Below, piece by piece: positions 1 to 64,000 of a stretch of DNA of 64,000 bases. The translations under genes were made by a program, and so were the position numbers. Under the pieces are notes generated by a model that saw only the letters and a list, made by a program, of their open reading frames with translations, was not told where the DNA came from and made no database searches. The stretch's first letter is position 1. The number at the start of each line of letters is the position of its first letter. The stretch spans positions 62,001 to 126,000 of the forward strand of contig JAEUHH010000055.1 of the NCBI GenBank assembly GCA_016795505.1, given 5' to 3'. Origin of the DNA: Verrucomicrobiales bacterium. GTDB taxonomy: Bacteria; Verrucomicrobiota; Verrucomicrobiia; Verrucomicrobiales; DEV007.

Positions 1-1289
1 CGGAAATGCCGCTCCAGCGCCTCGGTGGACTTCAGCACCTCGCGGCCGTCGCCCGGGGCAGCGGCGGCAGGGGCGTCTTCGCCGTTCTCCACTTCGGCGG
101 CTTCGTCCGCAACGGGCGCGTCGTCGCCCTCGGCAGCCGGGGCGGCCTCGGGCTCGGTGGCTTCCGGCTCCGGGGCAGCGGGGGCTTCGCTCTCGGCCGT
201 GGCCTCGGGCTCGGCGCCTTCAGCGGCGGATGCATCGTCGGCGATTTCCGGCTCGGCGGCGGCTTCAGCCGATTCGGCGGGAGCGGGCGGCGCGGTCTCG
301 GCATCGCCGGCTTTTTCCAGCGCCGCGAGAGCATCCGCGGACAGAGGCTCGGGCCGGACGCGGTATTGGCGGCGAACGCTGACCTCGGCCTTCCACTTTT
401 CGATGGTTTCTTCGTCGCGCTTCATCTCGATGCGCGACTTGTAGCGGTCGAAAGGCATGTCGCTGAAGCGCTCGCGATGGAGCCGGGCGACATTCAGAGA
501 AAATTCGTGGTGGTTCGGCGGCCCAAGGACGCGGCCGGAGAGACCGCAGACGGCGACGACGGAGAAATTCCCCTTCGGCGGATCGACGGCCACGTCTTCG
601 ATCTCGTAATATTGCCGCAGGGCCGGACCGCGCAGGATGTGCGAGACGGCTTCCTCCTTGGTCAGCCACAGCGACTGGTCGGCGGCACAATAATACAGCG
701 GACGCTCACCGGGATTGTCCGAGTGGAACCGCGCCTGATAGCGATCGCGCCCCAGAAGGATCATTTTCGCCAAATCGGCCAGCGCGTAGGTGCGTCCAGT
801 GCTGCGAATATGCCGTGCGAGCGCCTCCACGGCGAGCACTTGCGGCTCCAGACTGACGGACACCCCGCTCGGCGGCTGCTCGTCGGCGAAATCCGGCCGC
901 GATCCACCGCGCCGGTCGTCTCCGCGCCGGGAGCGATCCCGATCCCGGCCGCCACGAGGCCCGCGGTCACGGTCGCCCCGGTCCCGGCTGCGATCACGAT
1001 CACGATCGCGGTTCGGCCCCTGGTCGCGCCCACGGTCGGAGCGCGGACCGCCCTCGCGTCGAAATCCGCCGCCACCACCACCGCCGCCGCCTTCTCGGCC
1101 ACGGCCCGGCCCGCGATCGCGACCTCCCCGATCTCCGCGGTCGCCACGTCCACCGCGCCCGTCGCGGGAACGGGCAGGTCTTTCCTCCGACTCGTCGGAA
1201 AAGGCCTGATGAAGATTTTTTTCCAGATTTGTCACCCAGTCAGGCATCAAATCCTGAGGCGACAAGGAGATCCGTTCGGGTTCGCTCAT
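1..1289 (-). CDS. RGG/RD-rich conserved hypothetical protein, 3' end outside window
   Basis: The reading frame starts at the ATG at 1287-1289 and runs off the left edge, so at least 429 codons are present. The first 40 residues (MSEPERISLSPQDLMPDWV...) are acidic. A low-complexity stretch of about 90 residues follows, rich in RGG, GRG and RDRDR, as in RNA-binding tails. Next comes a folded-looking region of about 150 residues, then a terminal segment dominated by Ala, Glu and Pro (EATAESEAPAAPEPEA and similar). The skewed composition is why long spurious frames appear on the opposite strand; only the minus frame has both a plausible start and a structured core. I do not recognise the family. 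RNA binding is inferred only from the RGG region. The downstream neighbour is outside the window. Confidence 0.75.
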   Translation of the reverse strand, partial: MSEPERISLSPQDLMPDWVTNLEKNLHQAFSDESEERPARSRDGRGGRGDRGDRGGRDRGPGRGREGGGGGGGGGFRREGGPRSDRGRDQGPNRDRDRDRSRDRGDRDRGPRGGRDRDRSRRGDDRRGGSRPDFADEQPPSGVSVSLEPQVLAVEALARHIRSTGRTYALADLAKMILLGRDRYQARFHSDNPGERPLYYCAADQSLWLTKEEAVSHILRGPALRQYYEIEDVAVDPPKGNFSVVAVCGLSGRVLGPPNHHEFSLNVARLHRERFSDMPFDRYKSRIEMKRDEETIEKWKAEVSVRRQYRVRPEPLSADALAALEKAGDAETAPPAPAESAEAAAEPEIADDASAAEGAEPEATAESEAPAAPEPEATEPEAAPAAEGDDAPVADEAAEVENGEDAPAAAAPGDGREVLKSTEALERHF

Positions 1290-1728
1290 GGGAAAAGTAC
1301 GGCTGCGACGACCGGTTCCTGTTGGATCGTCATAAATTTTATTATAGGCCTGCCCCCGACACTCTGCACCTGACATTATCGACACCACCGGCTTCAATTC
1401 GCTTTTCCCATCGATTTTTTCCGATTTCATCGCCTGAAAATCAGCGAATTGAATGAAATCAAGCGGCATGGGAGTCAAAAAGAGTCACTCCGCCTCATCC
1501 CAAAGACAACGGTGAACGAATTGTGACTCGGGTCCTTGCTTTATTGTCTTGCACTTCGGCTCCAAAGGTGGCTTTATCAAAAAAATCCAAAAAACGAGAG
1601 AAGAAACGGAAGAGTCTAGAACCCCTCGAAAAATCATAAATATTATTTGATTTTTAGGTCCTCTTAATTATTCTGGTTGCGGAGGCCGATCCTTTCGCCA
1701 TACACACCCGCTCCCTATCCCACTCGCC
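1290..1728. other. AT-rich divergent intergenic region
   Basis: This 439-bp spacer between divergent genes is clearly richer in A+T than its surroundings and should hold promoters for both. It contains an inverted repeat TTCAATTCGCT (1393-1403) / AGCGAATTGAA (1443-1453) with a loop of about 40 nt. The stretch at 1316-1329 (TTCCTGTTGGATCG) resembles half of the dispersed 22-bp unit seen elsewhere in the window, but it is too short to be sure. I see no tRNA or small ORF that I can defend. Confidence 0.5.
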
Positions 1729-2907
1729 ATGAACTCCACCTCCACCCGCAACGCATCGGCACCGCGCATCGGCTTGGTGGGTTCTGGCTTCCTCGCAAAA
1801 GGGATCATCCGGGCCGCCGACGCTGCCGGATACCGGGTCGGACCGGTCCTGACCCGCCGGCCGCTCGACTCGTCGTTCGGATTTCCGCTCGATGTCGCCG
1901 TCACCAACCACGCCGGCTACTTGATCGAACACTCCGACCTGATCGTGGAATGCTCCGGCGATCCCATCCACGCCACCGAGGTGGTCGATCAGGCGATGAA
2001 AGCCGGCCTGCCTGTGGTGACGATGAATTCCGAGTTCCACGTCACCACCGGATCGTGGTTCGCCGACAAGGGCATCATCACCGAAGGCGAGGGCGACCAG
2101 CCCGGCTGCCTCGCCGCGCTCCGTCTGGAGGCGCTGGCCATGGGGTTCGAGCCGCTCGTCTATGGAAACGTGAAGGGCTTCCTGAACCATCATCCGAGCC
2201 GCTCGGACATGGAGTATTATTCGCAAAAGCAGGGCACCAGCCTCTCGCAGACGACCTCGTTCACCGACGGTACCAAGTTGCAGATCGAGCAGGCTCTGGT
2301 CGCGAATGCCTTCGGCGCCGACATCTACCGCACCGGCCTGCTGGGTCCCGTGGCCGACTCGATCGAGGACGGATCGAACTCCCTCGCCGGCGTCGCCGAC
2401 ATGCACGGCCGCCCCATCAGCGACTACATCATTTTGCCGGGCTCGGGCGCCGTCTTTATCACCGCGCGGCACGACCAGTTTCACCGGCCCTATCTCAGCT
2501 ACATGAAGATGGGCGACGGCCCCTTCTACACGCTGACGAAAAATTACCACCTCTGCCATCTGGAGGTCATCAAGACCGTCCACAATGTCATCCAGCACGG
2601 CGCAAACGGCGTGCTGCTGAACAACACCGCCACCCCGCGGATCGGCGTGACCGCCATCGCCAAGCGCGAAATGGGCGTCGACCACATCGTCGAGCGCGGC
2701 ATCGGCTCCTTTGAATTCCGGGGCGAAGCGATCGAAATCGCCTCCGCTCCCGATCACGTGCCGATCGGCCTGCTGGCCGGTGCGCGCATCCGCCGCAAGG
2801 TCCGCCCGGGGCATTACCTCACGCTCGATGACGTGGAACTGGCGGATACCTTCGCCACCGATCTCTGGTTCCGCATTCTCGATCAGGCCAAGGTCAAGGC
2901 CGCCTGA
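1729..2907 (+). CDS. COG4091-type NAD(P)-binding oxidoreductase with C-terminal SAF domain
   Basis: A 392-residue protein. The N-terminus carries a Rossmann fold (IGLVGSGFLAKGIIRAADAA, about residues 14-33), followed by a homoserine-dehydrogenase-like middle part. The C-terminal 70 residues (ASAPDHVPIGLLAGARIRRK...PGHYLTLDDVEL) match the SAF domain pattern, which also occurs in sugar-acid dehydratases and FlgA-like proteins. Members of this group are predicted dehydrogenases acting on small hydroxy acids or sugar derivatives; the substrate cannot be read from sequence. The gene stands alone, divergent from the RGG-rich gene and convergent with an esterase gene. The ATG at 1729 precedes the Rossmann motif by a normal distance. 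Family confidence is good, substrate unknown. Confidence 0.8.
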   Translation: MNSTSTRNASAPRIGLVGSGFLAKGIIRAADAAGYRVGPVLTRRPLDSSFGFPLDVAVTNHAGYLIEHSDLIVECSGDPIHATEVVDQAMKAGLPVVTMNSEFHVTTGSWFADKGIITEGEGDQPGCLAALRLEALAMGFEPLVYGNVKGFLNHHPSRSDMEYYSQKQGTSLSQTTSFTDGTKLQIEQALVANAFGADIYRTGLLGPVADSIEDGSNSLAGVADMHGRPISDYIILPGSGAVFITARHDQFHRPYLSYMKMGDGPFYTLTKNYHLCHLEVIKTVHNVIQHGANGVLLNNTATPRIGVTAIAKREMGVDHIVERGIGSFEFRGEAIEIASAPDHVPIGLLAGARIRRKVRPGHYLTLDDVELADTFATDLWFRILDQAKVKAA

Positions 2908-2950
2908 GTGGCGGCAGACGCGACCTGCTTTTGGGCATCGCGCCCGAGTC

Positions 2951-4309
2951 TCACTGGCTCGCCTCCGCGCGACGGCGCTCCACGTGGGCTTTCAGTGCCT
3001 CCAGGAAGGCGCGCTGGATTTCCTCAGGAGCCGCGTGCCCCATGGTCGGCTCATTGAGCACCTCCACGCGGCCGCGGAATTGATTGATCGCCGCGTAGCA
3101 ACTCGTCGGCGGGCAGACCGCATCGACAAAGCCGACACTCACGATCACTTCCGCATCGCAACGGCTGGCGAAATTCACCGCGTCAAAGTAGCGCGACACC
3201 TCCGCCACCGTGGGATCGGCCTTCCCATCGGGCAGGATCGGCACCAGCTTCGGCCAGCCGCTGATGCGACGGCGCACCATCCCCGTGTGGTCGCACATCG
3301 CCGGCACGCCGGCCCCGACAAAAGTCACCCGCGAGTCGAGACCGCCGGCCACGATCGCCTGCGCCCCGCCCTGACTGTGGCCCACCACCGCCATCACCCG
3401 GCCGTCCCACTCCGGCTGGCTGGTCAGAAAGTCCACCGCCCGCACCAGTCGCAGGAACATCCCGCGGAAGTACATGCCGTCGCGATTTTCCCGCCCCTGG
3501 AAGCGGTAATCCTTCAGCCGTCCCTCGCTCTGGAGCAGTTGATAGTAGGGCTCCGGCTTGTCGTTCTCGATCCCGTGCGCGTTGATGTCGAGGGACAGAA
3601 AACCCTCTTGCGCACCGGAGATCGCCTTCGGCGCGCTGGCCCCCCGCACGCCGGCCCCATGGGTCCATAATACCGCGGGCAGACTGCCCGATGCCGCGCC
3701 CTTCGGCTTCGCAAAATAGCCCGATACCGGCCACTCGTCCGCCGTCCGCACCCGCACGTCGTAGAGCTCGACCTCTGCCGGCACCGGGCCGCTGCCGAGT
3801 TTCTCCACCTGGGCCAGGCTGGCTTCGACCGGCACCGCCGCGAGCCGCGCTTTTTGCTCCGACCAAAAGGCGTCAAAATCCGGCGGCGTCTCCCGGCTGG
3901 GCGTGATCTTCTCCGGCGCATAGGGCACCGCCGCCACGCCGCGGGCGTCTTTCACCGGCTCGCCATCCGGTCGCAGCAGCCGCACCTCGCATCGCAGAAA
4001 GCCGGGCCGCATCAGTTTTCCCGTCACCGTGATGGGCGCGCCGGTCAAAGCCAGCGTCTCCTCCTCGATCGGCGCATAGCCATCGTCGCTCAGGGTATAG
4101 GCGAGGCTGCCGGCATCGAGCGGCTGCCCGTCCGATGTCACTTCGATCTCGAACGAGGTCACCTCGCCCGGCTCGCGGCGGGCCTCGGGATTCCCGGCCC
4201 GCACCGTGATGGCGGCTTTCCGATCAGACCCTGTTGGATCGGCGATCTGACCCTGTACGATCGGAATCGTGAGGAGGAACAGCAGCGGCAGCAGACGGGC
4301 GATTTTCAT
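2951..4309 (-). CDS. Secreted acetylxylan esterase-like alpha/beta hydrolase (AXE1 family)
   Basis: A 452-residue protein with a signal peptide (MKIARLLPLLFLLTIPIVQG), a beta-rich N-terminal region and an alpha/beta hydrolase domain of the acetylxylan esterase / cephalosporin-C deacetylase family. The nucleophile elbow GHSQGG lies near residue 310. The acid is probably the Asp in VGFVDAVCPP and the histidine is in EPTMGHAAPEE near the C-terminus. It probably removes acetyl groups from plant polysaccharide in the periplasm or outside the cell. Odd feature: codons 15-30 (IPIVQGQIADPTGSDR) are encoded by a copy of the window's dispersed 22-bp-unit repeat, so the end of the signal peptide and the mature N-terminus derive from a repeat insertion that keeps the frame open. 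Confidence 0.88.
   Translation of the reverse strand: MKIARLLPLLFLLTIPIVQGQIADPTGSDRKAAITVRAGNPEARREPGEVTSFEIEVTSDGQPLDAGSLAYTLSDDGYAPIEEETLALTGAPITVTGKLMRPGFLRCEVRLLRPDGEPVKDARGVAAVPYAPEKITPSRETPPDFDAFWSEQKARLAAVPVEASLAQVEKLGSGPVPAEVELYDVRVRTADEWPVSGYFAKPKGAASGSLPAVLWTHGAGVRGASAPKAISGAQEGFLSLDINAHGIENDKPEPYYQLLQSEGRLKDYRFQGRENRDGMYFRGMFLRLVRAVDFLTSQPEWDGRVMAVVGHSQGGAQAIVAGGLDSRVTFVGAGVPAMCDHTGMVRRRISGWPKLVPILPDGKADPTVAEVSRYFDAVNFASRCDAEVIVSVGFVDAVCPPTSCYAAINQFRGRVEVLNEPTMGHAAPEEIQRAFLEALKAHVERRRAEASQ
4220..4266. repeat. Dispersed 22-bp-unit element, copy A (inside esterase gene)
   Basis: Two adjacent 22-bp units, CGATCAGACCCTGTTGGATC+GG (4221-4242) and CGATCTGACCCTGTACGATC+GG (4243-4264), are flanked by TTC and GAA so that the outer ends form TTCCGATC...GATCGGAA. 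The element lies in the coding region of the esterase. On the minus strand it encodes IPIVQGQIADPTGSDR without a stop. Four other copies are in this window. Confidence 0.85.
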
Positions 4310-4385
4310 GCGGATCCTATTGTAACGCCGGCAACGGGGAAGAAAACGGCCCGTTTCCGCCCTGTTTGCGCGAGTGTCGGGCCGG

Positions 4386-5240
4386 CTACGATTTCACGTC
4401 GCGCCGCTCGAAGATGACCCAGCCGATCACGAATCCCGTCAGCCCGAAGCCGAGCAGCCAGGTCCACGCCTCCAGCACGCGCGGCCAGGGGATGTCCTGA
4501 TAGAGCAGGTAGAGCCACGATTCCATCCGCGAGGTGATGAACCAGTGCTGGTAGTCCTCGAAGATCGGCAGCGGGATCTTCGACAGGATGCGGTCGGCCA
4601 GCACCACCGCCACCGTGACGATGGTCGCGGCCGCTGGCTTGATTTTCAGGCAACTCAGCAGGAAGGCGATGCCCGTGACCGGCAGATACACGATGGAAAA
4701 GCCGGCGATGCAGAGGAAATACCGCGCCATGCCCTCGCCCCACTCGAAAATGGTCACGCGGGGCAGCTCCGGCGCCCAGATGAACATGCCACCTCCCCAA
4801 CCGCGCTCCAGCAAGCCCACGATGAGGGCGGTGATGCCCACGAACCAGAACAGCGTCGTCGCATAGATCTGGCAGGCGAGGAATTTCACCACCAGCAGCC
4901 GCAGCCGCGACACCGGCCGCACCAGCAACAGCCGGAGATTTCCATCCTCGGTCTCCTTGGCCACGATGTCGCCGGTGACGAGGGACACGAAGATCGTGCC
5001 GAGCACGATCATGGTGAAGGTGACGATGAGGAAAGCCAGCGTCAGGGCCGAGAAATAGTGCTCGAAACCGCCGGCCACCCGCTCGATCCAACGCTCCATG
5101 CCGCGCTCGGCCCGGTCCAGCGTGAGCAGGGTGTAGATGACCAGCTCGACGGCCAGAAAGATGCCGAACCCGATGTAGGTGCGCTTGCGCGCGAACATCC
5201 GGTAGAGTTCCCAATAGAGCTGGCGAAGAAATAGCGGCAT
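4386..5240 (-). CDS. ABC-2 type transporter permease
   Basis: A 284-residue integral membrane protein starting MPLFLRQLYWELYRM. A longer open frame upstream overlaps the ATPase gene and is rich in Arg, Ser and Pro, so the ATG at 5240 is preferred. About six hydrophobic segments are visible (for example YIGFGIFLAVELVIYTLLTL and ALTLAFLIVTFTMIVLGTIF). A cytoplasmic loop (VAKETEDGNLRLLLVRPVSR) is typical of ABC-2 permeases. It lies 22 bp after the ATP-binding subunit and almost certainly forms an exporter with it. The cargo is unknown. Confidence 0.88.
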   Translation of the reverse strand: MPLFLRQLYWELYRMFARKRTYIGFGIFLAVELVIYTLLTLDRAERGMERWIERVAGGFEHYFSALTLAFLIVTFTMIVLGTIFVSLVTGDIVAKETEDGNLRLLLVRPVSRLRLLVVKFLACQIYATTLFWFVGITALIVGLLERGWGGGMFIWAPELPRVTIFEWGEGMARYFLCIAGFSIVYLPVTGIAFLLSCLKIKPAAATIVTVAVVLADRILSKIPLPIFEDYQHWFITSRMESWLYLLYQDIPWPRVLEAWTWLLGFGLTGFVIGWVIFERRDVKS

Positions 5241-5262
5241 CCGGTCGGTGGTCGGGGGGTAA

Positions 5263-6159
5263 TCAGCGCGACTGGGAGCTGACCTCCAGATAGAGATCCT
5301 CGAGCGTGGCTTCGAGCCGGGTAAATTCCCGCACCCGCAGGCCGCGGGCGACGAGGGCGGCCACGAAATCGGCCGGCTCGACCGTCTCGGGGATGAGGAA
5401 CTGCCCGGCTTCGGCCCCGAAACCGATGCCCAGCTCGCTGGCCACCCGGCGGGCGCCCTCGATGTCGTCGGTGGCGAGACGAAACAGCGCCCCGTCGCGC
5501 GCGAGGCCGCGGCACGGGCCCTCATAGATTTTCCGGCCGGCTTTCAGGATGGCCACCCGGTCGCAGACCTGCTCGACCTCGGCGAGTAAGTGCGAGCTGA
5601 GCAGGATGGTCACGCCCAAATCGCGCCGCAGTTCGAACAACTGCTCGCGGAACTCGACGATGCCCTCGGGATCGAGCCCGTCGGTGGGCTCGTCGAGAAT
5701 CAGCACCCGCGGCCGGGGCAGCAGGGCCTGCGCGAGGGCCAGCCGCTGCCGCATGCCGTGGCTGTAGGTGCCGACGCGATGGTGGATGCGTTTCTCCAGC
5801 CCAACCCACGCGATGGTCTCGGCCATCAGGTCCCGGTCCACGCCGCCGGAGTAGGCGGTGAGCACTTTCAGGTTCTGCCAGCCGGTGAGATACTCGTAAA
5901 AGGCGGGCGCCTCGAAGATCGCGCCGACCTGGCGGAGCGCCGCCTCGCGCTCCCGCTGCACGGAGCGGCCGCCGATGATCACCTCGCCGGCGTCGGGATA
6001 TACCATGCCGAGCAGGATGCCCAGCGCGGTGCTCTTGCCGGCCCCGTTGTGGCCGAGCAGCCCGTAGATCTCCCCTTCTTTCACCTCGAAGCTCACCTCG
6101 TCGAGCGCCACGGGGGCGTCGCGGTGAAAGCGTTTGCGGAGGCCGGATACGGTGAGCAT
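5263..6159 (-). CDS. ABC transporter ATP-binding protein
   Basis: A 298-residue ATPase with Walker A GHNGAGKST near residue 35, ABC signature YSHGMRQRLALAQALL near 135 and Walker B VLILDEPTDGLDP near 152, followed by a switch His (LSSHLLAEVEQ). The C-terminal region of about 80 residues is typical of CcmA/NatA-like subunits of ABC-2 exporters. It is immediately upstream of the permease. The preceding gene on this strand encodes a pseudopilin 24 bp away, so co-transcription is possible without implying a functional link. Confidence 0.93.
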   Translation of the reverse strand: MLTVSGLRKRFHRDAPVALDEVSFEVKEGEIYGLLGHNGAGKSTALGILLGMVYPDAGEVIIGGRSVQREREAALRQVGAIFEAPAFYEYLTGWQNLKVLTAYSGGVDRDLMAETIAWVGLEKRIHHRVGTYSHGMRQRLALAQALLPRPRVLILDEPTDGLDPEGIVEFREQLFELRRDLGVTILLSSHLLAEVEQVCDRVAILKAGRKIYEGPCRGLARDGALFRLATDDIEGARRVASELGIGFGAEAGQFLIPETVEPADFVAALVARGLRVREFTRLEATLEDLYLEVSSQSR

Positions 6160-6183
6160 GCGAGGGGCGGGCCGGAGCGGCGC

Positions 6184-6723
6184 TCAGGGGTCGATGATGA
6201 AGGTCAGCTCGCGCGACACGTGACCGTCGACGTAGAGGATGTTGACCTCGTCGCCCACATTCTTGTGAAAGTTTTCCTTGTCGGCGACGAGCGGGATGCC
6301 GGCGGTATTCTTGGACATGCCGAGGAAGTCGATCGCGGCGAGGTCCTGTCCGTTGAGAGCGCTGTTCCAGAAATAGCTGGTGCCGGTCTTTTCGTGGATG
6401 TGCTCGTGATCGGCGGGACACCAGAAAAAGGCCTCATCGTTCACGTAGGGCCGCAGCACGGTGTCCAGCGCGGGTACGTCCTGGTTCTTGTCCTCGCGGG
6501 CGGCGACCATTTCGGGCAGCTTCATGCCGTGTTCGGCGATGTATTGATTCACCACCATGCCGATCTGGCGGAGATTCGAGACGCAGTGGGAGGACCGGGC
6601 GAGCGATTTCATCCGGTTGTAGGCCGGCAGCCCGATGCTGAACAAGAGGCCAACGACGGCGATGGTGACGATGGCTTCGACCATCGTGAAGGCGGCGGGA
6701 TGGCGATGTCGGGCGAGTCTCAT
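6184..6723 (-). CDS. Pseudopilin-like protein with prepilin cleavage/methylation motif
   Basis: A 179-residue protein with a short basic leader followed by AAFTMVEAIVTIAVVGLLFS, the class III signal of type IV pilins and type II secretion pseudopilins, with Glu at position +5. The residue before the predicted cleavage site is Ala rather than the usual Gly. The C-terminal part carries ILYVDGHVSRE, a motif common in the DUF1559-like/H-X9-DG group of planctomycete and verrucomicrobial secreted pilin-like proteins (here VDGH). It may be a surface pilin-like protein or a minor pseudopilin. It lies 12 bp after the next gene upstream. Confidence 0.85.
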   Translation of the reverse strand: MRLARHRHPAAFTMVEAIVTIAVVGLLFSIGLPAYNRMKSLARSSHCVSNLRQIGMVVNQYIAEHGMKLPEMVAAREDKNQDVPALDTVLRPYVNDEAFFWCPADHEHIHEKTGTSYFWNSALNGQDLAAIDFLGMSKNTAGIPLVADKENFHKNVGDEVNILYVDGHVSRELTFIIDP

Positions 6724-6735
6724 ACCGTCGTCGGA

Positions 6736-7338
6736 TCAGCGGGGACGCCCGCCGGCGAGGTTGCGCTGCATTTCCTCCAGAACCGGGGCGAAGTCGAGCT
6801 TGGTCTCGGCATTGGCTTCCTGATAGTAAGCCCGGAGCCCTTCATTGACGATTTTTTCGGCCATCTCGGGGTCGGACTCCTCCAGCCGGCTCAGCCCGTC
6901 CCGGCGATCGCCGTCCTGGCGCATCTGCCGCAGGGTGCGATCGACGACGCGCTGGCGCTCCTCGCGGTCCATGTCGTTGAATGCCTGCATCATCTGGTCG
7001 AAGGCGCGGCCGACCCGCTTTTCCATGAAGAAACGCTGCTCCTCCTGCGACAATTCCTCGAAAAAGGCGCGGCGCGGGTCCTCCTCGTTTTCCTCGATGA
7101 GCCGGCGCACATCCGCGGGGTCGAGCTGGTTGAGCATATCGGCCACGGTGCCGATGACCTCGCGACGCCGGTCGGGATCCTCAATGCCGGAGAGGGGATT
7201 TTCCTCGACGTAGGCGGCCAGTTTCTCCGGTGTCGGGGTCATGGAGCGAAACACGCGCAACCCGACGCCCACGATGACCCAGAGGATCACGAGGACGAGT
7301 CCGGCTTTGACGAGGAGACCGTGTTTGATCGCTGACAT
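6736..7338 (-). CDS. Membrane-anchored hypothetical protein
   Basis: A 200-residue protein with one N-terminal membrane segment (AGLVLVILWVIVGVGLRVF, about residues 12-30). A highly charged helical domain rich in Arg and Glu follows (DPADVRRLIEENEEDPRRAF, EERQRVVDRTLRQMRQDGDR). The charged part is predicted to be all-helical and outside the membrane. I do not recognise a named family. It is probably co-transcribed with the pseudopilin gene 12 bp downstream. A role in envelope or pilus assembly is only a guess from context. Confidence 0.75.
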   Translation of the reverse strand: MSAIKHGLLVKAGLVLVILWVIVGVGLRVFRSMTPTPEKLAAYVEENPLSGIEDPDRRREVIGTVADMLNQLDPADVRRLIEENEEDPRRAFFEELSQEEQRFFMEKRVGRAFDQMMQAFNDMDREERQRVVDRTLRQMRQDGDRRDGLSRLEESDPEMAEKIVNEGLRAYYQEANAETKLDFAPVLEEMQRNLAGGRPR

Positions 7339-7424
7339 GACAGGGTTTGGCCGGAAAAGGCGTCGACTTCTTTACGGTCTAGACTACTCCGACGGACCGC
7401 GGGTTACACGGAAAAACGGCGATT

Positions 7425-8963
7425 TCAGGCGCGGCGGCGGCGGAATTTCGACCGCAATTCGGTGACCGTGGTGACGCGAAAGACGAGGATGAGCGCGAAG
7501 TAAACGACCAGCCCGGTACCGACCACCGCCCCCATGGCGGAGAGCCGGACCACGCGCAGGTCGCCGTAGAGCCAGGGCTTGGCGAGGCCGGCCAGCGCCC
7601 AGACGGCGACGCCCATCAGGGCACTGGCGAGGATCATGCGGACGAGACGGCTGAAAAAGGCACGCGAGGGGCGGAAGAGCCCCAGCCGCCAGAGGCCGAT
7701 GGCGATGAGCGCGACATTCAGCCAGCCGGCCAGCGAGGTCGCGAGCGCGCAGCCGACGTGCTTGAGGACGGCGAAAAGCGCGACGCAAAGCACCATGTTC
7801 GCCACGGCGGCGATGATCGTGTAGCGCATCGGGGTCCGGGTGTCTTCCCTCGCGAAGTAACCGGCCTGCATCACGCGCAGCAGGATATAGGCGGGCGCTC
7901 CGATGGCAAAGGCGGCGAGCGCATGCCCCGTCTCCACCGCATCGGCCGCGGTGAAGTGGCCGCTGCGGAAGAGGGCGTGGATCATCGCGTCCGGGATGGC
8001 GAGCATGGCCACGGTGGCGGGGAAACTAATGAGCAGGGAAAATTCGACGCCCTTCATCAGGCTGCCGACGGCCTCCTGCTCGCGTCCGCCGCGCAGATGG
8101 CGGGCGATCTCGGGCAGCAGCACGACGCCGAAAGCCATGCCGATGATGCCGAGCGGCAGTTGGTTGATGCGGTCGGCGGTGTAGATGTAGACATTGGCTC
8201 CGGGCTGGAAGGAGGCCACCGCTCCACCGACGATGAGATTGAGCTGCTGCACGCCGGCGCTGACGAGACCGGGCACCATGAGCCAACCGAGCCGCTTCAT
8301 GTCGTCATCGATGCGGGGACGGACCAGACGCAACCGGGCGCCGCGACGCCGGGCACCCACCACGACGATGGCGAGCTGGACCACGCCGGCAATGACGACG
8401 CACCACGCGAGGACGAACTCCGGGCGCCCCGTTTTCGGTGCCACCAGCATGAGTCCGGCGATGAACACCACGTTCAGCATGACGTAGGAAATGGCCGGCG
8501 GCGCAAAGCTGCGTCGGCTGTTCAGGATGCCGCTGAAGGCCGCCATCAGGCACACGAACACGAGGTAGACCACGGTGATGCGGCTGAGCTGGACGGCCAG
8601 GTCGAACTTTTCGCCCTCGAAGCCCATCGCGACGACCCGGGTGATCGGCTCCATGAAGATGAAGCACAGCACAAAGGCCACCGAGAGGATGAGGAACATC
8701 AGCGACAGGGTGCGCGAACCGAAGTCGTCGGCGGCCGGCTCTCCGGACTCCTCGATGCGCCGGCTGTACATCGGCACGAAGGCGGCATTGAAGGCTCCCT
8801 CGCCAAATACGCGGCGGAACAGATTGGGAAACCGGAAGGCGGCCACCCACGCGTCCGCCGCCGCGCTGGTGCCGAGGAAATGGAGGACCATCCCGTCGCG
8901 GATGAATCCCAGGATGCGGCTGACGAGCGTCAACCCGCCCACGGTGAAGAGGGAGCGGAACAT
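7425..8963 (-). CDS. murJ: Lipid II flippase MurJ
   Basis: A 512-residue MATE-like/MOP membrane protein beginning MFRSLFTVGGLTLVSRILGF, the characteristic start of MurJ, with about 14 membrane segments. The family's early loop (RDGMVLHFLGTSAAADAWVA and FPNLFRRVFGEGAFNAAFVP) is present, including the conserved Arg residues needed for lipid II transport. It flips lipid II across the inner membrane for peptidoglycan synthesis. The open frame extends upstream to 9092, but the start at 8963 matches the family. It lies 10 bp downstream of the tsaC/sua5-like gene. Confidence 0.95.
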   Translation of the reverse strand: MFRSLFTVGGLTLVSRILGFIRDGMVLHFLGTSAAADAWVAAFRFPNLFRRVFGEGAFNAAFVPMYSRRIEESGEPAADDFGSRTLSLMFLILSVAFVLCFIFMEPITRVVAMGFEGEKFDLAVQLSRITVVYLVFVCLMAAFSGILNSRRSFAPPAISYVMLNVVFIAGLMLVAPKTGRPEFVLAWCVVIAGVVQLAIVVVGARRRGARLRLVRPRIDDDMKRLGWLMVPGLVSAGVQQLNLIVGGAVASFQPGANVYIYTADRINQLPLGIIGMAFGVVLLPEIARHLRGGREQEAVGSLMKGVEFSLLISFPATVAMLAIPDAMIHALFRSGHFTAADAVETGHALAAFAIGAPAYILLRVMQAGYFAREDTRTPMRYTIIAAVANMVLCVALFAVLKHVGCALATSLAGWLNVALIAIGLWRLGLFRPSRAFFSRLVRMILASALMGVAVWALAGLAKPWLYGDLRVVRLSAMGAVVGTGLVVYFALILVFRVTTVTELRSKFRRRRA

Positions 8964-8973
8964 GCGACGTGGA

Positions 8974-10026
8974 TCAGTAGGACTGGGGACGGCTGGCCGA
9001 GGCCTTGCGGAGCCGGTCCATGATGGCGGCGCCGACCCCGCGGTCGGGCACGGGCTCGGCGATGATCTCATCGACATCGCCGGCGCGGTCAAGCTGCCGC
9101 AGCAGGTGGAAAAAGCGCACGCCGGCCTCGGGCAGTTTTCCCGATCCGGGACTGAGCACGGCGACCTGGGTCCAGGGGGCGAGGTCGAGGTAGCCGTCCT
9201 CTTCCTCCCCGCGATAGCTCAGCAAGCCGTAGCGCAGACCGGGCTCGGGACGGAAAGCCGCGGGCGAATCGAGCAGCCGCAGGGGCTTGCCGGGCGCGTA
9301 GTGGCTTTGCAACATGCCGGGAGCCTCGGGGGCATTGGCTTCGACCGATTCGTTGCGCCGCTCCTTGGCGATTTTGCCGAAGGGCTTCAGGTGATCGGCC
9401 GTCACCGGTCCGGCGCGGAGGATGTGGATGCGCGGCTTGGGCGAGGCGGGTTCGAGTCGGATGATGGTGGACTCGAGTCCACAGGAGCAGGCCCCACCAT
9501 CGACGATCAGCGGGATGCGGCCCTGGAGTTCCTCCTGCACCGCCGCGGCGGATGTCGGGCTCATGCGGCCGAAGCGGTTCGCGCTCGGAGCGGCGATGGG
9601 CCGGTCGAGCTCTTTCACGATGCGCTTGAAAATAGGATGATTGCTCACCCGCACCGCCACAGTGGGCAGGCCGGAAGTAACGATGTCGGGAACGCGATCG
9701 GTTTTTGGCAACACCAGCGTGAGCGGTCCCGGCCAGAAGGTCTCCGTGAGGCGGGCGATGACTTCCTCCAGCCCGGCGGGAATGGTCGCCACCTGGGTGA
9801 GCCATTTCCGGTGCGGCAGGTGGACGATGAGAGGATCGAAGGCCGGCCGTTCCTTGGCTTCGAACACTTTGGCCACAGCGACCGGGTCGAGGGCATCGGC
9901 TCCGAGCCCATAAACCGTCTCGGTCGGCAGGGCGACCACATCCCCCTGCCGGAGATGGAGCACGGCCCGGTTCACCGCTTCCTTGGCGGCCGGTTCATGG
10001 TCGGTTCGGGCAATCTGGGTCAGCAT
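8974..10026 (-). CDS. L-threonylcarbamoyladenylate synthase (Sua5/TsaC family)
   Basis: A 350-residue protein with an N-terminal YrdC-like domain. Motifs are ALPTETVYGLGADA near residue 33, FDPLIVHLP, PSANRFGRMSPTSAAAV near 140 and GLESTIIRL. A C-terminal Sua5 domain follows (SHYAPGKPLRLLDSP...). The enzyme makes threonylcarbamoyl-AMP from Thr, bicarbonate and ATP for t6A37 modification of ANN-decoding tRNAs. The length fits Sua5 rather than short TsaC. The start is placed at 10026 (MLTQIARTD...), since an upstream extension to 10116 would run up to the terminator of the next gene. Confidence 0.92.
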   Translation of the reverse strand: MLTQIARTDHEPAAKEAVNRAVLHLRQGDVVALPTETVYGLGADALDPVAVAKVFEAKERPAFDPLIVHLPHRKWLTQVATIPAGLEEVIARLTETFWPGPLTLVLPKTDRVPDIVTSGLPTVAVRVSNHPIFKRIVKELDRPIAAPSANRFGRMSPTSAAAVQEELQGRIPLIVDGGACSCGLESTIIRLEPASPKPRIHILRAGPVTADHLKPFGKIAKERRNESVEANAPEAPGMLQSHYAPGKPLRLLDSPAAFRPEPGLRYGLLSYRGEEEDGYLDLAPWTQVAVLSPGSGKLPEAGVRFFHLLRQLDRAGDVDEIIAEPVPDRGVGAAIMDRLRKASASRPQSY

Positions 10027-10133
10027 GCGGAGCAATCGAGAATTCGTGGGAAAGCCGGCAACGGTAGCGCGAATCCCGCGGAAGTCACCCGTTTCACGAA
10101 AAGGCCGCCGCCCCACGTTCAGCGGAAAATGCG

Positions 10134-10167
10134 AAAGCCGCCCGGACCTGAGGATCCGGGCGGCTTT
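10134..10167 (-). terminator. Intrinsic terminator after the Gfo/Idh/MocA gene
   Basis: A 13-bp perfect stem AAAGCCGCCCGGA / TCCGGGCGGCTTT with an 8-nt loop lies 37 bp downstream of the oxidoreductase stop codon on the minus strand. The T-run is short, so termination in either direction is possible. Confidence 0.75.
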
Positions 10168-10203
10168 GCAAAGCGGGCGTCGGGATGGCGACGGGCAGGG
10201 CGA

Positions 10204-11655
10204 TCAATACTCGCGATCTTTCTTGATGCCCGGCTCGGGAATGGGATAGCGGCCGTTCTCGTCGGGCATCAGGGGCGAATCGCTCTCCATGGTGAGCATT
10301 TCGACGCCGGGAGCCATGACATGCTGGCTGTTCAGCATCTGCTCGTAGGTGACTTCCTGCCCGGTGTGGGCGGCCATGCGGCCCATCGAGGTCACCACGC
10401 TCGCAGCCACGCCGCGCTCGACTTCGTTGTGCGGCTTGTTGTTGCGGATGGCGTCGATCATCACTTCCCACTCAATGTCGTAGGGATTGCCCTCCAAGCT
10501 TTCGCCGCGGGGACCGGTCGGGAAGGACCAGAGGAGATTCTCGGGCTTGCCGCGCCAGTTCAGGTCGATCTTCTGGTCGGAATAGAGCCGCGAGCGGGCG
10601 GGCACGTGGCCGGAGGCCGAAATGACGGCCGACCCCTTCGTCCCGTGGGCATAGGCGGCGAACTCCTGTTTGCAGCCGGCCATGTTGCGGCCGTCATAGA
10701 GCATCTTGGCGCCGTCAGCGAAAGTGTACTCCACCGCGTAGCTGTCGAAGTTCTGGTCGACCGCCTCGACCTGCTTCCCGCCGATCTCAATGGTCTTGTA
10801 GTGGCGGCCACCGATGGCATGAGCCGAAACGGGCCAGGCGTTTTTCATCATGCACATCTCGTCGATGCCGTGAATAAAGAAATCGCTGAAGGAGCCGCCG
10901 CTGAGCCAGAGGAAGCTGTGGAAATTGGCGATCTGATACATCAGCTCGCTCATGCCGGTTTCATTCTTGGCGGTGAAACAGGTGCCGATGCGGCCCTGCA
11001 TGCGGTAGGAACGCATGAAGGTGATGTCACCGATGGCACCGTCTTCGATCCGCTTTTTCAGTTCGTTGCGGGACTTGCAGTGGCGGCACATCAGTCCGAC
11101 GCCCACCTTGAGATTCTTGGCCTTCGCCTTCTCATTCAGCTCCAGCATTTTCCGGGAGGAAAAGCCATCGGGCGTGACCGGCTTTTCCATGAACACGTTC
11201 AGCCCCTTCTCGATGGCATACTCGAACATGGGCCAGCGGAAGGCGCAAGGCGTGGTCAGGATCACGATGTCGCCGGGCTTCAGCGCATCCATCGCGTGGC
11301 GATAGCCGTCGAAGCCGATGAACTTGCGGTCGGCCGACACGTCGATCCGGTCGCCGACCTGCGGGTCCTTCGAGAGGGCCTCGTAGCTGTTGTTCAGCTT
11401 GTTCTCGAAGACGTCCGCCATGGCATGCAGCTTGATCGGGCCGAGCGAACCCGACACGGAGAGGGCGTTTTTCACCGCGCCGGTGCCGCGGCCGCCGCAG
11501 CCGACCAGGGAAAGCTGCACGGTGTTATTCTCCTGGGCGAAGACATGCGGGATGCTGACTCCCGCCAGGGCGGAGGCAGCGGCGAGTTGGCCACCGGTCT
11601 TGAGGATGTCGCGACGGGTGGGAATGACGGGGCTTTGCGGGGAATTTTCGCTCAT
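10204..11655 (-). CDS. Tat-exported Gfo/Idh/MocA family oxidoreductase
   Basis: A 483-residue protein with a twin-arginine signal (TRRDILKTGGQLAAASALAG, about residues 12-31). A Rossmann domain follows (VQLSLVGCGGRGTGAVKNAL) with the family motif EKPVTPDG near residue 150 and a C-terminal GFO/IDH/MocA beta domain. Export of such NAD(P)-dependent enzymes with bound cofactor is typical in Planctomycetes and Verrucomicrobiota, where they are thought to act on sugars or glycosides. The substrate is unknown. The gene is monocistronic, followed by a clear terminator and divergent from the DUF1800 gene. Confidence 0.9.
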   Translation of the reverse strand: MSENSPQSPVIPTRRDILKTGGQLAAASALAGVSIPHVFAQENNTVQLSLVGCGGRGTGAVKNALSVSGSLGPIKLHAMADVFENKLNNSYEALSKDPQVGDRIDVSADRKFIGFDGYRHAMDALKPGDIVILTTPCAFRWPMFEYAIEKGLNVFMEKPVTPDGFSSRKMLELNEKAKAKNLKVGVGLMCRHCKSRNELKKRIEDGAIGDITFMRSYRMQGRIGTCFTAKNETGMSELMYQIANFHSFLWLSGGSFSDFFIHGIDEMCMMKNAWPVSAHAIGGRHYKTIEIGGKQVEAVDQNFDSYAVEYTFADGAKMLYDGRNMAGCKQEFAAYAHGTKGSAVISASGHVPARSRLYSDQKIDLNWRGKPENLLWSFPTGPRGESLEGNPYDIEWEVMIDAIRNNKPHNEVERGVAASVVTSMGRMAAHTGQEVTYEQMLNSQHVMAPGVEMLTMESDSPLMPDENGRYPIPEPGIKKDREY

Positions 11656-11799
11656 GGGCCAACCCTAACCGGCGCCGAGCCGGGGTGTCAACTCCCCGAA
11701 ATCGCCACCAACCCGACGAGCGGGAGAGCGGGACCCTTGCCGAAAAAGATAAAGAAATGCCGCTTGACGAATTATGATAATTATAATACCCCTCCCCTC

Positions 11800-13851
11800 A
11801 TGCGCCGTTTCCTCCACCCCTCGCCTGGCGTTTTCCGGACACTCGCCCTTGCCCTCGCCGGTCTCGGATCACTGGCTCATCCCCTCGCGGGTCAGGAGAC
11901 GACTCCGGTCGACATCCTGGTCGTCGACCAGCTGATGTGGGAGAACTGGCCCGACCCCGGCGTCATCGCCATTCGCCGTCCCGTCGCCAACGGTGATCTC
12001 ACGGTGAACTTTTCCCTCTCGGGAACCGCCGTCCGGGATCAGGACTACACCCTGACGACGCCGGGCACCTCCATCACGCTGCCCGATGGCATCCGGGAAG
12101 TCTGGCTGACCTTTCAGCCACTGGCAGACGCCGTCGCCGAAAAGCCGGAGATCATCTCTGTCACGCTGCTGCCTGGATCGGGCTATACCATTCCGGCCAC
12201 CACCACGCTGCGGAGCGCCCTGCTGGGCCTCTATGACTCGGGGCTGAAGCCCGGAGCCAAGGAAGCCACCCGCTTCCTCTGGCAGGCGGCATTCGGCCCG
12301 AGTTCGGACCATCCGCGGGACGCCGACATCGTGTCCGAATCGGTCGAGCGGGTGATGTCCATCGGCTTTGAGCGGTGGATCGACCTTCAGTTCCGCATCA
12401 AGCCCCGCTATCACCGCCCCATCATCGACGCCATGATCAAGTCCGGGAAGCCGGTCTACTGGGATGCCAAGATGAAACCGTGGTGGGAGCGCGCCATCGG
12501 TCCCACCGCCGTCGATCCGCTCCGCCAGCGGGTGGCCTTCGCCCTGAGCCAGATTTTCGTCATCTCCGACCGGCAGGAGACCCTCAGCAACCAGCCACGC
12601 GGCATGGTGGCCTACTACGACATGCTGGTGGCCGGCGCCTTCGGCAATGCCCGCGACCTCATCCGCAATGTGTCGCTGCATCCCTGCATGGGGCTCTACC
12701 TCAGCCACCTCAAGAATCGCAAGGCCGACCCCATAGCGGGCACCTTTCCCGACGAGAACTTCGCCCGGGAGCTGATGCAGCTCTTCACCATCGGGTTGTG
12801 GCAACTGAATCCCGATGGCACGCCCGTCCTCGATGATCAGGGCAATCCCATCCCGACCTACGACAACGAAGACATCACTGAATTCGCCCGCGTCTTCACC
12901 GGTCTCAGCTTTGGCGGCCCTGGCGGCACCCAGTTCTGGTGGCCGGAGGAAAACTGGCTCTACCCCATGCGATTCTGGGACGAGTATCACGATCTGGGCT
13001 CCAAGCGCCTCCTCAATGGCGTCGTGATCCCCGCCCGCTCGGCAGCCAGCCCGGATCGCGGCGCCGCCGGCATGGCCGACATCGAGGTCGCGATCGACTG
13101 CCTGTTCAATCATCCGAACACCGGGCCTTTCCTGTCCAAGCAACTGATCCAGCGCCTCGTGACCTCCAATCCCTGCCCCGCCTATGTCGGCCGGGTCTCC
13201 GCGGCCTTTGCCAACAACGGCTACGGGGTGCGGGGGGACATGAAGGCCGTCATCAAGGCCATCCTCCTCGATCCCGAGGCACGGGCCTACTCCAATCTGG
13301 CCGACCCCGCCTACGGAAAGATGCGCGAGCCCTACCTGCGCACCGTCTCGCTCGCCCGCGCCTTCAACGCCCGAGCCGCCAGCCGCATCTATGAGCTGTC
13401 CTATCTGGATGAGATTCATTTCCAGCAGCCCTACTCCAGCCCCAGCGTGTTCAACTTCTTCCGCCCCGGCTACACGCCCGCCGGTCCCCTCAGCGATGCC
13501 GGACTGGTGGCTCCCGAGTTTCAGGTGTTGAATTCCGTCACATCCATCACCATTCCAAACTACTATTTCAATGCGGTGCGCTGGGGCTTCAACCGGTGGG
13601 GCCACGAAGATCCCCGCATGTTGGTCATGCCACAGCTCGCGCCGGAATTTGCCCTCTGGAATGACATCCCCGGCCTCCTCCGGCGTCTGGATCTGGTTCT
13701 CACCGGCAGCACGCTCGATCCCATCCAGCACCAGACCATCCGCGAAGCCGTTGAGGCCATCGACAGCGACCACTGGGACTGGCAGCGCGAGCGGATCTAC
13801 ACGGCCATTTACCTCATGTCCACCCTGCCGGAATCGGCTATCCAACGATGA
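11800..13851 (+). CDS. DUF1800 domain secreted protein
   Basis: A 683-residue protein with a signal peptide ending near ...LAHPLAG, a Calx-beta-like N-terminal beta domain (VAIRRP...GTAVRDQDYTL), and a DUF1800 domain from about residue 140. Hallmarks are AFALSQIFVIS, the FPDENFARELMQLFTIGLW motif near residue 320 and the C-terminal QPYSSPSVFNFFRPGY. The frame is open far upstream on this strand, but that part is opposite the oxidoreductase, tsaC and murJ genes and is not coding. DUF1800 proteins pair with DUF1501 proteins, as here, where the stop overlaps the next start in ATGA. The biochemical function is unknown. Confidence 0.9.
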   Translation: MRRFLHPSPGVFRTLALALAGLGSLAHPLAGQETTPVDILVVDQLMWENWPDPGVIAIRRPVANGDLTVNFSLSGTAVRDQDYTLTTPGTSITLPDGIREVWLTFQPLADAVAEKPEIISVTLLPGSGYTIPATTTLRSALLGLYDSGLKPGAKEATRFLWQAAFGPSSDHPRDADIVSESVERVMSIGFERWIDLQFRIKPRYHRPIIDAMIKSGKPVYWDAKMKPWWERAIGPTAVDPLRQRVAFALSQIFVISDRQETLSNQPRGMVAYYDMLVAGAFGNARDLIRNVSLHPCMGLYLSHLKNRKADPIAGTFPDENFARELMQLFTIGLWQLNPDGTPVLDDQGNPIPTYDNEDITEFARVFTGLSFGGPGGTQFWWPEENWLYPMRFWDEYHDLGSKRLLNGVVIPARSAASPDRGAAGMADIEVAIDCLFNHPNTGPFLSKQLIQRLVTSNPCPAYVGRVSAAFANNGYGVRGDMKAVIKAILLDPEARAYSNLADPAYGKMREPYLRTVSLARAFNARAASRIYELSYLDEIHFQQPYSSPSVFNFFRPGYTPAGPLSDAGLVAPEFQVLNSVTSITIPNYYFNAVRWGFNRWGHEDPRMLVMPQLAPEFALWNDIPGLLRRLDLVLTGSTLDPIQHQTIREAVEAIDSDHWDWQRERIYTAIYLMSTLPESAIQR

Positions 13852-15266
13852 CTTTCCCACCCGGTACCGCCATGACTCGCCCTGCCTCCCGTCGCCAATT
13901 TTTCAAACAAGCCGGCCTCACGCTGCCGGCGCTGCAAGCCCTCCTCAATCTCCGCCTCGCCGGCGGTCTCGCCTCGGCGGCGGAATCACCACCGGGAGAC
14001 TACCGCGCCTTGGTGTGCCTCTTTTTTCCTGGAGGAATTGATTCGTTCAACTTGCTCGTCCCCCGCGGTGCCTCTGAATACGCCGACTACGCCGCCATCC
14101 GGCAGGACCTCGCCCTCGCCCGCGACAGCCTGTTGCCTCTCACGCCTGCGACCAGCCCGGGCCTTGAGCTGGGCCTCCACCCGGGCATGAGCGGCATCCG
14201 GACGCTGTTCCAGGAAGGTTCGGCCGCTTTCCTCGCCAATGTCGGCACGCTGACCGATCCCATCACGAAGGCTCAGTTCGAAGCCGGACAGGGACGACAG
14301 CCACTCGGCCTGTTTTCGCACTCCGACCAGATCGAACAGTGGCAGACCTCCCTCACGGAAAGCCGCTCCGCCCGCGGATGGGCCGGACGGGCCGCCGATC
14401 TGCTGGAAAGCCTGAACGCCTCCCAGAACGTGCCGATGAACATCTCCCTCGCCGGCACCAACGTCTGGCAGAGTGGCCAGAATGCCATCGAATACACCGT
14501 CAACGCCTGGGGTGCGGAGAGCCTGCGCGGCTACGATCCGGCCGAGACCAGCCCGTGGAGCCTCACGCCCATCCGCACCCGGGCCGTCGACGAACATCTG
14601 GCCGTCGGCTACGACCATCTCATCACCGAGGCATTTCAGAAGAAGAAAACCGAGGCCATGGCCGCCTACGCGCAGTACAACGAAGCCACCGAGGCGGTCA
14701 GTCTGCCGGAGTCGGTCACCTGGCCCGATTCCTGGTTCTCCCGGCAGATGCAGCGCATCGCCCGCTCCATCGCCAGCCACAACGCACTCGGCCATCGCCG
14801 ACAGACTTTCTTTGTCCAGTATGGTGGTTGGGACCACCATGACGAGGTGCTTCGCAACATGGGCGGTCAGGTGCCGGGATTCGACGCGGTGGTGCTCGCC
14901 TTTCAGCGCACCCTGCAGGCCCTCGGCTTGGATCAATCGGTCACGCTGTTCACCGCCTCGGACTTCGGCCGCACGCTCACCTCGAATGGCGCCGGCAGCG
15001 ACCATGCCTGGGGCGGCAATCACTTCGTCGTCGGCGGTGCGGTGCGGGGCAACCGGATCTATGGCGACTATCCCGACCTCTACGAGGACAATCCGCTCGA
15101 TGTCGGACGCGGCCGCCTGATCCCCACCACCAGCGTGGACAGTTACTTCGCCGAACTCGCCCTTTGGTTCGGCGTGCCCCGCAGCGACCTAGCCACCGTG
15201 CTGCCGAACATCGGCACCTTCTTTTCACCCGGATCGGGAGGCACGCCGGTCGGCTTCCTCGCCTGA
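13848..15266 (+). CDS. DUF1501 domain secreted protein (partner of DUF1800)
   Basis: A 472-residue protein with a Tat-like signal (SRRQFFKQAGLTLPALQALL). The DUF1501 domain is related to the alkaline phosphatase/sulfatase superfamily; FFPGGIDSFNLLVP, QYGGWDHHDEVL and ASDFGRTLTSNGAGSDHAWG hold the conserved Asp and His residues. The start at 13848 overlaps the stop of the DUF1800 gene by 4 bp, which implies translational coupling. An alternative ATG at 13872 sits closer to the RR motif. The two proteins are presumed to act together outside the cytoplasm. Their substrate is unknown. Confidence 0.9.
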   Translation: MTFPPGTAMTRPASRRQFFKQAGLTLPALQALLNLRLAGGLASAAESPPGDYRALVCLFFPGGIDSFNLLVPRGASEYADYAAIRQDLALARDSLLPLTPATSPGLELGLHPGMSGIRTLFQEGSAAFLANVGTLTDPITKAQFEAGQGRQPLGLFSHSDQIEQWQTSLTESRSARGWAGRAADLLESLNASQNVPMNISLAGTNVWQSGQNAIEYTVNAWGAESLRGYDPAETSPWSLTPIRTRAVDEHLAVGYDHLITEAFQKKKTEAMAAYAQYNEATEAVSLPESVTWPDSWFSRQMQRIARSIASHNALGHRRQTFFVQYGGWDHHDEVLRNMGGQVPGFDAVVLAFQRTLQALGLDQSVTLFTASDFGRTLTSNGAGSDHAWGGNHFVVGGAVRGNRIYGDYPDLYEDNPLDVGRGRLIPTTSVDSYFAELALWFGVPRSDLATVLPNIGTFFSPGSGGTPVGFLA

Positions 15267-15272
15267 TCCGCC

Positions 15273-15812
15273 ATGGGGCAGCGGCTTTCCATCGCCACTG
15301 GAGCCATCGTCGTCGCGATCACCGTCGGCTGGCTGATTCTCGGGAGAAATCAGCCGCCAAAAAGCCATCCTTCTGTCACATTCAAGCCGGAAGCCGGCAC
15401 CTCGTCAGCGGCGGTGACCCTTTCCGAGCCGCCCGCCCCATCCCCCGCCCCGGCAACGGACTCTGCCGGCTCGCCTCTGGCCACCCGGCTTCTCGATCCT
15501 GGTCTGACTGCCGCGGACGATGTCGAAAATCTCCGCCAGCTCGCCGGGCAATACTTCACCGCCCTGCAGCAGATTCCCGGACCGCCCATCGGCGACAACA
15601 TCGACCTGACCAAAGCCCTCACCGGCTCCAATCCCCTGAAACTCGCGCCCCTGCCCCCCGGCCACCGCGCCATCGATGCCACCGGCCGGATCGTGGATCG
15701 CTGGGGCACTCCCTACCATGTCCATGCCCGCAGTGCCCGGGTCCTGACCATCCGGTCGGCCGGTCCGGACCGCCGCCTCTTCACCGACGACGACCTGGTC
15801 GCCGGTGAATGA
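15273..15812 (+). CDS. Small membrane-anchored protein with pseudopilin-like C-terminus
   Basis: A 179-residue protein with one N-terminal membrane segment (IATGAIVVAITVGWLILG), a Pro/Ala/Ser-rich linker and a compact C-terminal domain. The C-terminal part (IVDRWGTPYHVHARSARVLT followed by RSAGPDRRLFTDDDLV) closely resembles the calcium-binding end of GspG-type major pseudopilins (D.WG.PY...S.GPD...TDDD), although the N-terminal prepilin motif is absent. It is 7 bp after the DUF1501 gene, so it is probably the third gene of the DUF1800-DUF1501 operon and may assist that pair. The function is not established. Confidence 0.8.
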   Translation: MGQRLSIATGAIVVAITVGWLILGRNQPPKSHPSVTFKPEAGTSSAAVTLSEPPAPSPAPATDSAGSPLATRLLDPGLTAADDVENLRQLAGQYFTALQQIPGPPIGDNIDLTKALTGSNPLKLAPLPPGHRAIDATGRIVDRWGTPYHVHARSARVLTIRSAGPDRRLFTDDDLVAGE

Positions 15813-15823
15813 ATGTTTTCTTA

Positions 15824-17269
15824 CTAAGCCAATATCTCCCGGATCACATGCCCGTGCACATCTGTGAGCCGGCGATCCAGCGAGTCTTGGCGCACCGTCA
15901 GCCGGGTGTGATCGATGCCGAGCAGGTGCAGGATGGTCGCGTGGATGTCATAAACCTGGGTCGGATGATCGCGATCCAGCGGCTTGAAGCCCCATTGATC
16001 GCTCTCTCCGTGGGTCACGCCTCCCCTGATGCCACCGCCGGCCAGCCAGTTGGTAAACACGAACGGATTGTGATCCCGTCCCCCACCCCCCTGCGCACAG
16101 GGCATGCGGCCGAATTCCGTGGTCCACAGGATGATGGTATCCTCCAGCATCCCGCGCTGTTTCAGATCCTTGATCAGCGCCGCCGCCCCGACCGCCATGC
16201 CCGCGGCGAGCGGACCGTGATCGCGCTTCACATCTTCGTGGGAATCCCAGTTGCGCCGCGGAAACCCGTTGTCGTTGCCCGACCAGATCTGGACGAAGCG
16301 CACCCCGCGCTCCAGCAGCCGGCGGGCGATGAGGCATTTCCGACCGAAGAACTCGGTCTCCGCCTTCACGTTGATGGTCGAGTCGTCCACGCCCGGCCCC
16401 TCCGGAGCAAGACCGTAGAGATCCTTGATGTAGGACGGCTCCTTCGACACATCGAGTGCCTCGGTGGCACTGAGTTGCATCCGCGCGGCGAGCTCGTAGC
16501 TGTGGAGCCGCGCCGAAAGCCGGCTGTCATCCGTCCGCGACTCCGCGTAACTGCCATTCAGCCGCCTCAACACCTCCAGCCCCGCTGCATCGGCTTCCGG
16601 CGTGAGGTAGCCGCCGGCCGTTTTCGAGGCGAACAAATCGTCGATCGGCGTCGCCGCCCCGGGGCGGATCACCGTGCCCTGATGCTCGGCGGGCAGAAAC
16701 ATCGAAGACCAGTTCTTCGTGCCGTTCGAAGCCAGGCCGCGATGATCGGGCAGCACCACAAAGCTGGGCAGATTGTCATTCTCGGACCCCAGCGCGTAGC
16801 TCACCCACGAGCCCGCGCTCGGGAATCCGGGCCGATTGAAACCCGTCGTCTGGAGCAGCGTGCCCTGGCTGTGCACCCCCGTCTTGCCGACCACGTTGTG
16901 GATGAAGGCGATGTCGTCGACCACCCCGCCGAGCGGCGCCACGATGTCCGAGATTGCCTTGCCGCACGCTCCGTGGGGCCGGAACTCCCAATACGACTTC
17001 GTCGAGGCGCCCGGGGAGGACTGGAACAGCTCGACCCCCTCGCCGGGATCCCACTGCTGGCCGTGCTCCTTCTCGAGTTGCGGCTTGTGGTCAAACAAAT
17101 CGACATGGCTGGCCGCGCCGGCCATGAAAAACTGCACCACCCGCTTCGCCTTGGCCGGACGGTGCAGATGGCCCGAAAGCACACCGTCACGGGCGAGCAG
17201 ATCGGTCAGGGCAAGCCCGGGAAACGTGGCGGCGAGGCCGGTGAGGAAGTGGCGGCGATCAATCGACAT
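15824..17269 (-). CDS. DUF1501 domain secreted protein (partner of the cytochrome/DUF1553 protein)
   Basis: A 481-residue protein with an N-terminal Tat-like signal (MSIDRRHFLTGLAATFPGLA). A DUF1501 domain follows, with FMAGAASHVDLFDHKP, the RFVQIWSGNDNGFPRRNWDS segment and WTTEFGRMPCAQGGGGRDHN. This is the subtype that accompanies PSCyt1/DUF1549/DUF1553 proteins in Planctomycetes and Verrucomicrobiota and is distinct from the DUF1501 protein at 13.8 kb. The ATG at 17269 is preferred over a TTG two codons upstream. It overlaps the end of the upstream gene by 11 bp. Confidence 0.92.
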   Translation of the reverse strand: MSIDRRHFLTGLAATFPGLALTDLLARDGVLSGHLHRPAKAKRVVQFFMAGAASHVDLFDHKPQLEKEHGQQWDPGEGVELFQSSPGASTKSYWEFRPHGACGKAISDIVAPLGGVVDDIAFIHNVVGKTGVHSQGTLLQTTGFNRPGFPSAGSWVSYALGSENDNLPSFVVLPDHRGLASNGTKNWSSMFLPAEHQGTVIRPGAATPIDDLFASKTAGGYLTPEADAAGLEVLRRLNGSYAESRTDDSRLSARLHSYELAARMQLSATEALDVSKEPSYIKDLYGLAPEGPGVDDSTINVKAETEFFGRKCLIARRLLERGVRFVQIWSGNDNGFPRRNWDSHEDVKRDHGPLAAGMAVGAAALIKDLKQRGMLEDTIILWTTEFGRMPCAQGGGGRDHNPFVFTNWLAGGGIRGGVTHGESDQWGFKPLDRDHPTQVYDIHATILHLLGIDHTRLTVRQDSLDRRLTDVHGHVIREILA

Positions 17270-20186
17270 AAGCAAATTCGCTGAGGTTCATCATCACCCG
17301 GCAGGCATTTTCCAGTCCATGGGCATCCGCATAGCCGGCCAGTGCGGCCCGCTCCTCCTCGCGCGCCGCACGCCCGGTCACGATGGCGAACGCAGCCCCC
17401 ACCGGATCGGCGTTGCCTTTGACCCGGGCCGCAAAGTGACCGGCCATCGTGGTCATGAACGGATTGTTCAGCAGCGCCAGCGCCTGGAGCGCGGTGGTGG
17501 TCTCATCCCGTTTCGCCACCATTTGCGAGGGATCGGCGCAGTCCAGCGTCGTCAGGAACGGCTGGGTTTGGGAACGGGCGATCATGCGGTAGATCGAACG
17601 CCGGTGCGACTTGGGATCGTTGTGATCGTGCAGATGATACTGGTAATGCGGCGAGTGCTCCGGCTTCTCGATCACGAAATCCTGAAAGCTCGGTCCGCCC
17701 ATCTCGCGGTTCAGTTTCCCCGCCGCCACCAGCACCGCGTCCCGCAACTCCTCAGCCGAAAGCCGGCGCCGGTTCGCCCGCCAGTAGTAGGCGTTTTCCC
17801 CGTCCACCGCCGCCTTCGCCGGGTCGCCGGCCGAACCCTGGCGCCAGGTCGCGCTCGTCACGATCAGCCGGTGCAGCGACTTCAATGACTGCTTCGGATC
17901 GTCCCGCAGGGCCGCGGCGAGATAGTCGAGCAGTTCGGGATGGGTCGGCTCCATGCCCATGCGGCCGAAATCGTTTGGCGAATCGACGATGCCGCGTCCG
18001 AAATGCCACAACCACACCCGGTTCGCGATGGAACGCCACGCCAGCGGATTCTCCGGCGCCGTCAGATAGGCTGCCAGGGCTGCGCGGGCTTCGCCTTCGT
18101 TCGTGGCACGGAACTCGGGAGCAATCCCGGCCCACAGCGCCGGCGCACCGGGCTTCATGACTGGCCCCGGGCTCTTGATGTCTCCCCGCCGCAGCAGCCG
18201 GATCTCCCGCGGCTTGCCCTCCGTCGGCGTGACGCCGCCGAACTTGGTGAAGTGGGTCGCCGCGGCATAGACCATCTTTCCGGCAGGCAGGGCGGCGAGT
18301 TCCTTCCTCCATCCCGCCAGCTTTCCGTCGAGAGCGGCGCGCTCCCCGACGATCTCCGGCGTGTTCAGACGGTCGAGCAGCGCCTGCTCAGCCGATCTCA
18401 GCTCCGCCAATTGGCGCGTCGCCTCGGGATCACCACCGGTGGGAAACTTGCCATCGACCAGATTTCGCCTCCCCCAGCGCGAGCCGGACTCGATCGTGTC
18501 GAGCGATGTCACCGGCGCGCCCGCGGCGAGGTTCTTTCCATCCATCCCGATCACCGCCATCTCCGCCAGCGCGAGGATGTAATCGTTGCTCCGCTTCGCC
18601 AGTTTCGTCGCCGTCAGCCGCACATGCCGCGCCCCGGTGGCCCCGGCGGCGGGAATCGTCACCGGCACGATGCCCGGATTCGGCACGTCGGCTCCGGTCC
18701 GGTCCACCAGCACCGTCACGTCGCGGGCAAAGGCCGGATCGCTGGACAGCTCCACCCGGTAGCGAACCGGAAAGCCGAAGCCCGATCCGATGCTGCCAAA
18801 GTCGTCGTGCGCTCCGGTCAGGACGATCTCGCGAATCGGTCCCGCATCGGCGGGCAATTCGATCTGCACCCATTTCGCCATGTTCGGATCGGCCGAAATC
18901 TGGCTGTGATAGCCGAACTCCGGCGCCTTCACGATCTTTCCCGCCCCTTGGTCCGTCAGGGAGCGGATCTTCGCCTTCAGCCCGCTCAATTCCGCCCCGC
19001 CGGCGTCGGCGATCCGCTTGTCGATCGCCTTCAGGCCCGCCTCGGCTTTGCCGATTTCGACAGCCAGCCCCTCCCGGCGCTTCTGCGTCACCGGATCGAG
19101 GTCATAGACCCGGTCGGCCCGATCCACCGCGGCAAAGACGGCATGGAGCCGGTAATAATCCTCCATCGAAACCGGATCGAACTTGTGGTGATGGCACTGC
19201 GCGCATTGCGCCGTGGTGGACATGAAGGCATTGAAGACCGCGCTCACCATGTCGTCGCGGTCCATGTGTTTGGCAATGCGACCGTCCAGCTTGCCCTCGC
19301 CGACCTCGACGTGGGCGATGAGATCCCACGGTCCCGCCGCGATGAAGCCGAGCGCCACGATGCCCTGCGGATCGCCCGGCGCCAGCACATCGCCGGCGAC
19401 CTGCTCGCGCACGAACTGGCTCCACGGCTTGTCCGCGTTCAGGCTGCCGATCACATAATCCCGGTAAGGCCAGGCATTGGGTCGCGGCTTGTCCTTGTCA
19501 TAGCCATGGGTCTCCCCATAGCGCGCGACATCGAGCCAGTGCCGGGCGAAATGCTCGCCATGGGCCGGACTGTCGAGCAGGGCATCGACCAGGGCCCGGT
19601 AAGCCGGCTCACCCCGCCGGGCATAGTCTTCCACGAAGGCCGTCACCTGCTCAGGCGCCGGCGGCAGGCCCGTGAGATTGAAGTGAAGCCGTCGCACCAG
19701 CACCGCCGGCTCGGCCTCGGGCGACGGGGTCAGGTTTTTCTCGCGCAGTTTCGCGATTACAAAAGCGTCGATGGCATTTTTTGCCCAATTCCGATCAGAC
19801 CCTGTTGGATCGGCGATCAGACCCTGTTGGATCGGAATCGGCTGCAGCGACCACCAGTCGCGGCCCGGCACATGGGTATCCTCCAGCACCCGGCCGCCAG
19901 GGATGGACGCGCCGGCCTCGACCCAGGCGGTCAGGGCGGCAACCTCCTCGGGCTTGAGCGCGTCGCGACCCTTCGGCATGTCCGGATCGGGTCCGGAGAT
20001 GGAATCGATGATGGCCCGCGCGTCGTCGATCCCGAGCGGCATCCGGTCGAGCACCACGTCGCCTTTCCGGTCGTGGGTGTTGTGGCAGGAGATGCAGTTC
20101 TTCTCCAGCACGGCGAACGGATCCGCTCCGGTGGCGCCGAGGGGGAGCAGAATAACGGCTGAAATGAGCAAGGAGGAGCGTTTCAT
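17259..20186 (-). CDS. Planctomycete cytochrome C / DUF1549 / DUF1553 secreted protein
   Basis: A 975-residue secreted protein. A signal peptide is followed by a PSCyt1 cytochrome-like domain with haem motif CISCH near residue 32, then DUF1549 (about 140-340; a second CAQCH motif near 320), a coiled linker, a discoidin-like beta domain and DUF1553 (about 640-940, including FGRGIVDSPNDFGRMG). It is probably a periplasmic redox or carbohydrate-active protein; biochemistry of the family is poor. Odd feature: in the linker between the WWSLQP motif and the conserved NAIDAFVIAKL motif, the stretch IPIQQGLIADPTGSDR is encoded by a perfect tandem copy of the dispersed 22-bp repeat. Its start overlaps the stop of the GntR gene (ATGA). 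Confidence 0.93.
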   Translation of the reverse strand: MKRSSLLISAVILLPLGATGADPFAVLEKNCISCHNTHDRKGDVVLDRMPLGIDDARAIIDSISGPDPDMPKGRDALKPEEVAALTAWVEAGASIPGGRVLEDTHVPGRDWWSLQPIPIQQGLIADPTGSDRNWAKNAIDAFVIAKLREKNLTPSPEAEPAVLVRRLHFNLTGLPPAPEQVTAFVEDYARRGEPAYRALVDALLDSPAHGEHFARHWLDVARYGETHGYDKDKPRPNAWPYRDYVIGSLNADKPWSQFVREQVAGDVLAPGDPQGIVALGFIAAGPWDLIAHVEVGEGKLDGRIAKHMDRDDMVSAVFNAFMSTTAQCAQCHHHKFDPVSMEDYYRLHAVFAAVDRADRVYDLDPVTQKRREGLAVEIGKAEAGLKAIDKRIADAGGAELSGLKAKIRSLTDQGAGKIVKAPEFGYHSQISADPNMAKWVQIELPADAGPIREIVLTGAHDDFGSIGSGFGFPVRYRVELSSDPAFARDVTVLVDRTGADVPNPGIVPVTIPAAGATGARHVRLTATKLAKRSNDYILALAEMAVIGMDGKNLAAGAPVTSLDTIESGSRWGRRNLVDGKFPTGGDPEATRQLAELRSAEQALLDRLNTPEIVGERAALDGKLAGWRKELAALPAGKMVYAAATHFTKFGGVTPTEGKPREIRLLRRGDIKSPGPVMKPGAPALWAGIAPEFRATNEGEARAALAAYLTAPENPLAWRSIANRVWLWHFGRGIVDSPNDFGRMGMEPTHPELLDYLAAALRDDPKQSLKSLHRLIVTSATWRQGSAGDPAKAAVDGENAYYWRANRRRLSAEELRDAVLVAAGKLNREMGGPSFQDFVIEKPEHSPHYQYHLHDHNDPKSHRRSIYRMIARSQTQPFLTTLDCADPSQMVAKRDETTTALQALALLNNPFMTTMAGHFAARVKGNADPVGAAFAIVTGRAAREEERAALAGYADAHGLENACRVMMNLSEFAYVD
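19788..19838. repeat. Dispersed 22-bp-unit element, copy B (inside DUF1553 gene)
   Basis: Two identical 22-bp units (19792-19813 and 19814-19835), each CGATCAGACCCTGTTGGATC+GG, are bounded by ATTC and GAAT, so the whole reads ATTCCGATC...GATCGGAAT. This is the most perfect copy in the window. On the coding (minus) strand it is open and gives IPIQQGLIADPTGSDR, in the same phase as copy A. Confidence 0.9.
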
Positions 20187-20890
20187 GGGACGCGTTCGCT
20201 GGCTTCGAGGTCGCCGGCGGCTTCCTCGACATGGAGTTTCATCAGGCGGGCTGCCTTGTCGGCCTTGCCCTCGCGGATGGCCGTGAGAATGCCGCCGTGG
20301 TGGGCGATGACTTTGTGCAGACCGCTCTGGGTGATGGTAAGGCGGCGACTGGCCTCGCCCAGATCGCCGAGGGAGGACAGCACGAGGGCGATGATGTCAT
20401 TCCCCGCCGCCCGCGCGACCAACTCGTGGAAGCGGGCGTCGATCCGGGCGGCTTGTTCGGGATCTTCGCACCCGCTCAGTTCGGCGTGGCAGGCTTCCAG
20501 CGCCGCGACGGCCGCGCCATCGGCCCGCAGGGCGGCGAGACGGGCCGACTCGGGCTCCAGAATACGGCGCACCTCGTTGAGTTGCCGGAGCCGCTGGAAG
20601 GCGTCGGGTATGTCGAGTCGGAGCGACTCGCTGAGCGGCCGCTGGAGTTGATGGATCACCTTGATGCCGCGGCCATGCTGGATTTCCAGCAGGCCCTGCA
20701 GCTCAAGCCGCTTGGTCGCCTCGCGGACCACCGGCCGGCTCACGCCCAGTCGCAGGGCGAGGTCACGCTCCGACGGCAGCCAGTCGTCGCCATCGGACAG
20801 CTCGCGGATGTGGTCGGAAAGCCGCACGCAGGTCTGCTCGACCAGCGACTGGCGGCGCAGGGGCACGGCGGTGACGGCAGCGGGGATCAT
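20183..20890 (-). CDS. FadR/GntR-family transcriptional regulator
   Basis: A 235-residue regulator with an N-terminal winged helix (LPSERDLALRLGVSRPVVREATKRLELQGLLEIQHGRGIKV in two parts, about residues 35-80). An all-helical FadR C-terminal domain follows (FCD type: ...FHELVARAAGNDIIALVLSS and a HHGGILTAIREGKADKA helix) that usually binds a small carboxylic acid and a metal. The ATG at 20890 is chosen because the alternative GTG at 20920 would place the operator palindrome inside the coding region. It is the first gene of an operon with the cytochrome/DUF1553 and DUF1501 genes (4-bp overlap), so it is probably autoregulatory and controls them. Confidence 0.9.
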   Translation of the reverse strand: MIPAAVTAVPLRRQSLVEQTCVRLSDHIRELSDGDDWLPSERDLALRLGVSRPVVREATKRLELQGLLEIQHGRGIKVIHQLQRPLSESLRLDIPDAFQRLRQLNEVRRILEPESARLAALRADGAAVAALEACHAELSGCEDPEQAARIDARFHELVARAAGNDIIALVLSSLGDLGEASRRLTITQSGLHKVIAHHGGILTAIREGKADKAARLMKLHVEEAAGDLEASERVP

Positions 20891-20901
20891 GGTCGAAAAA
20901 T

Positions 20902-20919
20902 TGGTAAGAGGTCTTACCA
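20902..20919. promoter_or_regulatory. Palindromic operator upstream of the GntR regulator gene
   Basis: TGGTAAGAGGTCTTACCA is an 8-bp inverted repeat with a 2-nt centre. It lies 11 bp upstream of the chosen ATG and contains the GT-N3-AC core typical of FadR-subfamily operators. Binding by the adjacent regulator is an inference. Confidence 0.65.
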
Positions 20920-21010
20920 CTTAACCGCGAGAGCGGCAATCGGCGTGATTGCGGGGGACGCAATCGGGTTGGCGCCCCTTTTCCCAAAAAGCGCCCGCCC
21001 CCCCAGCCGG

Positions 21011-22855
21011 CTACTCAGCCAAATGCAACGTGAGGATGCGCCGCAACTCGGCGATGGCGTCGGGGTGGTGGGTGATGTTGCCGTGCTTGGTGGGCACGAC
21101 GACCTCGGACAGGGCTTCGTCCAGGTGGCTGCTCCAGTAGGGCACCATCTTGTCATTGCTCTCCTCCAGCGGACCATGGCCGATCTTGCCGACGATGGAG
21201 TGGATCTTCAGCCCGGGCCGGGTCGGCAGGCCGCGCACCGTGGTCAGCACCGGGGAATGGGGACGCAGGTTGACCATGCTGTTGGTCGATTCGTTGAGGT
21301 AGGCGCGGGCGAGGTTCGTCATGCCTTCGAACTCCGGGACTTCGCCATCGGTGATCAGATCGACCGGCACCTTGATGGCCCGACTGGCCATCTTGGCCAG
21401 CGGCTTCTCGGCCACATCGGTGCCGAGATGGGGCGTGACCATGAAGACGACGCGCGAGATGTCGGGATTCGCCTCGAAGTGCAGCATCGCCTGCAGGGTC
21501 TGCCGCTGATGCGGTGGCAGATTCAGCTCGGCGAGGGGTTTTTCGACGAAAAGCTTCCGCACTGAGTCACCGCTGTCGCGCACCTGAAAGCTGGAAATCA
21601 CGCCACCGAAACTTTTGCCCACCAGCACCATGCGCCGGTGATGGGGATTCGACCGGGCCGGGTCGGCATGCTCGCGGTAACGATCGAGATGATGCCGCAG
21701 GGCCGACGCGCAGAAGCCAGCCGGGAAGCCGCTCGGATATTGGAAATAGAAAAACTGATACCGCTCCCGGATGCGGGGATCGGCCCGCAGTTCATTGACG
21801 GCCTCGGCCCACACCGCGGGCGTCTTCGAGAGGCCATGCACCAGCACCACGGGGATCTTGCCCTCCCGCTGCGGCTCCAGCCGGTAAAGGCCGGTCGAGC
21901 CCAGAAACTTCGCGGGATGGAACATCGCCTTCCGTCCCACGTTCTTCGCCGGGGTCAGGCTGGAGAGCAGCGCGAGGGGCGCGGTGAAATCGGCCGCCAA
22001 CTGGAAGTCCTCCGCTCCCAGACGAGTCTGGTCGGTGGCGAGCACGTCATGCAGGGCCAGATCCGCCTGCTCACGATCTTCCGAAAAGTGCAACGTGGCG
22101 GTGACCGGCAATGCCAGGCCGATGGGATGGAGAAACGGATCGTCGACCTGCCTCTCCGCGGTGTGCGCCCGGTGACCGACCAGCTTGCCGCCGACCCCAG
22201 GCACCGTCTCCCGCGTCTGGTAGCCCTTGATGCGGAGATTCTCGGTCATTTTCAGCTCATCGAAGTAAGCCGGATCGAAACGCCCCGGCCCGGAGGCGAC
22301 CACCCGGACCTGCCGCTCACCCAGGGGAGACGTCACCTCGGCCGTGCCATCCGCGGGCAGGCCGATCGCAAACACCGTCACGGCGAGCCGGGCGCAGGCG
22401 TGATTATAGAGCGCGAGCAGCTTGGTCTGATCGAGCGAATCCTGCGAGTCGATCGCGGCTGGATAGGCGATCCGTGCGGCCTCCAGATAGCAGCCGATGG
22501 CTTCCTCCGGCTTGTCGTCCTCCCAGGCAGCCCCCTGGATGCACAGCATCTCCGCCAGGGCGAGGCGACGGGGGTCCAGCGGACCGGCGTCGTCGGCCTG
22601 CGGAGCCAGCGCGGCGATTGCCCCGCCCGGATCGCGGGCCGCCCGGCCTTCCAGACCGAGCCCTTTCAGAACGGCCCGGCTTTCCGCCGAGACCCGGCGC
22701 GTGTCGACGATCTGCCTGACGTCGGGCTCCACGGCGAGCGGCCGGCGCACTTCCTTGATGCCCGGGGCGGTCGAGCACCCGCACCCCAGCGACAGGCTGG
22801 CGCCCAGCAGAATGACGGGCCATCCGTGGCCCCCAAAAAACGTGACGGCTTTCAT
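21011..22855 (-). CDS. Putative lipoprotein with alpha/beta hydrolase domain
   Basis: A 614-residue protein with a lipoprotein-type signal (ILLGASLSLGCGCSTAPG; Cys as predicted lipid attachment site). It has a helical N-terminal half with a TPR-like stretch (KPEEAIGCYLEAARIAY), and a C-terminal alpha/beta hydrolase domain beginning at KIPVVLVHGLSKTPAVW. The nucleophile elbow reads GKSFGG instead of the usual GHSMGG; the Ser and flanking Gly residues are kept. It may be a lipase or esterase facing the periplasm. It starts 2 bp after the sulfatase stop codon (ATG at 22855; a TTG at 22861 is less likely), so it is the last gene of a three-gene operon. Confidence 0.85.
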   Translation of the reverse strand: MKAVTFFGGHGWPVILLGASLSLGCGCSTAPGIKEVRRPLAVEPDVRQIVDTRRVSAESRAVLKGLGLEGRAARDPGGAIAALAPQADDAGPLDPRRLALAEMLCIQGAAWEDDKPEEAIGCYLEAARIAYPAAIDSQDSLDQTKLLALYNHACARLAVTVFAIGLPADGTAEVTSPLGERQVRVVASGPGRFDPAYFDELKMTENLRIKGYQTRETVPGVGGKLVGHRAHTAERQVDDPFLHPIGLALPVTATLHFSEDREQADLALHDVLATDQTRLGAEDFQLAADFTAPLALLSSLTPAKNVGRKAMFHPAKFLGSTGLYRLEPQREGKIPVVLVHGLSKTPAVWAEAVNELRADPRIRERYQFFYFQYPSGFPAGFCASALRHHLDRYREHADPARSNPHHRRMVLVGKSFGGVISSFQVRDSGDSVRKLFVEKPLAELNLPPHQRQTLQAMLHFEANPDISRVVFMVTPHLGTDVAEKPLAKMASRAIKVPVDLITDGEVPEFEGMTNLARAYLNESTNSMVNLRPHSPVLTTVRGLPTRPGLKIHSIVGKIGHGPLEESNDKMVPYWSSHLDEALSEVVVPTKHGNITHHPDAIAELRRILTLHLAE

Positions 22856-22857
22856 GC

Positions 22858-24522
22858 TCAATCGAGTTGGGCTGGCGGATCGTCGTGGGTGAGTTCTTCC
22901 ATCGCCTGTTGCAGGAAAAACTCGCGATCATCAGTTTCGTCCCGATAGATCGAGCCGATGCGGTCGAGCCGCTTCCGCGGATTCCCCTCCAGCGGAAACA
23001 CCGCCGGCAGACGGCGGGCAAAGCCGGCGCCGGTCCGTCTCAGCTCGGTCTCGGCAATGGCGCGGAACTCCAGCACCCGCTCCAGATGCGCGGCGTCGAG
23101 GGCGAGGTTGTTCAGCTCCTGCGGGTCCGCCTCCAGATCGTAGAGTTCCTCGGGCTCATTCTGCTCCAGGGTGCGGATGTATTTGTATTTCCCTTTCGAG
23201 TAAGACACCCACCACGGCACCTTCATGGTGTGCTTGATGAATTTCGGCAGCTTCCGGGTCTTTTCCCCCCACGCGATGCCCGTCATGGCGAGCAGCGCCC
23301 CGTGCTCCCACTCGGCCTTGCCGGGTTCCTTCAGCAGCGGGCTGAAATCGTGCCCGTGCATCTCCCACGGCTCCGGCATGCCCGCCTGCGCCAGCAGCGT
23401 CGAGACGATGTCCGGCCCGCTCACCGGGTGCCGGCACACCCGGCCAGCAGGCAGGGTCCCGGGTTGGCGGAAAATCAGCGGCGGCCGGATCGTGGCATCG
23501 TAGGGGGCCAGCTTGCTCGCAAACCCATGCTGCCCCCACGCAAAACCCTGGTCGGCCGTGAACACAACCAGCGTGCGCCTGCCCTGCCCCGACTTGTCCA
23601 GCGCCGCGATCAACCGTCCGACATTCTCGTCGAGACCCGCGATGGTCTGCTGGTACTGGCGTTCCCAGTCAGACAGGTCATCGCCATAAAGGCCGGTCGT
23701 CCCCCCCTTCGGGGTGTGGAAATGCGACAACTTCGGCCTGCCATCGGCTCCCAGAGTGAAATTGTTCACCTTCTGCATGTAGGATGGCTTGCCCACCCGC
23801 GGCGGGAAGACATCCGCCGGCACCGGAGCCTCGATGCCCGGATAGAGGTCGCGATGACGCTCGGCCGGCTTGAAGGGCCCGTGCGAACTCCCGTAGCAAA
23901 GCCACAGAAACCACGGCTTCGCCTCTTTCGGCATTTTCGCCCGGCCCTCGATGAAATCGACCGCCCAGTCGGTGTAAAAATCCGTCGGATAGCCCTCCAC
24001 CAACTCCGCCGGGCCGCCATCGGTCTCGATCAATTGCGCTTCGTAGTAGGCGTGGGCATTCTTCGTGTGCGTGCAGCGGTTCCAGACCCGCTGATGGTCC
24101 CAGGCCCGGCCCCAGCCGGAATCCCGGCCGATGTGCCACTTGCCGATCATCGCGGTGAAGTAGCCATGCTCGCGGAGCGCCTCGGGCCAGAGGGGCATCT
24201 TGTCGGGATTGTAAACGCTGCCCGGATACTTGAGCAGGTTCAGCCGCATCGACTCGTTGCCGTACTGCTGGCGGCCGGTCATCAGCGTCACCCGCGACGG
24301 CATGCACCAGGCGCCAGCATAGCCGCGGGAAAATCGCACCCCACCCCGCGCCAGACCGTCGATGTTCGGCGTCTTCGCCCACGGATGACTGCCCTCGTAG
24401 CAGCCCACGTTTCGGTAGCTCACGTCATCGGCGAGGATGAACAGGATGTTCGGCGGCGGTTCGGCCGCGCCCGCCAGCAGGGGCAGGACGGCAACAAGGG
24501 CGGCAAGCAGGCACGGTCTCAT
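22858..24522 (-). CDS. Secreted Cys-type sulfatase (S1 family)
   Basis: A 554-residue protein with a signal peptide (MRPCLLAALVAVLPLLAGAA) followed by PPNILFILADDVSYRNVGCY, the metal-binding start of the arylsulfatase fold with paired Asp residues. The active-site motif CMPSRVTLMTGRQ, near residue 80, matches C-x-P-S-R, in which Cys is converted to formylglycine. A second metal site is in TLVVFTADQGFAWGQHG. It probably removes sulfate from polysaccharides. The maturation enzyme is not in the window. The gene is 19 bp downstream of a hypothetical gene and 2 bp upstream of the lipoprotein hydrolase. Confidence 0.95.
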   Translation of the reverse strand: MRPCLLAALVAVLPLLAGAAEPPPNILFILADDVSYRNVGCYEGSHPWAKTPNIDGLARGGVRFSRGYAGAWCMPSRVTLMTGRQQYGNESMRLNLLKYPGSVYNPDKMPLWPEALREHGYFTAMIGKWHIGRDSGWGRAWDHQRVWNRCTHTKNAHAYYEAQLIETDGGPAELVEGYPTDFYTDWAVDFIEGRAKMPKEAKPWFLWLCYGSSHGPFKPAERHRDLYPGIEAPVPADVFPPRVGKPSYMQKVNNFTLGADGRPKLSHFHTPKGGTTGLYGDDLSDWERQYQQTIAGLDENVGRLIAALDKSGQGRRTLVVFTADQGFAWGQHGFASKLAPYDATIRPPLIFRQPGTLPAGRVCRHPVSGPDIVSTLLAQAGMPEPWEMHGHDFSPLLKEPGKAEWEHGALLAMTGIAWGEKTRKLPKFIKHTMKVPWWVSYSKGKYKYIRTLEQNEPEELYDLEADPQELNNLALDAAHLERVLEFRAIAETELRRTGAGFARRLPAVFPLEGNPRKRLDRIGSIYRDETDDREFFLQQAMEELTHDDPPAQLD

Positions 24523-24541
24523 GTCAGAAAAATGGGACGCC

Positions 24542-25807
24542 TCAGCGGGCGGTTCGGAAAGGCACGATCTCCCAGCCGGCGGCGCCCAACTCGGTCGTGG
24601 TGCGCTGGCTCAGTTGCCCATCGAGGATCAGTCGCCGGGGGAACTGGACCAGATCGTCGCGGGAGGCAAAGGCCGCCATCTCGGGCGTCCACGCCACGTA
24701 ATCGACCGGCGCCGGCACCTCCACGGTGCCATCGGCCAGCTGACCCACGGCGAGCCGCCCATAGACGCGGCAGGCCTGGTAGGGACGGGCCGCGTGGCGC
24801 ACCTCCAGCAGATGCAGCCCATCGCGGAGGAAATGCGCCCGCCAGATCGTGTCGCAGGCGGCCATCACCTCCACGATCTCGGCCCGGCCCGCGACATTCA
24901 GCCGCGTCAGCGACTGGACCATGCGGTGGCGCACGGTGATCGAGAGATTCGGATTGGCCAACACCGCATCGATCCGGGCCGGCGCGATGCCCATCGCCTC
25001 CAGCGCCTTGCGATCGCGGAACTCCAACTCGGAAGGCGTCACGTCGTAGATGTCCTCCGGCAATCCCACCACCTCGGTGGCCATCAGCGCCCGCGATGCC
25101 CCCGCCGAGGCCACCGTGACGCCGACCTTCAGCGGCAATCCACCGGCGAAAAAGGCCCACGTCACCTTCTCGATTTCCTCCTGGAGCCGGGGATTGTCCG
25201 TGTAGGGGTCGATGCCCAGCTGCCGCGCACAATCGAGCCGCGCCTTGTCAAAACCGGCGATGCTCAGGACCGCTCCGCCGATGCCTTTGCCCACATTCCT
25301 GGACGAGGAGCCCGTCCCGCTGGACGAGCCCTCGGAGGCCCGGCGCGCCGCATTGCCGATGCCCGAGCCGATCTTGCTGAAAAAATGCCCCACCGTGTGC
25401 GGCACCTGGGCGACCGACTCGCCCGGCTTTTGCACGATCCGCTTCACCGCCTCGATCGGCGCCTCGACGGACTTCTTCATGCCCTCGGCGAACAGGTCGC
25501 TCTTGCTCACCGCCACCAGCGAGGCGATGGCCTCGATCTCCCGCACCCGGCGCTGGAGATCGCGCAGACCGACGCATTCAAAAGTGCCGTAGTCCGAGTC
25601 CACCGTGAAGTGCACCAGGTAACCATCGCCCTGCGCCAGTTCGCGCACCCGGTGGTGCGGCCCGGCGAACAGCCCCGGCGGCAATGCCTGGGAGGCCTGG
25701 AACAGCGGCGGCAGCTCATGCACGACGACCGGCTGAGGCGTCTGGGCGGACAGGATGCCGGCCGTCGCGAGGAAGCCGGCTAGGTGGATGGGCAGGGAAC
25801 GGATCAT
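24542..25807 (-). CDS. Secreted hypothetical protein
   Basis: A 421-residue protein starting MIRSLPIHLAGFLATAGILS, a signal peptide. The open frame continues upstream to 25885, but that part is the dispersed repeat element and its flank, so the ATG at 25807 is preferred. The middle region has a Gly/Ser-rich segment (SEGSSSGTGSSSRNVGKGIG) after an amphipathic helix (MKKSVEAPIEAVKRIVQKPG). I do not recognise the family. It is the first gene of the operon with the sulfatase and the lipoprotein hydrolase, so it may act in the same envelope process. Confidence 0.8.
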   Translation of the reverse strand: MIRSLPIHLAGFLATAGILSAQTPQPVVVHELPPLFQASQALPPGLFAGPHHRVRELAQGDGYLVHFTVDSDYGTFECVGLRDLQRRVREIEAIASLVAVSKSDLFAEGMKKSVEAPIEAVKRIVQKPGESVAQVPHTVGHFFSKIGSGIGNAARRASEGSSSGTGSSSRNVGKGIGGAVLSIAGFDKARLDCARQLGIDPYTDNPRLQEEIEKVTWAFFAGGLPLKVGVTVASAGASRALMATEVVGLPEDIYDVTPSELEFRDRKALEAMGIAPARIDAVLANPNLSITVRHRMVQSLTRLNVAGRAEIVEVMAACDTIWRAHFLRDGLHLLEVRHAARPYQACRVYGRLAVGQLADGTVEVPAPVDYVAWTPEMAAFASRDDLVQFPRRLILDGQLSQRTTTELGAAGWEIVPFRTAR

Positions 25808-25841
25808 GGCGGGACGATGGTGACGGAGATTGGCGGCGCGT

Positions 25842-25890
25842 TTCCGATGATACCCGGTTGCATCGGCGATCCAACAGGGTCTCATCGGAA
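25842..25890. repeat. Dispersed 22-bp-unit element, copy C
   Basis: Units at 25845-25866 (CGATGATACCCGGTTGCATC+GG) and 25867-25888 (CGATCCAACAGGGTCTCATC+GG) are flanked by TTC and GAA. The second unit has its core in the reverse orientation (AACAGGGT), so in this copy the two cores are inverted rather than tandem. It lies 34 bp upstream of the start of the hypothetical gene at 25807 and remains open in that gene's frame. Confidence 0.8.
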
Positions 25891-25907
25891 TCCGGCAACA
25901 AACCGGA

Positions 25908-27161
25908 TCAGGGCTGGCCGAGGCAGAACAGGTGCGTCGCGCCCCGGATCAGGAGCCGGTCGCGGACGGGCACGGGCGCGGCGGCGATCAGCTCGCCCAT
26001 GACGTTTTCCGACAGCAGTTCCATGCCGGTGTCGCCCACTTTCACCACGGCGACCATGCCGTCCTCGCGGGCACAGTAGAGCAGGTCACCCGCCAGCACG
26101 GGCGAGGAGTAAAAGCTGGCCGAGGCCCGCGGGATGGCGCCTTTCCAGATATCCTGGCCGGTTTTCACGTCGAGGCAGTGGATCTCGCCCCGGTCGGACA
26201 GCACATAGACGCGGCCCTTGGCCCCCACCGGCGACGGACAGTCGGCCCCGAGGTCGTCGCGCTCCCAAAGCCGGGCCGAGGTGGTGATGTCGCCCTCGCC
26301 GCCGAGCCGCACGCCCGCAGTGAACTTGGTGCGGCCGTACGGCACCACCGCCACGCCATCGACGATGCCGGGCGAGGCGATGACGCGCCACATGGCCTTG
26401 TCCTCGGGATTGAAACCGCCGCAAGTCCACAGGGTCTTGCCATCCTTGGGATCGTGGCCGGTGAGCCGGTCGGCGCCCCAGATCACGATGGTCTCGCGGC
26501 CATCGATCGTGGTCACGTAGGGCGTGGTGTAGGACTGGCCGGTCTCCTTCTGCACGGGGAAGGTGCGGTCGGTCTTCCACACCACCTTGCCGTCTTCGGG
26601 ATTCAGGGCCACCACGTAGGACTCGCCCTCCTGCATCACGGCGATGACGATGTGGCCGCCGGCAAAGACGGGAGAGGTGCCGAGATCCCACCACAGGGTG
26701 TCCTCGCCGTATTTTTCCTGGAGATTCACCTGCCACCGGACCTGACCATCGAGCGTGAGCGAGGCCACCGTGCCGCTCTTGTAATAGACGACGAGATTCT
26801 TCCCGTCCGTGATGGGCGACGGGTTCGAGCCGCTGCCGTTCTTGTGCTTGCCGGGCCGCTCGGCGCCGAGGGTCTTGCGCCACACCTCCTGGCCGCTCCA
26901 GTCGTAGGCGACCACGCCATCCTGCCCGTCGATGCCGCAGGTCACATAGATGCGGTCATCCCACACCACCGGCGTGCTGCTGCCCAGGCCGGGCAGCTTG
27001 ACTTTCCAGACGACATTCTCCGAGGGGGAGAACTTCGTCGGATAGGCGCCGGGCGCGGCGAGACTGGTGCCGTCGGGGCCGCGCCACTGGGGCCAGTTTT
27101 TGGCCAAAGCAGTCGGGACGAGGGCGATGAGGACGAGGGAAGCGAGCGAGGTGGCTTTCAT
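25908..27161 (-). CDS. Secreted PQQ-like beta-propeller protein
   Basis: A 417-residue protein with signal peptide (MKATSLASLVLIALVPTALA) followed at once by NWPQWRGPDGTSLA, the standard start of the planctomycete/verrucomicrobial outer membrane protein assembly (BamB-like) PQQ-repeat group. Propeller blades show the repeated pattern GxVVWKxD, for example NPEDGKVVWKTDRTF and DVKTGQDIWKGAIPR. The domain is probably a non-enzymatic eight-bladed propeller. The start at 27161 is preferred over an upstream extension to 27191. It is 99 bp downstream of a ceramidase-like gene and may be the last gene of that operon. Confidence 0.92.
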   Translation of the reverse strand: MKATSLASLVLIALVPTALAKNWPQWRGPDGTSLAAPGAYPTKFSPSENVVWKVKLPGLGSSTPVVWDDRIYVTCGIDGQDGVVAYDWSGQEVWRKTLGAERPGKHKNGSGSNPSPITDGKNLVVYYKSGTVASLTLDGQVRWQVNLQEKYGEDTLWWDLGTSPVFAGGHIVIAVMQEGESYVVALNPEDGKVVWKTDRTFPVQKETGQSYTTPYVTTIDGRETIVIWGADRLTGHDPKDGKTLWTCGGFNPEDKAMWRVIASPGIVDGVAVVPYGRTKFTAGVRLGGEGDITTSARLWERDDLGADCPSPVGAKGRVYVLSDRGEIHCLDVKTGQDIWKGAIPRASASFYSSPVLAGDLLYCAREDGMVAVVKVGDTGMELLSENVMGELIAAAPVPVRDRLLIRGATHLFCLGQP

Positions 27162-27260
27162 GGCCGGAAACGGTAGCCGAAATCCCGCCAAGGGAAAGGG
27201 CGACTGCGCGATTCCGGCTCGCCCGACCAGCCCCGGCCGCGGCCCCGTTCTCCTGCCGGC

Positions 27261-28625
27261 TCAGGGCGCGGGGGTTCCGGCCTGTTTCACCAGCTCATCG
27301 ACCAGCGCGGTGATGCGCTCCTCGACCGCCTCGGTGTATTGGGCGCGGTGGCCGTACTCGAACATGCCGGTCACGCCCTCGTATCCGCCCTCGCGCAGCA
27401 CGCGCAGCGAGGGCACGTAGCTGAGCAGGTCGTTGTTGTAGCCCGAGACCCAGGTGTCATTCCAGCCATGGGCGGCTTTGAACTTCAGGGAGTAATCCAC
27501 CACCGTTTCCCCGGTCAGCGCGATGAAGGTGAGGTCCTTCCCAAATTGCCACACCTGCACGGGATAATCGACATGGTCCGGCGGCCCGCCCAGGGTCTCG
27601 TACTGGCGGATGAAATGCTCGAACTCCCGGCGCGGCATGCCGGTCAGGTTCGGCGCGCGGCGTTTCAGCTCCTCCAGCGGAATGCCCTCCTCGAGCGGCA
27701 GCTCCGTCGATCCCATCGCCACGCGGAGCGGACCCGCGATGGGCCGCATCTGGGCGCCAATGGCCTGCCGCACGCCCTCGGCCAGGATGCGGCCATACAT
27801 CGCGGCCAGTTCGGTCGCCTCGGCATCGCGCCCGCGGATGCGGGGCAGCGGATTGGCGTCGCCGCCGCAATTCTGCACGAACAGCGCGACCGCACCGGGA
27901 TGGGACTTCTCCAGCTCCAGTTGGGCAAAGCCGGCGTAGTCCCCGTTGATGCTTAGCCCGCCCAGCGCGGTGGTGTGGCAGGAGTAGCCGAACAAAATGC
28001 CCCGCAGCCGGTCGCCGGACCTCACCGTCAGCACCGGCACGTCCTGGTCGACCTGATTGCCGAAGGCGCGGCTCTCCGGCCCGCGGGCCCGGCGCCGGTT
28101 CACCGCCACGCCGGCCAGCCCGAGATCGTAAGCCAGCTCGGCTGGAGCCAAGTCGGCGATGGCGGCGCCGATCACCGCGTCGTACTGCTCATAGACCCGC
28201 GCGGTGTAGCGATCCTTCGCCGCGGCCTCCTCCGGCGTGAACTCGTAGTAAAGCCAGAGCACATCCTCGGTGACCGGACAGCTGTGATTGTGCGAGGCAT
28301 TCAGGATGAGCCGTTCGCGGGGGATGCCGTGCTTGTCCCGCGCCATCGCCGCGATGCGGGCGATCATTTTGTCGCTCAGGCCGACCAGATCGGAGGTGAC
28401 GATGACCGAGGTGGCCCCGGTCTCGTCGCGCAGCGCGAGGGCCTTGAGCCAGATGGCATGCTCGACCCGGTCCGACAGCCGCGTCTTTCCCCCGTAGCCC
28501 GCCAGCGGCACGGGATCGCCGGGGGTGATGTCGGCTTTGGCCAGTCCGGCCTCCCAGCCGGCCTGGGAAACGGCGGCGATCTGCCAGATGGCCAGCAGCG
28601 GAACGAGGAAACGAGGGCTTTTCAT
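27261..28625 (-). CDS. Secreted neutral/alkaline ceramidase-like protein (1)
   Basis: A 454-residue protein with a signal peptide ending at AVSQA. The N-terminal domain of neutral/alkaline non-lysosomal ceramidases is visible as GLAKADITPGDPVPLAGYGG, NASHNHSCP (zinc-ligand type His motif), and GYSCHTTALGG with NGDYAGFAQLELE. The C-terminal immunoglobulin-like domain of true ceramidases is absent. Such short versions are abundant in Planctomycetes and Verrucomicrobiota, and their substrate is uncertain (amide or ester hydrolysis). It lies 18 bp after an alpha/beta hydrolase gene and is a paralogue of the gene at 29726-31129. Confidence 0.88.
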   Translation of the reverse strand: MKSPRFLVPLLAIWQIAAVSQAGWEAGLAKADITPGDPVPLAGYGGKTRLSDRVEHAIWLKALALRDETGATSVIVTSDLVGLSDKMIARIAAMARDKHGIPRERLILNASHNHSCPVTEDVLWLYYEFTPEEAAAKDRYTARVYEQYDAVIGAAIADLAPAELAYDLGLAGVAVNRRRARGPESRAFGNQVDQDVPVLTVRSGDRLRGILFGYSCHTTALGGLSINGDYAGFAQLELEKSHPGAVALFVQNCGGDANPLPRIRGRDAEATELAAMYGRILAEGVRQAIGAQMRPIAGPLRVAMGSTELPLEEGIPLEELKRRAPNLTGMPRREFEHFIRQYETLGGPPDHVDYPVQVWQFGKDLTFIALTGETVVDYSLKFKAAHGWNDTWVSGYNNDLLSYVPSLRVLREGGYEGVTGMFEYGHRAQYTEAVEERITALVDELVKQAGTPAP

Positions 28626-28643
28626 GATCGGTATCTCGACAAA

Positions 28644-29729
28644 TCAACGCGCCGCCTCGAACCGCCCCACGGGATAGCCCTTGGCGAAATCGATCACCCA
28701 GGTCCCGCCCGTGACGGGGTAGCGGACCGCCTCGCGGCGCTCAAAATCGGTCGGTCCCTCCCGGCGGCGGGTCTGGGGCGAGGCCGGATCGAGCCACGAG
28801 CCAGCCACGCGATGGACGATCTCGGTGCGATTGCCGAGCGGATGCCCGGCGCTGGTGAAGACCTTCCCATCCAACTGATCCGCCGTGACGCGGACATAAT
28901 CGATCTCCAGGCCAGCCTCCCCCACCGCGGCGGCGAAGGCATCGGCATCGGCCGCCGGACAGGTCGCATCCTCGGCCCCGTGGACGGAGACGATCCGCGC
29001 CGAGGCCCCGAGCGCCTTCATGACCGCGAGATGGCCGGGATGCCCGAGGAAATGCAGTTCCTGGCGGCCGGGGCTGAGAAAATGCGGATGACCGGGCTCG
29101 CGGGAATACCGCGCATTCAGCGAGCTGCCACCCGGCAGACCGTAGGCGATGTCGTCGCTGAGCCGTTTCATCCCGCACAGGTCGATGACCCCGGCGAAGG
29201 TGCGCGGGGCGAGCTTGTTGGCCATCAGGCTGACATTGCCGCCGCCGCTGCCCCCGGTGGTGAAGATCCGGCCGTCGTCAATGGCGATGCCGCGCTGCCT
29301 CAGGCCATCCCAGACAAAATGGAGCGCCCGCAGCGCGTCGAGCGCCTGGAGATAGCCGAAATCGTAGGGCTCGGGATCCTCGATCGACGCCTCTTTCCCA
29401 CTCTGGAGGTAGTCCACCCCGATGGCGACGACGTCGTAGCGCGCCGCCAGCACCCCGGGATCGGCCGTGCCGGCGAATCCCGTGCCGCCCCAGTTGTGCA
29501 ACGACAGCATCAGCCCGGTGCGCGGGCCGATGTCAGCCAGCGTGCGCCCAGCGCCCGGATAGCGGATGTGGACGGTGATCTCCCGTGGTCCCGGCTGGAA
29601 CGGCCACTCCTGCGCGGGGATCGACACCGTGCCCGACGCCTCGGGCAGCGCCGGCGGGTCCGCCACCGCGGCCCCGGCGCACAGCGCGAACAGGACGGCC
29701 ACGGCCGCGGGATGGGGCGCGGCTTTCAT
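28644..29729 (-). CDS. Secreted alpha/beta hydrolase (prolyl oligopeptidase-like esterase)
   Basis: A 361-residue protein with a signal peptide (MKAAPHPAAVAVLFALCAGA). The alpha/beta hydrolase domain has nucleophile elbow FTTGGSGGGNVSLM (G-G-S-G-G) near residue 155 and a likely acid/base pair in HGAEDATCP and the later SAGHPLGNRTE. It probably acts as an esterase or peptidase. It overlaps the upstream ceramidase-like gene by 4 bp (ATGA) and is 18 bp ahead of the second ceramidase-like gene. The start at 29729 excludes an extension made only of Gly/Arg/Pro-rich sequence inside the upstream gene. Confidence 0.85.
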   Translation of the reverse strand: MKAAPHPAAVAVLFALCAGAAVADPPALPEASGTVSIPAQEWPFQPGPREITVHIRYPGAGRTLADIGPRTGLMLSLHNWGGTGFAGTADPGVLAARYDVVAIGVDYLQSGKEASIEDPEPYDFGYLQALDALRALHFVWDGLRQRGIAIDDGRIFTTGGSGGGNVSLMANKLAPRTFAGVIDLCGMKRLSDDIAYGLPGGSSLNARYSREPGHPHFLSPGRQELHFLGHPGHLAVMKALGASARIVSVHGAEDATCPAADADAFAAAVGEAGLEIDYVRVTADQLDGKVFTSAGHPLGNRTEIVHRVAGSWLDPASPQTRRREGPTDFERREAVRYPVTGGTWVIDFAKGYPVGRFEAAR

Positions 29730-31129
29730 GGCTTCAGCATCTCGTGGACCTTGCCGATGATGCTCTCCTCCAGCCCCTCGGCAAAGGCGGAGGGATGGAG
29801 CGGATTCGACCAGTACATCATGGCCCGCCGCGCCTCGTAGCCGCCCTCCAGCAGGACGCGCCGGCTCGGGATGTAGGCCAGGATGTCGTTGCAATAGCCC
29901 GCCACCCACAGCGCGCCGGGTCCCCGGTACTCGCGCTTCAGCCGCAGCGAGTAGTCCACGCAGGTCTCGCCGCTCAGCCCCACCAGGGTCAGGTCGTCGC
30001 CGAAGCGCACCACCTGGATCGGGTAGTCGTAGTGCTCCGCCAGCCCGCCATTCCGGATCGCGTGCAGGCGACGCTCATCCCATTTCCGCAGGTAGGGCTC
30101 GTAGCCGGCATCGTAGCCCTCTCCGGTGGCCAGCCGCTGCTCCAGCTCCGCCGCCGTGGGGATGGACTCGTAGCCGATCCGGGTGGTCTGCCAGTCGATC
30201 CGGAGCGGCCCGCTGACCGGCTTCGGCTTTGCATCGATGGCCGCCTCGACCGCCGTGGCGAGCGACTGGCCGTGGCGGAAGCTGAAGATCGGGCTGAAAC
30301 GCGGATAGGCATTCTGGTCACCGCCGCAGCCCATCATGAACAGCGCGATCGTCCCCGGATGCGCCTCCTCGATCATCTGCTGGGCGTGCCCGGCGTAGTC
30401 GCCGTGGTATTGCTTGATGTTCATCGACGTGTTGTGGCAGGCGTAGCCGAACACCACCGCGTGCAGCGACTCATCCGGCCGCCGCACCGTCAGCACCGGC
30501 ACATCGTGATCGACCACGCCCTCCGGATTCGGCCGGTTCAGGTAGGGATCGCCGGTGGGCTGATCGCTTTTCAGCCGGCGGTTCATGGCAAAGCCGCAGC
30601 GGGCGCGCCCGTAGGCCACCGTCGCCGGCGCCAGCCCCGCGATGGCCTCGTCCACGATGCCCGCGATGCGCCCGGCCAGCCAGGCGTTGTAGCGCAGGCA
30701 GCGCTCCCGGCGCAGCGGATCGGTCAGCCCCATGAATTCCAGCTCCGTGTAGCGCAGCTCCGGGCCGCAATGGGTGTGGGAGCAGTTCAGGAGCAGCGCC
30801 TCGGGCGGCAGGCCGTGCTTTTTCGACACCGCCGCCACCACCTCGTCGCGGAGCTGCCGGGTGACCTCGACCAGATCCAGGGTGACCAGGACGAAGCGTT
30901 TCCCCCCGGCATCCTCGATCGCCAGCGCCTTGGCATAGAGTTCCATCGCCGCGCCCTCGGCCGGCACCTCGCGATTGGCAAAGCCGGCGAGATACATCGG
31001 CTCGGTCGGCGTGATGACCGCCTTCGCCGCCGCGGCCTTCCATTCCGGCTTCGCCGCGAATCCAGCCGGCAAGCCGATGGCAAAGGCAAGCAACAGAGCG
31101 GTCGGCGGAAAAAGGAGACGGCGTTTCAT
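29726..31129 (-). CDS. Secreted neutral/alkaline ceramidase-like protein (2)
   Basis: A 467-residue paralogue of the protein at 27261-28625. It has a signal peptide (ending GLPAGFAA), AAAAKAVITPTEPMYLAGFA, NCSHTHCGPEL (metal-binding His cluster) and FGYACHNTSMN. The two share order and motifs, but only about one third of their residues look identical by eye. This is the first gene of the operon ceramidase-like 2 - hydrolase - ceramidase-like 1 - PQQ protein, a set of exported hydrolases that likely attack one class of substrate. Confidence 0.88.
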   Translation of the reverse strand: MKRRLLFPPTALLLAFAIGLPAGFAAKPEWKAAAAKAVITPTEPMYLAGFANREVPAEGAAMELYAKALAIEDAGGKRFVLVTLDLVEVTRQLRDEVVAAVSKKHGLPPEALLLNCSHTHCGPELRYTELEFMGLTDPLRRERCLRYNAWLAGRIAGIVDEAIAGLAPATVAYGRARCGFAMNRRLKSDQPTGDPYLNRPNPEGVVDHDVPVLTVRRPDESLHAVVFGYACHNTSMNIKQYHGDYAGHAQQMIEEAHPGTIALFMMGCGGDQNAYPRFSPIFSFRHGQSLATAVEAAIDAKPKPVSGPLRIDWQTTRIGYESIPTAAELEQRLATGEGYDAGYEPYLRKWDERRLHAIRNGGLAEHYDYPIQVVRFGDDLTLVGLSGETCVDYSLRLKREYRGPGALWVAGYCNDILAYIPSRRVLLEGGYEARRAMMYWSNPLHPSAFAEGLEESIIGKVHEMLKP

Positions 31130-31546
31130 GGGATGCGGACGGTATGCTGCGTGCGCCTATTTGAGCCACGCCGCCCCCCGGTCTGTAAAGCCCCTAGAAA
31201 GGCGCGTCCGCGCCGGATTTTTCTTGGGTTTGAAGTTCCAGGTTCAACGTTCAAAGTTCAAAGTTCCGGGTTGGGTGTTTGGGGGCGGCGAATGGGGGGC
31301 GTTCGCACAGAGGCCCGGAGAGGCCACGGGACGCGGAGGTCGGTTCGCCGGTTCCGGGTTCGCGGTTCGGCGTTCATCGCCCCGCGCACTTCCCAGATCC
31401 GGAGGATGAGGGATGAGGCGGAGCCCCCTCTGTCTCCACCGATCATACCCTGTCTGATCGGCGATGAGACAGGGTCTGATCAGTACAACAACGCGGCGGG
31501 CCGTGCCCGGCCCGCCGCTGGCGGAAGGAGATTTATCTCAGGCGTC
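31130..31546. repeat. Repeat-rich intergenic region with heptamer tracts and copy D of the dispersed element
   Basis: There is no gene here. Two tracts follow a 7-bp GTTCNNN period: 31234-31275 (GTTCCAG GTTCAAC GTTCAAA ...) and about 31342-31378 with G+C-rich variants (GGTTCGC, GGTTCCG). Between them lies an A/G-rich motif (CACAGAGGCCCGGAGAGG). At 31439-31483 is copy D of the 22-bp-unit element: CGATCATACCCTGTCTGATC+GG, then the inverted CGATGAGACAGGGTCTGATC+AG. The same order recurs at 47332-47674. Confidence 0.75.
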
Positions 31547-32446
31547 TCAGCCACCCACGTTCACGGTTTGTTCCGCGCTCCACACGCCCACTTGGGCATC
31601 GCCCACGCGGTAAATGGCGCGGTATCTCCACGTCGTGAGCGCAGCGGGAAAGGGCGCTGTGTCGGTGTAGCCGGGGGTGGTGTCGTAGGCCAAATCAGTC
31701 CAGCCCTGGCCCCGGTCCACTTGGATCTGAATCATGTCCAGATACTTGCCGTGGCCGCCCCAACCCCAGTCGATGAACACCTGCCCGCCGACGATCTTCA
31801 CTTTGAAGTCAGCCTGGAGGGTTTCGTAATCGGGTCCGGCATCTTGGGTGCCGATGATGCCGAGATCGGTGCAGAGTTGGGAGGTGCAGGCGGTGGACTC
31901 TTGGATCACTTGCACGAAGGAGAAAATGCGGTCCAGCGCGCCGGGAGGGCGGGGTACCACGGCGGGCAGGGTGCCCGGGGCGGGCTCGGCGGCGGGCAGG
32001 GCCGGCGGGTTCCAGACCGGGAGGACCATGGCGGCCTCGCCCACGCCCCGCTGGGCGTCACGGATGAAATCGGTGTTAGATTTTGACCACGGTTTCTGCG
32101 CGGGCTGGTAGGTCCCGAGCAGGTAGATGAGCCAGCGGCAATCGGCCACGATGCCGGCGGCCTGGGCTGAGACACCGAGGGAAGCGGCGTGCTCGAGGAT
32201 TTTGATGTAGAAGTTCGTGAGCCAGAGGATCTGGGCTGGCACGTTCGTCGGGTAGTAGGAGTTATGTTTCATTTTGCGTTTTTTTTGGTTGGTTTTCGGA
32301 TCAGAAAGGGTGGGGTACGGAGTGAAGCCGGGGTCGCCCGGTTCGAGGTAAACGCCCATGCCGTTGATAAAACGGAGATTCGGATCGCCGAAGACAAAGG
32401 GCGTGCCGGTAAAGGGGTTGATGGCTCCAAATCGTAGTGGCTGCAT
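31547..32446 (-). CDS. Fibronectin-like hypothetical protein of an accessory cassette
   Basis: A 299-residue protein if the ATG at 32446 is used (MQPLRFGAINPFTGTPFVFG), or 241 residues from the ATG at 32272 (MKHNSYYPTNVPAQILWLTN). The region between the two starts (RFINGMGVYLEPGDPGF) looks like genuine protein sequence, so the longer form is reported. It may instead be a separate small gene joined by readthrough. The middle part is helical (DFIRDAQRGVGEAAMVLPV) and the C-terminus is fibronectin-III-like (IQVDRGQGWTDLAYDTTPGY ... WRYRAIYRVGDAQVGVW). Families like this recur in Verrucomicrobiota and Bacteroidota as uncharacterised proteins beside collagen-like genes, as here. No signal peptide is seen. 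Confidence 0.65.
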   Translation of the reverse strand: MQPLRFGAINPFTGTPFVFGDPNLRFINGMGVYLEPGDPGFTPYPTLSDPKTNQKKRKMKHNSYYPTNVPAQILWLTNFYIKILEHAASLGVSAQAAGIVADCRWLIYLLGTYQPAQKPWSKSNTDFIRDAQRGVGEAAMVLPVWNPPALPAAEPAPGTLPAVVPRPPGALDRIFSFVQVIQESTACTSQLCTDLGIIGTQDAGPDYETLQADFKVKIVGGQVFIDWGWGGHGKYLDMIQIQVDRGQGWTDLAYDTTPGYTDTAPFPAALTTWRYRAIYRVGDAQVGVWSAEQTVNVGG

Positions 32447-32466
32447 GGGGCGCTGGGCGTTGATTC

Positions 32467-32787
32467 CGAGGCGTTTGGAGGAGCGCGTCCGCGGGCAGGA
32501 GGCGTTTTCTTTGCTCCGGGAGGCGTTTTCTTTGCTCCGGGAGGCGCGCCTCCAGACTTTGGAGGCACACCTCCATGGTCTCCGCGAGATGATGAAGGCG
32601 CTGGAGGCGCACTTCCAGTTTTTGGAGGCGCGCATCCAAAGCCATTGCGAGATGATAAAGGCGCTGGAGGTGCGCCTCCAGCCCTTGGATGCGCGCCTCC
32701 AACCATTGGAGGTGGGCCTCCAGGACTTGAAAGTGCGCTTCCAGTCTTTGGGGGTGCGCCTCCGGTCTTTGGAGGCACACCTCTAAA
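32467..32787. repeat. Degenerate 21-bp tandem repeat of self-complementary units encoding leucine heptads
   Basis: About 15 units of 21 bp. Two units at 32500-32520 and 32521-32541 are exact copies. Most others follow TTGGAGGTGCGCCTCCA+nnnn, so each unit is a small inverted repeat. Because of this symmetry both strands are open in a frame spelling L-E-x-x-L-Q-x heptads. The plus-strand frame (ATG at 32445) ends with a stop directly after the last unit. The minus-strand frame runs from about 33023 and contains Pro residues within the heptads. Which strand, if any, is translated cannot be decided from sequence. The rest of 32788-33197 is an ordinary spacer with no gene I can support. Confidence 0.8.
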
Positions 32788-33197
32788 AGCTTCGCGGGAC
32801 GCCAATTACCGTAAAAAACCGATTTCCACCTTTCCTCGCGACACGGCCGGCACCGTTTAGCACCTTCGCCGACTGCCGGTTGCCCCCGCCAGATTTGCCT
32901 CACCGCGATGGCTTCCTTCCGCAGGGCAAATCCCCGCGCTGACCCTTCTAGTCGGGTGCGATCCAGGACGAGGCTTTCCAGCGTCATGGCAAAAATTCTA
33001 GGAAAATTCGCCACGCGATGCAAGCGGGTTTTTTCCCAAATTCTTCCGAAAAGCCGTCAGCCGGAATTCGCCTTGACGATCGGATCAGAAATCGGGCATC
33101 CTGCCCGGGAGACCCCGATCATCCTCTTCCAAAAATTCCTGGCAATCCTGTCCAAATAAACCTGTTAATTCAGCGCACCCCAAAACCCCGCCCTCCT

Positions 33198-33773
33198 ATG
33201 AGCTACGATCCCAACTGGCCCCAAAATGGCGAATTTGTCGATGGTAACCGCTTCCGCGAGCAATTCGCCGGATTGCATGATCTGATCCCCAGCAACGGCG
33301 GCGTCTCTGGCGCGCAGGTGGACAGCGTTTCGACGCTGGATCCCGGTCAGCCCGCCTCGGCTTCGGCGACGGTGGTCGATCAGACCCTGCATTTCACCTT
33401 TGCCATCCCGCGCGGCGACACTGGGGCGCAGGGACCTGCGTTCGCTTCGGCGCAGGTGGATGGGGTGACCTCGCTGAATCCGGGCGACGCGGCCCAGGCG
33501 AGCCTGACTTTTGATGGCTCGGTGCTGCGCTTCAGTTTCGGCATCCCCCGCGGCTTCGACGGCTCGCCGGGCGCGAACGGCATTGATGGGCAACCGGGCG
33601 TGCCCGGCGAGGTCTCGCAGTCCACCCTGAATGGCGCCATCGCCGGTACCAGCGCCAACAGCAATGGCGTGGCCACTCTGAACCTCTCCGTCAGCGATCC
33701 GCCGACTCAGATGGAGTTGCAGGCGGTATCGAACAAGCTCGATGAATTAATCCTGGCGTTGAGGCGGCTGTAG
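33198..33773 (+). CDS. Collagen-like protein of the accessory cassette
   Basis: A 191-residue protein starting MSYDPNWPQNGEFVDGNRF. It has two copies of a beta module (QVDSVSTLDPGQPASASATV ... HFTFAIPRG and QVDGVTSLNPGDAAQASLTF ... RFSFGIPRG). A short Gly-X-Y stretch follows (GFDGSPGANGIDGQPGVPG), then a C-terminal helix (MELQAVSNKLDELILALRRL) that could trimerise. This plan resembles phage tail-fibre-like or surface adhesin proteins, but no phage genes are nearby. It is divergent from the fibronectin-like gene, with the 21-bp repeat between them. The ATG at 33198 is preferred because an upstream extension to 33018 is unrelated to the module structure. Confidence 0.8.
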   Translation: MSYDPNWPQNGEFVDGNRFREQFAGLHDLIPSNGGVSGAQVDSVSTLDPGQPASASATVVDQTLHFTFAIPRGDTGAQGPAFASAQVDGVTSLNPGDAAQASLTFDGSVLRFSFGIPRGFDGSPGANGIDGQPGVPGEVSQSTLNGAIAGTSANSNGVATLNLSVSDPPTQMELQAVSNKLDELILALRRL

Positions 33774-33885
33774 GGGAGAAGCCAGTGGGGTGGAGTGAAG
33801 CAATCTGACTCAGTCGTTCTCACAAATCGAAGCGAACAAAAATGTCCTTCGGATCGGCTCACGGCTACCTGGCCTTCTCCGGGCG

Positions 33886-34818
33886 CTATCCGACGAAAAT
33901 ATGCTTTCGGTGATAGGCCAAGTAGGTCTCGGCAGGAACTGTCATTGACCGGCGGTCCAAAATCAGTGGCTGCCCATGGCGGCTCTGGAGGTAAAATTCC
34001 GGTGAGCTACCGAGTTCTTTGAAATGAATCGAAGATGCGACCACGATTCGCAATTGCTCATCTACAGTCCACATCCCCTTATCCAGCAACCAGTGACTGT
34101 TGGGAGTAAGGGCGAGGCCATTTTCTGGCACGTTCGGCCCCCCTTTCTTTAGCGGGCGAATGTGAGCTGCCTCCACCAGATGCAATCCTGAGGTTGTAGT
34201 AAACGAATACCCAGTCAGTGCGCACTGGAAATAATATCCCACCACAATAGACCGCCGGAAATTGGCGCATCGGCCCGCATTTAGGCTTTCTTCGTAATCT
34301 GCCGCTCTCTTTTTCAAAGCGGAAACGTCAATTCCATGCGGTAGTGGAATGCCGCAGGCCTCCGATAGGGCGACTTGCTCCAGCGGAGTGAAATAAGTCG
34401 CCACAAGAACTGACTTGGCCTGCTGTCTAAAAGTTGGTGATTGAAGGCACTTCCAAAGTTCGTCATTGATGACGATTAGTTTTGTCGTGTCACGAGAATT
34501 GGAAATTTTCCCGTCGGCAGTCAGTGTGGCGGACCAGACGCGATCTCTTTGAGGTCCCAATGCGTGAAACGGCAATCGCATGTCGCCATGATTTTTACGG
34601 CGAGGTTCGACGATGGGCCAGAAATTCAAAAATCGATAGACCAGTTCTGCGGTAAATTCCAGATTGGGCTCTTCCAAGTGCCGATCACCGATCATCTCGA
34701 TGACCGCCAATAACAAAAGTGGTTTATGGGGAGCTACGCCTTTGCCATCACCGTGGTCTCGATCCACGTTCAAGTTGGCTAAACGAAATAGCCACTGATC
34801 TTCTGTGTCGTCACTCAT
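33886..34818 (-). CDS. HNH endonuclease (McrA/COG3440-like)
   Basis: A 310-residue protein from the ATG at 34818 (MSDDTEDQWLFRLANLNVDR); an upstream TTG would add 12 residues. The N-terminal half (about 150 residues) resembles the specificity part of predicted restriction endonucleases. The C-terminal HNH nuclease shows LHLVEAAHIRPLKKGG, NGLALTPNSHWLLDKG and an upstream Cys in GYYFQCALTGYSF, giving the H-N-H ligand pattern. This group includes modification-dependent enzymes, and some HNH proteins cleave phosphorothioate-modified DNA. It is 66 bp after orf157 and on the same strand as the dnd genes. Its A+T content is clearly higher than that of flanking chromosomal genes, which suggests transfer. 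Confidence 0.88.
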   Translation of the reverse strand: MSDDTEDQWLFRLANLNVDRDHGDGKGVAPHKPLLLLAVIEMIGDRHLEEPNLEFTAELVYRFLNFWPIVEPRRKNHGDMRLPFHALGPQRDRVWSATLTADGKISNSRDTTKLIVINDELWKCLQSPTFRQQAKSVLVATYFTPLEQVALSEACGIPLPHGIDVSALKKRAADYEESLNAGRCANFRRSIVVGYYFQCALTGYSFTTTSGLHLVEAAHIRPLKKGGPNVPENGLALTPNSHWLLDKGMWTVDEQLRIVVASSIHFKELGSSPEFYLQSRHGQPLILDRRSMTVPAETYLAYHRKHIFVG

Positions 34819-34884
34819 TTTCAATTTGGCAAGAGGTTCTAGATTCAATATCAATTGGATACCTGGTGGTTTTCTTGGAAAGAT

Positions 34885-35358
34885 TTAGTTGCCGGATCGA
34901 ATCCGTTCCGTCAATCGCGCCGCATCTTCTTGGTTTTCGCATTCGATAAACTCAATCGGCAATTCCATTGAGTCCGAAAGTAGCCGCAATTGGTCAGTTA
35001 TTTTCAGCGCCGCTATCCTATGAGCTCCGTCGGCTACATCAATGATATTTCCCAAAGGGAGACTAAGGATTCCGAAGCTTGTACCAAGCGCATCAGGAAG
35101 TGGTTCGAACTTCGCCCCCTTCTCGAATAGCACAATCAAAGGAGGCATGATTGGAAGACCTTTTTCGGATGCCCATCTATTTGCCATTCTTTGAACCCGA
35201 CGGGAATTCAACCGAAGCCCGGAATCCAGTGTCGAATGTTGGCCAAGTGAACCCAAATAGGAAAGGATCATCTTCACGCTCCAACTGGCGACAAACTGGG
35301 AACGACCGCCCTTTCGAAGGCGCATTGCCAAAAATTCCAAGGTGGGTTCCTGATTCAC
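34885..35358 (-). CDS. Minimal DGQHR/DndB-like protein in the dndE position
   Basis: A 157-residue protein with a GTG start at 35358 that overlaps the dndD stop codon in GTGA. A longer open frame to 35574 lies inside dndD and is not coding. The sequence RVQRMANRWASEKGLPIMPP, LIVLFEKGAKFEPLP and LGNIIDVADGAHRIAALK follows the core of DndB (RIPEISGYI..., VRFDALP, FIINDGQHRRAAIMEAL). The Q of DGQHR is replaced by A, and the protein ends where DndB continues for about 200 residues. It may be a truncated paralogue or an independent small family. It contains none of the DndE pattern. Coupling to dndD suggests a required stoichiometry. Weak similarity by eye is the only evidence for the link to DndB. 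Confidence 0.75.
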   Translation of the reverse strand: MNQEPTLEFLAMRLRKGGRSQFVASWSVKMILSYLGSLGQHSTLDSGLRLNSRRVQRMANRWASEKGLPIMPPLIVLFEKGAKFEPLPDALGTSFGILSLPLGNIIDVADGAHRIAALKITDQLRLLSDSMELPIEFIECENQEDAARLTERIRSGN

Positions 35359-37286
35359 GCTGCAATGGGGAATTGATTTGAAATGCGAAATCCTTGAGCT
35401 CCGAAAGCGCTGGCCCCGACGATTTCCTCGTCGGTCGAAAGCAGGATTACCTGATGGGAGGCGTAGGGGAAGTAGCGTTCCACGAGGTGCTTGCGGTGGG
35501 ATGAATCGAGGCGCCCGAGGGGCGTATCGATAAGGGTGGGAATGGGCCGTCCCGATGCACGGGCCAAGCCCCACAGCATGGCGGTGGCAAGGAGCTGGCG
35601 CTCTCCGGCGGACAAGCGGTCAAAGGGCAAGGGACGCCCGAACCGGTCGCCCAGCGTCACCGCAAAGGTCTCGGGATCGATCCGAAGATCATGGACGAGG
35701 TCGCTTTTGCGGAGGAGGGCGCGGAACGACTCGAGCATGAGCGCCTCCATCCGGGCGACATGACGCTCCACGACCCGGGTCCGGAATTTGGCGAGCGTCT
35801 CCCGCACCCTGGCGGAATGCTTGAGCATGCGGAGACGGGAGTCTTCCGCCAATTTGGCGTCGAGGTCTCGGTCGCCGAAGGTCTCAATGCGCCTGAGGAT
35901 CTCGTCGCGCTGCTTTCGCAACGCCTCCTGGCGGGCCTTGAGGGTCTCGATCTCCGCCATTTTTTCGGCATGATCGCGGCGGGCCTGATCGAGCAGGTCC
36001 TGGAATCGGGCGATGGAATCCTGTTCGGGCACCCGGCCCAACTCGCCCTCGACCCGGGCGATGGCTTCCTCGGCCCGGCGCACGGCTTCGATGCCTGCGC
36101 GTGCCAGCTCTGCCGCCTCGGGCAGGATCCGGCTGCGCAGGTGGGCGACATGGGAGGCGAGATGATCGTCGGCATCGAGCAGCAGCTCCTCGGCCGCCTC
36201 GGCCCGGCGATCCTCCCGGTCCATCTGAAGCTGCTTGCCGACATGGGTCAGGTCTTTTTTCGCCAGGCCCATATCCTCCAACATGGACAGGATGTGCTCG
36301 TCCCGATCCTCCATTGCATCGACCAGCAGCCGGTTGTGACGAACGCTGGTCTCGTGGCGGGCCTGAGCCTCCACCTCCCCGAGGAGATCATCGATGAGCA
36401 GGAGGGGCAAAGGCCCGGCGGCCAACTCGCGGAGCCGATCCTCCTCCGCTTTGCGGTTGGCGACGAGTCGGGCCAGTTCCGTTTCCAACTCCTTCCGCTT
36501 CACAAACAGGTCTCCCCCTTCCCGACGGAAGCGGTCTTCGCGATCCCGAAGAGTCTTGCCGAGGCTGTTGGCCTCGTTCACGACCCGGCCGATGTCGAGG
36601 GAGCTTTGCTCCCACTGCCGCTCCACCTCGGCCAGCTCGGCCTGGGCGACGGAAAGGGCCCGCGCCGCAGCCGGATCGAGGCCCTCCTGCTTCTTCTTCC
36701 GCTCAAAGACCCGCAAATCGCCTTCCAGTCGGTCCACCAGATCGAGGCCCAGCAGGGACCGGATCGCGGTGCCGAGGATGGCGGCCGCGTTCTCCCCCTC
36801 TGCCAATTCCTTGATCTGCTCGCCGTCGAAGAAGAAGAGATTCGAGATCGACACGGGAAGGTAGGCATCAATGACTTCGTCCCAATGCTCGGTCAGGGTC
36901 TCATCCGGCACACCGTCGCGAAGCACCCGAACGGTTTCCTCAATCCCTTTCACTCCCTGACGCCAGGAGCGCTCCACCTCGAAGTGCCGCGTCTCGCCCT
37001 CGATCATCCGCCGGAAGCGAAGGGTGATGCCGGCCCCATCGCCCGGGTCGGTTCCCCGATGAATGCACTCGGCCAGGTAATCCCGGTACGCCATCCGGCC
37101 GCGGTTGGACACCTTTCCCTTGGATCCGTAGAGAACCAACTGCAGGGCATCGAGCAGGGTGGTTTTTCCGCCCCCATTCATGCCGCCGAACAGGATCACC
37201 GCCTTGTCCGAAGCCGGCGTCAGGATGGCCTCTTGCAAGCCGCCGTAGGCGCCGAAGTTTTCCAGTCGGATCGAATCCAGAATCAT
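35355..37286 (-). CDS. dndD: DNA phosphorothioation protein DndD (SMC-like ATPase)
   Basis: A 643-residue ATPase. The N-terminus MILDSIRLENFGAYGGLQEA and Walker A FGGMNGGGKTTLLDALQ near residue 33 are typical of DndD/Rad50-like enzymes. A long charged coiled coil follows (about 190-480). The C-terminal half-domain carries the signature FDRLSAGERQLLATAMLWGL and Walker B IPTLIDTPLGRLDSSH. DndD hydrolyses ATP and is thought to nick or open DNA for sulfur insertion together with DndC and DndE. It overlaps dndC by 4 bp (ATGA) and orf157 by 4 bp (GTGA). Confidence 0.95.
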   Translation of the reverse strand: MILDSIRLENFGAYGGLQEAILTPASDKAVILFGGMNGGGKTTLLDALQLVLYGSKGKVSNRGRMAYRDYLAECIHRGTDPGDGAGITLRFRRMIEGETRHFEVERSWRQGVKGIEETVRVLRDGVPDETLTEHWDEVIDAYLPVSISNLFFFDGEQIKELAEGENAAAILGTAIRSLLGLDLVDRLEGDLRVFERKKKQEGLDPAAARALSVAQAELAEVERQWEQSSLDIGRVVNEANSLGKTLRDREDRFRREGGDLFVKRKELETELARLVANRKAEEDRLRELAAGPLPLLLIDDLLGEVEAQARHETSVRHNRLLVDAMEDRDEHILSMLEDMGLAKKDLTHVGKQLQMDREDRRAEAAEELLLDADDHLASHVAHLRSRILPEAAELARAGIEAVRRAEEAIARVEGELGRVPEQDSIARFQDLLDQARRDHAEKMAEIETLKARQEALRKQRDEILRRIETFGDRDLDAKLAEDSRLRMLKHSARVRETLAKFRTRVVERHVARMEALMLESFRALLRKSDLVHDLRIDPETFAVTLGDRFGRPLPFDRLSAGERQLLATAMLWGLARASGRPIPTLIDTPLGRLDSSHRKHLVERYFPYASHQVILLSTDEEIVGASAFGAQGFRISNQFPIAA

Positions 37287-38893
37287 ATCTTTTCCTCCCC
37301 GTAGGTGGTCTCATCATCTTCGGCTACGCGAAGGCCGGAATAGGCGGCATTATCTTTGAGGCGGCGCTTTTCATCTACCAAGCGGTTCGCGCGACCGATC
37401 GCATCTTCTTCGTTATCGTAGAAATGTTTTGAAAACGTCTTCTCGAGCTGATCGAAAAGGCCTGCTCGCTTGGCCGTATTCCGCTGTTGCCGGGTCTTAC
37501 TGAGAAGTTCTCGTGCCAATTCGTAATGGAGGCGGTCATCACCACAAATCGCCTTAAGCTCCTGCATTTCGGACGCTCCAAGTACCAGGTCGTCGTCGAG
37601 GGCTTCGCCCTCATAGGGCTCTCCCGTTGCCTCTTCGAAGATTTTCGGAAGCAGATCTTCCATCTCGTGTTTGTCGACGATCCAAATTCGCCGGATCTCT
37701 CGAAGCTCTTCCGGCGTGATCAATTCAATCTTCCGGACATCGGGAGGGCCGTGTTTGCGAATGTGGGTCTGGGCGCTTAGGAGCTTGCGAAGCCATTCTT
37801 CCCGAGACTGTTGAGTATATGGCCCTGGAATCGGACGCCCCCCAGCCATGACGTTAACGGCACCAGTCATCCTCCTAAAATCCCTCAAATGCCGATCCGT
37901 GTTTTCGGGATCGCCGTTTGGATCACTGCTTCTAAAATCGAGAGAGTTGCGCAGATCCAAGAGGGGCATCATCCACTCTTTCTCTTCGTCGTTCTGAATC
38001 ATGGCCGTCATTGATTTGTCCTGCTCAACCAGCGTACAGACCCAGCACCCGAACCGGGAGTCCCCACAGGAAGGTGTGGACGAGTCAACCACAAGGGGGC
38101 ATTCCCCATCGGCAGATGCGCCGGCGTACATTCCCAGGAGATCACGATTGTTGTATCCCCAGGGATTTTTCACCTGCATGAGGAACATCCACACGTCGTC
38201 GTTGGTCCAATCCTCTACAGGTGTATAGACTAGAGAACCCGGAAGACTCGAATTGGGGCTCAGCCGATCCCGCAGTCGACCCTTTTCGTGCTTTTTCATG
38301 TTTGCCGCACGCCGAACGCTCTCGGCCTTCCGAGTACCCAACACGAGTATGGCCTCACCACTGGTTTTTACGATACCGTTGATGAAGGTATTCGACGGCC
38401 GGATCTTCAAACGCTCGGTACACCAGCGGAATTTATGACGCGGAGCTGGGTAACCCCTTCCAATCAGATTCACCCAAAACGTGTTCGAGATCTCAGGAGT
38501 AAGCCGGTGTGGTCTGATCGGAAGGTTTTGATTTTTCGCCATCCCCTTCATCACCTCCAGAGACTGGCTGACCCAAGACGCCACCACTGGATTCTCGACA
38601 AGGGTATCGGTCGAAATCACATGCACCGTCTTCCGCCGCTCCTCCTCCGGCAATCCTTCGATCGCGGACCAGACCAGTTGCAGCACGGCGGTGGAATCCT
38701 TGCCGCCGGAGTAGCCGATGATCCAGGGGACATCGTCAGCCGTGTAAAGCTCGCGGATCTCATCATGGAGCGCCTCGACGGTGGCCTGAAAGCCGAGCGC
38801 ATCAAAGGCGGAAACGCGACGTTTCAGTTCGGGCTCCGTCATGTCGAGCGGCAGGACCGGTTGATCGGCGTTCTTACTTCGTTTCGTTGACAT
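37283..38893 (-). CDS. dndC: DNA phosphorothioation protein DndC (sulfurtransferase)
   Basis: A 536-residue protein of the PAPS reductase-like family. It has PP-loop GYSGGKDSTAVLQLVW near residue 63, RHKFRWCTERLKIRP near 145, and a later Cys cluster (GECPLVVDSSTPSCGDSRFG followed by CWVCTLVEQDKSM) that should hold the 4Fe-4S cluster. DndC uses ATP to activate DNA backbone phosphate and transfers sulfur supplied by DndA. It is 15 bp downstream of a kinase-like gene that is not part of the standard dnd operon and overlaps dndD. Confidence 0.96.
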   Translation of the reverse strand: MSTKRSKNADQPVLPLDMTEPELKRRVSAFDALGFQATVEALHDEIRELYTADDVPWIIGYSGGKDSTAVLQLVWSAIEGLPEEERRKTVHVISTDTLVENPVVASWVSQSLEVMKGMAKNQNLPIRPHRLTPEISNTFWVNLIGRGYPAPRHKFRWCTERLKIRPSNTFINGIVKTSGEAILVLGTRKAESVRRAANMKKHEKGRLRDRLSPNSSLPGSLVYTPVEDWTNDDVWMFLMQVKNPWGYNNRDLLGMYAGASADGECPLVVDSSTPSCGDSRFGCWVCTLVEQDKSMTAMIQNDEEKEWMMPLLDLRNSLDFRSSDPNGDPENTDRHLRDFRRMTGAVNVMAGGRPIPGPYTQQSREEWLRKLLSAQTHIRKHGPPDVRKIELITPEELREIRRIWIVDKHEMEDLLPKIFEEATGEPYEGEALDDDLVLGASEMQELKAICGDDRLHYELARELLSKTRQQRNTAKRAGLFDQLEKTFSKHFYDNEEDAIGRANRLVDEKRRLKDNAAYSGLRVAEDDETTYGEEKI

Positions 38894-38908
38894 GGGAAAT
38901 GGCAGGAT

Positions 38909-39625
38909 TCAATTCGAGGAGAAGACCTCTGCGAGAAGGAGGTCGATGGGGAGAATGCCATCGGGCGTCGCGATGAAATTGTCTGGTTTTGCATCCAGAA
39001 TAACAAGCGACTGATCCGTGCTACGCCAGCCGTAGAAGGCGTTCAGAAGTCGTTCGAATCCCATTCCACGGAGGAATTCATCGACAGCCGCCTCCGAGGG
39101 GTATTGCTGCTTGTTGTCGGCTGCCTCCAGCCAGGGCTGGGAAATGACAAACGCAAATCCGCCGGTCGGCTGCCCAAGAATGAAGGGCCCCCCTGTGACC
39201 ACCATTCCGCCTTCGAGTTGGATCTCGTCGCCGAAGATCAGATTCTGGAGATGAAGGCGATGAAGGTATTCGCCGGCGTTCGCGGGACGCGGAACCCATT
39301 TGGAACCGTCTGGAGCCGGAACAAAACCAAACGAGCCCGGCAAGGTTCGTTTCACCGCCCGGTAGTCGCTCTCGCGAAACCGGACTTGGTGTTCCAGGGT
39401 GTGATCTGCCACCAAATGCAATGATTCCCACGCGGAAGGAGGAATCAGGCACCCTTCTTCTTCAGCCCATTGTCGGAGGAATGCTTGTTCCTCCAGACCT
39501 GAACCTCCTGAATTTGGTCGAGAATTTTGCTCAAGGGCGCGCGCGGCCTCTTCGCCAAGGCCTTGCGGGCCGCGATAACATCGGGGTGAGGGAAGGTCTG
39601 GGTTTTGTCCGGGTTCAACTCGCAT
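38909..39625 (-). CDS. Polyvalent-protein kinase-like protein inside the dnd operon
   Basis: A 238-residue protein from the ATG at 39625; a TTG further upstream is possible. Motifs QVRFRESDYRAVKRT near residue 80 (possible nucleotide-binding Lys) and VILDAKPDNFIATPDGILPI near 210 (D-x-K-P-x-N catalytic-loop pattern followed by a D in PIDL) match the putative Ser/Thr/Tyr kinases first described in phage polyvalent proteins (Kinase-PolyVal). IGQPTGGFAF and FVISQPWLEA look like the hinge. It lies between dinD (57 bp) and dndC (15 bp). Whether it is a true kinase and what it modifies are unknown. Confidence 0.72.
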   Translation of the reverse strand: MRVEPGQNPDLPSPRCYRGPQGLGEEAARALEQNSRPNSGGSGLEEQAFLRQWAEEEGCLIPPSAWESLHLVADHTLEHQVRFRESDYRAVKRTLPGSFGFVPAPDGSKWVPRPANAGEYLHRLHLQNLIFGDEIQLEGGMVVTGGPFILGQPTGGFAFVISQPWLEAADNKQQYPSEAAVDEFLRGMGFERLLNAFYGWRSTDQSLVILDAKPDNFIATPDGILPIDLLLAEVFSSN

Positions 39626-39682
39626 CAGGTTCGCAGTTTTGAGATGAAGTGTCAACAAGGGGTTCGGGGCAGGATACGGATC

Positions 39683-40537
39683 TCAGGGTTTCGGCAAACG
39701 TCCGGACTTCGATTCAATCCGCTTTTCCTCCGTCTTGACTCTTCGCTCGAGCTTTTTGATGTCTTCCTCTACCGGCAGATCTTCGGGCCGGATTCCACGC
39801 TGCCCGAGCATGTCCCGGACGCTCTGATTGTTCTGCACGTGTTCCCGCGTAATCGCCGTCTCTCCGTGCAGGTCGGCCTGGACGACATTGTGATTCGTCA
39901 TCTCTGTGGCAAGGTTTTTCGCGGCGATGGTGAGCGTGGGCAGGAAGTCGGCCAAGGGACGGGTTGTAGTGATCCCGAACTTCTCCTTCATCGCCTTGGT
40001 CGCGCAGCCGCCAAAAAGCGCGGCGTCTCCTTTGGACCGAATCCTGCCAAAACCTTCATCATCGACACCGCGTTCGTAGAGGTTGTCGGACAGCGCTTTC
40101 TCGGAAGCGCGGAGTTTCTCCCGCGCCTCAAGCCGTCCCTTCAGGAGGATGCGCTCCTCAATCAATTCCTGTCGACGGGTCTGGACCGCAAAATAGCTCT
40201 GGGCGAAAGCAATCGGCGGCTTCCGGGGATCGCCGTTCTGGGCGATGAGGTAACAAGCGTAGCGGGTGAGCATGAAATCATCGACTTCCCGGGCAGCTCC
40301 ACTCCCGAGAGCAACCATTTTCGTGACGCCACGAAAATGGTGTTCAGAATCATAACCCGTTGTTTCGCAGGAAGTAATTGCCCTTTGAACCGCGCCCAGA
40401 AAGTTTTCCCAACGGGCGTATCCGAGCGGTTCCTGGAGGTCGCGGGCAAACCAGAACTCCACCTCTGGCGCATCCGGATGAACGCGGGCGATCTCGTCGA
40501 ATTGGATTTGGAGCGTTTGGATCAGTTCAGATTCCAT
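39683..40537 (-). CDS. dinD: DNA damage-inducible protein D-like (DinD)
   Basis: A 284-residue protein close in length and plan to DinD of E. coli. It has a BRO-like N-terminal part (VEFWFARDLQEPLGYARWEN), a conserved core (SGAAREVDDFMLTRYACYLI, AQNGDPRKPPIAFAQSYFAV) and a C-terminal charged helix (DIKKLERRVKTEEKRIESKS). E. coli DinD is an SOS gene product that blocks RecA-mediated strand exchange. dinD-like genes are known within or near some dnd islands, here between dndB (28 bp) and the kinase-like gene. No LexA box could be recognised in the short gap, so expression probably follows the operon. Confidence 0.9.
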   Translation of the reverse strand: MESELIQTLQIQFDEIARVHPDAPEVEFWFARDLQEPLGYARWENFLGAVQRAITSCETTGYDSEHHFRGVTKMVALGSGAAREVDDFMLTRYACYLIAQNGDPRKPPIAFAQSYFAVQTRRQELIEERILLKGRLEAREKLRASEKALSDNLYERGVDDEGFGRIRSKGDAALFGGCATKAMKEKFGITTTRPLADFLPTLTIAAKNLATEMTNHNVVQADLHGETAITREHVQNNQSVRDMLGQRGIRPEDLPVEEDIKKLERRVKTEEKRIESKSGRLPKP

Positions 40538-40565
40538 GATCAGAATGGATGCGGGGTTATAGCCC

Positions 40566-41651
40566 CTATTTTTTCAGGTGCGCCTTCTCGACACGGGCCT
40601 CGTCCTCTTCCAAGGCAAGGCCGAACGCCTTTTTCACCACGTTGGTCGTGAGGATCACATTGGTCGTCACCTTGGAGACCTTGCCCCCGATGAGCGCCCG
40701 CCCCTCCCACACCGTGGCGTTGGAGCGCGACCAGTCGATGGTTTCCAGCGCCGCGATTTTTTTCCGCCAGTCCTTTGGGTGCTTCGTCAGCAGGCCATTG
40801 CCCGCCTTTCCGATCGCCTGGATGGCAATCCCATGGGAGTGGATGAAGCCCTCCCGCACCTCGCTGGCCGGTAGCCGGCCCTCCCGCACCTGGCCCCAGG
40901 CGGGAAAATGCTCAGCGACGGCCTCCCAGAAATCCCGGGCCAGAGAAGCATCCGCAACGAGATCTCCGGTCGCAAGCCCCTGCACCAAGTCGGCGCAGGC
41001 ATTGTAAAAAGCGGACAGGGTGAACAACTTGCGCGAGCGCTTCGCGAGGGATGATTTCTCCATGTCCACGATGTCGCGGAAGACCTCGGATTTCATGATG
41101 ACCAGCTTGGCCAGCTTCGCCTTTTCATTGCGATGATCGTAGAGCAGGCCCAGGGATCGGCTCGGGCGGATGGCGTGGCGGTTCAGGTCGGCGAACATCT
41201 GCTGGCACCGCTCCAACCCGATATCGAGGAAGAAGACCACGGCGATGGTCTCGTGCGCCAGCTCGGGTCGCTGATCCAGGGCCTCCATGATGGCGGCGCG
41301 GCGGTGTTGGCCGTCATTGATGATGAACTTCGCCTCCATCGGTACCCGGAGCAGGCCGAGCCGGTCCTGTCCGGGCAGCGCATCGAAGCGGACCGCGGAA
41401 TCGATCGAGACGGTGAGGGCTGAAAAGACGTAGTCGTCCGGGTTGTCGATGATGTAGCCCGAGATCTCGGGGATTCGGGCCTTGTTCAAGGTGCGCTGGG
41501 CCCGCAACTCCGGGGGCAGCTCGTCCTCATCAAAAATCGAAATCTGACGCAGCATGCGGAGGGTCCACATGGCGACGTAGTATTCGCGGCGCGCCTGTAG
41601 ACCGCGGATGACGGGAAAGGTGAGGACGGGCTCTGTATCCATGGTGTTCAT
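40566..41651 (-). CDS. dndB: DNA phosphorothioation regulator DndB
   Basis: A 361-residue DGQHR-domain protein. Key stretch FIINDGQHRRAAIMEALDQR near residue 115, followed by FLDIGLERCQQMFADLNRHA. In Dnd systems DndB represses the modification genes and affects modification level and position. The ATG at 41651 is chosen because it overlaps the stop codon of orf148 (ATGA). Five more codons are possible upstream. It is divergent from dndA with orf148 between them. Confidence 0.95.
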   Translation of the reverse strand: MNTMDTEPVLTFPVIRGLQARREYYVAMWTLRMLRQISIFDEDELPPELRAQRTLNKARIPEISGYIIDNPDDYVFSALTVSIDSAVRFDALPGQDRLGLLRVPMEAKFIINDGQHRRAAIMEALDQRPELAHETIAVVFFLDIGLERCQQMFADLNRHAIRPSRSLGLLYDHRNEKAKLAKLVIMKSEVFRDIVDMEKSSLAKRSRKLFTLSAFYNACADLVQGLATGDLVADASLARDFWEAVAEHFPAWGQVREGRLPASEVREGFIHSHGIAIQAIGKAGNGLLTKHPKDWRKKIAALETIDWSRSNATVWEGRALIGGKVSKVTTNVILTTNVVKKAFGLALEEDEARVEKAHLKK

Positions 41652-42094
41652 CGGGCGGAGAGGCATTCAAACTCGGCCCGCGCCGCGGACTCCTCGGCCT
41701 GCGCCTGCCGACAGGCAAGTTCGGCGGCGACCAGCGTCCGTGCGTCGGCGTCGGATAGCTGCGCCTCCCGAAGATTTTGCTCGGCCACCATGAGGCGGAA
41801 GTGAGCCCGTCGGACCCGGAAATTGGCCTGGAAGAATTCCGCATCGGCCGTGTAGATCGCCAAGGCCTCTCGGGCTCCAGCTCGGAACTGTCGAGCCGTC
41901 TGCCAGTCCAAGGTGCTGTGGAAGACGTCCTGGCGCATAATGTCCTCCAAAATGGGCAGAATTTCGACGGGCGCGCCGGTCGCCCGTGCGATGTCTTCCG
42001 CATAGCCGCTGAGAGGGACGTTTTCCATTTGCATGCCGTAGGGTTTGGCGTTGACTGCTTTCGATTCGGCATAATCAACTCTCGTGTATTTCAT
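41648..42094 (-). CDS. Hypothetical protein at the head of the dnd operon
   Basis: A 148-residue, largely helical protein. The C-terminal part is Ala/Glu-rich and coiled-coil-like (VAEQNLREAQLSDADARTLV, ELACRQAQAEESAARAEFEC). The N-terminal part contains GAPVEILPILEDIMRQDVF. I do not recognise the family. It is translationally coupled to dndB by a 4-bp overlap and is the first gene of the minus-strand operon, 61 bp from the divergent dndA start. A role in the phosphorothioation system is inferred from position only. Confidence 0.75.
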   Translation of the reverse strand: MKYTRVDYAESKAVNAKPYGMQMENVPLSGYAEDIARATGAPVEILPILEDIMRQDVFHSTLDWQTARQFRAGAREALAIYTADAEFFQANFRVRRAHFRLMVAEQNLREAQLSDADARTLVAAELACRQAQAEESAARAEFECLSAR

Positions 42095-42155
42095 GTCAAG
42101 ACCGTTTGTTTGTCAAAATTACTATTTATTAAAACATACTTGATTCGAATTTTCC

Positions 42156-43289
42156 GTGAACCCCACCTACCTCGACTGCAACGCCACGACCCCACTCGAT
42201 CCCGAGGTGCGGGAAATCCTGTTGCGATATCTGGCCGAAGAATACGGCAATGAGGGCAGTCGCACCCACGAGTATGGGGCCCGCGCCAAGCAGGCCGTAC
42301 AGCGGGCGCGAGATCAGGTGGCGGCCGTAGTGGAGGCGACCCGGGACGAGGTGATTTTCACGAGCGGCGCCACGGAGAGCAACAACATCGCCCTGTTGGG
42401 CCTCGCGGACCACGGCCGGGAAAGTGGGCGCCGGCATGTGATCACCACTGTGATCGAGCACAAGGCCGTGCTGGAACCTTGTGAGGCTCTGGAAAAGGTG
42501 GGCTTTGAGGTGAGCCGCCTGGGCGTGGACTCCAGCGGGCGGATCGATCCTGCCGAGCTGGCTGCCACGCTCCGGCCTGAGACGCTGCTGGTCTCCGTGA
42601 TGCAGGTCAACAACGAGACCGGCATCCGCCAGCCGATGGCAGAGATCACCGCCACGCTGGCCGATCACCCGGCCTATCTCCACACCGATGCCGCGCAGGG
42701 CTTTGGCAAGGATCTTGAAACGCTGAAGCTGCGGCGGATCGACCTGATCAGCATCAGCGGGCACAAGCTTTTTGCCCCGAAAGGTGTGGGCGCTCTCGTG
42801 ATGCGCCGCCGAGGTTACGACCGGGTTCCCTTGCGACCGCTGACTTACGGAGGTGGTCAGGAACGGGGCTTGCGGCCGGGAACGCTGCCGGTGGCGCTCA
42901 TCGCCGCCCTGGGAACCGCGGCGGAGGTTGCGGTGCGGGATCGCGAAAAGCGGCAGCGACGTTGTCGAGAGATCCGAGAGGCGGCGCTGGAAGCGCTGGC
43001 GCCGCTGTCACCCAAGATCAGCGGTGACGAGTCCCATGCCATGGATCATGTCCTCAACGTGGCATTCGGCAACCTCGACTCAGAGGCGCTCATGGTGGCG
43101 GTGAAGGATCTGATTGCCATCTCCAATGGCTCCGCTTGCACCTCCAGCAGCTACACCCCCAGCCATGTGCTGCGAGCGATGGGAATGACCGACGATGAGG
43201 CGAACAGCTGCGTCCGGGTCAGTTGGTGCCACCTCACTCCCGATGTCGACTGGGGCGCGGTAGCTGCGAGAATTCAGTCCCTGCTGTAG
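42156..43289 (+). CDS. dndA: Cysteine desulfurase DndA (IscS-like)
   Basis: A 377-residue pyridoxal-phosphate enzyme with a GTG start at 42156. Motifs are YLDCNATTPLDPEVR at the N-terminus, FTSGATESNNIALLG near residue 70, PLP lysine in SISGHKLFAPKGVGAL near 205 and catalytic cysteine in SNGSACTSSSYTPSHV near 328. It takes sulfur from L-cysteine and passes it to DndC. The gene is divergent from the other dnd genes across a 61-bp AT-rich spacer that must contain both promoters. It is convergent with the HARE-HTH gene. Confidence 0.93.
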   Translation: MNPTYLDCNATTPLDPEVREILLRYLAEEYGNEGSRTHEYGARAKQAVQRARDQVAAVVEATRDEVIFTSGATESNNIALLGLADHGRESGRRHVITTVIEHKAVLEPCEALEKVGFEVSRLGVDSSGRIDPAELAATLRPETLLVSVMQVNNETGIRQPMAEITATLADHPAYLHTDAAQGFGKDLETLKLRRIDLISISGHKLFAPKGVGALVMRRRGYDRVPLRPLTYGGGQERGLRPGTLPVALIAALGTAAEVAVRDREKRQRRCREIREAALEALAPLSPKISGDESHAMDHVLNVAFGNLDSEALMVAVKDLIAISNGSACTSSSYTPSHVLRAMGMTDDEANSCVRVSWCHLTPDVDWGAVAARIQSLL

Positions 43290-43292
43290 ATA

Positions 43293-43500
43293 GACCCCTT
43301 GCCAAAAAACTTTGCCGAAAAAATCTCTCTTAATGGGTATGTATTCGGCTCGCTTCGCTCGGGAGGTCTCGAGAGAGCGGCCAGAATCTCCACTGGCTTC
43401 GTTGCTTCTCAGTCACGCAGCTCGCTGCGCTCCTTCGTTCGCGCCTTGCCAGTGAAAATTCTGACTCGCTCTTTTCGGCAAATCTTTCTGGCAAAAGGTC
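43293..43500. repeat. MITE-like imperfect palindrome between convergent defence genes
   Basis: The ends GACCCCTTGCCAAAAAACTT (43293-43312) and the complement of 43481-43500 (GACCTTTTGCCAGAAAGATT) are imperfect inverted repeats continuing with TTGCCGAAAA. A second, inner pair is GCCAGAATCTCCACTGGC (43380-43397) against GCCAGTGAAAATTCTGAC (43448-43465). The element fills exactly the gap between the dndA stop and the stop of the HARE-HTH gene. It contains no ORF. It may be a miniature transposable element or a large bidirectional terminator. Confidence 0.65.
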
Positions 43501-43503
43501 TAA

Positions 43504-43743
43504 TCAGGGCAGCAGGGAGAATCGGCCATCCGGTTCCTGACTGAAAACTTTGGTCTTTGCCGGGGTGCAGGCATGGGCATTTTCGGCATGGCGCTTGAGG
43601 GCCGCCAGAACGACGGCCCGTCGGCTGCCCGCGGTTCGGAATGGGAACAGTCCATCCCGCTCAATGACCTCGAGAATCTCCTCGACGGTGAGGGGGCGCC
43701 CGGCCCGGCGGAGCACTTCGAGAGCGGCTTGTTTGACGGTCAT
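43504..43743 (-). CDS. HARE-HTH domain small protein
   Basis: A 79-residue protein made almost entirely of a HARE-HTH (HB1/ASXL/restriction-endonuclease) winged helix: VKQAALEVLRRAGRPLTVEE, ILEVIERDGLFPFRTAGSRR, and a C-terminal DGRFSLLP strand. Such domains are found fused to restriction enzymes and chromatin proteins and probably recognise modified DNA or partners. It overlaps the stop codon of the Dnd-associated methyltransferase by 4 bp (ATGA), so the two are co-translated. Confidence 0.85.
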   Translation of the reverse strand: MTVKQAALEVLRRAGRPLTVEEILEVIERDGLFPFRTAGSRRAVVLAALKRHAENAHACTPAKTKVFSQEPDGRFSLLP

Positions 43744-45815
43744 GGCTTCGGTGGGACGGGTTTGCGGGCGAGACCCTGGGTCAGGCCTACTTGTTTTAGG
43801 GCAGACTCGAACTCTTCGCGGCTTGGTGCGCCAGTGTCATTGGACCCCAGCATCGTCTCCGTGATGCCCAGCTTGCGCAAGCGCTTGCTGTAGCGCTCCA
43901 TCGCCTCGCGCCTTGGGTAATCCGTCGGGAGGAAACGCTCCTTGAAAAACAGGATCTGATGCACCGGTCCCTCAGCGTGGTCGATCACGCTGACGAACAA
44001 GCGTCGCAGATCGATCTTGATGCGGGTAACCAGTTCTGGAAGCGCCTTTCCGTCAAAGTCGTCGTAATGCTGGAAGGTCAGTTTCCCGGAGTAAACATGG
44101 AGCTTGATCAAATCGGCCTGACGGGGATCGCCGAAAAGCCGGGCCGCGCACTCGATGTAGATCCGGAGGATCGGCGGCAGGCGATCGATGAGGGATCGAT
44201 GGATCGTGAAATGTCCTTCCTTTCCATCGAACCAACCGAATTCCAGATTCTCCATCGCCGCCTCGATTTCATCCGAGTCGCCCGCCGCAAACAACAAGGC
44301 TCTCGCCTCGTCGCATGCCCCGGCATAGTGACCGAAGAACGATTTGATGTCGGTCCGAAGGCCCTCGGAAAGATGGGCGAACGGGGTCCGCCGCTTTTGG
44401 AACTCACCGGCGGCGAGATACACGAGAAGGTCCTCTTTCCGCCGGCGCCTCGCATCCGCCAACGGTTCCTCGCCGAATTTTTCCGCGAAGAGCCGGACCG
44501 CCTGATTGATCGAAAGGCCAGCGGCCCTGAGATCCTCGGAGCGAAGATATTCCGCCGGCTTGGGCGCCCGCCCCAGCTCGATCAGCCGCTTCCAGAAATC
44601 ATCGAGCAATTCGGGATGCCGATCATAGGCGGACAGGCGAACACGCTGAGGCCTCAACAAGCGGAGTCGTGAATGGATCTGTTCCCAATCCACAATGCGC
44701 TGAGTCCGCCGAGATAGGAAATCCTGCTGATCATCGACATGGCGAAAGACATAGCAGATGCCCAGCTCCACCGGAATCGGCTCCGCATGAAGGGCCTGTT
44801 CGATCAGGCCGGTCAGTTCGGTGGGCTCGAAATGCTTTTGAAAGGTATTCCGCACCGTCACGAGACCGTCAGCGTAGGCTTCCGCATACGAGTAGGATTC
44901 CCGCCCGGTGATGAGAGTGGAAACGATGAGGAGTTTTCGGGTGTGTTCCCAGGCATCCACCAGGACTTCCACCCTTTCCGCCGGGTCTTCGATGACATTG
45001 AGGACGAATCCAAGGTTCACCACATCGGCCAACGACTTATCCGCATCGGGAGCAAAATGGGGATCCCATCCTGATGCTGCGTATCCCAGCACGCTCAGAC
45101 CCGCAACATCATCCCCAAGCCCACAACCATAGTCGAAAAACGTCTCCGTCTGCCGGATCAGGCCGTGATCCAACAGGCATTTTACTGGCTTGGAAAGATC
45201 GGCCCGCGACAGGGCGGTGCGATGCCGGTCAATTCGCCGGTCGGCTTCTGTGGCGGCGAGCGGCCCGTCTCCGGCTGGCTCCACCGAAATCAATTCGTGA
45301 CCGCGATAGCCAAGGCCCTTTTCCGCGAGCAATCGCTCCCAGTTCAGTTTGAATCCGATGGTGGCCGTCTTTTCATAAAGTCCGGCGCCCTCCTCCTGGT
45401 CGGTGAGTCTCCGGAAGCGCTCAGCCTCCGGGTGGGAATCCGGAAGAAAGGCCTCCTTCCGATGAAGGATCGGCGGATTGGACCGATCCCGATAGATAAT
45501 CCGGCGCGCCTTGGCGGTCGCCAGATCGATTGACACCGACTCGGTCAGGACAGGATGGGGATCGTCGAAAAAATCGGGATAGCTCAAAAAGGAACACCGG
45601 AGATCGACGGTCGAGAACTTGATGATGTTGAATTCTGAACCCAGCGAAAGCCGCTTCCGCAGTCGATCAGTGACGGTCCGAAGAGTCTCGGGCAACTCAA
45701 AAGTCGGATCGTCGAAAACGTAAATGGCCGTGGGAAGGCGTTTGCCGAACGCCAGCTCGGCGACGCTCTCGTGGAATGAGCCGGCTGATTGAGGGCGGGA
45801 AGGTTCAGAGGCCAT
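43740..45815 (-). CDS. DNA phosphorothioation-associated putative methyltransferase
   Basis: A 691-residue protein with the plan of the Dnd-associated methyltransferase family. Its N-terminal region of about 200 residues begins SFHESVAELAFGKRLPTAIY. An SAM-binding segment ETFFDYGCGLGDDVAGLSVL follows near residue 220, with VVNLGFVLNVIEDPAER further on. The C-terminal half is long and helical. Genes of this family occur only near dnd clusters and their role is unproven. It is followed by the coupled HARE-HTH gene, and its orientation towards dndA places it in a separate transcript. Confidence 0.9.
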   Translation of the reverse strand: MASEPSRPQSAGSFHESVAELAFGKRLPTAIYVFDDPTFELPETLRTVTDRLRKRLSLGSEFNIIKFSTVDLRCSFLSYPDFFDDPHPVLTESVSIDLATAKARRIIYRDRSNPPILHRKEAFLPDSHPEAERFRRLTDQEEGAGLYEKTATIGFKLNWERLLAEKGLGYRGHELISVEPAGDGPLAATEADRRIDRHRTALSRADLSKPVKCLLDHGLIRQTETFFDYGCGLGDDVAGLSVLGYAASGWDPHFAPDADKSLADVVNLGFVLNVIEDPAERVEVLVDAWEHTRKLLIVSTLITGRESYSYAEAYADGLVTVRNTFQKHFEPTELTGLIEQALHAEPIPVELGICYVFRHVDDQQDFLSRRTQRIVDWEQIHSRLRLLRPQRVRLSAYDRHPELLDDFWKRLIELGRAPKPAEYLRSEDLRAAGLSINQAVRLFAEKFGEEPLADARRRRKEDLLVYLAAGEFQKRRTPFAHLSEGLRTDIKSFFGHYAGACDEARALLFAAGDSDEIEAAMENLEFGWFDGKEGHFTIHRSLIDRLPPILRIYIECAARLFGDPRQADLIKLHVYSGKLTFQHYDDFDGKALPELVTRIKIDLRRLFVSVIDHAEGPVHQILFFKERFLPTDYPRREAMERYSKRLRKLGITETMLGSNDTGAPSREEFESALKQVGLTQGLARKPVPPKP

Positions 45816-45896
45816 CGCTTTTCTGAAACCACGATTTGTTCAGCTACCCCATGGAGTTTCTCCCTGAACCAACCTCCCCAACCATCAACCCCGCGA

Positions 45897-47267
45897 TCAC
45901 CGCATCTCCGCCTCGGCTTCCTGCTCGCTGACGCCTTCGCTCTGGAGGTAGCGGACGGGGCGGTAGCGGCGGGCGACGGGGATGAAGAGCACGGCCACGG
46001 CGAGCATGAGGTAGGCGAAGAACCGGAAATAGGCCGGGCCGGACAGGTTGAACAGGCTGTCCTCGCCCCGCACCAGCAGGACGACGAGGGCGGTGAACCA
46101 ATTGCCCACCCACACGGAGAGGAGGTAGAAGGTCATGACGAGGGACTTCATCCGCGGCCGGGCCTGGGTGTAGGCGAACTCGAGGGCGGTGATCGACACC
46201 ATGACCTCGGAGGCGGTCTGGAAGGCGTAGGCGAGCACCTGCCACCAGGCGGTGGGCACCTCGCCGGCGAGGATGCGGGTCTCGACCCACGCGGGGATGA
46301 GGAAGGAGGGCACGGCGAGGAACAGGCCGATGCCGATCTTGCGCAGGTCGGTGAGGGGGAAAAAGCGGTCGATGGCGGGATAGAGGACGTAATTGAAGAG
46401 CGGCACCATGACGAGGATGAAGAAGGGATTGAGCGCCTGGAACTGGGCGGCATCGAACTCGATGCCGAAGAGGCGCCGGTCCATTTTCTCCGCCTGGGCG
46501 ACCCAGGAGCTGGCATTCTGGTCGAACAGGGACCAGAAGGCGGCCACGAACACGAAGTAGATGACGGACAACCGGCCGAAGGACCGCAGGTTGTCGGCGG
46601 TGAGGACCTCGCGGAAATAGGCGCTCCCGGCCGGGGGGATGTGGACGAAGCGGTGGCGTCCCATCCAGAAGACGACGGTGGCGAGGAACATGAGGATGCC
46701 GGGCACGCCGAAGGCCCACTCGGGTCCGACGCGGCCCAGCAGCGCGGGGGTGGCGAGGCTGGAGATGAAGGCGCCGACATTGATGGAGAGGTAGAACCAG
46801 CCGAACATCTTGGAGATGAGGTGGCCATTCCCCCGCCCGAACTGGTCGCCGACGTGGGCGGAGACGCAGGGCTTGATGCCGCCGGCGCCGAGGGCGATGA
46901 GCCCCAGCCCGAGGGCGAGGCCGAAGCGGGTGTCGTCAAAGGCGAGGGTGAGGTGGCCGAGGCAGTAAACGACGGAGAGGGCGATGATGGTGCGGTACTT
47001 GCCGAGCCAGGCATCGGAGATGATGGCCCCGAGCAGGGGGGTGAAGTAAACGGCGCCGTTGAAGATGTGGATCCAGAAGGTGGCCTGCTCCTCGCTCATG
47101 CGATCGGCCTCGCCGAGCCGGTTGGACAGGTACTGGGTCATGAAGGTGAAGAGGATGGCCTTCATGCCATAGAAGCTGAAGCGCTCGGCGGCTTCGTTGC
47201 CGATGATGTAGGGCACGCCGGACGGCATGCGGTCGGAGGCGTCGGGAGCGGTGCGGTAGCTGGCCAT
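45897..47267 (-). CDS. POT/PTR family peptide transporter
   Basis: A 456-residue major facilitator protein with about 12 membrane segments. The family motif appears as FSFYGMKAILFTFMTQYL with a preceding Glu in GNEAAERF (ExxERFxYY-like). The second motif is GWFYLSINVGAFISSLATP. Proton-driven import of di- or tripeptides is expected, although many bacterial members carry other substrates. The start is placed at 47267 (MASYRTAPDASDR...); the upstream open frame is translated heptamer repeat. It is unrelated to the neighbouring defence genes. Confidence 0.9.
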   Translation of the reverse strand: MASYRTAPDASDRMPSGVPYIIGNEAAERFSFYGMKAILFTFMTQYLSNRLGEADRMSEEQATFWIHIFNGAVYFTPLLGAIISDAWLGKYRTIIALSVVYCLGHLTLAFDDTRFGLALGLGLIALGAGGIKPCVSAHVGDQFGRGNGHLISKMFGWFYLSINVGAFISSLATPALLGRVGPEWAFGVPGILMFLATVVFWMGRHRFVHIPPAGSAYFREVLTADNLRSFGRLSVIYFVFVAAFWSLFDQNASSWVAQAEKMDRRLFGIEFDAAQFQALNPFFILVMVPLFNYVLYPAIDRFFPLTDLRKIGIGLFLAVPSFLIPAWVETRILAGEVPTAWWQVLAYAFQTASEVMVSITALEFAYTQARPRMKSLVMTFYLLSVWVGNWFTALVVLLVRGEDSLFNLSGPAYFRFFAYLMLAVAVLFIPVARRYRPVRYLQSEGVSEQEAEAEMR

Positions 47268-47331
47268 GGTCGGGGGGAGTAGTAGCGTCGGCGGGGCGGG
47301 AGGGCAAGACGGGGGTTTTTTCGGGGTCGAA

Positions 47332-47424
47332 GTTCGGAGTTCAAAGTTCAAAGTTCAAAGTTCAAAGTTCAAAGTTCAAAGTTCGGAGTTCAGAGTTCAG
47401 AGTTCAGAGTTCAGAGTTCAAAGT
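47332..47424. repeat. Heptamer tandem tract GTTCNNN
   Basis: About 13 copies of a 7-bp unit, mainly GTTCAAA and GTTCAGA with GTTCGGA at some positions. The tract lies upstream of the POT transporter and would add spurious residues if its frame were extended. It is followed at 47448-47478 by an A/G-rich motif (CCACGGAGGCGCGGAGG). The same heptamer family is at 31234-31275. Confidence 0.85.
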
Positions 47425-47508
47425 TTTAGGTTTTTGGGTTTTGGGGTTCACCACGGAGGCGCGGAGGACGCGGAGGGGGGGGAGGAATAGTGGTGGATTT
47501 GGCGGGAC

Positions 47509-47587
47509 CTGGGAGCGCTGGCATCCTGCCGGCGTCGCTTGGCTCCGGGTCGAGAGCGTCCGCCGGCAGGGATGCCGGCGCTCCCAG
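47509..47587. repeat. 79-bp imperfect palindrome
   Basis: CTGGGAGCGCTGGCATCCTG+CCGGCG (47509-47534) is inverted at 47561-47587 as CGCCGGCAGGGATGCCGGCG+CTCCCAG. It has the look of the dispersed palindromic repeats common in verrucomicrobial genomes. There is one copy in this window and no ORF. Confidence 0.75.
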
Positions 47588-47625
47588 GGGGCCACAGGAT
47601 GTCAGCCGCGCTCGGGGTGAAAACT

Positions 47626-47674
47626 TTCCGATGAGACCCTGTCTGATCGGAGTGGATACCCTGTCTGATCGGAA
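47626..47674. repeat. Dispersed 22-bp-unit element, copy E
   Basis: Unit 1 is CGATGAGACCCTGTCTGATC+GG (47629-47650) and unit 2 is the divergent AGTGGATACCCTGTCTGATC+GG (47651-47672), flanked by TTC and GAA. It lies 62 bp upstream of the serine hydrolase start. The frame of the hydrolase upstream region is not used, but the plus strand is open across it and would read CLIGVDTLSDR. Confidence 0.8.
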
Positions 47675-47736
47675 TGGCAGCGGGGGGCGCCAAGGCGGGT
47701 CTTGCCAAAGGGGCGGGAATTTTGGAGACTCGGGCG

Positions 47737-48927
47737 ATGAAAATGCCCCTCTGTCTGTCACCGGTTCTTTTTTGGCTGTTCCTCGCTGCGGGTCTGCTGG
47801 CTCCGCTGCCGCCGTCGATGGCGCAACAATCGACCGGGGCTCCGGATGCGAAGGGGCTGGCGGGGATCCGGGCGGCGATGGAGGCGGAGATCGCGGCCCA
47901 CCATGCGGCGGGGACGGTGACGCTGGTGCTGCATGACGGCCAGTTGGTCCACCACGAGGCGGTGGGCTCGGCGGACAGGGAAAAGGGGGTGGCAATGACG
48001 AAGGACGCCGTTTTCTGGATCGCCTCGATGACGAAGTCGATCAGCGTGACGGCGATCCTGACTCTGGCGGACGAGGGACGCCTCTCGCTGGATGAACCGG
48101 CGTCGAACTACCTGCCCAGCCTGAAGAATGTGAAACTGGCCAATGGGGCGGCGCCCCAGCGCCCGATCACGCTGCGGGACCTGATGTCGCACACGGCGGG
48201 CATCGCCTTTCCGCCGCGCAAGGCCACGGACGGCGCGCACTCGCTGGCGAGCTACACGGAGGAACTGGTGAAGGCACCGCTGGCCTTCGAGCCGGGCTCG
48301 GCTTACGAATATGGGTTCGGCATCACGGTGGCGGGCCGGATCGCGGAGATCGTGAGTGGGCAGCCGTTCGATGCGTTCGTGCAGGAGCGCATCCTCGATC
48401 CGCTGGGCATGAAGGATACGTCGTTCCACCCGGATGACCGGTTGCGGGCGCGTTTTGTGAAGACTTACAAGACGGCGGAAGACGGGAAGGGGCTGGCGCT
48501 GGCTTACAACACGTTCGTCACGCCGGAGGCGGCGATCCGCCGGATGACGGAGCCGTCGGGCGGGCTGTTCTCGACGGCGTCGGATCTGGCGAAGTTTTAC
48601 CAAATGATCCTGAACGACGGCCTGCACGACGGCCAGCGCATCGTATCACGGGCGGCGATCGCGGAGATGACGAAGGGCCACTCGGCGGGCGGCAAGCCGG
48701 TGCCATACGGTCTGGGCTGGCAGACGGGGACGCCGGGCAAGCCGGGGATCGCTGGCTTTTCGCCGCGCGCCTTTGGTCATGGCGGGGCGTTCGGGACTCA
48801 CGGCTGGATCGATCCGGAGCGCCGGGTGGTGACGGTGTATCTGGTGTCGAATGTGCTGGTGAAGGACGGCGGCCAGGCGCGCGATGCCTTTCTGTCGCGG
48901 GTGGCGGGAACGGCGAAGGCGCCGTGA
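47737..48927 (+). CDS. Secreted serine hydrolase (class C beta-lactamase/esterase family)
   Basis: A 396-residue protein with signal peptide (MKMPLCLSPVLFWLFLAAGL). The beta-lactamase-related domain carries the SxxK motif IASMTKSISVTAILTLADEG near residue 105, the Tyr motif in GSAYEYGFGITVAG (YxG rather than YxN) near 190, and the third motif FGHGGAFGTHGWIDPER near 350 (HGG-type). Such enzymes hydrolyse esters or D-amino-acid peptides; true beta-lactamase activity is not expected. The ATG at 47737 is chosen because the upstream frame contains repeat DNA. Confidence 0.9.
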   Translation: MKMPLCLSPVLFWLFLAAGLLAPLPPSMAQQSTGAPDAKGLAGIRAAMEAEIAAHHAAGTVTLVLHDGQLVHHEAVGSADREKGVAMTKDAVFWIASMTKSISVTAILTLADEGRLSLDEPASNYLPSLKNVKLANGAAPQRPITLRDLMSHTAGIAFPPRKATDGAHSLASYTEELVKAPLAFEPGSAYEYGFGITVAGRIAEIVSGQPFDAFVQERILDPLGMKDTSFHPDDRLRARFVKTYKTAEDGKGLALAYNTFVTPEAAIRRMTEPSGGLFSTASDLAKFYQMILNDGLHDGQRIVSRAAIAEMTKGHSAGGKPVPYGLGWQTGTPGKPGIAGFSPRAFGHGGAFGTHGWIDPERRVVTVYLVSNVLVKDGGQARDAFLSRVAGTAKAP

Positions 48928-48994
48928 AGGGGTCCAGAAATGGAGGCCCACGGAAGGCACGGAAGGCACGGACAAGGAACAGATTGGAAAGCGA

Positions 48995-49099
48995 TTAGAG
49001 CAAGTTTAATTGATCCGTAGCCGCGCTCGCCAGAGCGTGGACCAGGGCATCGAGCCACCTTCTGGCGAAGGCGGCTACGTTTTTGTTAAAACGCTCTAA
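48995..49099. repeat. 105-bp MITE-like palindromic element
   Basis: The ends are inverted: TTAGAGCAAGTTTAA at the left and the complement of TTAAAACGCTCTAA at the right. Inner arms GTAGCCGC (49018-49025) and GGCGGCTAC (49070-49078) enclose GCGTGGACCAGGGCATCG (49035-49052). The inner part matches sequence at 61555-61621 in opposite orientation, so it belongs to a dispersed family. The rest of 48928-49192 shows no gene. Confidence 0.7.
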
Positions 49100-49192
49100 C
49101 CTCTCCGAAAAGGCGAGTCTCAAGGGTCGCTTCAATGCCTCATCCTTCCGTGGAATTCCGTGCAATCCGTGGGCACTCCTTTTCCTTTCCAG

Positions 49193-49443
49193 GATGAAAG
49201 GAATGGCCGCGAATTGTTGGGCTGAGGCGTTTGGGGGTGGCTTGGCTTTTGGGGGGACGCGAATGAAAGGAATGAAACGAATGGCCGCGAATGGTTGGGC
49301 TGAGGCGTTTGGGGGTGGCTTGGCTTTGGGGGGACGCGAATGAAAGGAATGAAACGAATGGCCGCGAATGCTTGGGCTGAGGCGTTTGGGGGTGGCTTGG
49401 CTTTTTGGGGGACGCGAATGAAAGGAATGGCCGCGAATGGCGG
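49193..49443. repeat. Tandem repeat, about 78 bp per unit
   Basis: Copies begin at 49193, 49261, 49338 and 49416. The second and third are 77-78 bp and nearly identical, the first lacks about 10 bp, and the fourth stops after about 28 bp. Each unit contains ATGAAAGGAATGAAACGAAT, GGCCGCGAATG and GGCTGAGGCGTTTGGGGGTG. The units do not keep one reading frame, and the spacing is not CRISPR-like. The stretch 49100-49192 between this and the MITE shows no feature. Confidence 0.88.
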
Positions 49444-49503
49444 GGTTGGCGCTTTTTGGGTGAGTGACGGGGCGATGTGGGCCTTTTCGGTTTGAAGTGG
49501 GGA

Positions 49504-49543
49504 CAAAAAAAGCCCGGAGCGCGTGGGAAACGCACTCCGGGCT
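49504..49543 (-). terminator. Intrinsic terminator of the superoxide dismutase gene
   Basis: The minus strand reads AGCCCGGAGTGCGT, loop, ACGCGCTCCGGGCT followed by seven T residues, 32 bp after the sod stop codon. This is a strong Rho-independent terminator with one mismatch in the stem. Confidence 0.9.
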
Positions 49544-49574
49544 GTTTGAGATCGGAAGGATCGGGACCGGATGA

Positions 49575-50207
<633 letters not shown>

Positions 50208-50568
50208 GATGTTTTTTCGATGGGTTGTGGATGTGGAATGGGTAGGAGACAGTCCGGGCGATCTTTCCTACGCGCGACCCGGTGCGGTTGGATTCGCACC
50301 GAAAGGGCCGCGGTCGGGGATCGACCGGTCCGGGACCGTAAGGCACTTGCCGGAAAAATCAAAAGCCCGATGGCGTCCCCGCTCCGCCGGTCGGGCTGTC
50401 ACGGGCTCCGGGGGCGGAACAAACTACAGGGACGCGCGCCCCGGCCGGCTTTTCCGCCCGGAGACCGACCGGGGAGTTGTCAGGGGCGGGCATCCGTCCT
50501 TATGATTGGCTCGTTGCGCGGCTTTTGCCTTTTTTCATCGCCGCCCCTCCCCTTCCCTTTCCTCCCCC
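50208..50568. promoter_or_regulatory. Divergent sod / CRTAC1 upstream region with a terminator-like hairpin
   Basis: This 361-bp spacer contains a hairpin at 50361-50397 (AGCCCGA / TCGGGCT with a G+C-rich interior). On the minus strand it is followed by a T-rich run (TTTTGATTTTT), so it has the form of an intrinsic terminator pointing towards sod. No minus-strand gene precedes it. It may be attenuation-like, may protect sod from antisense transcription, or may end an unrecognised small RNA. No ORF is supported. Confidence 0.45.
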
Positions 50569-53500
50569 ATGATCGAATACTCTCCCTCACGCGTGCCCGG
50601 CTGGCTGTCGCTCGGTCTGGTGGCGATCCTCGGCGCGTCGGGCGCGGCGATCGGCCAACAGGCGGGCCGGGCGGTGCCGGATACGGCGGTACTCTCGTCG
50701 AAGCCGCTGACGATCGCTCCCGCGCCGGCGGATGGCGGGCCGCTGTTCGAGGCGGTGCCGGGGGAAACGACCGGGGTGACGCTGCGGCATGAGATCCTGC
50801 CGGATCATCCGCTGCGGCGGCTCTATCCCTACGCCTGGGCGACGGGCGGCGTGGCGATCGGCGATGTGAACGGCGACGGGCGGGCGGATCTCTTTTTTCC
50901 CGGCGGGCCGGGGCCGAGCCGGCTCTATCTGCAATCGGGGGATTTCCTGTTTTTCGACGCGACGGAGAGCGCGGGCATCGTCCCGGACCCGGCGGCGTGG
51001 TGCTCGGGGGCGGCAATGGCGGACATCGACAACGACGGCGACCTGGACATCTATGTGACCGCCCACGGGTCGCCGAACCGGCTCTACATCAATGAGGGCA
51101 AGGAAGGCCGGGCGCATTTCCAGGAACGGGCCAAGGCCTGGGGCGTGGATCTGGTGGACGGGTCGCTGAACGCGGCCTTTGCCGATTTCGACCGGGATGG
51201 CTGGCTGGACCTGTATGTGCAGACCTACCACCTGGAGTCGCCGACGGGCCGGCCCGAGGGAGAGCTGGAGATCACAATCCGCGACGGGATCCCCTTCCTC
51301 CGCGACGAGTGGCAGGCCTACTACGTGGCGAGGCGCAAGCCGGACGGAGACTACACGTGGACAGAGGGCGGCCGGCCGGACTACCTGCTGCGCAACACGG
51401 GCCAGGGGAAATTCGCCGATGTCACCGGGGCGGCCGGTCTCGCGGTGGGCCGGGCCTATGGGAGCTCGGTGACGTGGTGCGATGTCGATCACGACGGTCT
51501 GCCGGACTTGTATGTGGGCCACGACGGGCTGGATCCGGATCTGTTTTACCGCAACGGGGGCGCGCGCGGCTTTGCCGAGGGCACGCGCCGGGTGTTTTCC
51601 CAGACGCCGTGGTTCACCCGCGGCGCGGTGTCGGCGGACTTCAACAACGACCTGCTGGTTGATCTGCTGGTGTCGAATGCCGGGGCCGGTCCGGCAGAGG
51701 CAGTGACGCCGCCCGACGAAGCCCACCGGACGGCGATGCTGACGAGCGGCGGAGCCCCCCAGGTCGCCCGCAACGCGCTGCTGATCAATGCCGGCACGGC
51801 GCGTTTCCTCGACGCCGCCTGGATGGCTGGTCTGGCGCGGACCGGGGCGACGTGGAGTGTGAAGGCGGGGGATTTCGACAACGACGGCTGGGTGGATGCC
51901 TTTTTTGCCAACGGAGCGGTGCGGGACGCGGGGAATCGGCCGCCCGACTCGCTGGCCGGGGCGAATCTGGTGGGCAAGACCCGCTGGGATCTCCTCGCCG
52001 ACGCCGCGCCGCGCCGGGAGGCGAATCTGGCGTTTCGCAACCGGGGCGATTTGAACTTCGAAAATGTCTCGGACGCCTGGGGCCTGGGCCATGTCGGGAT
52101 GAGCTACGCGGTCGGCAGCGGCGATCTCGACGGCGACGGCGATCTGGACCTGGTGGTCTGCCACGCGGGCGAGCCGGTGACGCTGTATCGCAACCGCTCA
52201 ACGGCAAAGCGCCTGCAAGTCCGCCTGATCGGCCGCGCCAGCAACACGTGGGGGCTCGGAGCGGAAGTTACGATCGCGGTCAAGGGCCGCGGCCAGATGC
52301 GCCAGTTGCATCCGCACAGTGGCTCGCTGGCCTCGGACGAACCGCTGGTGCATTTCGGCCTCGGCGACGCCACGGAGGTGGAACGGCTCACAGTGCGCTG
52401 GCCCAGCGGGGCGGTGGAGACGTTCGAGCATCTCCCCGCCGATCACCGCCACACCATCGTCGAGGCGAACAGCATGATTCCCCCGGTCGGCCGGATGCGG
52501 CGGCCGCAGCCGATGTTTTCGGCCACCGGCCTGCTGGGTGGCGCGGGTCTGCCCGAGGCCATCGCGGAAAAGCCGGCCCAGCCCGAGTGGCTCGGTCGCC
52601 TGGGTCCGGGTCTGGCCTGGCTGGATCTCGATGGCGACGGGCGCGACGAATTTTACTTTCCCGGCTCGCGGGGCATTCCCGGCCGGCTCGTGACGCAGTC
52701 GCTCGCCATGGCCCAACGGAAGCAGCCCTTCGGGGCCGATGCCGCGGCCGAGGACACGGCGGCGGTGTTTTTCGATGCCGACGGGGATGGCGACGCTGAT
52801 CTCTATGTCGGCAGCGGCGATCCCGAGGCCGAGCCGGGCAGCGAGGGTCTGCATGACCGGCTCTACCTGAATGACGGCCTGACCTTCACCCGCGCCCCGG
52901 CCGATCACCTGCCCGACCTGCGCGAAGTCACCGGGCCGGTGGCGGCGGCGGATTTCGATCGTGACGGCGATGTGGATCTCTTTGTCGGCACCCGGCTCGG
53001 TCTGGGAGGCGATCCCCTGCGACCCACCAGTCGGCTGTTGGTGAACGACGGCAAAGGCACCTTCACCGAGGCGCCGGCCGACGTCGCGGACGGTCTCGGC
53101 GACAGCGGTGCAGTCAGCGCAGCCCTGTGGACTGATCTGGATGCCGACGGCTGGCTCGACCTGATCGTGGCCGCCCACGGGGGCCGCATCGGGGTGTGGA
53201 AAAATGCCGCCGGCCGGCTGGCCGACGCCAGCGAGGCTGCCGGCACGGCGACTCTGGTGGGCGGTTGGAACGGTCTCGCCGGCGGTGATCTGGACCAGGA
53301 CGGCGACATCGACTACGTGGTCACGAACGAGGGCCTGAACGAGCCAGCCGTCGCCGATTCCAGCGCCGCCGGGGACTCCGGACGGGTGCGCGAGAGCGGC
53401 CTGTTGATCAACGACGGCACCGGCCGGCTCGCGTTCCGACCCCTGCCCCGTGTGGCCCAGACCGCCCCGGCTTTTGGCGTGGTGGTCAGCGATCTGAATG

Positions 53501-54018
53501 TCGATGGCAAGGCTGATGTCTATCTGGTGCAAAACCGGGAGCACGCCGGCCAGTCACCCGATCCGGCGGCCGACGGGCTGAGCCTGCTGCTCATCGGCAC
53601 CGGCGATCCGGATCATCCGCTACTGCCGGTGTGGCCGGACGACAGCGGGCTGGTCCTGTTCGGACAGGGACGGGGCGTGGCGACCGTCGATCTGAACGAT
53701 GACGACCGGGCCGATCTCGTGGCCGGGCTCAATGAGAACGATCCGGCGGCTTTCCTGAACCTGACGGGCGACAGCGACCGCCAGCCCTTCAAGGTTTCCC
53801 TGCTGGAGCCGGGGCGGATCGCGGCGGGAGCGCGCGTCACGGTCGCCTGCGCCGGAATGGCCCCCCAGGTCGCCGAATACCATGCCGGGGGCGGATTTCT
53901 GAGCCAGAGTCCGCCGGTGCTGTTCTTCGCGGCACCGAAGGTGGCCGGCGCCTCGGCCAAAGTGGTGATTCGCTGGCCCGACGGCAAACTGACGGAACGG
54001 ACCGTCTATTTCGACTGA
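50569..54018 (+). CDS. Secreted CRTAC1-type VCBS/FG-GAP repeat protein with ASPIC/UnbV domain
   Basis: A 1149-residue protein with signal-like N-terminus (GWLSLGLVAILGASGAAIG). Many FG-GAP/VCBS repeats carry the calcium-loop pattern DxNxDGxxD, for example GDVNGDGRADLFFPGG, ADIDNDGDLDIYVTAHG, GDFDNDGWVDAFFANG and GDLDGDGDLDLVVCHAG. An ASPIC/UnbV domain follows near residues 540-640 (RLIGRASNTWGLGAEVTIAV ... VEVERLT-type strand), then a second propeller and a second UnbV-like end (AAGARVTVACAGM ... VVIRWPDGKLTERTV). The double propeller plus UnbV layout suggests a duplicated gene. It is probably a surface protein. The ATG at 50569 is preferred. Confidence 0.9.
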   Translation: MIEYSPSRVPGWLSLGLVAILGASGAAIGQQAGRAVPDTAVLSSKPLTIAPAPADGGPLFEAVPGETTGVTLRHEILPDHPLRRLYPYAWATGGVAIGDVNGDGRADLFFPGGPGPSRLYLQSGDFLFFDATESAGIVPDPAAWCSGAAMADIDNDGDLDIYVTAHGSPNRLYINEGKEGRAHFQERAKAWGVDLVDGSLNAAFADFDRDGWLDLYVQTYHLESPTGRPEGELEITIRDGIPFLRDEWQAYYVARRKPDGDYTWTEGGRPDYLLRNTGQGKFADVTGAAGLAVGRAYGSSVTWCDVDHDGLPDLYVGHDGLDPDLFYRNGGARGFAEGTRRVFSQTPWFTRGAVSADFNNDLLVDLLVSNAGAGPAEAVTPPDEAHRTAMLTSGGAPQVARNALLINAGTARFLDAAWMAGLARTGATWSVKAGDFDNDGWVDAFFANGAVRDAGNRPPDSLAGANLVGKTRWDLLADAAPRREANLAFRNRGDLNFENVSDAWGLGHVGMSYAVGSGDLDGDGDLDLVVCHAGEPVTLYRNRSTAKRLQVRLIGRASNTWGLGAEVTIAVKGRGQMRQLHPHSGSLASDEPLVHFGLGDATEVERLTVRWPSGAVETFEHLPADHRHTIVEANSMIPPVGRMRRPQPMFSATGLLGGAGLPEAIAEKPAQPEWLGRLGPGLAWLDLDGDGRDEFYFPGSRGIPGRLVTQSLAMAQRKQPFGADAAAEDTAAVFFDADGDGDADLYVGSGDPEAEPGSEGLHDRLYLNDGLTFTRAPADHLPDLREVTGPVAAADFDRDGDVDLFVGTRLGLGGDPLRPTSRLLVNDGKGTFTEAPADVADGLGDSGAVSAALWTDLDADGWLDLIVAAHGGRIGVWKNAAGRLADASEAAGTATLVGGWNGLAGGDLDQDGDIDYVVTNEGLNEPAVADSSAAGDSGRVRESGLLINDGTGRLAFRPLPRVAQTAPAFGVVVSDLNVDGKADVYLVQNREHAGQSPDPAADGLSLLLIGTGDPDHPLLPVWPDDSGLVLFGQGRGVATVDLNDDDRADLVAGLNENDPAAFLNLTGDSDRQPFKVSLLEPGRIAAGARVTVACAGMAPQVAEYHAGGGFLSQSPPVLFFAAPKVAGASAKVVIRWPDGKLTERTVYFD

Positions 54019-54076
54019 GTCCGACTCAGTGGACTAAAACTGGGAGCCGGCGATCTCTGCCGGCCTGCCCCGGAAC

Positions 54077-54106
54077 GGTCCGCCCGCACAAACGAAGCGG
54101 CGGACC
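54077..54106. terminator. Possible shared hairpin between convergent CRTAC1 and rpsP genes
   Basis: A perfect 8-bp stem GGTCCGCC / GGCGGACC with a 14-nt loop lies 58 bp past the CRTAC1 stop and 31 bp past the rpsP stop. Only a short T-run follows on the plus strand, so its activity as a terminator is uncertain. Confidence 0.4.
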
Positions 54107-54137
54107 GGCAATCATTTTCCCCCGAACGGGCGGAAAA

Positions 54138-54386
54138 TCAGGCCTTGGCGGCGGCGCGGGCCTTCTTGATGATCGAGCGGACAGTGTCGGACGGTTGAGC
54201 GCCCTTGGACAGCCAGCCTTCGATCTTTTCGAGATCGAGGCGGTAATTGTCGCCATCCTTGAGCGGATCGTAATTGCCCACGATCTCGATAAACCGGCCG
54301 TCCTTGCGGGCGCGGCTGTCCGCCACCACCACCCGGTAGTAGGGACGATCCTTGGTGCCTTCGCGTCTGAGTCTGATCTTAACCAT
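54138..54386 (-). CDS. rpsP: Small ribosomal subunit protein bS16
   Basis: An 82-residue protein, [20 protein letters not shown] onward, containing the conserved [20 protein letters not shown]-like region and [19 protein letters not shown]. It is a component of the 30S subunit needed for assembly. In most bacteria rpsP is followed by rimM-trmD-rplS. Here no such genes follow, and the next gene downstream is the convergent CRTAC1 gene, so rpsP is single. Confidence 0.97.
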
Positions 54387-54517
54387 CGCTTTGAGTCTGC
54401 CCGCCGTTTTGCCTCATGAGGCGCGGGAGGGGTGGATTTGTAAGCCGAAACTTCCGGAAATCAAGGAACAAAATTTTGTCCCTGTCGCAGCCGATTCCGG
54501 GGCGGCGGCCGAGGCGC

Positions 54518-56038
54518 TCACCTGCCCTCCCCGCCCAGCATCCGGGCGCGGGCGATGGCGCGGAGCATGCCCCGGGCCTTGTTGACGGTCTCGATGTATT
54601 CGCTGGTGGGCACGGAATCGGCGACGACGCCGGCGCCGGCCTGAACGTAGGCCTTGCCGTCCTTCAGCACCACGGTGCGCAGGGCGATACAACTGTCGTG
54701 GTTCCCGTCGAAGCCGAAGTAGCCGACCGCCCCGGCGTAGGCGCAGCGTTTGGCTTTCTCCAGTTCGTTGATGATCTGCATGGCCCGGACCTTGGGGCTG
54801 CCGCTGACGGTTCCGGCGGGAAAGGTGGCGCGCATCACGTCGTAGGCGCTGTGCCCGGGCGCGAGGCGGCCGGTGACATCACTGACGATGTGCATGACGT
54901 GGCTGTAACGCTCGATGCGCTTGAAGTCGGTGACGTGGACGCTGTTGTATTGGGCGACCCGTCCCACGTCGTTGCGGGCGAGATCGACCAGCATGACGTG
55001 CTCGGCCAGCTCCTTGGGATCGGCGAGGAGGTCGGCGGCGAGGGCGGCATCCTCCTCGGGCGTCCGGCCACGGGCCCGGGTGCCGGCGATGGGACGGATC
55101 TCGATTTTTCCCTCGATCGCGCGCACGTGGACCTCGGGCGAACTGCCGACGAGGGCGAACTCGTCGCCAAACTGGAGGCAGAACATGTAGGGCGAGGGAT
55201 TGACGTGCCGCAGGGTCCGGTAGAGGTCGATCGGCCGGCCGGAGAAATCGGTCTCGAAGCGCTGCGACGGCACGAACTGGAAGATATCGCCGGCGAGGAT
55301 GTATTCCTTCCCGGCGGTGACCATGGCTTCGTACTCGGCCTGGGTGGTGTTGCTGCGCGGCTCCTCCTCGGGCGGCTCGGTCATCAGGGACAGCGGGGCG
55401 ACGCTGAGCGGGGCGGCCAGTCGGGCGATGATGGCGTCGATTTTTTCCCGCGCCGCGGCATACCCGGCCTCGTCGGTGGCGTGCTCGTCGGTGTGGACGT
55501 TGGCGACGACCTGGAGCTTGCGGAAGCGGTGGTCGAAAATGACGAGGGTGTCGGTGATGAGGAACACCATGTCAGGCAGCCCGAGGGGATCCGGCGGCGC
55601 ATCGGGCACGGTGGGCTCGAAGTAGCGCACCATATCGTAGGCGAGATAGCCGACCGCCCCTCCCGTGAAAATGGGCAGGCCCTCGACGCGGGCGGGCCGG
55701 TAGCGGGCCATGATTTTCTCCACCTCGGCCAGGGGGTCCTGGCAATCCGCAGCGAGGGGCCGGGTGACAAAATCGCCGCCATTCTCCCGGATCGCGATCT
55801 GCCGACCCTGGGCCCGGATTTCCAGGCGCTCACCCGCCCCGAGGAAGGAGTAGCGCCCGATCTGCTCGCTGCTCTCCGCCGACTCGAGGAGGAAGCAGGG
55901 GCCACCGTCGTTGAGTTTCTGAAAAGCAGACACCGGCGTCTCGTAATCGGCGGCCAGTTCCGTCCACACGGGAATCAGGTTCGCACCCGATTCACGGAGT
56001 TGGCGGAAGTCGTCGAGCGAGGGGCGGAGGGGGGTCAT
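54518..56038 (-). CDS. trpE: Anthranilate synthase component I
   Basis: A 506-residue chorismate-utilising enzyme. The N-terminal part has LLESAESSEQIGRYSFLGAG (the Trp feedback site region with LLES and S). The C-terminal catalytic domain has GDIFQFVPSQRFETDF, IRPIAGTRARGRTPEED, EHVMLVDLARNDVGRVAQYN, FPAGTVSGSPKVRAMQIINE and VQAGAGVVADSVP. It makes anthranilate from chorismate with ammonia from TrpG. No trpG or other trp gene is adjacent. The 225-bp upstream spacer shows no recognisable Trp leader peptide. Full-length and intact. Confidence 0.95.
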   Translation of the reverse strand: MTPLRPSLDDFRQLRESGANLIPVWTELAADYETPVSAFQKLNDGGPCFLLESAESSEQIGRYSFLGAGERLEIRAQGRQIAIRENGGDFVTRPLAADCQDPLAEVEKIMARYRPARVEGLPIFTGGAVGYLAYDMVRYFEPTVPDAPPDPLGLPDMVFLITDTLVIFDHRFRKLQVVANVHTDEHATDEAGYAAAREKIDAIIARLAAPLSVAPLSLMTEPPEEEPRSNTTQAEYEAMVTAGKEYILAGDIFQFVPSQRFETDFSGRPIDLYRTLRHVNPSPYMFCLQFGDEFALVGSSPEVHVRAIEGKIEIRPIAGTRARGRTPEEDAALAADLLADPKELAEHVMLVDLARNDVGRVAQYNSVHVTDFKRIERYSHVMHIVSDVTGRLAPGHSAYDVMRATFPAGTVSGSPKVRAMQIINELEKAKRCAYAGAVGYFGFDGNHDSCIALRTVVLKDGKAYVQAGAGVVADSVPTSEYIETVNKARGMLRAIARARMLGGEGR

Positions 56039-56263
56039 GGGATGGAATGCAGTGGAGAGTAAACAGGGAAAAAGAGATGAGCAGTCAGTGGGCAGAAATC
56101 AGAGGGGCGGATTCGAGGGCTGAAACGACGCCGCAACGGATACGCCGACTTTTTCATCCGAGCCACCACGGAATCAGCATCGAGCCATCCGGCGATTCAC
56201 CGGCTGCGACTTACCGCCGACCCATCACCCCGCGGCCCAATGCCGACTTTTCACTCTCTACTG

Positions 56264-57412
56264 TTAACTGGCCAACTCTCCGCCAACCGAAACCCTCCCT
56301 CCGCTCGCATCGGCGGCGAGGGCCGCCTCGAGGACGCGGGCGATGCGGACGCCCTCGCGGAAGTCCGGCTGGATGCCGGTGCCTTGGGCGATGGCATCGA
56401 GGAAATCGGCGGCGGCATGCACGAAAGGGTGCTCGTAGCCGATGATGTGACCGGGCGGCCACCAGTTTTTCACGTAGTCGTGGCAGCGCTCGGTGGCGAG
56501 GATGTCGCGGAAGCCGCGGGCGTGGGCGGGGTCGGCTTCGCTGTAAAACTGGAGGCGGTTCATGTCCTCCATGTCCCAGGTGAGAGCGCCCTTGCTGCCA
56601 TAGATCTCGAAGGTGTGGCGATTGCGTCGTCCGGTGGCATAGCGGGTCGTCTCGATGGTCCCAAGGGCGCCATTGGCGAACTCAGTGGTCAGGAGAGCGG
56701 CACACTCGACCTCGACCTCGCCCTGGGTGGCGGGATCCTCGGCCAGGGGACGCCGGGTGATGAAATTTTTCATCCGACAATCGAGGCTGACGATGTCGCC
56801 GACGAGGAAATGGGCGAGATCGATGGCGTGGGACCCGAGATCCCACAGCGGACCGGCGGCAGCGGTGGCTTTGCGGAGTTTCCAGTCGATGGGATGCTCG
56901 GGATTGATGAGCCAGCTCTGTTGGTAGGCGCCGCGCCAGTGATAGATCTCGCCCAGCTCACCGGCATCGATGATCTGGCGGGCGAGGACGACAGCCGGAC
57001 AGCGGCGGTAGTTGTGGTTCAGGTAATGAACGACGCCGGCGCTCTCGGCGGCGGCGAGCATGGCCTCGGCCTCGGCGAGGGTGTTGGAAAAGGGCTTTTC
57101 ACAAAAGAGGTGCTTGCCGGCCTGCGCGGCGGCAATGGCGGTCTCGGCGTGCAGATAAGTAGGCAGGCCGATGTCCACGATGTCGATGTCGGGACGCTCC
57201 ACGACGCGCCGCCAGTCGGTGTCGGTCTCCTCCCAGCCCCACCGTGAGGCAAAGGCCTGGAGATCGGCGGCATCGCGGCCGCAGACCACTTTCAGAACCG
57301 GCTCGGCGGCGGGATCGAAGAACTTCGTGACCTGCCGCCAGGCATTCGAATGGGCGCGGCCCATGAATCGGTGGCCGAGCAGGGCGATATTGAGCTGTTT
57401 ACGGGCTGCCAT
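56264..57412 (-). CDS. Gfo/Idh/MocA family oxidoreductase (cytoplasmic)
   Basis: A 382-residue protein with N-terminal Rossmann fold (LNIALLGHRFMGRAHSNAWR), EKPFSNTLAEAEAML near residue 105, and a C-terminal domain with the metal-free catalytic-type LWDLGSHAIDLAHFLVGDI near 200. It has no signal peptide, in contrast to the Tat-exported relative at 10.2 kb. It resembles inositol- or sugar-dehydrogenases of the GFO/IDH/MocA superfamily. The substrate is unknown. It is probably monocistronic. Confidence 0.9.
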   Translation of the reverse strand: MAARKQLNIALLGHRFMGRAHSNAWRQVTKFFDPAAEPVLKVVCGRDAADLQAFASRWGWEETDTDWRRVVERPDIDIVDIGLPTYLHAETAIAAAQAGKHLFCEKPFSNTLAEAEAMLAAAESAGVVHYLNHNYRRCPAVVLARQIIDAGELGEIYHWRGAYQQSWLINPEHPIDWKLRKATAAAGPLWDLGSHAIDLAHFLVGDIVSLDCRMKNFITRRPLAEDPATQGEVEVECAALLTTEFANGALGTIETTRYATGRRNRHTFEIYGSKGALTWDMEDMNRLQFYSEADPAHARGFRDILATERCHDYVKNWWPPGHIIGYEHPFVHAAADFLDAIAQGTGIQPDFREGVRIARVLEAALAADASGGRVSVGGELAS

Positions 57413-57494
57413 GATGCCGCGCGACTAAACGGGAAATCGGCGGGAGGGCAAGGAGGGGTTGTGATTTCGCCCTTCGATGGGCTGGGCTCGATCC

Positions 57495-60400
57495 TCACAA
57501 TTTTGCCGCCACTTCCATGGCGACGCCCTGCCGCAGGCACCAGGCCATGGCATCGTGATGACCCAGCGAGGCAGCGCGGCGCATCCACGCGGCAGCGCCA
57601 TCGAGATCGCGGGACAATCCGAAGCCCGCCTCCAGGCAACGTCCCAGAGCGTGCATGCACTCCGCATCCCCCAGATCAGCGCCGGTTTGATACAATCGTG
57701 CGGCGCGGGCTTTGTCCTGGTCGATGCCGAGGCCCTTCGCGTAGAGGGTGGCGAGATTGTAATGAGCAAAGGCATTGCCCGCCTCGCAGGCTCGCTCGAA
57801 CAGCTCCCGGGCACGCCCGTGATCGACCGCACGACCCCATCCCAGCGTGTGGCAGACGCCAAGCAGATCAAGCGCCCGGGCATCACCGGCCTGGGCGGCT
57901 TTCTCAACCCAGTTCGCCCCTTCGACCAGGTCCACCGGCACGCCACGTCCCCGGAGCAACGCCGCGCCATAGAGCATCTGCGTGGCGGGATCGCCCGCCT
58001 CGGCACCACGACGCAGCCACTCGATCGCCTCGGGCAGACTGTCGGGCACCTCGGACAGGATGAGCCCCAGGATGCGCTGATGCCGCGGCTGACCCGCCTC
58101 GGCAGAACGGCGGAGCCACAGCAGTCCGAGCGCCCGATCGCGGGGCAGGTAGTAATCGGCCAGCAGCCAGGCGGCGCGCGGCGCATGCTCGGCGGCACGC
58201 TCCAGACGAGCGGCGGCGGCATCGGAGGGCTGTCCCGCTGTTTCGGATCGCGACCACGCGTCCAGAGTGGACCACAACTGGTCGCGGGCTTCGGTCGATT
58301 TCGGCTCCAGCTCGAGGGCGCGCAGGAAGAAATTCACCGCGTCGGGCAAGCGGCTCCCGGCAACAGCTTCCTGCCCCAGCCGAATGGCCTCCTCAGGGCG
58401 GGTGATGGCCTTCAAATCGTCGCCGACCGCGGATTTCTCGCCCGCATCGGTCGGGAGAGACCCGGCCGCGGTCGCCAAGTCCCGCGCCGCCTCGCGGAGG
58501 TAGTCACGGTGCAGGGCGGGCTCAAGAGATTCGGCAAAGGTCTCGCGATCGACCGAGGCGGCGATGGCCACCAGTCCGTAGGTGACCGCCCACACCAAGG
58601 CCGCGCCGATGAGCGAGATCCCCACCAACCGCCCGTAGCGATGCCATCCGGCGCCCACCCGGCTCGGCTCACCATCGCCTGCGGCAACGAGCGGTTCAGA
58701 GTCCGGCTCGGTGGCTGCGGGGCGCTCCTCATCGAGCGGCATCTCCGGCAAGCCGAGACTTTCACGCAGACTGGAGGACCGGACCGAGCCGCCGGCCACG
58801 GTTGCCGATTTTTCCTCGGACGCAGCCGCATTCTGAACGGCAGCGGACTCGTCCGTGGCTTCGACCTCCGGCGTGGCGCTGGTCATGAACGCCAGAAAAG
58901 ACATCGGCTCCCCGGTCTCACCAGATTCGCTGTGAACCTCAACAGGCTCACGAGACTCGGGCTCGGTCGGGACAGGCGGCGACTCCGCCACCGGGGTCTC
59001 ATCCAGCGCGGGTGAAACCGACGGTTCCGGTTGTTCGATGGACTCGGAGTTGGCCTCGATCGCGGGCGTCTCCCCGTCGATCGCGGGAAGCTTCGCCTGA
59101 ATCTCACCTGCCTCGTCATCCGGGCAGGCATCGACCGGCTTTTCCTCCTCAGCCGCAGTCTCGGCGGGCGCTTCGATGACCGCCGTTTCCGGCTTCCGTC
59201 CGAAAGGAAAGAGCAACCGGCGAAATCCGGACCGTTCCGGAGCGGAGATCGGCGTCGCAGCCGCCTCGGCCTGAGCAATGGGCGCCTCCATGACGGCGGC
59301 ATCCTCGATCAAGCCGAGCGACTCGACTGCCGGTTCAGCCTGAGACTCGGAAACCGGTCCTCTGGCTGCCACGTCGGCCGGCTTGGCCTCTGATGCCGTC
59401 GGGGCCTCGTGAAATTCGCCGTCCGCGATGACACCGAGGAACTCCACATCGGCAGCAGGCTGCGCCGGGGCGGTGAATCGCTGGCGGGCCTGCTTTTCGG
59501 CCACCAATTCCCGCGTCGTGTGGAGACCGAAGGGCTTGAGCGAACGGGACAAACGCGACGCTCCGTTTGTCGCCGTCGTTTGGGAAAAGGTCGCCGCCTT
59601 GGCAGCCGCCGCATCCGGGTCGAAATCATCGAGCACGCCCACCGGTGCGGAGACGGGGCTGTCCTCGTCGCTGGCGGAGGTTTCCGCCGGAACCACCGTG
59701 TCATCCAGCCCGAGGGCGCGGGACAACTCATCGAGCAGGAGGGACTGGACCTGCCCGGGATCCTCGCACAGGCGCAGCCGGAGCTGTTCGAGCACCTGGG
59801 TTACTTCGATGGGCAACCCGGGCCGCCTGGGCACCGGTTCTGTCCAGCGAAACCGCCGTCCGGTCAGCATTTCTGAGATCAGCGGCAACAGCACGGCCGC
59901 GCGGCGTCCCCGCTCGCCCGTCTTGCCCCCGGCGCGGACCCGCTCCATCACCGGGGCCGGCAGATTGAGTCCCTCGATCAGTTCCTCCGCCGTCTGGTGC
60001 AGGCGCAGGCGCACCGGCAATCTCCGCCACACCGACACATTGCCCAACTGGGCCGCCTCGACGAGCGCGCTGATCGAGGCATCGCCGGTGACGAGATACA
60101 CATCGCGCGCCCCGAGACGCCAGACCGGCGGCGCTCCCGCGGTGCGCTCGATCACATCGAGCGCCGCATTCACTTTCGCCGCGATCTCACGCACCGATCC
60201 CGGGCGCAGCGCCCCATGGCTGCGCACCAGCGACGCGATCGATACGCCCTCGACCCGTTCCTCACCGATCAACAGGCACCGTCCCCAGGTCTCCAAAGCC
60301 ACCACGGACAGTTGATTCGGCAGACCGCGACCCGGTCGCCGCAGGGCGGAGAGGTGTTGTTCCAGCCAGCCTTCCCGCGGCACACTGTCGAATCCGGGGA

Positions 60401-61340
60401 AAAGCTGGAAACGCAGCCGTTTGGTCGGACCACTTCGGTCTCCGGCGGCGTCGAAAGCGTATCCGAGGTCCTCCGGCACCGAGGGGCCCGAGACGCGGTA
60501 GCCCGGTCCGGCGTCAATGGAGTCGTGTCCGGCCATCAGCCAGTCGCGGAAAAAGCATTTCACCGGAGGCAGATCGCCCTCCTGTCCCGCCTCCAGGCCG
60601 GCCCGCACCGCGCGCAGAGCCGCGGTAAAGCTCTCCAGAGTGGCATGGCGCGGATGCCCCGGCTCGCCTTTCAGCACATCGTGCAACAGGGAGCGCAAAT
60701 TTTCCGTCGTCTGACGAGCCTCGCGATCAAAGAGCGAAAACGGGGCAAATCGAAACACAAATCCCGACAGCAGACTGTAGAGAGCCAGCGCCACCCGCTC
60801 CACCACTTCTGCGGTCGACTGACAGGGCGGCATCAGCCAGCCCCCGTAGTCCGCGACATGCAGCCGCAGACCTGTCGATCCTGACGGACGATCCTGGGTC
60901 ACAAAGAAGCGCCCGAAATCAAAATGACTCAGGCAATTGGGCAACTCGTCATGGCTGGACAGGATCGACAGCAGATCCAGCGTCAGATCCACCGCCAGCG
61001 TCTCGGACAGCGGCCCCACCCGCCGCAGGTAGCCGCCGAGCGGCTCGCCTCCCGGCAGGCCTTCGGCGTAGTACAGTTCGGTGTCGTCGCGACCACTGCC
61101 CAGGATCGGCGTCAGGCGGGGATGAGCCCTCTCCCGGATCGCCGCGATCTCGCGCTCGAACCGATCCCCCGCCCCGTCCTCGGGCGCTGCCAGTCCTTCG
61201 AAAATGTGGAGCAGAGCCAGCCGAAAATCCCGGCAATCAAGCACCAGAAACACCCGCTCCCCGTTCCGGTCCGATGGCAACTCCGCGAGCGATCCCTGTC
61301 GGTCCCTGACGAAGCGAAACTGATCGAACTCGGCAATCAT
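57495..61340 (-). CDS. Large membrane protein: degenerate kinase-like domain, transmembrane helix, Sel1 repeats
   Basis: A 1281-residue protein. The N-terminal 300 residues resemble a Ser/Thr kinase fold (SHFDFGRFF near residue 142 where HRDxKxxN is expected, and LHVADYGGWL near 163 for the DFG motif), but Lys and Asn of the catalytic loop are missing, so it is likely a pseudokinase. A long Ala/Glu/Pro-rich region (about 550-890) follows. A single membrane segment (YGRLVGISLIGAALVWAVTY) lies near 900. The C-terminal part from about 1055 consists of around six Sel1 repeats (for example LYGAALLRGRGVPVDLVEGA). The ATG at 61340 is chosen; a longer start would include AT-rich spacer. It is probably a signalling or scaffold protein of the inner membrane. 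Confidence 0.85.
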   Translation of the reverse strand: MIAEFDQFRFVRDRQGSLAELPSDRNGERVFLVLDCRDFRLALLHIFEGLAAPEDGAGDRFEREIAAIRERAHPRLTPILGSGRDDTELYYAEGLPGGEPLGGYLRRVGPLSETLAVDLTLDLLSILSSHDELPNCLSHFDFGRFFVTQDRPSGSTGLRLHVADYGGWLMPPCQSTAEVVERVALALYSLLSGFVFRFAPFSLFDREARQTTENLRSLLHDVLKGEPGHPRHATLESFTAALRAVRAGLEAGQEGDLPPVKCFFRDWLMAGHDSIDAGPGYRVSGPSVPEDLGYAFDAAGDRSGPTKRLRFQLFPGFDSVPREGWLEQHLSALRRPGRGLPNQLSVVALETWGRCLLIGEERVEGVSIASLVRSHGALRPGSVREIAAKVNAALDVIERTAGAPPVWRLGARDVYLVTGDASISALVEAAQLGNVSVWRRLPVRLRLHQTAEELIEGLNLPAPVMERVRAGGKTGERGRRAAVLLPLISEMLTGRRFRWTEPVPRRPGLPIEVTQVLEQLRLRLCEDPGQVQSLLLDELSRALGLDDTVVPAETSASDEDSPVSAPVGVLDDFDPDAAAAKAATFSQTTATNGASRLSRSLKPFGLHTTRELVAEKQARQRFTAPAQPAADVEFLGVIADGEFHEAPTASEAKPADVAARGPVSESQAEPAVESLGLIEDAAVMEAPIAQAEAAATPISAPERSGFRRLLFPFGRKPETAVIEAPAETAAEEEKPVDACPDDEAGEIQAKLPAIDGETPAIEANSESIEQPEPSVSPALDETPVAESPPVPTEPESREPVEVHSESGETGEPMSFLAFMTSATPEVEATDESAAVQNAAASEEKSATVAGGSVRSSSLRESLGLPEMPLDEERPAATEPDSEPLVAAGDGEPSRVGAGWHRYGRLVGISLIGAALVWAVTYGLVAIAASVDRETFAESLEPALHRDYLREAARDLATAAGSLPTDAGEKSAVGDDLKAITRPEEAIRLGQEAVAGSRLPDAVNFFLRALELEPKSTEARDQLWSTLDAWSRSETAGQPSDAAAARLERAAEHAPRAAWLLADYYLPRDRALGLLWLRRSAEAGQPRHQRILGLILSEVPDSLPEAIEWLRRGAEAGDPATQMLYGAALLRGRGVPVDLVEGANWVEKAAQAGDARALDLLGVCHTLGWGRAVDHGRARELFERACEAGNAFAHYNLATLYAKGLGIDQDKARAARLYQTGADLGDAECMHALGRCLEAGFGLSRDLDGAAAWMRRAASLGHHDAMAWCLRQGVAMEVAAKL

Positions 61341-61741
61341 GGCAGGATTCGGTAAAAATTTTAAAGCCCCACAGCCTATTTCCCGACAAAACGCCCCCTC
61401 GGGAGCCGGATTTTGTCTGACAGGCGCAATAATTATCACATTTTTAGCCCAATTCTGCAAGATTTTTCATATTTGATCGGGTTTTTTGAAAGATTTCCCT
61501 TCGAAAGAGCCCCTCGGTGGCCCGGCCGGGCCGGGCCAGAGGCGAGGAAAGGGTGACGTCCTCCGCCAAAGCGTGGCCGGATGCCCTGGCCCACGCCACG
61601 TTCCGGCCAGCACCGCTACAGTTGGTCGGATTCCATGAGACCACGCCCGGTCATTGGCCACGCGGACCAGCAGCCTCAGTCGGCGGGTTTTCGCAGCCCC
61701 CCCTTTCGGTCGGACATGCCAAAAAAAAGCCGAAACTCACC
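61341..61741. repeat. Intergenic region with a diverged copy of the 49-kb palindromic repeat
   Basis: This 401-bp spacer is AT-rich near the large gene (61341-61500), where its promoter probably lies. The segment 61555-61621 on the minus strand (GCGTGGGCCAGGGCATC, GGCCACGC, TTTGGCGGAGGACGTC) matches the inner part of the element at 48995-49099 with scattered differences. Short open frames here are low-complexity and not supported as genes. Confidence 0.6.
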
Positions 61742-62521
61742 TCACCGCCGATCCCGATCCCGATCGCGTCCCCGATCCGAACTGGACGAGGAGCCGCTGG
61801 ACGATGACGGCGGCGGCGGCGGACTCGCCGTCGATGAGCCGCTCGGTGGCGTCGGCATGGTGATGTCTCCGCCGTCGATGAGGCGCGTCATCGCCCCCCG
61901 GATCAGGTTGCCCCGCTCCTCGCGGCTCATGTTCGGGTAGCTCTGCATCGACTGCCGGATGTATTCGCGCAGTTTTTCCTGCTTCTCCGGCGGCAGCGAC
62001 TTGTAGCGCTCGATGTCCTGCGGCGACGGCCCGCGCCGCTCGCCATCCTTGCCCGAGGAGGAACTGCCGCTCGAGGACGGCCCCTTGCCCTGCGGATTCT
62101 TCGGCAACGGCGCGACGCGCTCGGGCTCGAATTTCAGTTCCACCTCCTCACCCGCGACGGCGATGGTGGCGCTGACCTGAAACAGATCCTCCCCGCCGAT
62201 CACGGATTTCAACTGCATCCGCTCGGCATTCGCCTGACTCTCGGTGACGAGGATCGACTTCTTCGTGTCGCGATTATAAAGCGTGGCGACCTGCTCGCCG
62301 TTGATCTCGGCGATGCCCCGCAGCGCATAGGTCTCGGAGAGGTTCAGCGTGCGGACGAACGGCGAGTGCGTCATGATCTGATCAAAATGACCCGACTCCA
62401 GCGGCTGCGGCAGGTCCGCATCGACTGACGATTCCGTCTGGGCAAATGCCGCCGCCCCACCCACCGCCAGCAAACCGGCAGTCAGGCCCGGGAAAAACAG
62501 CGGCGGCAGTCGGCGGCTCAT
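61742..62521 (-). CDS. Periplasmic protein of a pilus/type II secretion assembly operon
   Basis: A 259-residue protein with signal peptide (RLPPLFFPGLTAGLLAVGGA). A small beta domain follows (SPFVRTLNLSETYALRGIAE, INGEQVATLYNRDTKKSILV) that recalls the homology region of GspC or the PilP domain, which contact the secretin. A charged segment and a Ser/Pro/Arg-rich tail (ending SSSSSDRGRDRDRDRR) follow. It overlaps the upstream PilO/GspM-like gene by 4 bp (ATGA). By position it is the GspC/PilP-like member, but similarity is weak. The start at 62521 is used, not the Gly/Arg-rich extension. Confidence 0.75.
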   Translation of the reverse strand: MSRRLPPLFFPGLTAGLLAVGGAAAFAQTESSVDADLPQPLESGHFDQIMTHSPFVRTLNLSETYALRGIAEINGEQVATLYNRDTKKSILVTESQANAERMQLKSVIGGEDLFQVSATIAVAGEEVELKFEPERVAPLPKNPQGKGPSSSGSSSSGKDGERRGPSPQDIERYKSLPPEKQEKLREYIRQSMQSYPNMSREERGNLIRGAMTRLIDGGDITMPTPPSGSSTASPPPPPSSSSGSSSSSDRGRDRDRDRR

Positions 62522-63183
62522 GATCGGGTCGTCAATTCCAGCTTTTGCCCACCCTCCGCCGGTGCGGCGGGCGCGCCTTCCTGCGGCTGCTGGGGATCGG
62601 TCCCCGGCTCCTCCGTGAGCGGCGCCTCGCCCGCGGACGGGGCGAACCAGCGCGCCACCGTGACCTCGCACTCGGCCTGGGGCTCCACCTCCTTGGCCTT
62701 GTCATCGAGTTCCAGTTCCAGCGTCTTGATGACTTGGAATTTCTCGGGCGATTGCAGCGTGGACAGCCACTGCGTCACCACCGCGGCCTCGCCCCGGATG
62801 CGCAGATAGACCGCCACTTCGTCGTAGAACTGATTGCTGACCGGCTCGGACAGGCTCTGGCGATCGATCCGGATCTTGCGCTCGAACAGCTCGTTTTGCA
62901 GCGTCTGCATCAGTTCGCCCTGCACATTGCCCACCGATTTCCCCTGCCGGGCCAGCGAGGGCGGCAGATTTGCCAGGATCCAATCGCGGCGCTTGTCCCA
63001 CAGATCCTTTTCCTCCAGCCACATCTCGTTCTCGGCCAGTTCGTTTTTCAGCGCCACGATCTTGTCCTTGCCCCCGCCCAGCGTGCGCAGCACGGCGCGT
63101 CCGGCGAACAGGTTCGCCATCACAAAGATCGTCAGCAGGCACAGGCCCAGCAGGCGCTTTTCCCTAGTTGTCAGCCCCTTCAT
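62518..63183 (-). CDS. PilO/GspM-like inner membrane protein
   Basis: A 221-residue protein with one N-terminal membrane helix (LLGLCLLTIFVMANLFAGRA), a coiled segment (KIVALKNELAENEMWLEEKD), and a ferredoxin-like domain with QFYDEVAVYLRIRGEAAVVT and WLSTLQSPEKFQVIKTLELE, which is the plan of PilO and GspM. It would form the periplasmic part of the inner membrane assembly platform. It overlaps the upstream GspL/PilM-like gene by 20 bp and the downstream gene by 4 bp. Confidence 0.85.
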   Translation of the reverse strand: MKGLTTREKRLLGLCLLTIFVMANLFAGRAVLRTLGGGKDKIVALKNELAENEMWLEEKDLWDKRRDWILANLPPSLARQGKSVGNVQGELMQTLQNELFERKIRIDRQSLSEPVSNQFYDEVAVYLRIRGEAAVVTQWLSTLQSPEKFQVIKTLELELDDKAKEVEPQAECEVTVARWFAPSAGEAPLTEEPGTDPQQPQEGAPAAPAEGGQKLELTTRS

Positions 63184-64000
63184 GTTTCGGTCGGCCCTGG
63201 ATCTGGAAAGTGGCCATGTTGTTTTTTTCCACCCGCGGTTGCGGCATGCTCCAGGCGTAGGCCTGGAAAAACGGGTTCTTTTCGAGATCCTCCTTCAGCC
63301 GGAAAGCCATCTGCACATCCCGCGCCGAGCCATCGATCTCGATCTCGCGACCCTTGGTCTCGTACTCGCGCACCAGCACGCCACTGCCGGGCATCACGCG
63401 GGTGAATTCGTTCAACTGCACCAGCGGAAAGTAGTGCAGGTCGATGGCCGGCTCCAGCGCCCGCCACCGGGCCTCGGTCTCCTGGATCAAAGCCACGTCC
63501 GGCCGGGTCGCCTCGACCTTGGCTTCCAGTTCCGCGATGGTCGCCTCGGTCTTCTTCGCCGACATCCAGATCCACGTGCCCGCCACGGCATAGACCGCCG
63601 CCGCCGCCAGACCGATCAGCACCCGCCGCCGGCCTGCCGCCCGGCGCCGCCGCGCCTCCCGCACCGCCTGGGGCAGGAAGCGGTCGTCGACGGCCGGCGC
63701 CGCGACCGTCTCCGGGGCCTCGGCGCGGAATTCCACCGGGATCAGCAGCGCCTTTTCGAAAGCGCGCCGCCCGTCGCCCGGATTCGCCGCGATCGAGCCG
63801 ACCACGAGCAGTTCCGGCGTCTCGTCGAGCAAATCCTCCGCCTGCAGCGACAGGGTGGTGAGGTTGATCTCCTGCGCCAGGGCCTGGCTCAGCTCCGGCT
63901 CGGCGCTCAACACCTGGAGATGGGTCAGCCGTCCCTGATGATTCGCCGCCAGCACCAGCCGCTGATGCTCCCGCCACAGCAGCAGCCGGCCCTCCGGCAG
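63164..64000 (-). CDS. PilM/PilN- or GspL-like protein, 5' end outside window
   Basis: The frame enters from the right edge without a start and ends at 63164. About 278 codons are visible. The first 90 visible residues fit the end of an actin-like (PilM/GspL cytoplasmic) domain (LVLAANHQGRLTHLQVLS, PELLVVGSIAANPGDGRRAF). A membrane helix follows (VLIGLAAAAVYAVAGTWIWM), then a periplasmic coiled coil and ferredoxin-like domain (VREYETKGREIEIDGSARDV). One chain therefore combines PilM- and PilN-like parts, as in GspL. It heads the operon within this window. Confidence 0.8.
   Translation of the reverse strand: MPEGRLLLWREHQRLVLAANHQGRLTHLQVLSAEPELSQALAQEINLTTLSLQAEDLLDETPELLVVGSIAANPGDGRRAFEKALLIPVEFRAEAPETVAAPAVDDRFLPQAVREARRRRAAGRRRVLIGLAAAAVYAVAGTWIWMSAKKTEATIAELEAKVEATRPDVALIQETEARWRALEPAIDLHYFPLVQLNEFTRVMPGSGVLVREYETKGREIEIDGSARDVQMAFRLKEDLEKNPFFQAYAWSMPQPRVEKNNMATFQIQGRPKHEGADN

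What the first reader, a model, noticed from the sequence alone, without database searches (positions are those of the whole stretch)
34885..43289. DNA phosphorothioation system of non-standard composition without dndE
dndA, dndB, dndC and dndD are clear, but no DndE-like protein follows dndD or appears elsewhere in the window. The minus-strand operon instead contains orf148, dinD, a polyvalent-type kinase, a minimal DGQHR-like protein and an HNH nuclease, with gaps of 66 bp or less and several 4-bp overlaps. The classical restriction genes dndFGH are absent. This may be a distinct Dnd subtype in which restriction and control are handled by other proteins.
Basis: partly seen in the sequence, partly recalled or inferred. 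Interest (0 to 1): 0.8.

Follow-up and report, generated by a model that had tools for sequence, protein, structure and literature searches.

The report
Dnd operon lacking dndE, carrying sulfur-reading nuclease
A bacterial gene cluster that should put sulfur into the DNA backbone has lost one of its essential genes, and in that gene's place sits a nuclease of the kind that cuts sulfur-marked DNA; the same swap happened independently in another bacterium, which suggests a switch from making the mark to attacking it rather than a new sulfur-writing system.

Summary
A complete dndA and a minus-strand operon, orf148-dndB-dinD-kinase-dndC-dndD-miniDGQHR-HNH, have no dndE. DndE profiles find none in the 96.6%-complete genome at E<=10, while they detect dndE in relatives. 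The interpretation (a distinct, working DndE-free subtype) is not supported. All close relatives of this operon but one carry dndE directly behind dndD. In the window, dndD homology stops abruptly after STDEEIVG, so the conserved C-terminal tail is missing. GC falls from 0.65 to about 0.48 at that point. The low-GC segment that follows encodes a truncated DndB-like protein and an intact SBD-HNH enzyme, the known phosphorothioate-dependent type IV restriction family (best structural matches SBD-Hga and SprMcrA with PT-DNA, and TagI). The exception among 80 DndD loci, L096, is an independent loss by phylogeny: dndE is replaced by a DndB-like gene plus an SBD-HNH of another clade, and dndD carries a 14-bp frameshifting deletion. 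Best reading: the writer was disabled while a PT-cutting nuclease took the dndE slot (0.55). A DndE-free active writer is not excluded (about 0.12). Against strict incompatibility, the relative L080 holds intact dndABCDE plus SBD-HNH. No assay was possible.

The parts
33886..34854 (-). SBD-HNH endonuclease (PT-dependent type IV restriction enzyme family); ATG alternative start at 34818
   Evidence: NF045808 5.5e-31, PF13391 1.9e-10; profile hits SBDHga1 5e-24, TagI 1.5e-9, ScoMcrA; model matches SBD-Hga and SprMcrA with PT-DNA, TagI; APHKP, LPFHAL and H-N-H motifs intact
34885..35358 (-). mini-DGQHR: 157-aa divergent, truncated DndB-like protein; GTG start overlaps the dndD stop (GTGA); occupies the dndE position; keeps DGAHR
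   Evidence: TIGR03187 7e-9, matching model 1-138 of 276; 23-32% identity to DndBs, lacks their C-terminal ~200 aa
35385..35429 (-). apparent breakpoint in dndD: family homology ends after STDEEIVG; about 9 residues of homology continue in frame +1; conserved tail ending GYF is missing; GC drops
35355..37286 (-). dndD, ABC/SMC-type ATPase; Walker A, signature and Walker B motifs intact; C-terminal tail lost
   Evidence: TIGR03185 2.9e-175; motifs; tail
37283..38893 (-). dndC; specificity loop YPAPRHKFRW (Arg-X-Lys, predicted GpsGCC type)
   Evidence: TIGR03183 1.7e-207; loop; rule from PMC12193691
38909..39658 (-). kinase-like protein resembling kinase domains of polyvalent proteins; accessory, not dnd-specific
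   Evidence: PF18762 E 0.0012, below cut-off; homologs inside 1000-2700 aa open frames and 4 paralogs in own genome
39683..40537 (-). dinD (Bro-N domain)
   Evidence: PRK11525 4.8e-110, over cut-off; PADLOC PDC-S13
40566..41666 (-). dndB, full length
   Evidence: TIGR03233 5.2e-144
41648..42094 (-). orf148: small accessory protein; homologs lie between dndB and dndC in two other dnd operons (L076, L085)
42156..43289 (+). dndA cysteine desulfurase, divergent from the operon
   Evidence: TIGR03235 2.1e-151, over cut-off; SNGSACTSS active-site motif
43504..43743 (-). HARE-HTH small protein
   Evidence: PF05066 1.7e-9
43740..45815 (-). DNA phosphorothioation-associated putative methyltransferase
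   Evidence: TIGR04096 9e-167, over cut-off

Best explanation
This is a horizontally acquired dndABCDE locus whose PT-writing module was disabled: recombination removed dndE and the 3' end of dndD. The low-GC segment now in that place carries a truncated DndB-like gene and an SBD-HNH endonuclease. SHOWN by sequence: no dndE, truncated dndD tail, composition break, intact SBD and HNH motifs, independent recurrence in L096. INFERRED from published genetics: without DndE no PT is made. INFERRED: the SBD binds Rp-phosphorothioate in incoming DNA and the HNH cuts nearby, so the locus now restricts PT-marked foreign DNA; loss of the writer removes the self-cutting hazard. The remaining dndABC, dinD, kinase-like gene and orf148 are relics or unrelated cargo, or have secondary roles.
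For: Close relatives have dndE directly after dndD: of 80 DndD loci, 65 hold dndE, and of the 15 without, 11 have a strong DndE elsewhere in their genome. The window genome has none. The dndD tail conserved in all relatives examined is lost at a GC break of 0.65 to 0.48. GC3 is 0.49 and 0.53 for mini-DGQHR and HNH, against 0.79-0.83 for dndD and dndB. A frame +1 remnant, PALSELKDF, fits the tail (P about 3e-4 per 9-mer). The HNH is SBD-HNH by profile, PDB sequence and fold, and its nearest homologs in the phylum are mostly stand-alone genes with no dndB/C/D near them. L096 independently lacks dndE, has DndB-like + SBD-HNH of another clade, and its dndD has a 14-bp deletion. dndE deletion abolishes PT in Salmonella (PMC9239217). 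PMC7461809 proposed that coexistence of SBD-HNH and dnd may mean a mutated dnd cluster.
Against: All remaining ORFs are intact and tightly spaced, as under selection. L080 has intact dndABCDE plus SBD-HNH, and several cyanobacterial loci have dndE and HNH, so coexistence is not forbidden. DndD coiled-coil 2, the DndE-binding part, is not clearly faster-evolving than in DndE-bearing relatives, so loss is recent or DndE is supplied in trans. The genome is a 120-contig draft. The frame +1 remnant is weak (full-tail HMM -1.5 bits).
Confidence: 0.55

Rival explanations
1. DndE is supplied in trans from an unassembled part of the genome or a plasmid, so PT is made and the SBD-HNH acts as its linked restriction or reader partner, as proposed for other dnd neighbourhoods.
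For: The draft genome is 96.6% complete. Many genomes whose dndD lacks an adjacent dndE carry it elsewhere. DndA, B, C and D motifs are intact and coiled-coil 2 is not relaxed. SBD-HNH near dnd is an accepted theme (PMC10853773).
Against: Members of this dndABCD clade keep dndE in the operon; unlinked dndE is mostly a cyanobacterial or sulfur-oxidiser pattern. The dndD tail is also lost. No hit at E<=10.
Confidence: 0.17
2. A genuine DndE-free PT writer: the mini-DGQHR (or orf148) replaces DndE as DNA-engaging partner of DndD, and the SBD-HNH is the cognate restriction enzyme.
For: Mini-DGQHR overlaps the dndD stop by GTGA, suggesting translational coupling, and keeps DG-HR. A DndB-like gene plus SBD-HNH in the dndE slot arose twice.
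Against: DndE is experimentally essential. Mini-DGQHR has no close relatives in any collection searched and gives a weak model with no fold match. The L096 counterpart is a full-length DndB duplicate with a frameshifted dndD. DndD's tail is lost.
Confidence: 0.12
3. A fully decaying relic: writer and nuclease both inactive, caught before the ORFs decayed.
For: dndE loss, dndD tail loss and mosaic composition.
Against: SBD and HNH motifs are intact and conserved with free-standing homologs; no premature stops in the remaining genes apart from the dndD tail.
Confidence: 0.12

Closest known systems
Canonical dndABCDE of the same clade (L073 Desulfuromonas, L074 Competibacteraceae, L075 Geomonas, L079 Verrucomicrobiaceae, L069 same family)
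   Same: dndA divergent, dndB-C-D order, 56-84% protein identity for A-C and 45-62% for DndD
   Different: All have dndE after dndD; none has dinD, the kinase-like gene or mini-DGQHR
PT-dependent SBD-HNH type IV endonucleases (SprMcrA, EcoWI; SBD-SRA-HNH ScoMcrA)
   Same: SBD + HNH architecture, sulfur-cavity and HNH motifs, NF045808 match, fold match
   Different: Usually not linked to dnd (<3.6% by PMC7461809); here it sits in the operon, downstream of the dndE slot; Leu-Pro as in SBD-Hga instead of Tyr-Pro; cleavage untested
L096 locus, MAG Proteobacteria bacterium RA.bin98
   Same: dndA, dndB-C-D, then DndB-like, then SBD-HNH, no dndE in the locus
   Different: DndB2 is full length; SBD-HNH groups with the cyanobacterial dnd-linked clade; dndD tail intact but gene frameshifted by a 14-bp deletion; genome holds a separate CxC-type DndE fusion
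IscS-DndBCDE-DndI
   Same: dnd writer with an HNH nuclease as partner
   Different: DndI is DUF262 + DUF1524-type HNH, spares PT-DNA and needs DndE-made PT; here the nuclease is SBD-HNH
dnd neighbourhoods with wHTH(SBD)-SAD-HNH nucleases (PMC10853773)
   Same: SBD-HNH directly downstream of dnd modification genes
   Different: That survey treats DndD-DndE as an obligate pair and attributes missing DndE to poor assemblies; here dndE is missing inside a 170-kb contig

Membership tests
Dnd PT-modification system (dndABCDE/iscS-dndBCDE) | Cysteine desulfurase DndA/IscS | tested here: met
   TIGR03235 2.1e-151 over cut-off
Dnd PT-modification system (dndABCDE/iscS-dndBCDE) | DndC sulfurtransferase with specificity loop | tested here: met
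   TIGR03183 1.7e-207; YPAPRHKFRW
Dnd PT-modification system (dndABCDE/iscS-dndBCDE) | DndD ATPase, complete | tested here: inconclusive
   ATPase motifs intact but conserved C-terminal tail missing
Dnd PT-modification system (dndABCDE/iscS-dndBCDE) | DndE, paired with DndD | tested here: not met
   No hit in window or genome at E<=10; positives in relatives
Dnd PT-modification system (dndABCDE/iscS-dndBCDE) | Phosphorothioates in the DNA | not testable with these tools
   Needs LC-MS/MS or iodine cleavage
SBD-HNH PT-dependent restriction endonuclease | Sulfur-binding domain with sulfur cavity | tested here: met
   SBDHga1 profile 5e-24; fold match to SBD-PT-DNA complexes; APHKP and LPFHAL
SBD-HNH PT-dependent restriction endonuclease | HNH nuclease domain with H-N-H residues | tested here: met
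   PF13391 1.9e-10; H231, N245, H254 invariant in the alignment
SBD-HNH PT-dependent restriction endonuclease | Curated NF045808 cut-off | tested here: not met
   107.7 bits against a cut-off of 180; the model is of NCBI type 'exception', so this lowers certainty on the exact subfamily, not on the SBD-HNH architecture
SBD-HNH PT-dependent restriction endonuclease | Cleavage of PT-DNA | not testable with these tools
   Needs purified enzyme
DndFGH restriction module | dndF, dndG, dndH present | tested here: inconclusive
   Absent among the window proteins scanned; genome-wide search not run
IscS-DndBCDE-DndI | DUF262 + DUF1524 HNH protein | tested here: not met
   The HNH protein matches SBD and HNH_2, not DUF262

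The most novel reading that the evidence does not exclude
A DndE-independent PT modification-restriction system in which a DndB-like ParB/DGQHR-type protein replaces DndE as DndD's DNA-engaging partner and an SBD-HNH enzyme is the cognate restriction component, evolved at least twice.
Probability: 0.1. Interest if true: 0.85.

Novelty: new variant of a known kind. Interest (0 to 1): 0.45.

Why it matters
SBD-HNH enzymes cut phosphorothioated DNA, so a cell that writes PT should not own one with matching specificity. A published survey found few dnd-linked cases and could only guess that the linked dnd cluster might be mutated. Here are two phylogenetically independent loci where an SBD-HNH gene follows in the dndE slot and the writer carries lesions: dndE gone in both, dndD tail lost in one, 14-bp frameshift in the other. 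That makes the conflict between PT writers and PT cutters directly testable, and shows a route by which a modification locus could turn into an anti-modification locus. It also gives a clean exception to the claim that DndD and DndE are an obligate pair whose absence reflects only bad assemblies. If the operon does make PT, it would overturn DndE's essentiality.

Tried and rejected
DndE hidden as orf148 or mini-DGQHR: rejected, a DndE HMM of the relatives gives no hit in any frame of window 30001-46000. DndE in trans: no genomic hit; the E=0.14 hit is GMP synthase. Mini-DGQHR relatives: none in genome contigs or viral contigs, only remote DndBs or phage proteins, so no synteny test on that gene was possible. 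DndD relatives in viral contigs: none. Kinase and orf148 in plasmids: none. Kinase-dinD as a dnd-specific module: rejected, absent from 80 dnd loci, kinase homologs are domains of long polyvalent-type proteins. Relaxed evolution of the DndE-binding coiled coil as a clock for the loss: no clear signal. AlphaFold of mini-DGQHR: low confidence, no fold hit. Association of linked SBD-HNH with dndE loss: Fisher p 0.014 on 30 related loci, post hoc and not independent, so only suggestive.
Full report
WHAT IS THERE. The window holds a dnd island at about 33.9-45.8 kb. On the minus strand, in transcription order: orf148 (42094-41648), dndB (41666-40566), dinD (40537-39683), a kinase-like gene (39658-38909), dndC (38893-37283), dndD (37286-35355), a 157-aa DGQHR protein (35358-34885) and an HNH nuclease (34854-33886). 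dndA lies divergently at 42156-43289 (+). Family searches put DndA, B, C, D and DinD above their curated cut-offs. The host phylum is probably Verrucomicrobiota: a same-phylum genome, G426, has a 1,165,709-bp contig equal in length to the Kiritimatiellae contig behind L085 (inference).

IS dndE REALLY ABSENT? Neither TIGR03184 nor PF08870 finds anything in the whole 6.55-Mb genome, which is 96.6% complete, and PF08870 finds nothing even at E<=10, while the same search rings in same-family and same-phylum genomes. A DndE HMM built from DndE proteins of the relatives finds nothing in any frame of window 30001-46000. The one weak genomic hit to a relative's DndE is GMP synthase. The contig is 170 kb, so this is not a contig end. 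Missing sequence (about 3%) and plasmids cannot be excluded.

HOW UNUSUAL IS IT? A DndD profile scan of the 84,980-species genome collection returned the 80 best DndD loci. Of these, 65 hold a dndE. The other 15 were checked genome by genome: 11 have a strong DndE elsewhere (E 6e-37 or better); three on short contigs show none (L082, L117, L121); and L096 has only a distant CxC-type DndE fusion on another contig. So, among loci with readable context, the window and L096 are the only two operons without a canonical dndE. Published analysis calls DndD-DndE an obligate pair and blames missing cases on assemblies (PMC10853773).

HOW WAS IT LOST? In 15 relatives dndD continues after STDEEI with a conserved tail (L-K-P-F, Y-x-L, T-x-I-x-x-GYF) and dndE follows dndD (annotated plasmid examples). 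In the window homology stops after STDEEIVG (about 35,429). The next nine codons fit the family only in frame +1 (PALSELKDF, P about 3e-4 per random 9-mer; the in-frame reading P 0.16), then homology ends. The full tail HMM does not score the frame +1 peptide significantly (-1.5 bits), so the frameshift remnant is suggestive only. GC drops here from about 0.65 to 0.45-0.50, and third-position GC from 0.79 (dndD) to 0.49 (DGQHR) and 0.53 (HNH), against about 0.9 in flanking genes. This looks like a replacement that took dndD's 3' end and dndE together.

WHAT REPLACED IT? (i) Mini-DGQHR: the N-terminal part of a DndB-like protein, with DG-HR kept and the C-terminal ~200 residues missing; 23-32% identity to DndBs. 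Its GTG overlaps the dndD stop. No close relatives were found. (ii) The HNH gene encodes an SBD-HNH enzyme. NF045808 (PT-DNA-binding restriction endonuclease) matches along its length at 5.5e-31, though below that model's cut-off. A family profile matches the SBD of Hga (5e-24), TagI (1.5e-9) and ScoMcrA. The AlphaFold model (pLDDT 78) matches SBD-Hga and SprMcrA SBD bound to PT-DNA, and TagI. Cavity motifs (APHKP; LPFHAL, Leu-Pro as in Hga) and H-N-H residues are intact. Its nearest homologs in the phylum are mostly free-standing: no dndB/C/D lies within about 10 kb (or the contig) in the 12 loci read; two lie near dndA-like sequence.

INDEPENDENT RECURRENCE. L096 has dndA, dndB (79%), dndC (72%), dndD (55%), then a full-length DndB duplicate, then SBD-HNH, and no dndE. 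Trees of DndB+C, DndD and all three place L096 with L074 (support 100), which has dndE, and the window outside that group: two losses. The two SBD-HNH proteins come from different clades. L096 dndD has a 14-bp deletion that breaks the frame. So where an SBD-HNH gene came in behind dndD in place of dndE, the writer has lesions both times.

HOW IT LIKELY WORKS. dndE deletion completely abolishes PT in Salmonella (PMC9239217) and dndA, C, D and E are described as essential (PMC8569181); I infer that no PT is made here. DndC's loop is R-H-K, predicting GpsGCC for the ancestral writer (rule from PMC12193691). SBD-HNH enzymes cut PT-DNA (PMC7461809), and SBD homologs expressed in E. coli block transfer of a dnd cluster (PMC6224610). 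I infer that the locus changed from PT writer to PT-DNA restrictor, and that losing the writer removed the danger of self-cutting. This matches one explanation offered for the <3.6% of SBD-HNH genes found near dnd (PMC7461809).

LIMITS. Coexistence is possible: L080 has intact dndABCDE plus an SBD-HNH downstream, and many cyanobacterial loci have both. The Fisher test on 30 loci (p 0.014) is post hoc. dndFGH was not searched genome-wide.

ACCESSORY GENES. dinD and the kinase-like gene are in none of the 80 related dnd loci. Kinase-like homologs are stretches of long polyvalent-type proteins or stand-alone copies, with four more in this genome. orf148 has homologs between dndB and dndC in L076 and L085, so it is a recurring small dnd accessory of unknown role. 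Restriction and control by these proteins is not supported; the SBD-HNH is the only clear effector.

VERDICT. Observation confirmed; the 'distinct subtype' reading at most partly supported; most likely a disabled Dnd writer carrying a captured PT-dependent nuclease, of moderate interest because it recurs.

Noticed in passing
   Followed up: partly
L076:8140-8418, L085:8222-8488 (+): orf148 homologs (motif IMRxxxFHxTLDW) between dndB and dndC in two other dnd operons: a small unnamed dnd accessory family.
   Followed up: partly
L096:10001-11993: dndD of the second dndE-less locus is broken by a clean 14-bp deletion in the coiled coil, with the other dnd genes intact.
   Followed up: yes
L163:1448-4978 (-): CxC-type DndD-like ATPase next to a 510-aa protein with an N-terminal DndE-like domain; similar fusions in L020 and L021.
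   Followed up: partly
L060:9516-11101: SBD-HNH gene next to a 45-aa dndA C-terminal remnant (62% identity) with no other dnd gene detected: possibly a further stage of the same decay.
   Followed up: no
L061 (G339:C7): dinD, SBD-HNH and kinase-like homologs within 10 kb without dndB/C/D genes: a possible defence island with the same three accessory genes.
   Followed up: no
L133, L138, L146, L139, L136: Cyanobacterial dnd-linked SBD-HNH proteins have a changed cavity motif (QYKP, LNKP or LNQP instead of PHKP), perhaps altering PT recognition where an intact writer is present.
   Followed up: no

Follow-up and report, generated by a model that had tools for sequence, protein, structure and literature searches.

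What occupies the position of DndE in a phosphorothioation operon that has no dndE? The dndD and dndE genes have been claimed to form an obligate pair (PMC10853773), and deletion of dndE abolishes phosphorothioation (PMC4507180, PMC8569181). In the window, the whole stretch of 64,000 nucleotides analysed here from a Verrucomicrobiales bacterium, the dndD/dndE pairing of the canonical dndABCDE system is absent. Its dnd operon lies mostly on the minus strand and comprises a dnd-associated methyltransferase gene, a divergent dndA, the gene of a small protein, dndB, dinD, a kinase-like gene, dndC, dndD, an open reading frame (ORF) of 157 codons and an HNH gene. The original prediction described the 157-residue product as a minimal DGQHR protein that is tightly coupled to DndD and may replace DndE functionally. 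The features referred to below are:

33886 to 34818, minus strand: SBD-HNH endonuclease (P0008), NF045808 at 107.7 bits (below the cut-off of 180), HNH_2
34885 to 35358, minus strand: truncated second DndB (DndB2), 157 residues, an N-terminal domain of predicted ParB/Srx fold with the motif ADGAHRIAAL and a GTG start
35355 to 37286, minus strand: dndD (643 residues), TIGR03185 at 584 bits over profile positions 1-618 of 650
35358 to 35417, minus strand: non-homologous dndD tail, GASAFGAQGFRISNQFPIAA, at the site where dndE and the end of dndD are missing
37283 to 38893, minus strand: dndC, TIGR03183 at 690 bits
40566 to 41666, minus strand: canonical dndB (366 residues, NDGQHRRAAI), TIGR03233 at 480 bits
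41648 to 42094, minus strand: small conserved protein upstream of dndB with the motif DVFHSTLDWQT (FHSTLDWQ-type)
42156 to 43289, plus strand: dndA, cysteine desulfurase, TIGR03235 at 504 bits
43740 to 45815, minus strand: dnd-associated putative methyltransferase, TIGR04096 at 556 bits

Between dndB and dndC, which are adjacent in most relatives, two genes are inserted at 38909-40537: a DinD-like one (NF008573, 367 bits) and one whose match to a polyvalent-protein kinase is weak. The small protein upstream of dndB matched no Pfam or NCBIfam family and has homologs beside dndB in loci L044, L049, L050 and L064. The C-terminus of DndC (residues 443-485) matches Sp-DndD (PF20306) weakly, with E=0.09.

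The absence of dndE from its expected place was borne out genome-wide, as neither PF08870 nor TIGR03184 finds a DndE in the entire genome of the window (a 6.5 Mb assembly, 96.6% complete, in which the window lies on contig C51). Both models do detect dndE in relatives, directly after dndD where the locus was retrieved. An unfiltered six-frame search of the window with our own DndE profile, built mainly from 59 DndE genes in dndD neighbourhoods, returned nothing of note.

The 157-residue frame was confirmed at 34885-35358 on the minus strand, with its GTG (35358-35356) sharing 4 bp with the dndD stop (GTGA). Its product passes the threshold of the Pfam DndB family PF14072 (E=6.2e-9, 35.8 bits, cut-off 29.1), where residues 9-119 align with positions 1-113 of 338, that is, with the N-terminal part of the profile only. 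The NCBIfam DGQHR domain aligns at 35.8 bits (profile positions 1-138 of 276), under its cut-off of 58.85. In the NCBIfam profile search there was no match to TIGR03233, the equivalog of full-length DndB, and neither of the DndE models PF08870 and TIGR03184 matched the protein. By profile score, the DndB match is far above chance level. That the ORF is a chance frame or an assembly artefact is scarcely credible: the assembly consists of 120 contigs and is not a closed genome, but the family match is highly significant and the same locus structure occurs in an independent genome (L044, see below).

The GTG start is credible because the protein and DndB align from their first residues onward (VNQEPTLEF and MDTEPVLTF). 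ADGAHRIAAL pairs with NDGQHRRAAI of DndB and about 200 C-terminal DndB residues are missing, both as originally predicted. The DGQHR motif is incomplete (DGAHR), with the invariant D, G, H and R present and alanine in place of glutamine. The position of the lost glutamine is, we assume from motif correspondence, that of the glutamate of ParB and the cysteine of sulfiredoxin; its loss would suggest nucleotide binding without hydrolysis. A GxxR nucleotide-binding (P) motif is present, from which NTP binding at most would be predicted. Binding of ATP and GTP has been demonstrated for one DndB-like protein (PMC12704722).

Is the short protein a separate kind of DGQHR protein? Locus L044, on a Methylococcaceae contig, has the order dndA, small protein, dndB, dndC, dndD, second DndB, HNH. 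Its second DndB is full-length (359 residues, DGLHRISAL) and overlaps dndD as ATGA, so that a 4-bp overlap between dndD and dndB2 is common to the window and L044. The HNH proteins of the two loci are 43% identical and are orthologous SBD-HNH proteins, and the two DndE models find no DndE in the L044 locus or in its whole genome. The window ORF and the second DndB of L044 come out as sisters in the DndB tree (0.93), separate from the DndBs proper to the operons. By alignment and tree, the window ORF is a C-terminally truncated ortholog of the full-length L044 DndB2. A frameshift concealing the DndB2 C-terminus was ruled out, as the HNH gene begins at most 70 bp past the stop and leaves no space for it.

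The short form was found nowhere else. In 355 Verrucomicrobiae genomes, no DndB-family frame apart from this one is shorter than 362 residues, and no other DndB-family gene is cut after the N-domain among the other dndD loci, which were collected by a DndD-alignment scan with one genome per species (80 loci, the best 80 of 539 relatives). No close relatives of the short protein were detected in genome contigs, viral contigs, plasmids, phages or 95 relatives; the phage and plasmid matches inspected are longer DGQHR proteins, and a PDB sequence search found no DndB relative. Judged on these comparisons, the short form of DndB2 is a private truncation. The idea of a minimal DGQHR protein as a kind of its own therefore did not hold, since the survey of dndD neighbours for homologues of similar length led instead to the full-length protein in the same slot of L044.

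The predicted structure places the truncation at a domain boundary. AlphaFold models the 157 residues, with an alignment of 33 sequences, as a complete alpha/beta domain (pLDDT 85.9, pTM 0.82). The full-length L044 protein is modelled with the same N-domain, followed by a low-confidence linker (residues 153-168) and a helical domain, and the end of the short protein coincides with the start of this linker. Of the 22 entries in the VIA-align listing, nearly all belong to ParB, Noc, KorB, PadC or sulfiredoxin; Z reaches a modest 6.4 at best, yet the list is consistent. The best Foldseek match of the short protein is sulfiredoxin-ATP, at low significance (E 0.1, prob 0.87); for the full-length L044 model, the sulfiredoxin matches were no more than weak, and the C-terminal domain had no clear match. 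The short protein is thus predicted to have a ParB/sulfiredoxin fold, unlike the ribbon-helix-helix of DndE, in agreement with the relationship to DndB that had been proposed. The 157-residue protein is the ParB/Srx-fold N-domain of a second, divergent DndB paralogue, cut at the domain boundary.

The end of dndD is also abnormal. The ATPase motifs are intact, the canonical C-terminal tail is gone after STDEEIV, and the final 20 or so codons have no counterpart in the other DndD tails in the alignment with relatives. The usual tail with a GYF-like end is found in 79/79 other evaluable DndDs among the best 80 of 539 relatives, L062 with KYF being included by eye. Within the odd tail, position 35407 is a GC change-point (from 0.65 to 0.49), and alignment of the window with L044 places deletions on the window side in the stretch around the dndD end. 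A random junction fusing foreign DNA to dndD, first suggested by the abnormal tail and the break in GC, was rejected, as L044 has the same order of DndB2 and HNH genes; GC falls from dndD into this gene pair in both loci. From these alignments, only the deletion of the dndD tail appears to be private to the window, whereas the gene order recurs.

Could the ORF be a non-functional remnant of dndB2, in a degenerating locus from which a deletion took the C-terminal half? The truncation is private, the dndD tail was deleted as well, and the ORF is more divergent than the N-domain of L044 DndB2, scoring 22.8 against 37.7 bits with the canonical DndB profile and having a longer branch in the DndB tree. 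However, its 157 codons are open with a base composition by codon position like that of the neighbouring HNH gene, the invariant D-G-x-H-R residues are retained, and the protein stops where a domain ends and is modelled as a complete one (pLDDT 86, pTM 0.82). Decay is an explanation we consider on the unlikely side, though one to be taken seriously.

How did the pair of genes come to lie behind dndD? The DndD tree places the window with the dndE-bearing L014, and L044 and L075 with the dndE-bearing L046. Since the window and L044 thus belong to different DndD subclades with dndE-bearing relatives, either dndE was lost and replaced by dndB2 repeatedly, or the DndB2-HNH unit was exchanged. A gene for DndE is missing after dndD in a third locus, L075, whose dndD is split and followed by a second DndB (355 residues), a local duplicate of DndB, and an SBD-HNH. 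A possible scrap of dndE that resembles the DndE core, CRFTVLIALDSATMPP (at L075:10969-11028, ICCRFTVLIALDSATMPP), stands at the expected place between the split dndD and the second DndB, with weak evidence (4.3 bits). The L075 genome holds one further DndE-like stretch, unlinked and fused to ATPase-like sequence. A DndE-like N-terminus was also seen in a protein of about 510 residues behind a DndD-like ATPase in L131 (G481, contig C72) and in L124; by eye, the remainder of the L131 protein looks like a HerA/FtsK-type ATPase.

A DndB-like gene adjoins SBD-HNH in L075, L113 and Chlorohelix as well. In the dnd loci L113 (5109-7228) and L042 (5971-8024), which keep dndE, a DndB gene lies directly beside SBD-HNH, and these pairs suggest that DndB and SBD-HNH form a two-gene unit. 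Scans of viral contigs for the HNH pair returned nothing.

The SBD-HNH protein of the window keeps the sulfur-pocket residues H43, K44, P95 and A98 and the H-N-H residues (numbered in the 322-residue frame 33886-34854). Compared with the SBD of ScoMcrA, H43-K44 correspond to H116-R117, L94-P95 to Y164-P165 and A98 to A168. From the pocket and the HNH residues, the protein is predicted to cleave phosphorothioate (PT) DNA. SBD-HNH is intact in all three loci without dndE behind dndD and in one of eight dnd loci with dndE (one-sided Fisher test, 8/330, about 0.02, for few, partly related loci and a post hoc criterion). Among the eight, the HK pair is changed in L013, L042, L113 and L122, the gene is split in L097, and the first catalytic histidine is lost in L049 and L054; L053, where SBD-HNH looks intact, is the exception to the pattern. 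In L049 (11364-12230) and L054 (11364-12221) the gene lies beside dndE and the first HNH histidine is replaced by Glu. SBD-HNH genes are seldom found beside dnd, a mutated dnd cluster being one explanation offered where they are (PMC7461809), and the pattern agrees with the published picture of mutual avoidance between active dnd clusters and PT-dependent nucleases (PMC7461809). At odds with the pattern is the proposal that SBD-HNH beside Dnd modules works with a live writer, supplying the restriction part of a functioning Dnd system (PMC10853773).

Is the writer alive? Of about 367 near-invariant columns of DndA/B/C/D, the window deviates in three (one in the lost tail) and L044 in one, a level similar to that of dndE-bearing operons. 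DndA, DndC and DndD of the window have equivalog matches and keep their near-invariant columns, the DndD tail being missing. With cores this near to perfect, the writer cores are not decaying, or DndE was lost recently. The intact SBD-HNH alongside suggests that the writer may be silent.

DndB2 might replace DndE: by binding both DndD and DNA it would recognise targets as a partner of DndACD, and phosphorothioate or another mark would still be written. The 4-bp overlap between dndD and dndB2 is conserved in the window and L044, the writer cores are conserved without DndE, no DndE is seen anywhere in genomes G000 or G480 that could be supplied in trans, and the dndE-less state occurs in more than one DndD subclade. 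Against this, the predicted fold is unlike that of DndE, the window DndB2 lacks half the protein and the window DndD its tail, and a reader that is intact and cuts PT should do harm next to a writer that is active (PMC7461809). Moreover, DndB stands outside the DndCDE complex, and canonical DndB does not co-purify with it (PMC4611135). As to the replacement of DndE suggested by the original prediction, the conserved cores speak for it, and the fold, the position of DndB outside DndCDE, the lost DndD tail and the intact SBD-HNH speak against it; we regard it as improbable. The version in which a ParB/Srx NTP switch stands in for the ribbon-helix-helix, with SBD-HNH as a reader or restrictor that is regulated or of different specificity, is similarly doubtful.

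Alternatively, and in our preferred reading, which we hold to be about evenly poised between right and wrong, the DndB2-HNH unit displaced dndE, canonical PT writing was lost here, and the most that the short protein does is to partner the nuclease as a nucleotide binder or to regulate it. DndB2 and SBD-HNH would be a two-gene unit now in the slot of dndE behind dndD, and the dndD end and dndE would have been lost on acquisition of this cassette or through later deletion. An operon that has a shortened DndD and no DndE would probably no longer write canonical phosphorothioate, so that a PT-cutting nuclease would be tolerable. The short DndB2 would be made together with DndD through translational coupling. 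Since it keeps GxxR and has alanine for glutamine, its role would at most be to bind NTP as a partner of the nuclease or to act as its autoregulator, and not to substitute for DndE. The near-perfect DndA/B/C/D cores would, however, be surprising in a dead writer, other than after a recent loss.

The locus is a rare dnd variant, seen in two genomes, with intact dndABCD cores, no DndE, and a second DndB and SBD-HNH instead; the mostly open-access literature searched contains no description of a dnd operon that lacks dndE and has a second DndB. If DndE can be replaced, the model of target finding by DndD would change. Should the less probable reading be true, it would amount to DndE-less phosphorothioation with a DndB paralogue as the DNA-targeting partner of DndD, coupled to an SBD-HNH reader and reduced to the N-domain in the window. 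If SBD-HNH instead displaced part of a writer operon and silenced it, the locus would be an example of modification and modification-dependent restriction being mutually exclusive.

How does this arrangement compare with known systems? DndB (PF14072 / TIGR03233) is an ATP-dependent repressor of dnd operons. The short protein shares with it N-domain homology from residue 1, the ParB/Srx fold and the DGxHR core, but it lacks the C-terminal domain of about 200 residues, has alanine for glutamine and is only 22-29% identical, and its gene is a second copy behind dndD. With DndE (PF08870 / TIGR03184) it has in common the slot, the overlap coupling to dndD and a similar size class, whereas there is no sequence match and a ParB/Srx fold is predicted in place of the two ribbon-helix-helix units of DndE. 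The window HNH protein resembles the PT-dependent SBD-HNH enzymes (EcoWI and SprMcrA; ScoMcrA is SBD-SRA-HNH) in its HK, P and A pocket and its HNH residues; it differs in scoring under the NF045808 cut-off, in having Leu for the pocket Tyr and in its location inside a dnd operon behind a DndB2 gene. As in SspABCD-SspE and DndI, a PT writer is paired with a protein of the ParB-like superfamily and HNH chemistry, and Ssp also does without DndE; there, however, the ParB-like (DUF262) and HNH parts are joined in one protein, whereas here they are encoded by separate genes beside a DndACD writer.
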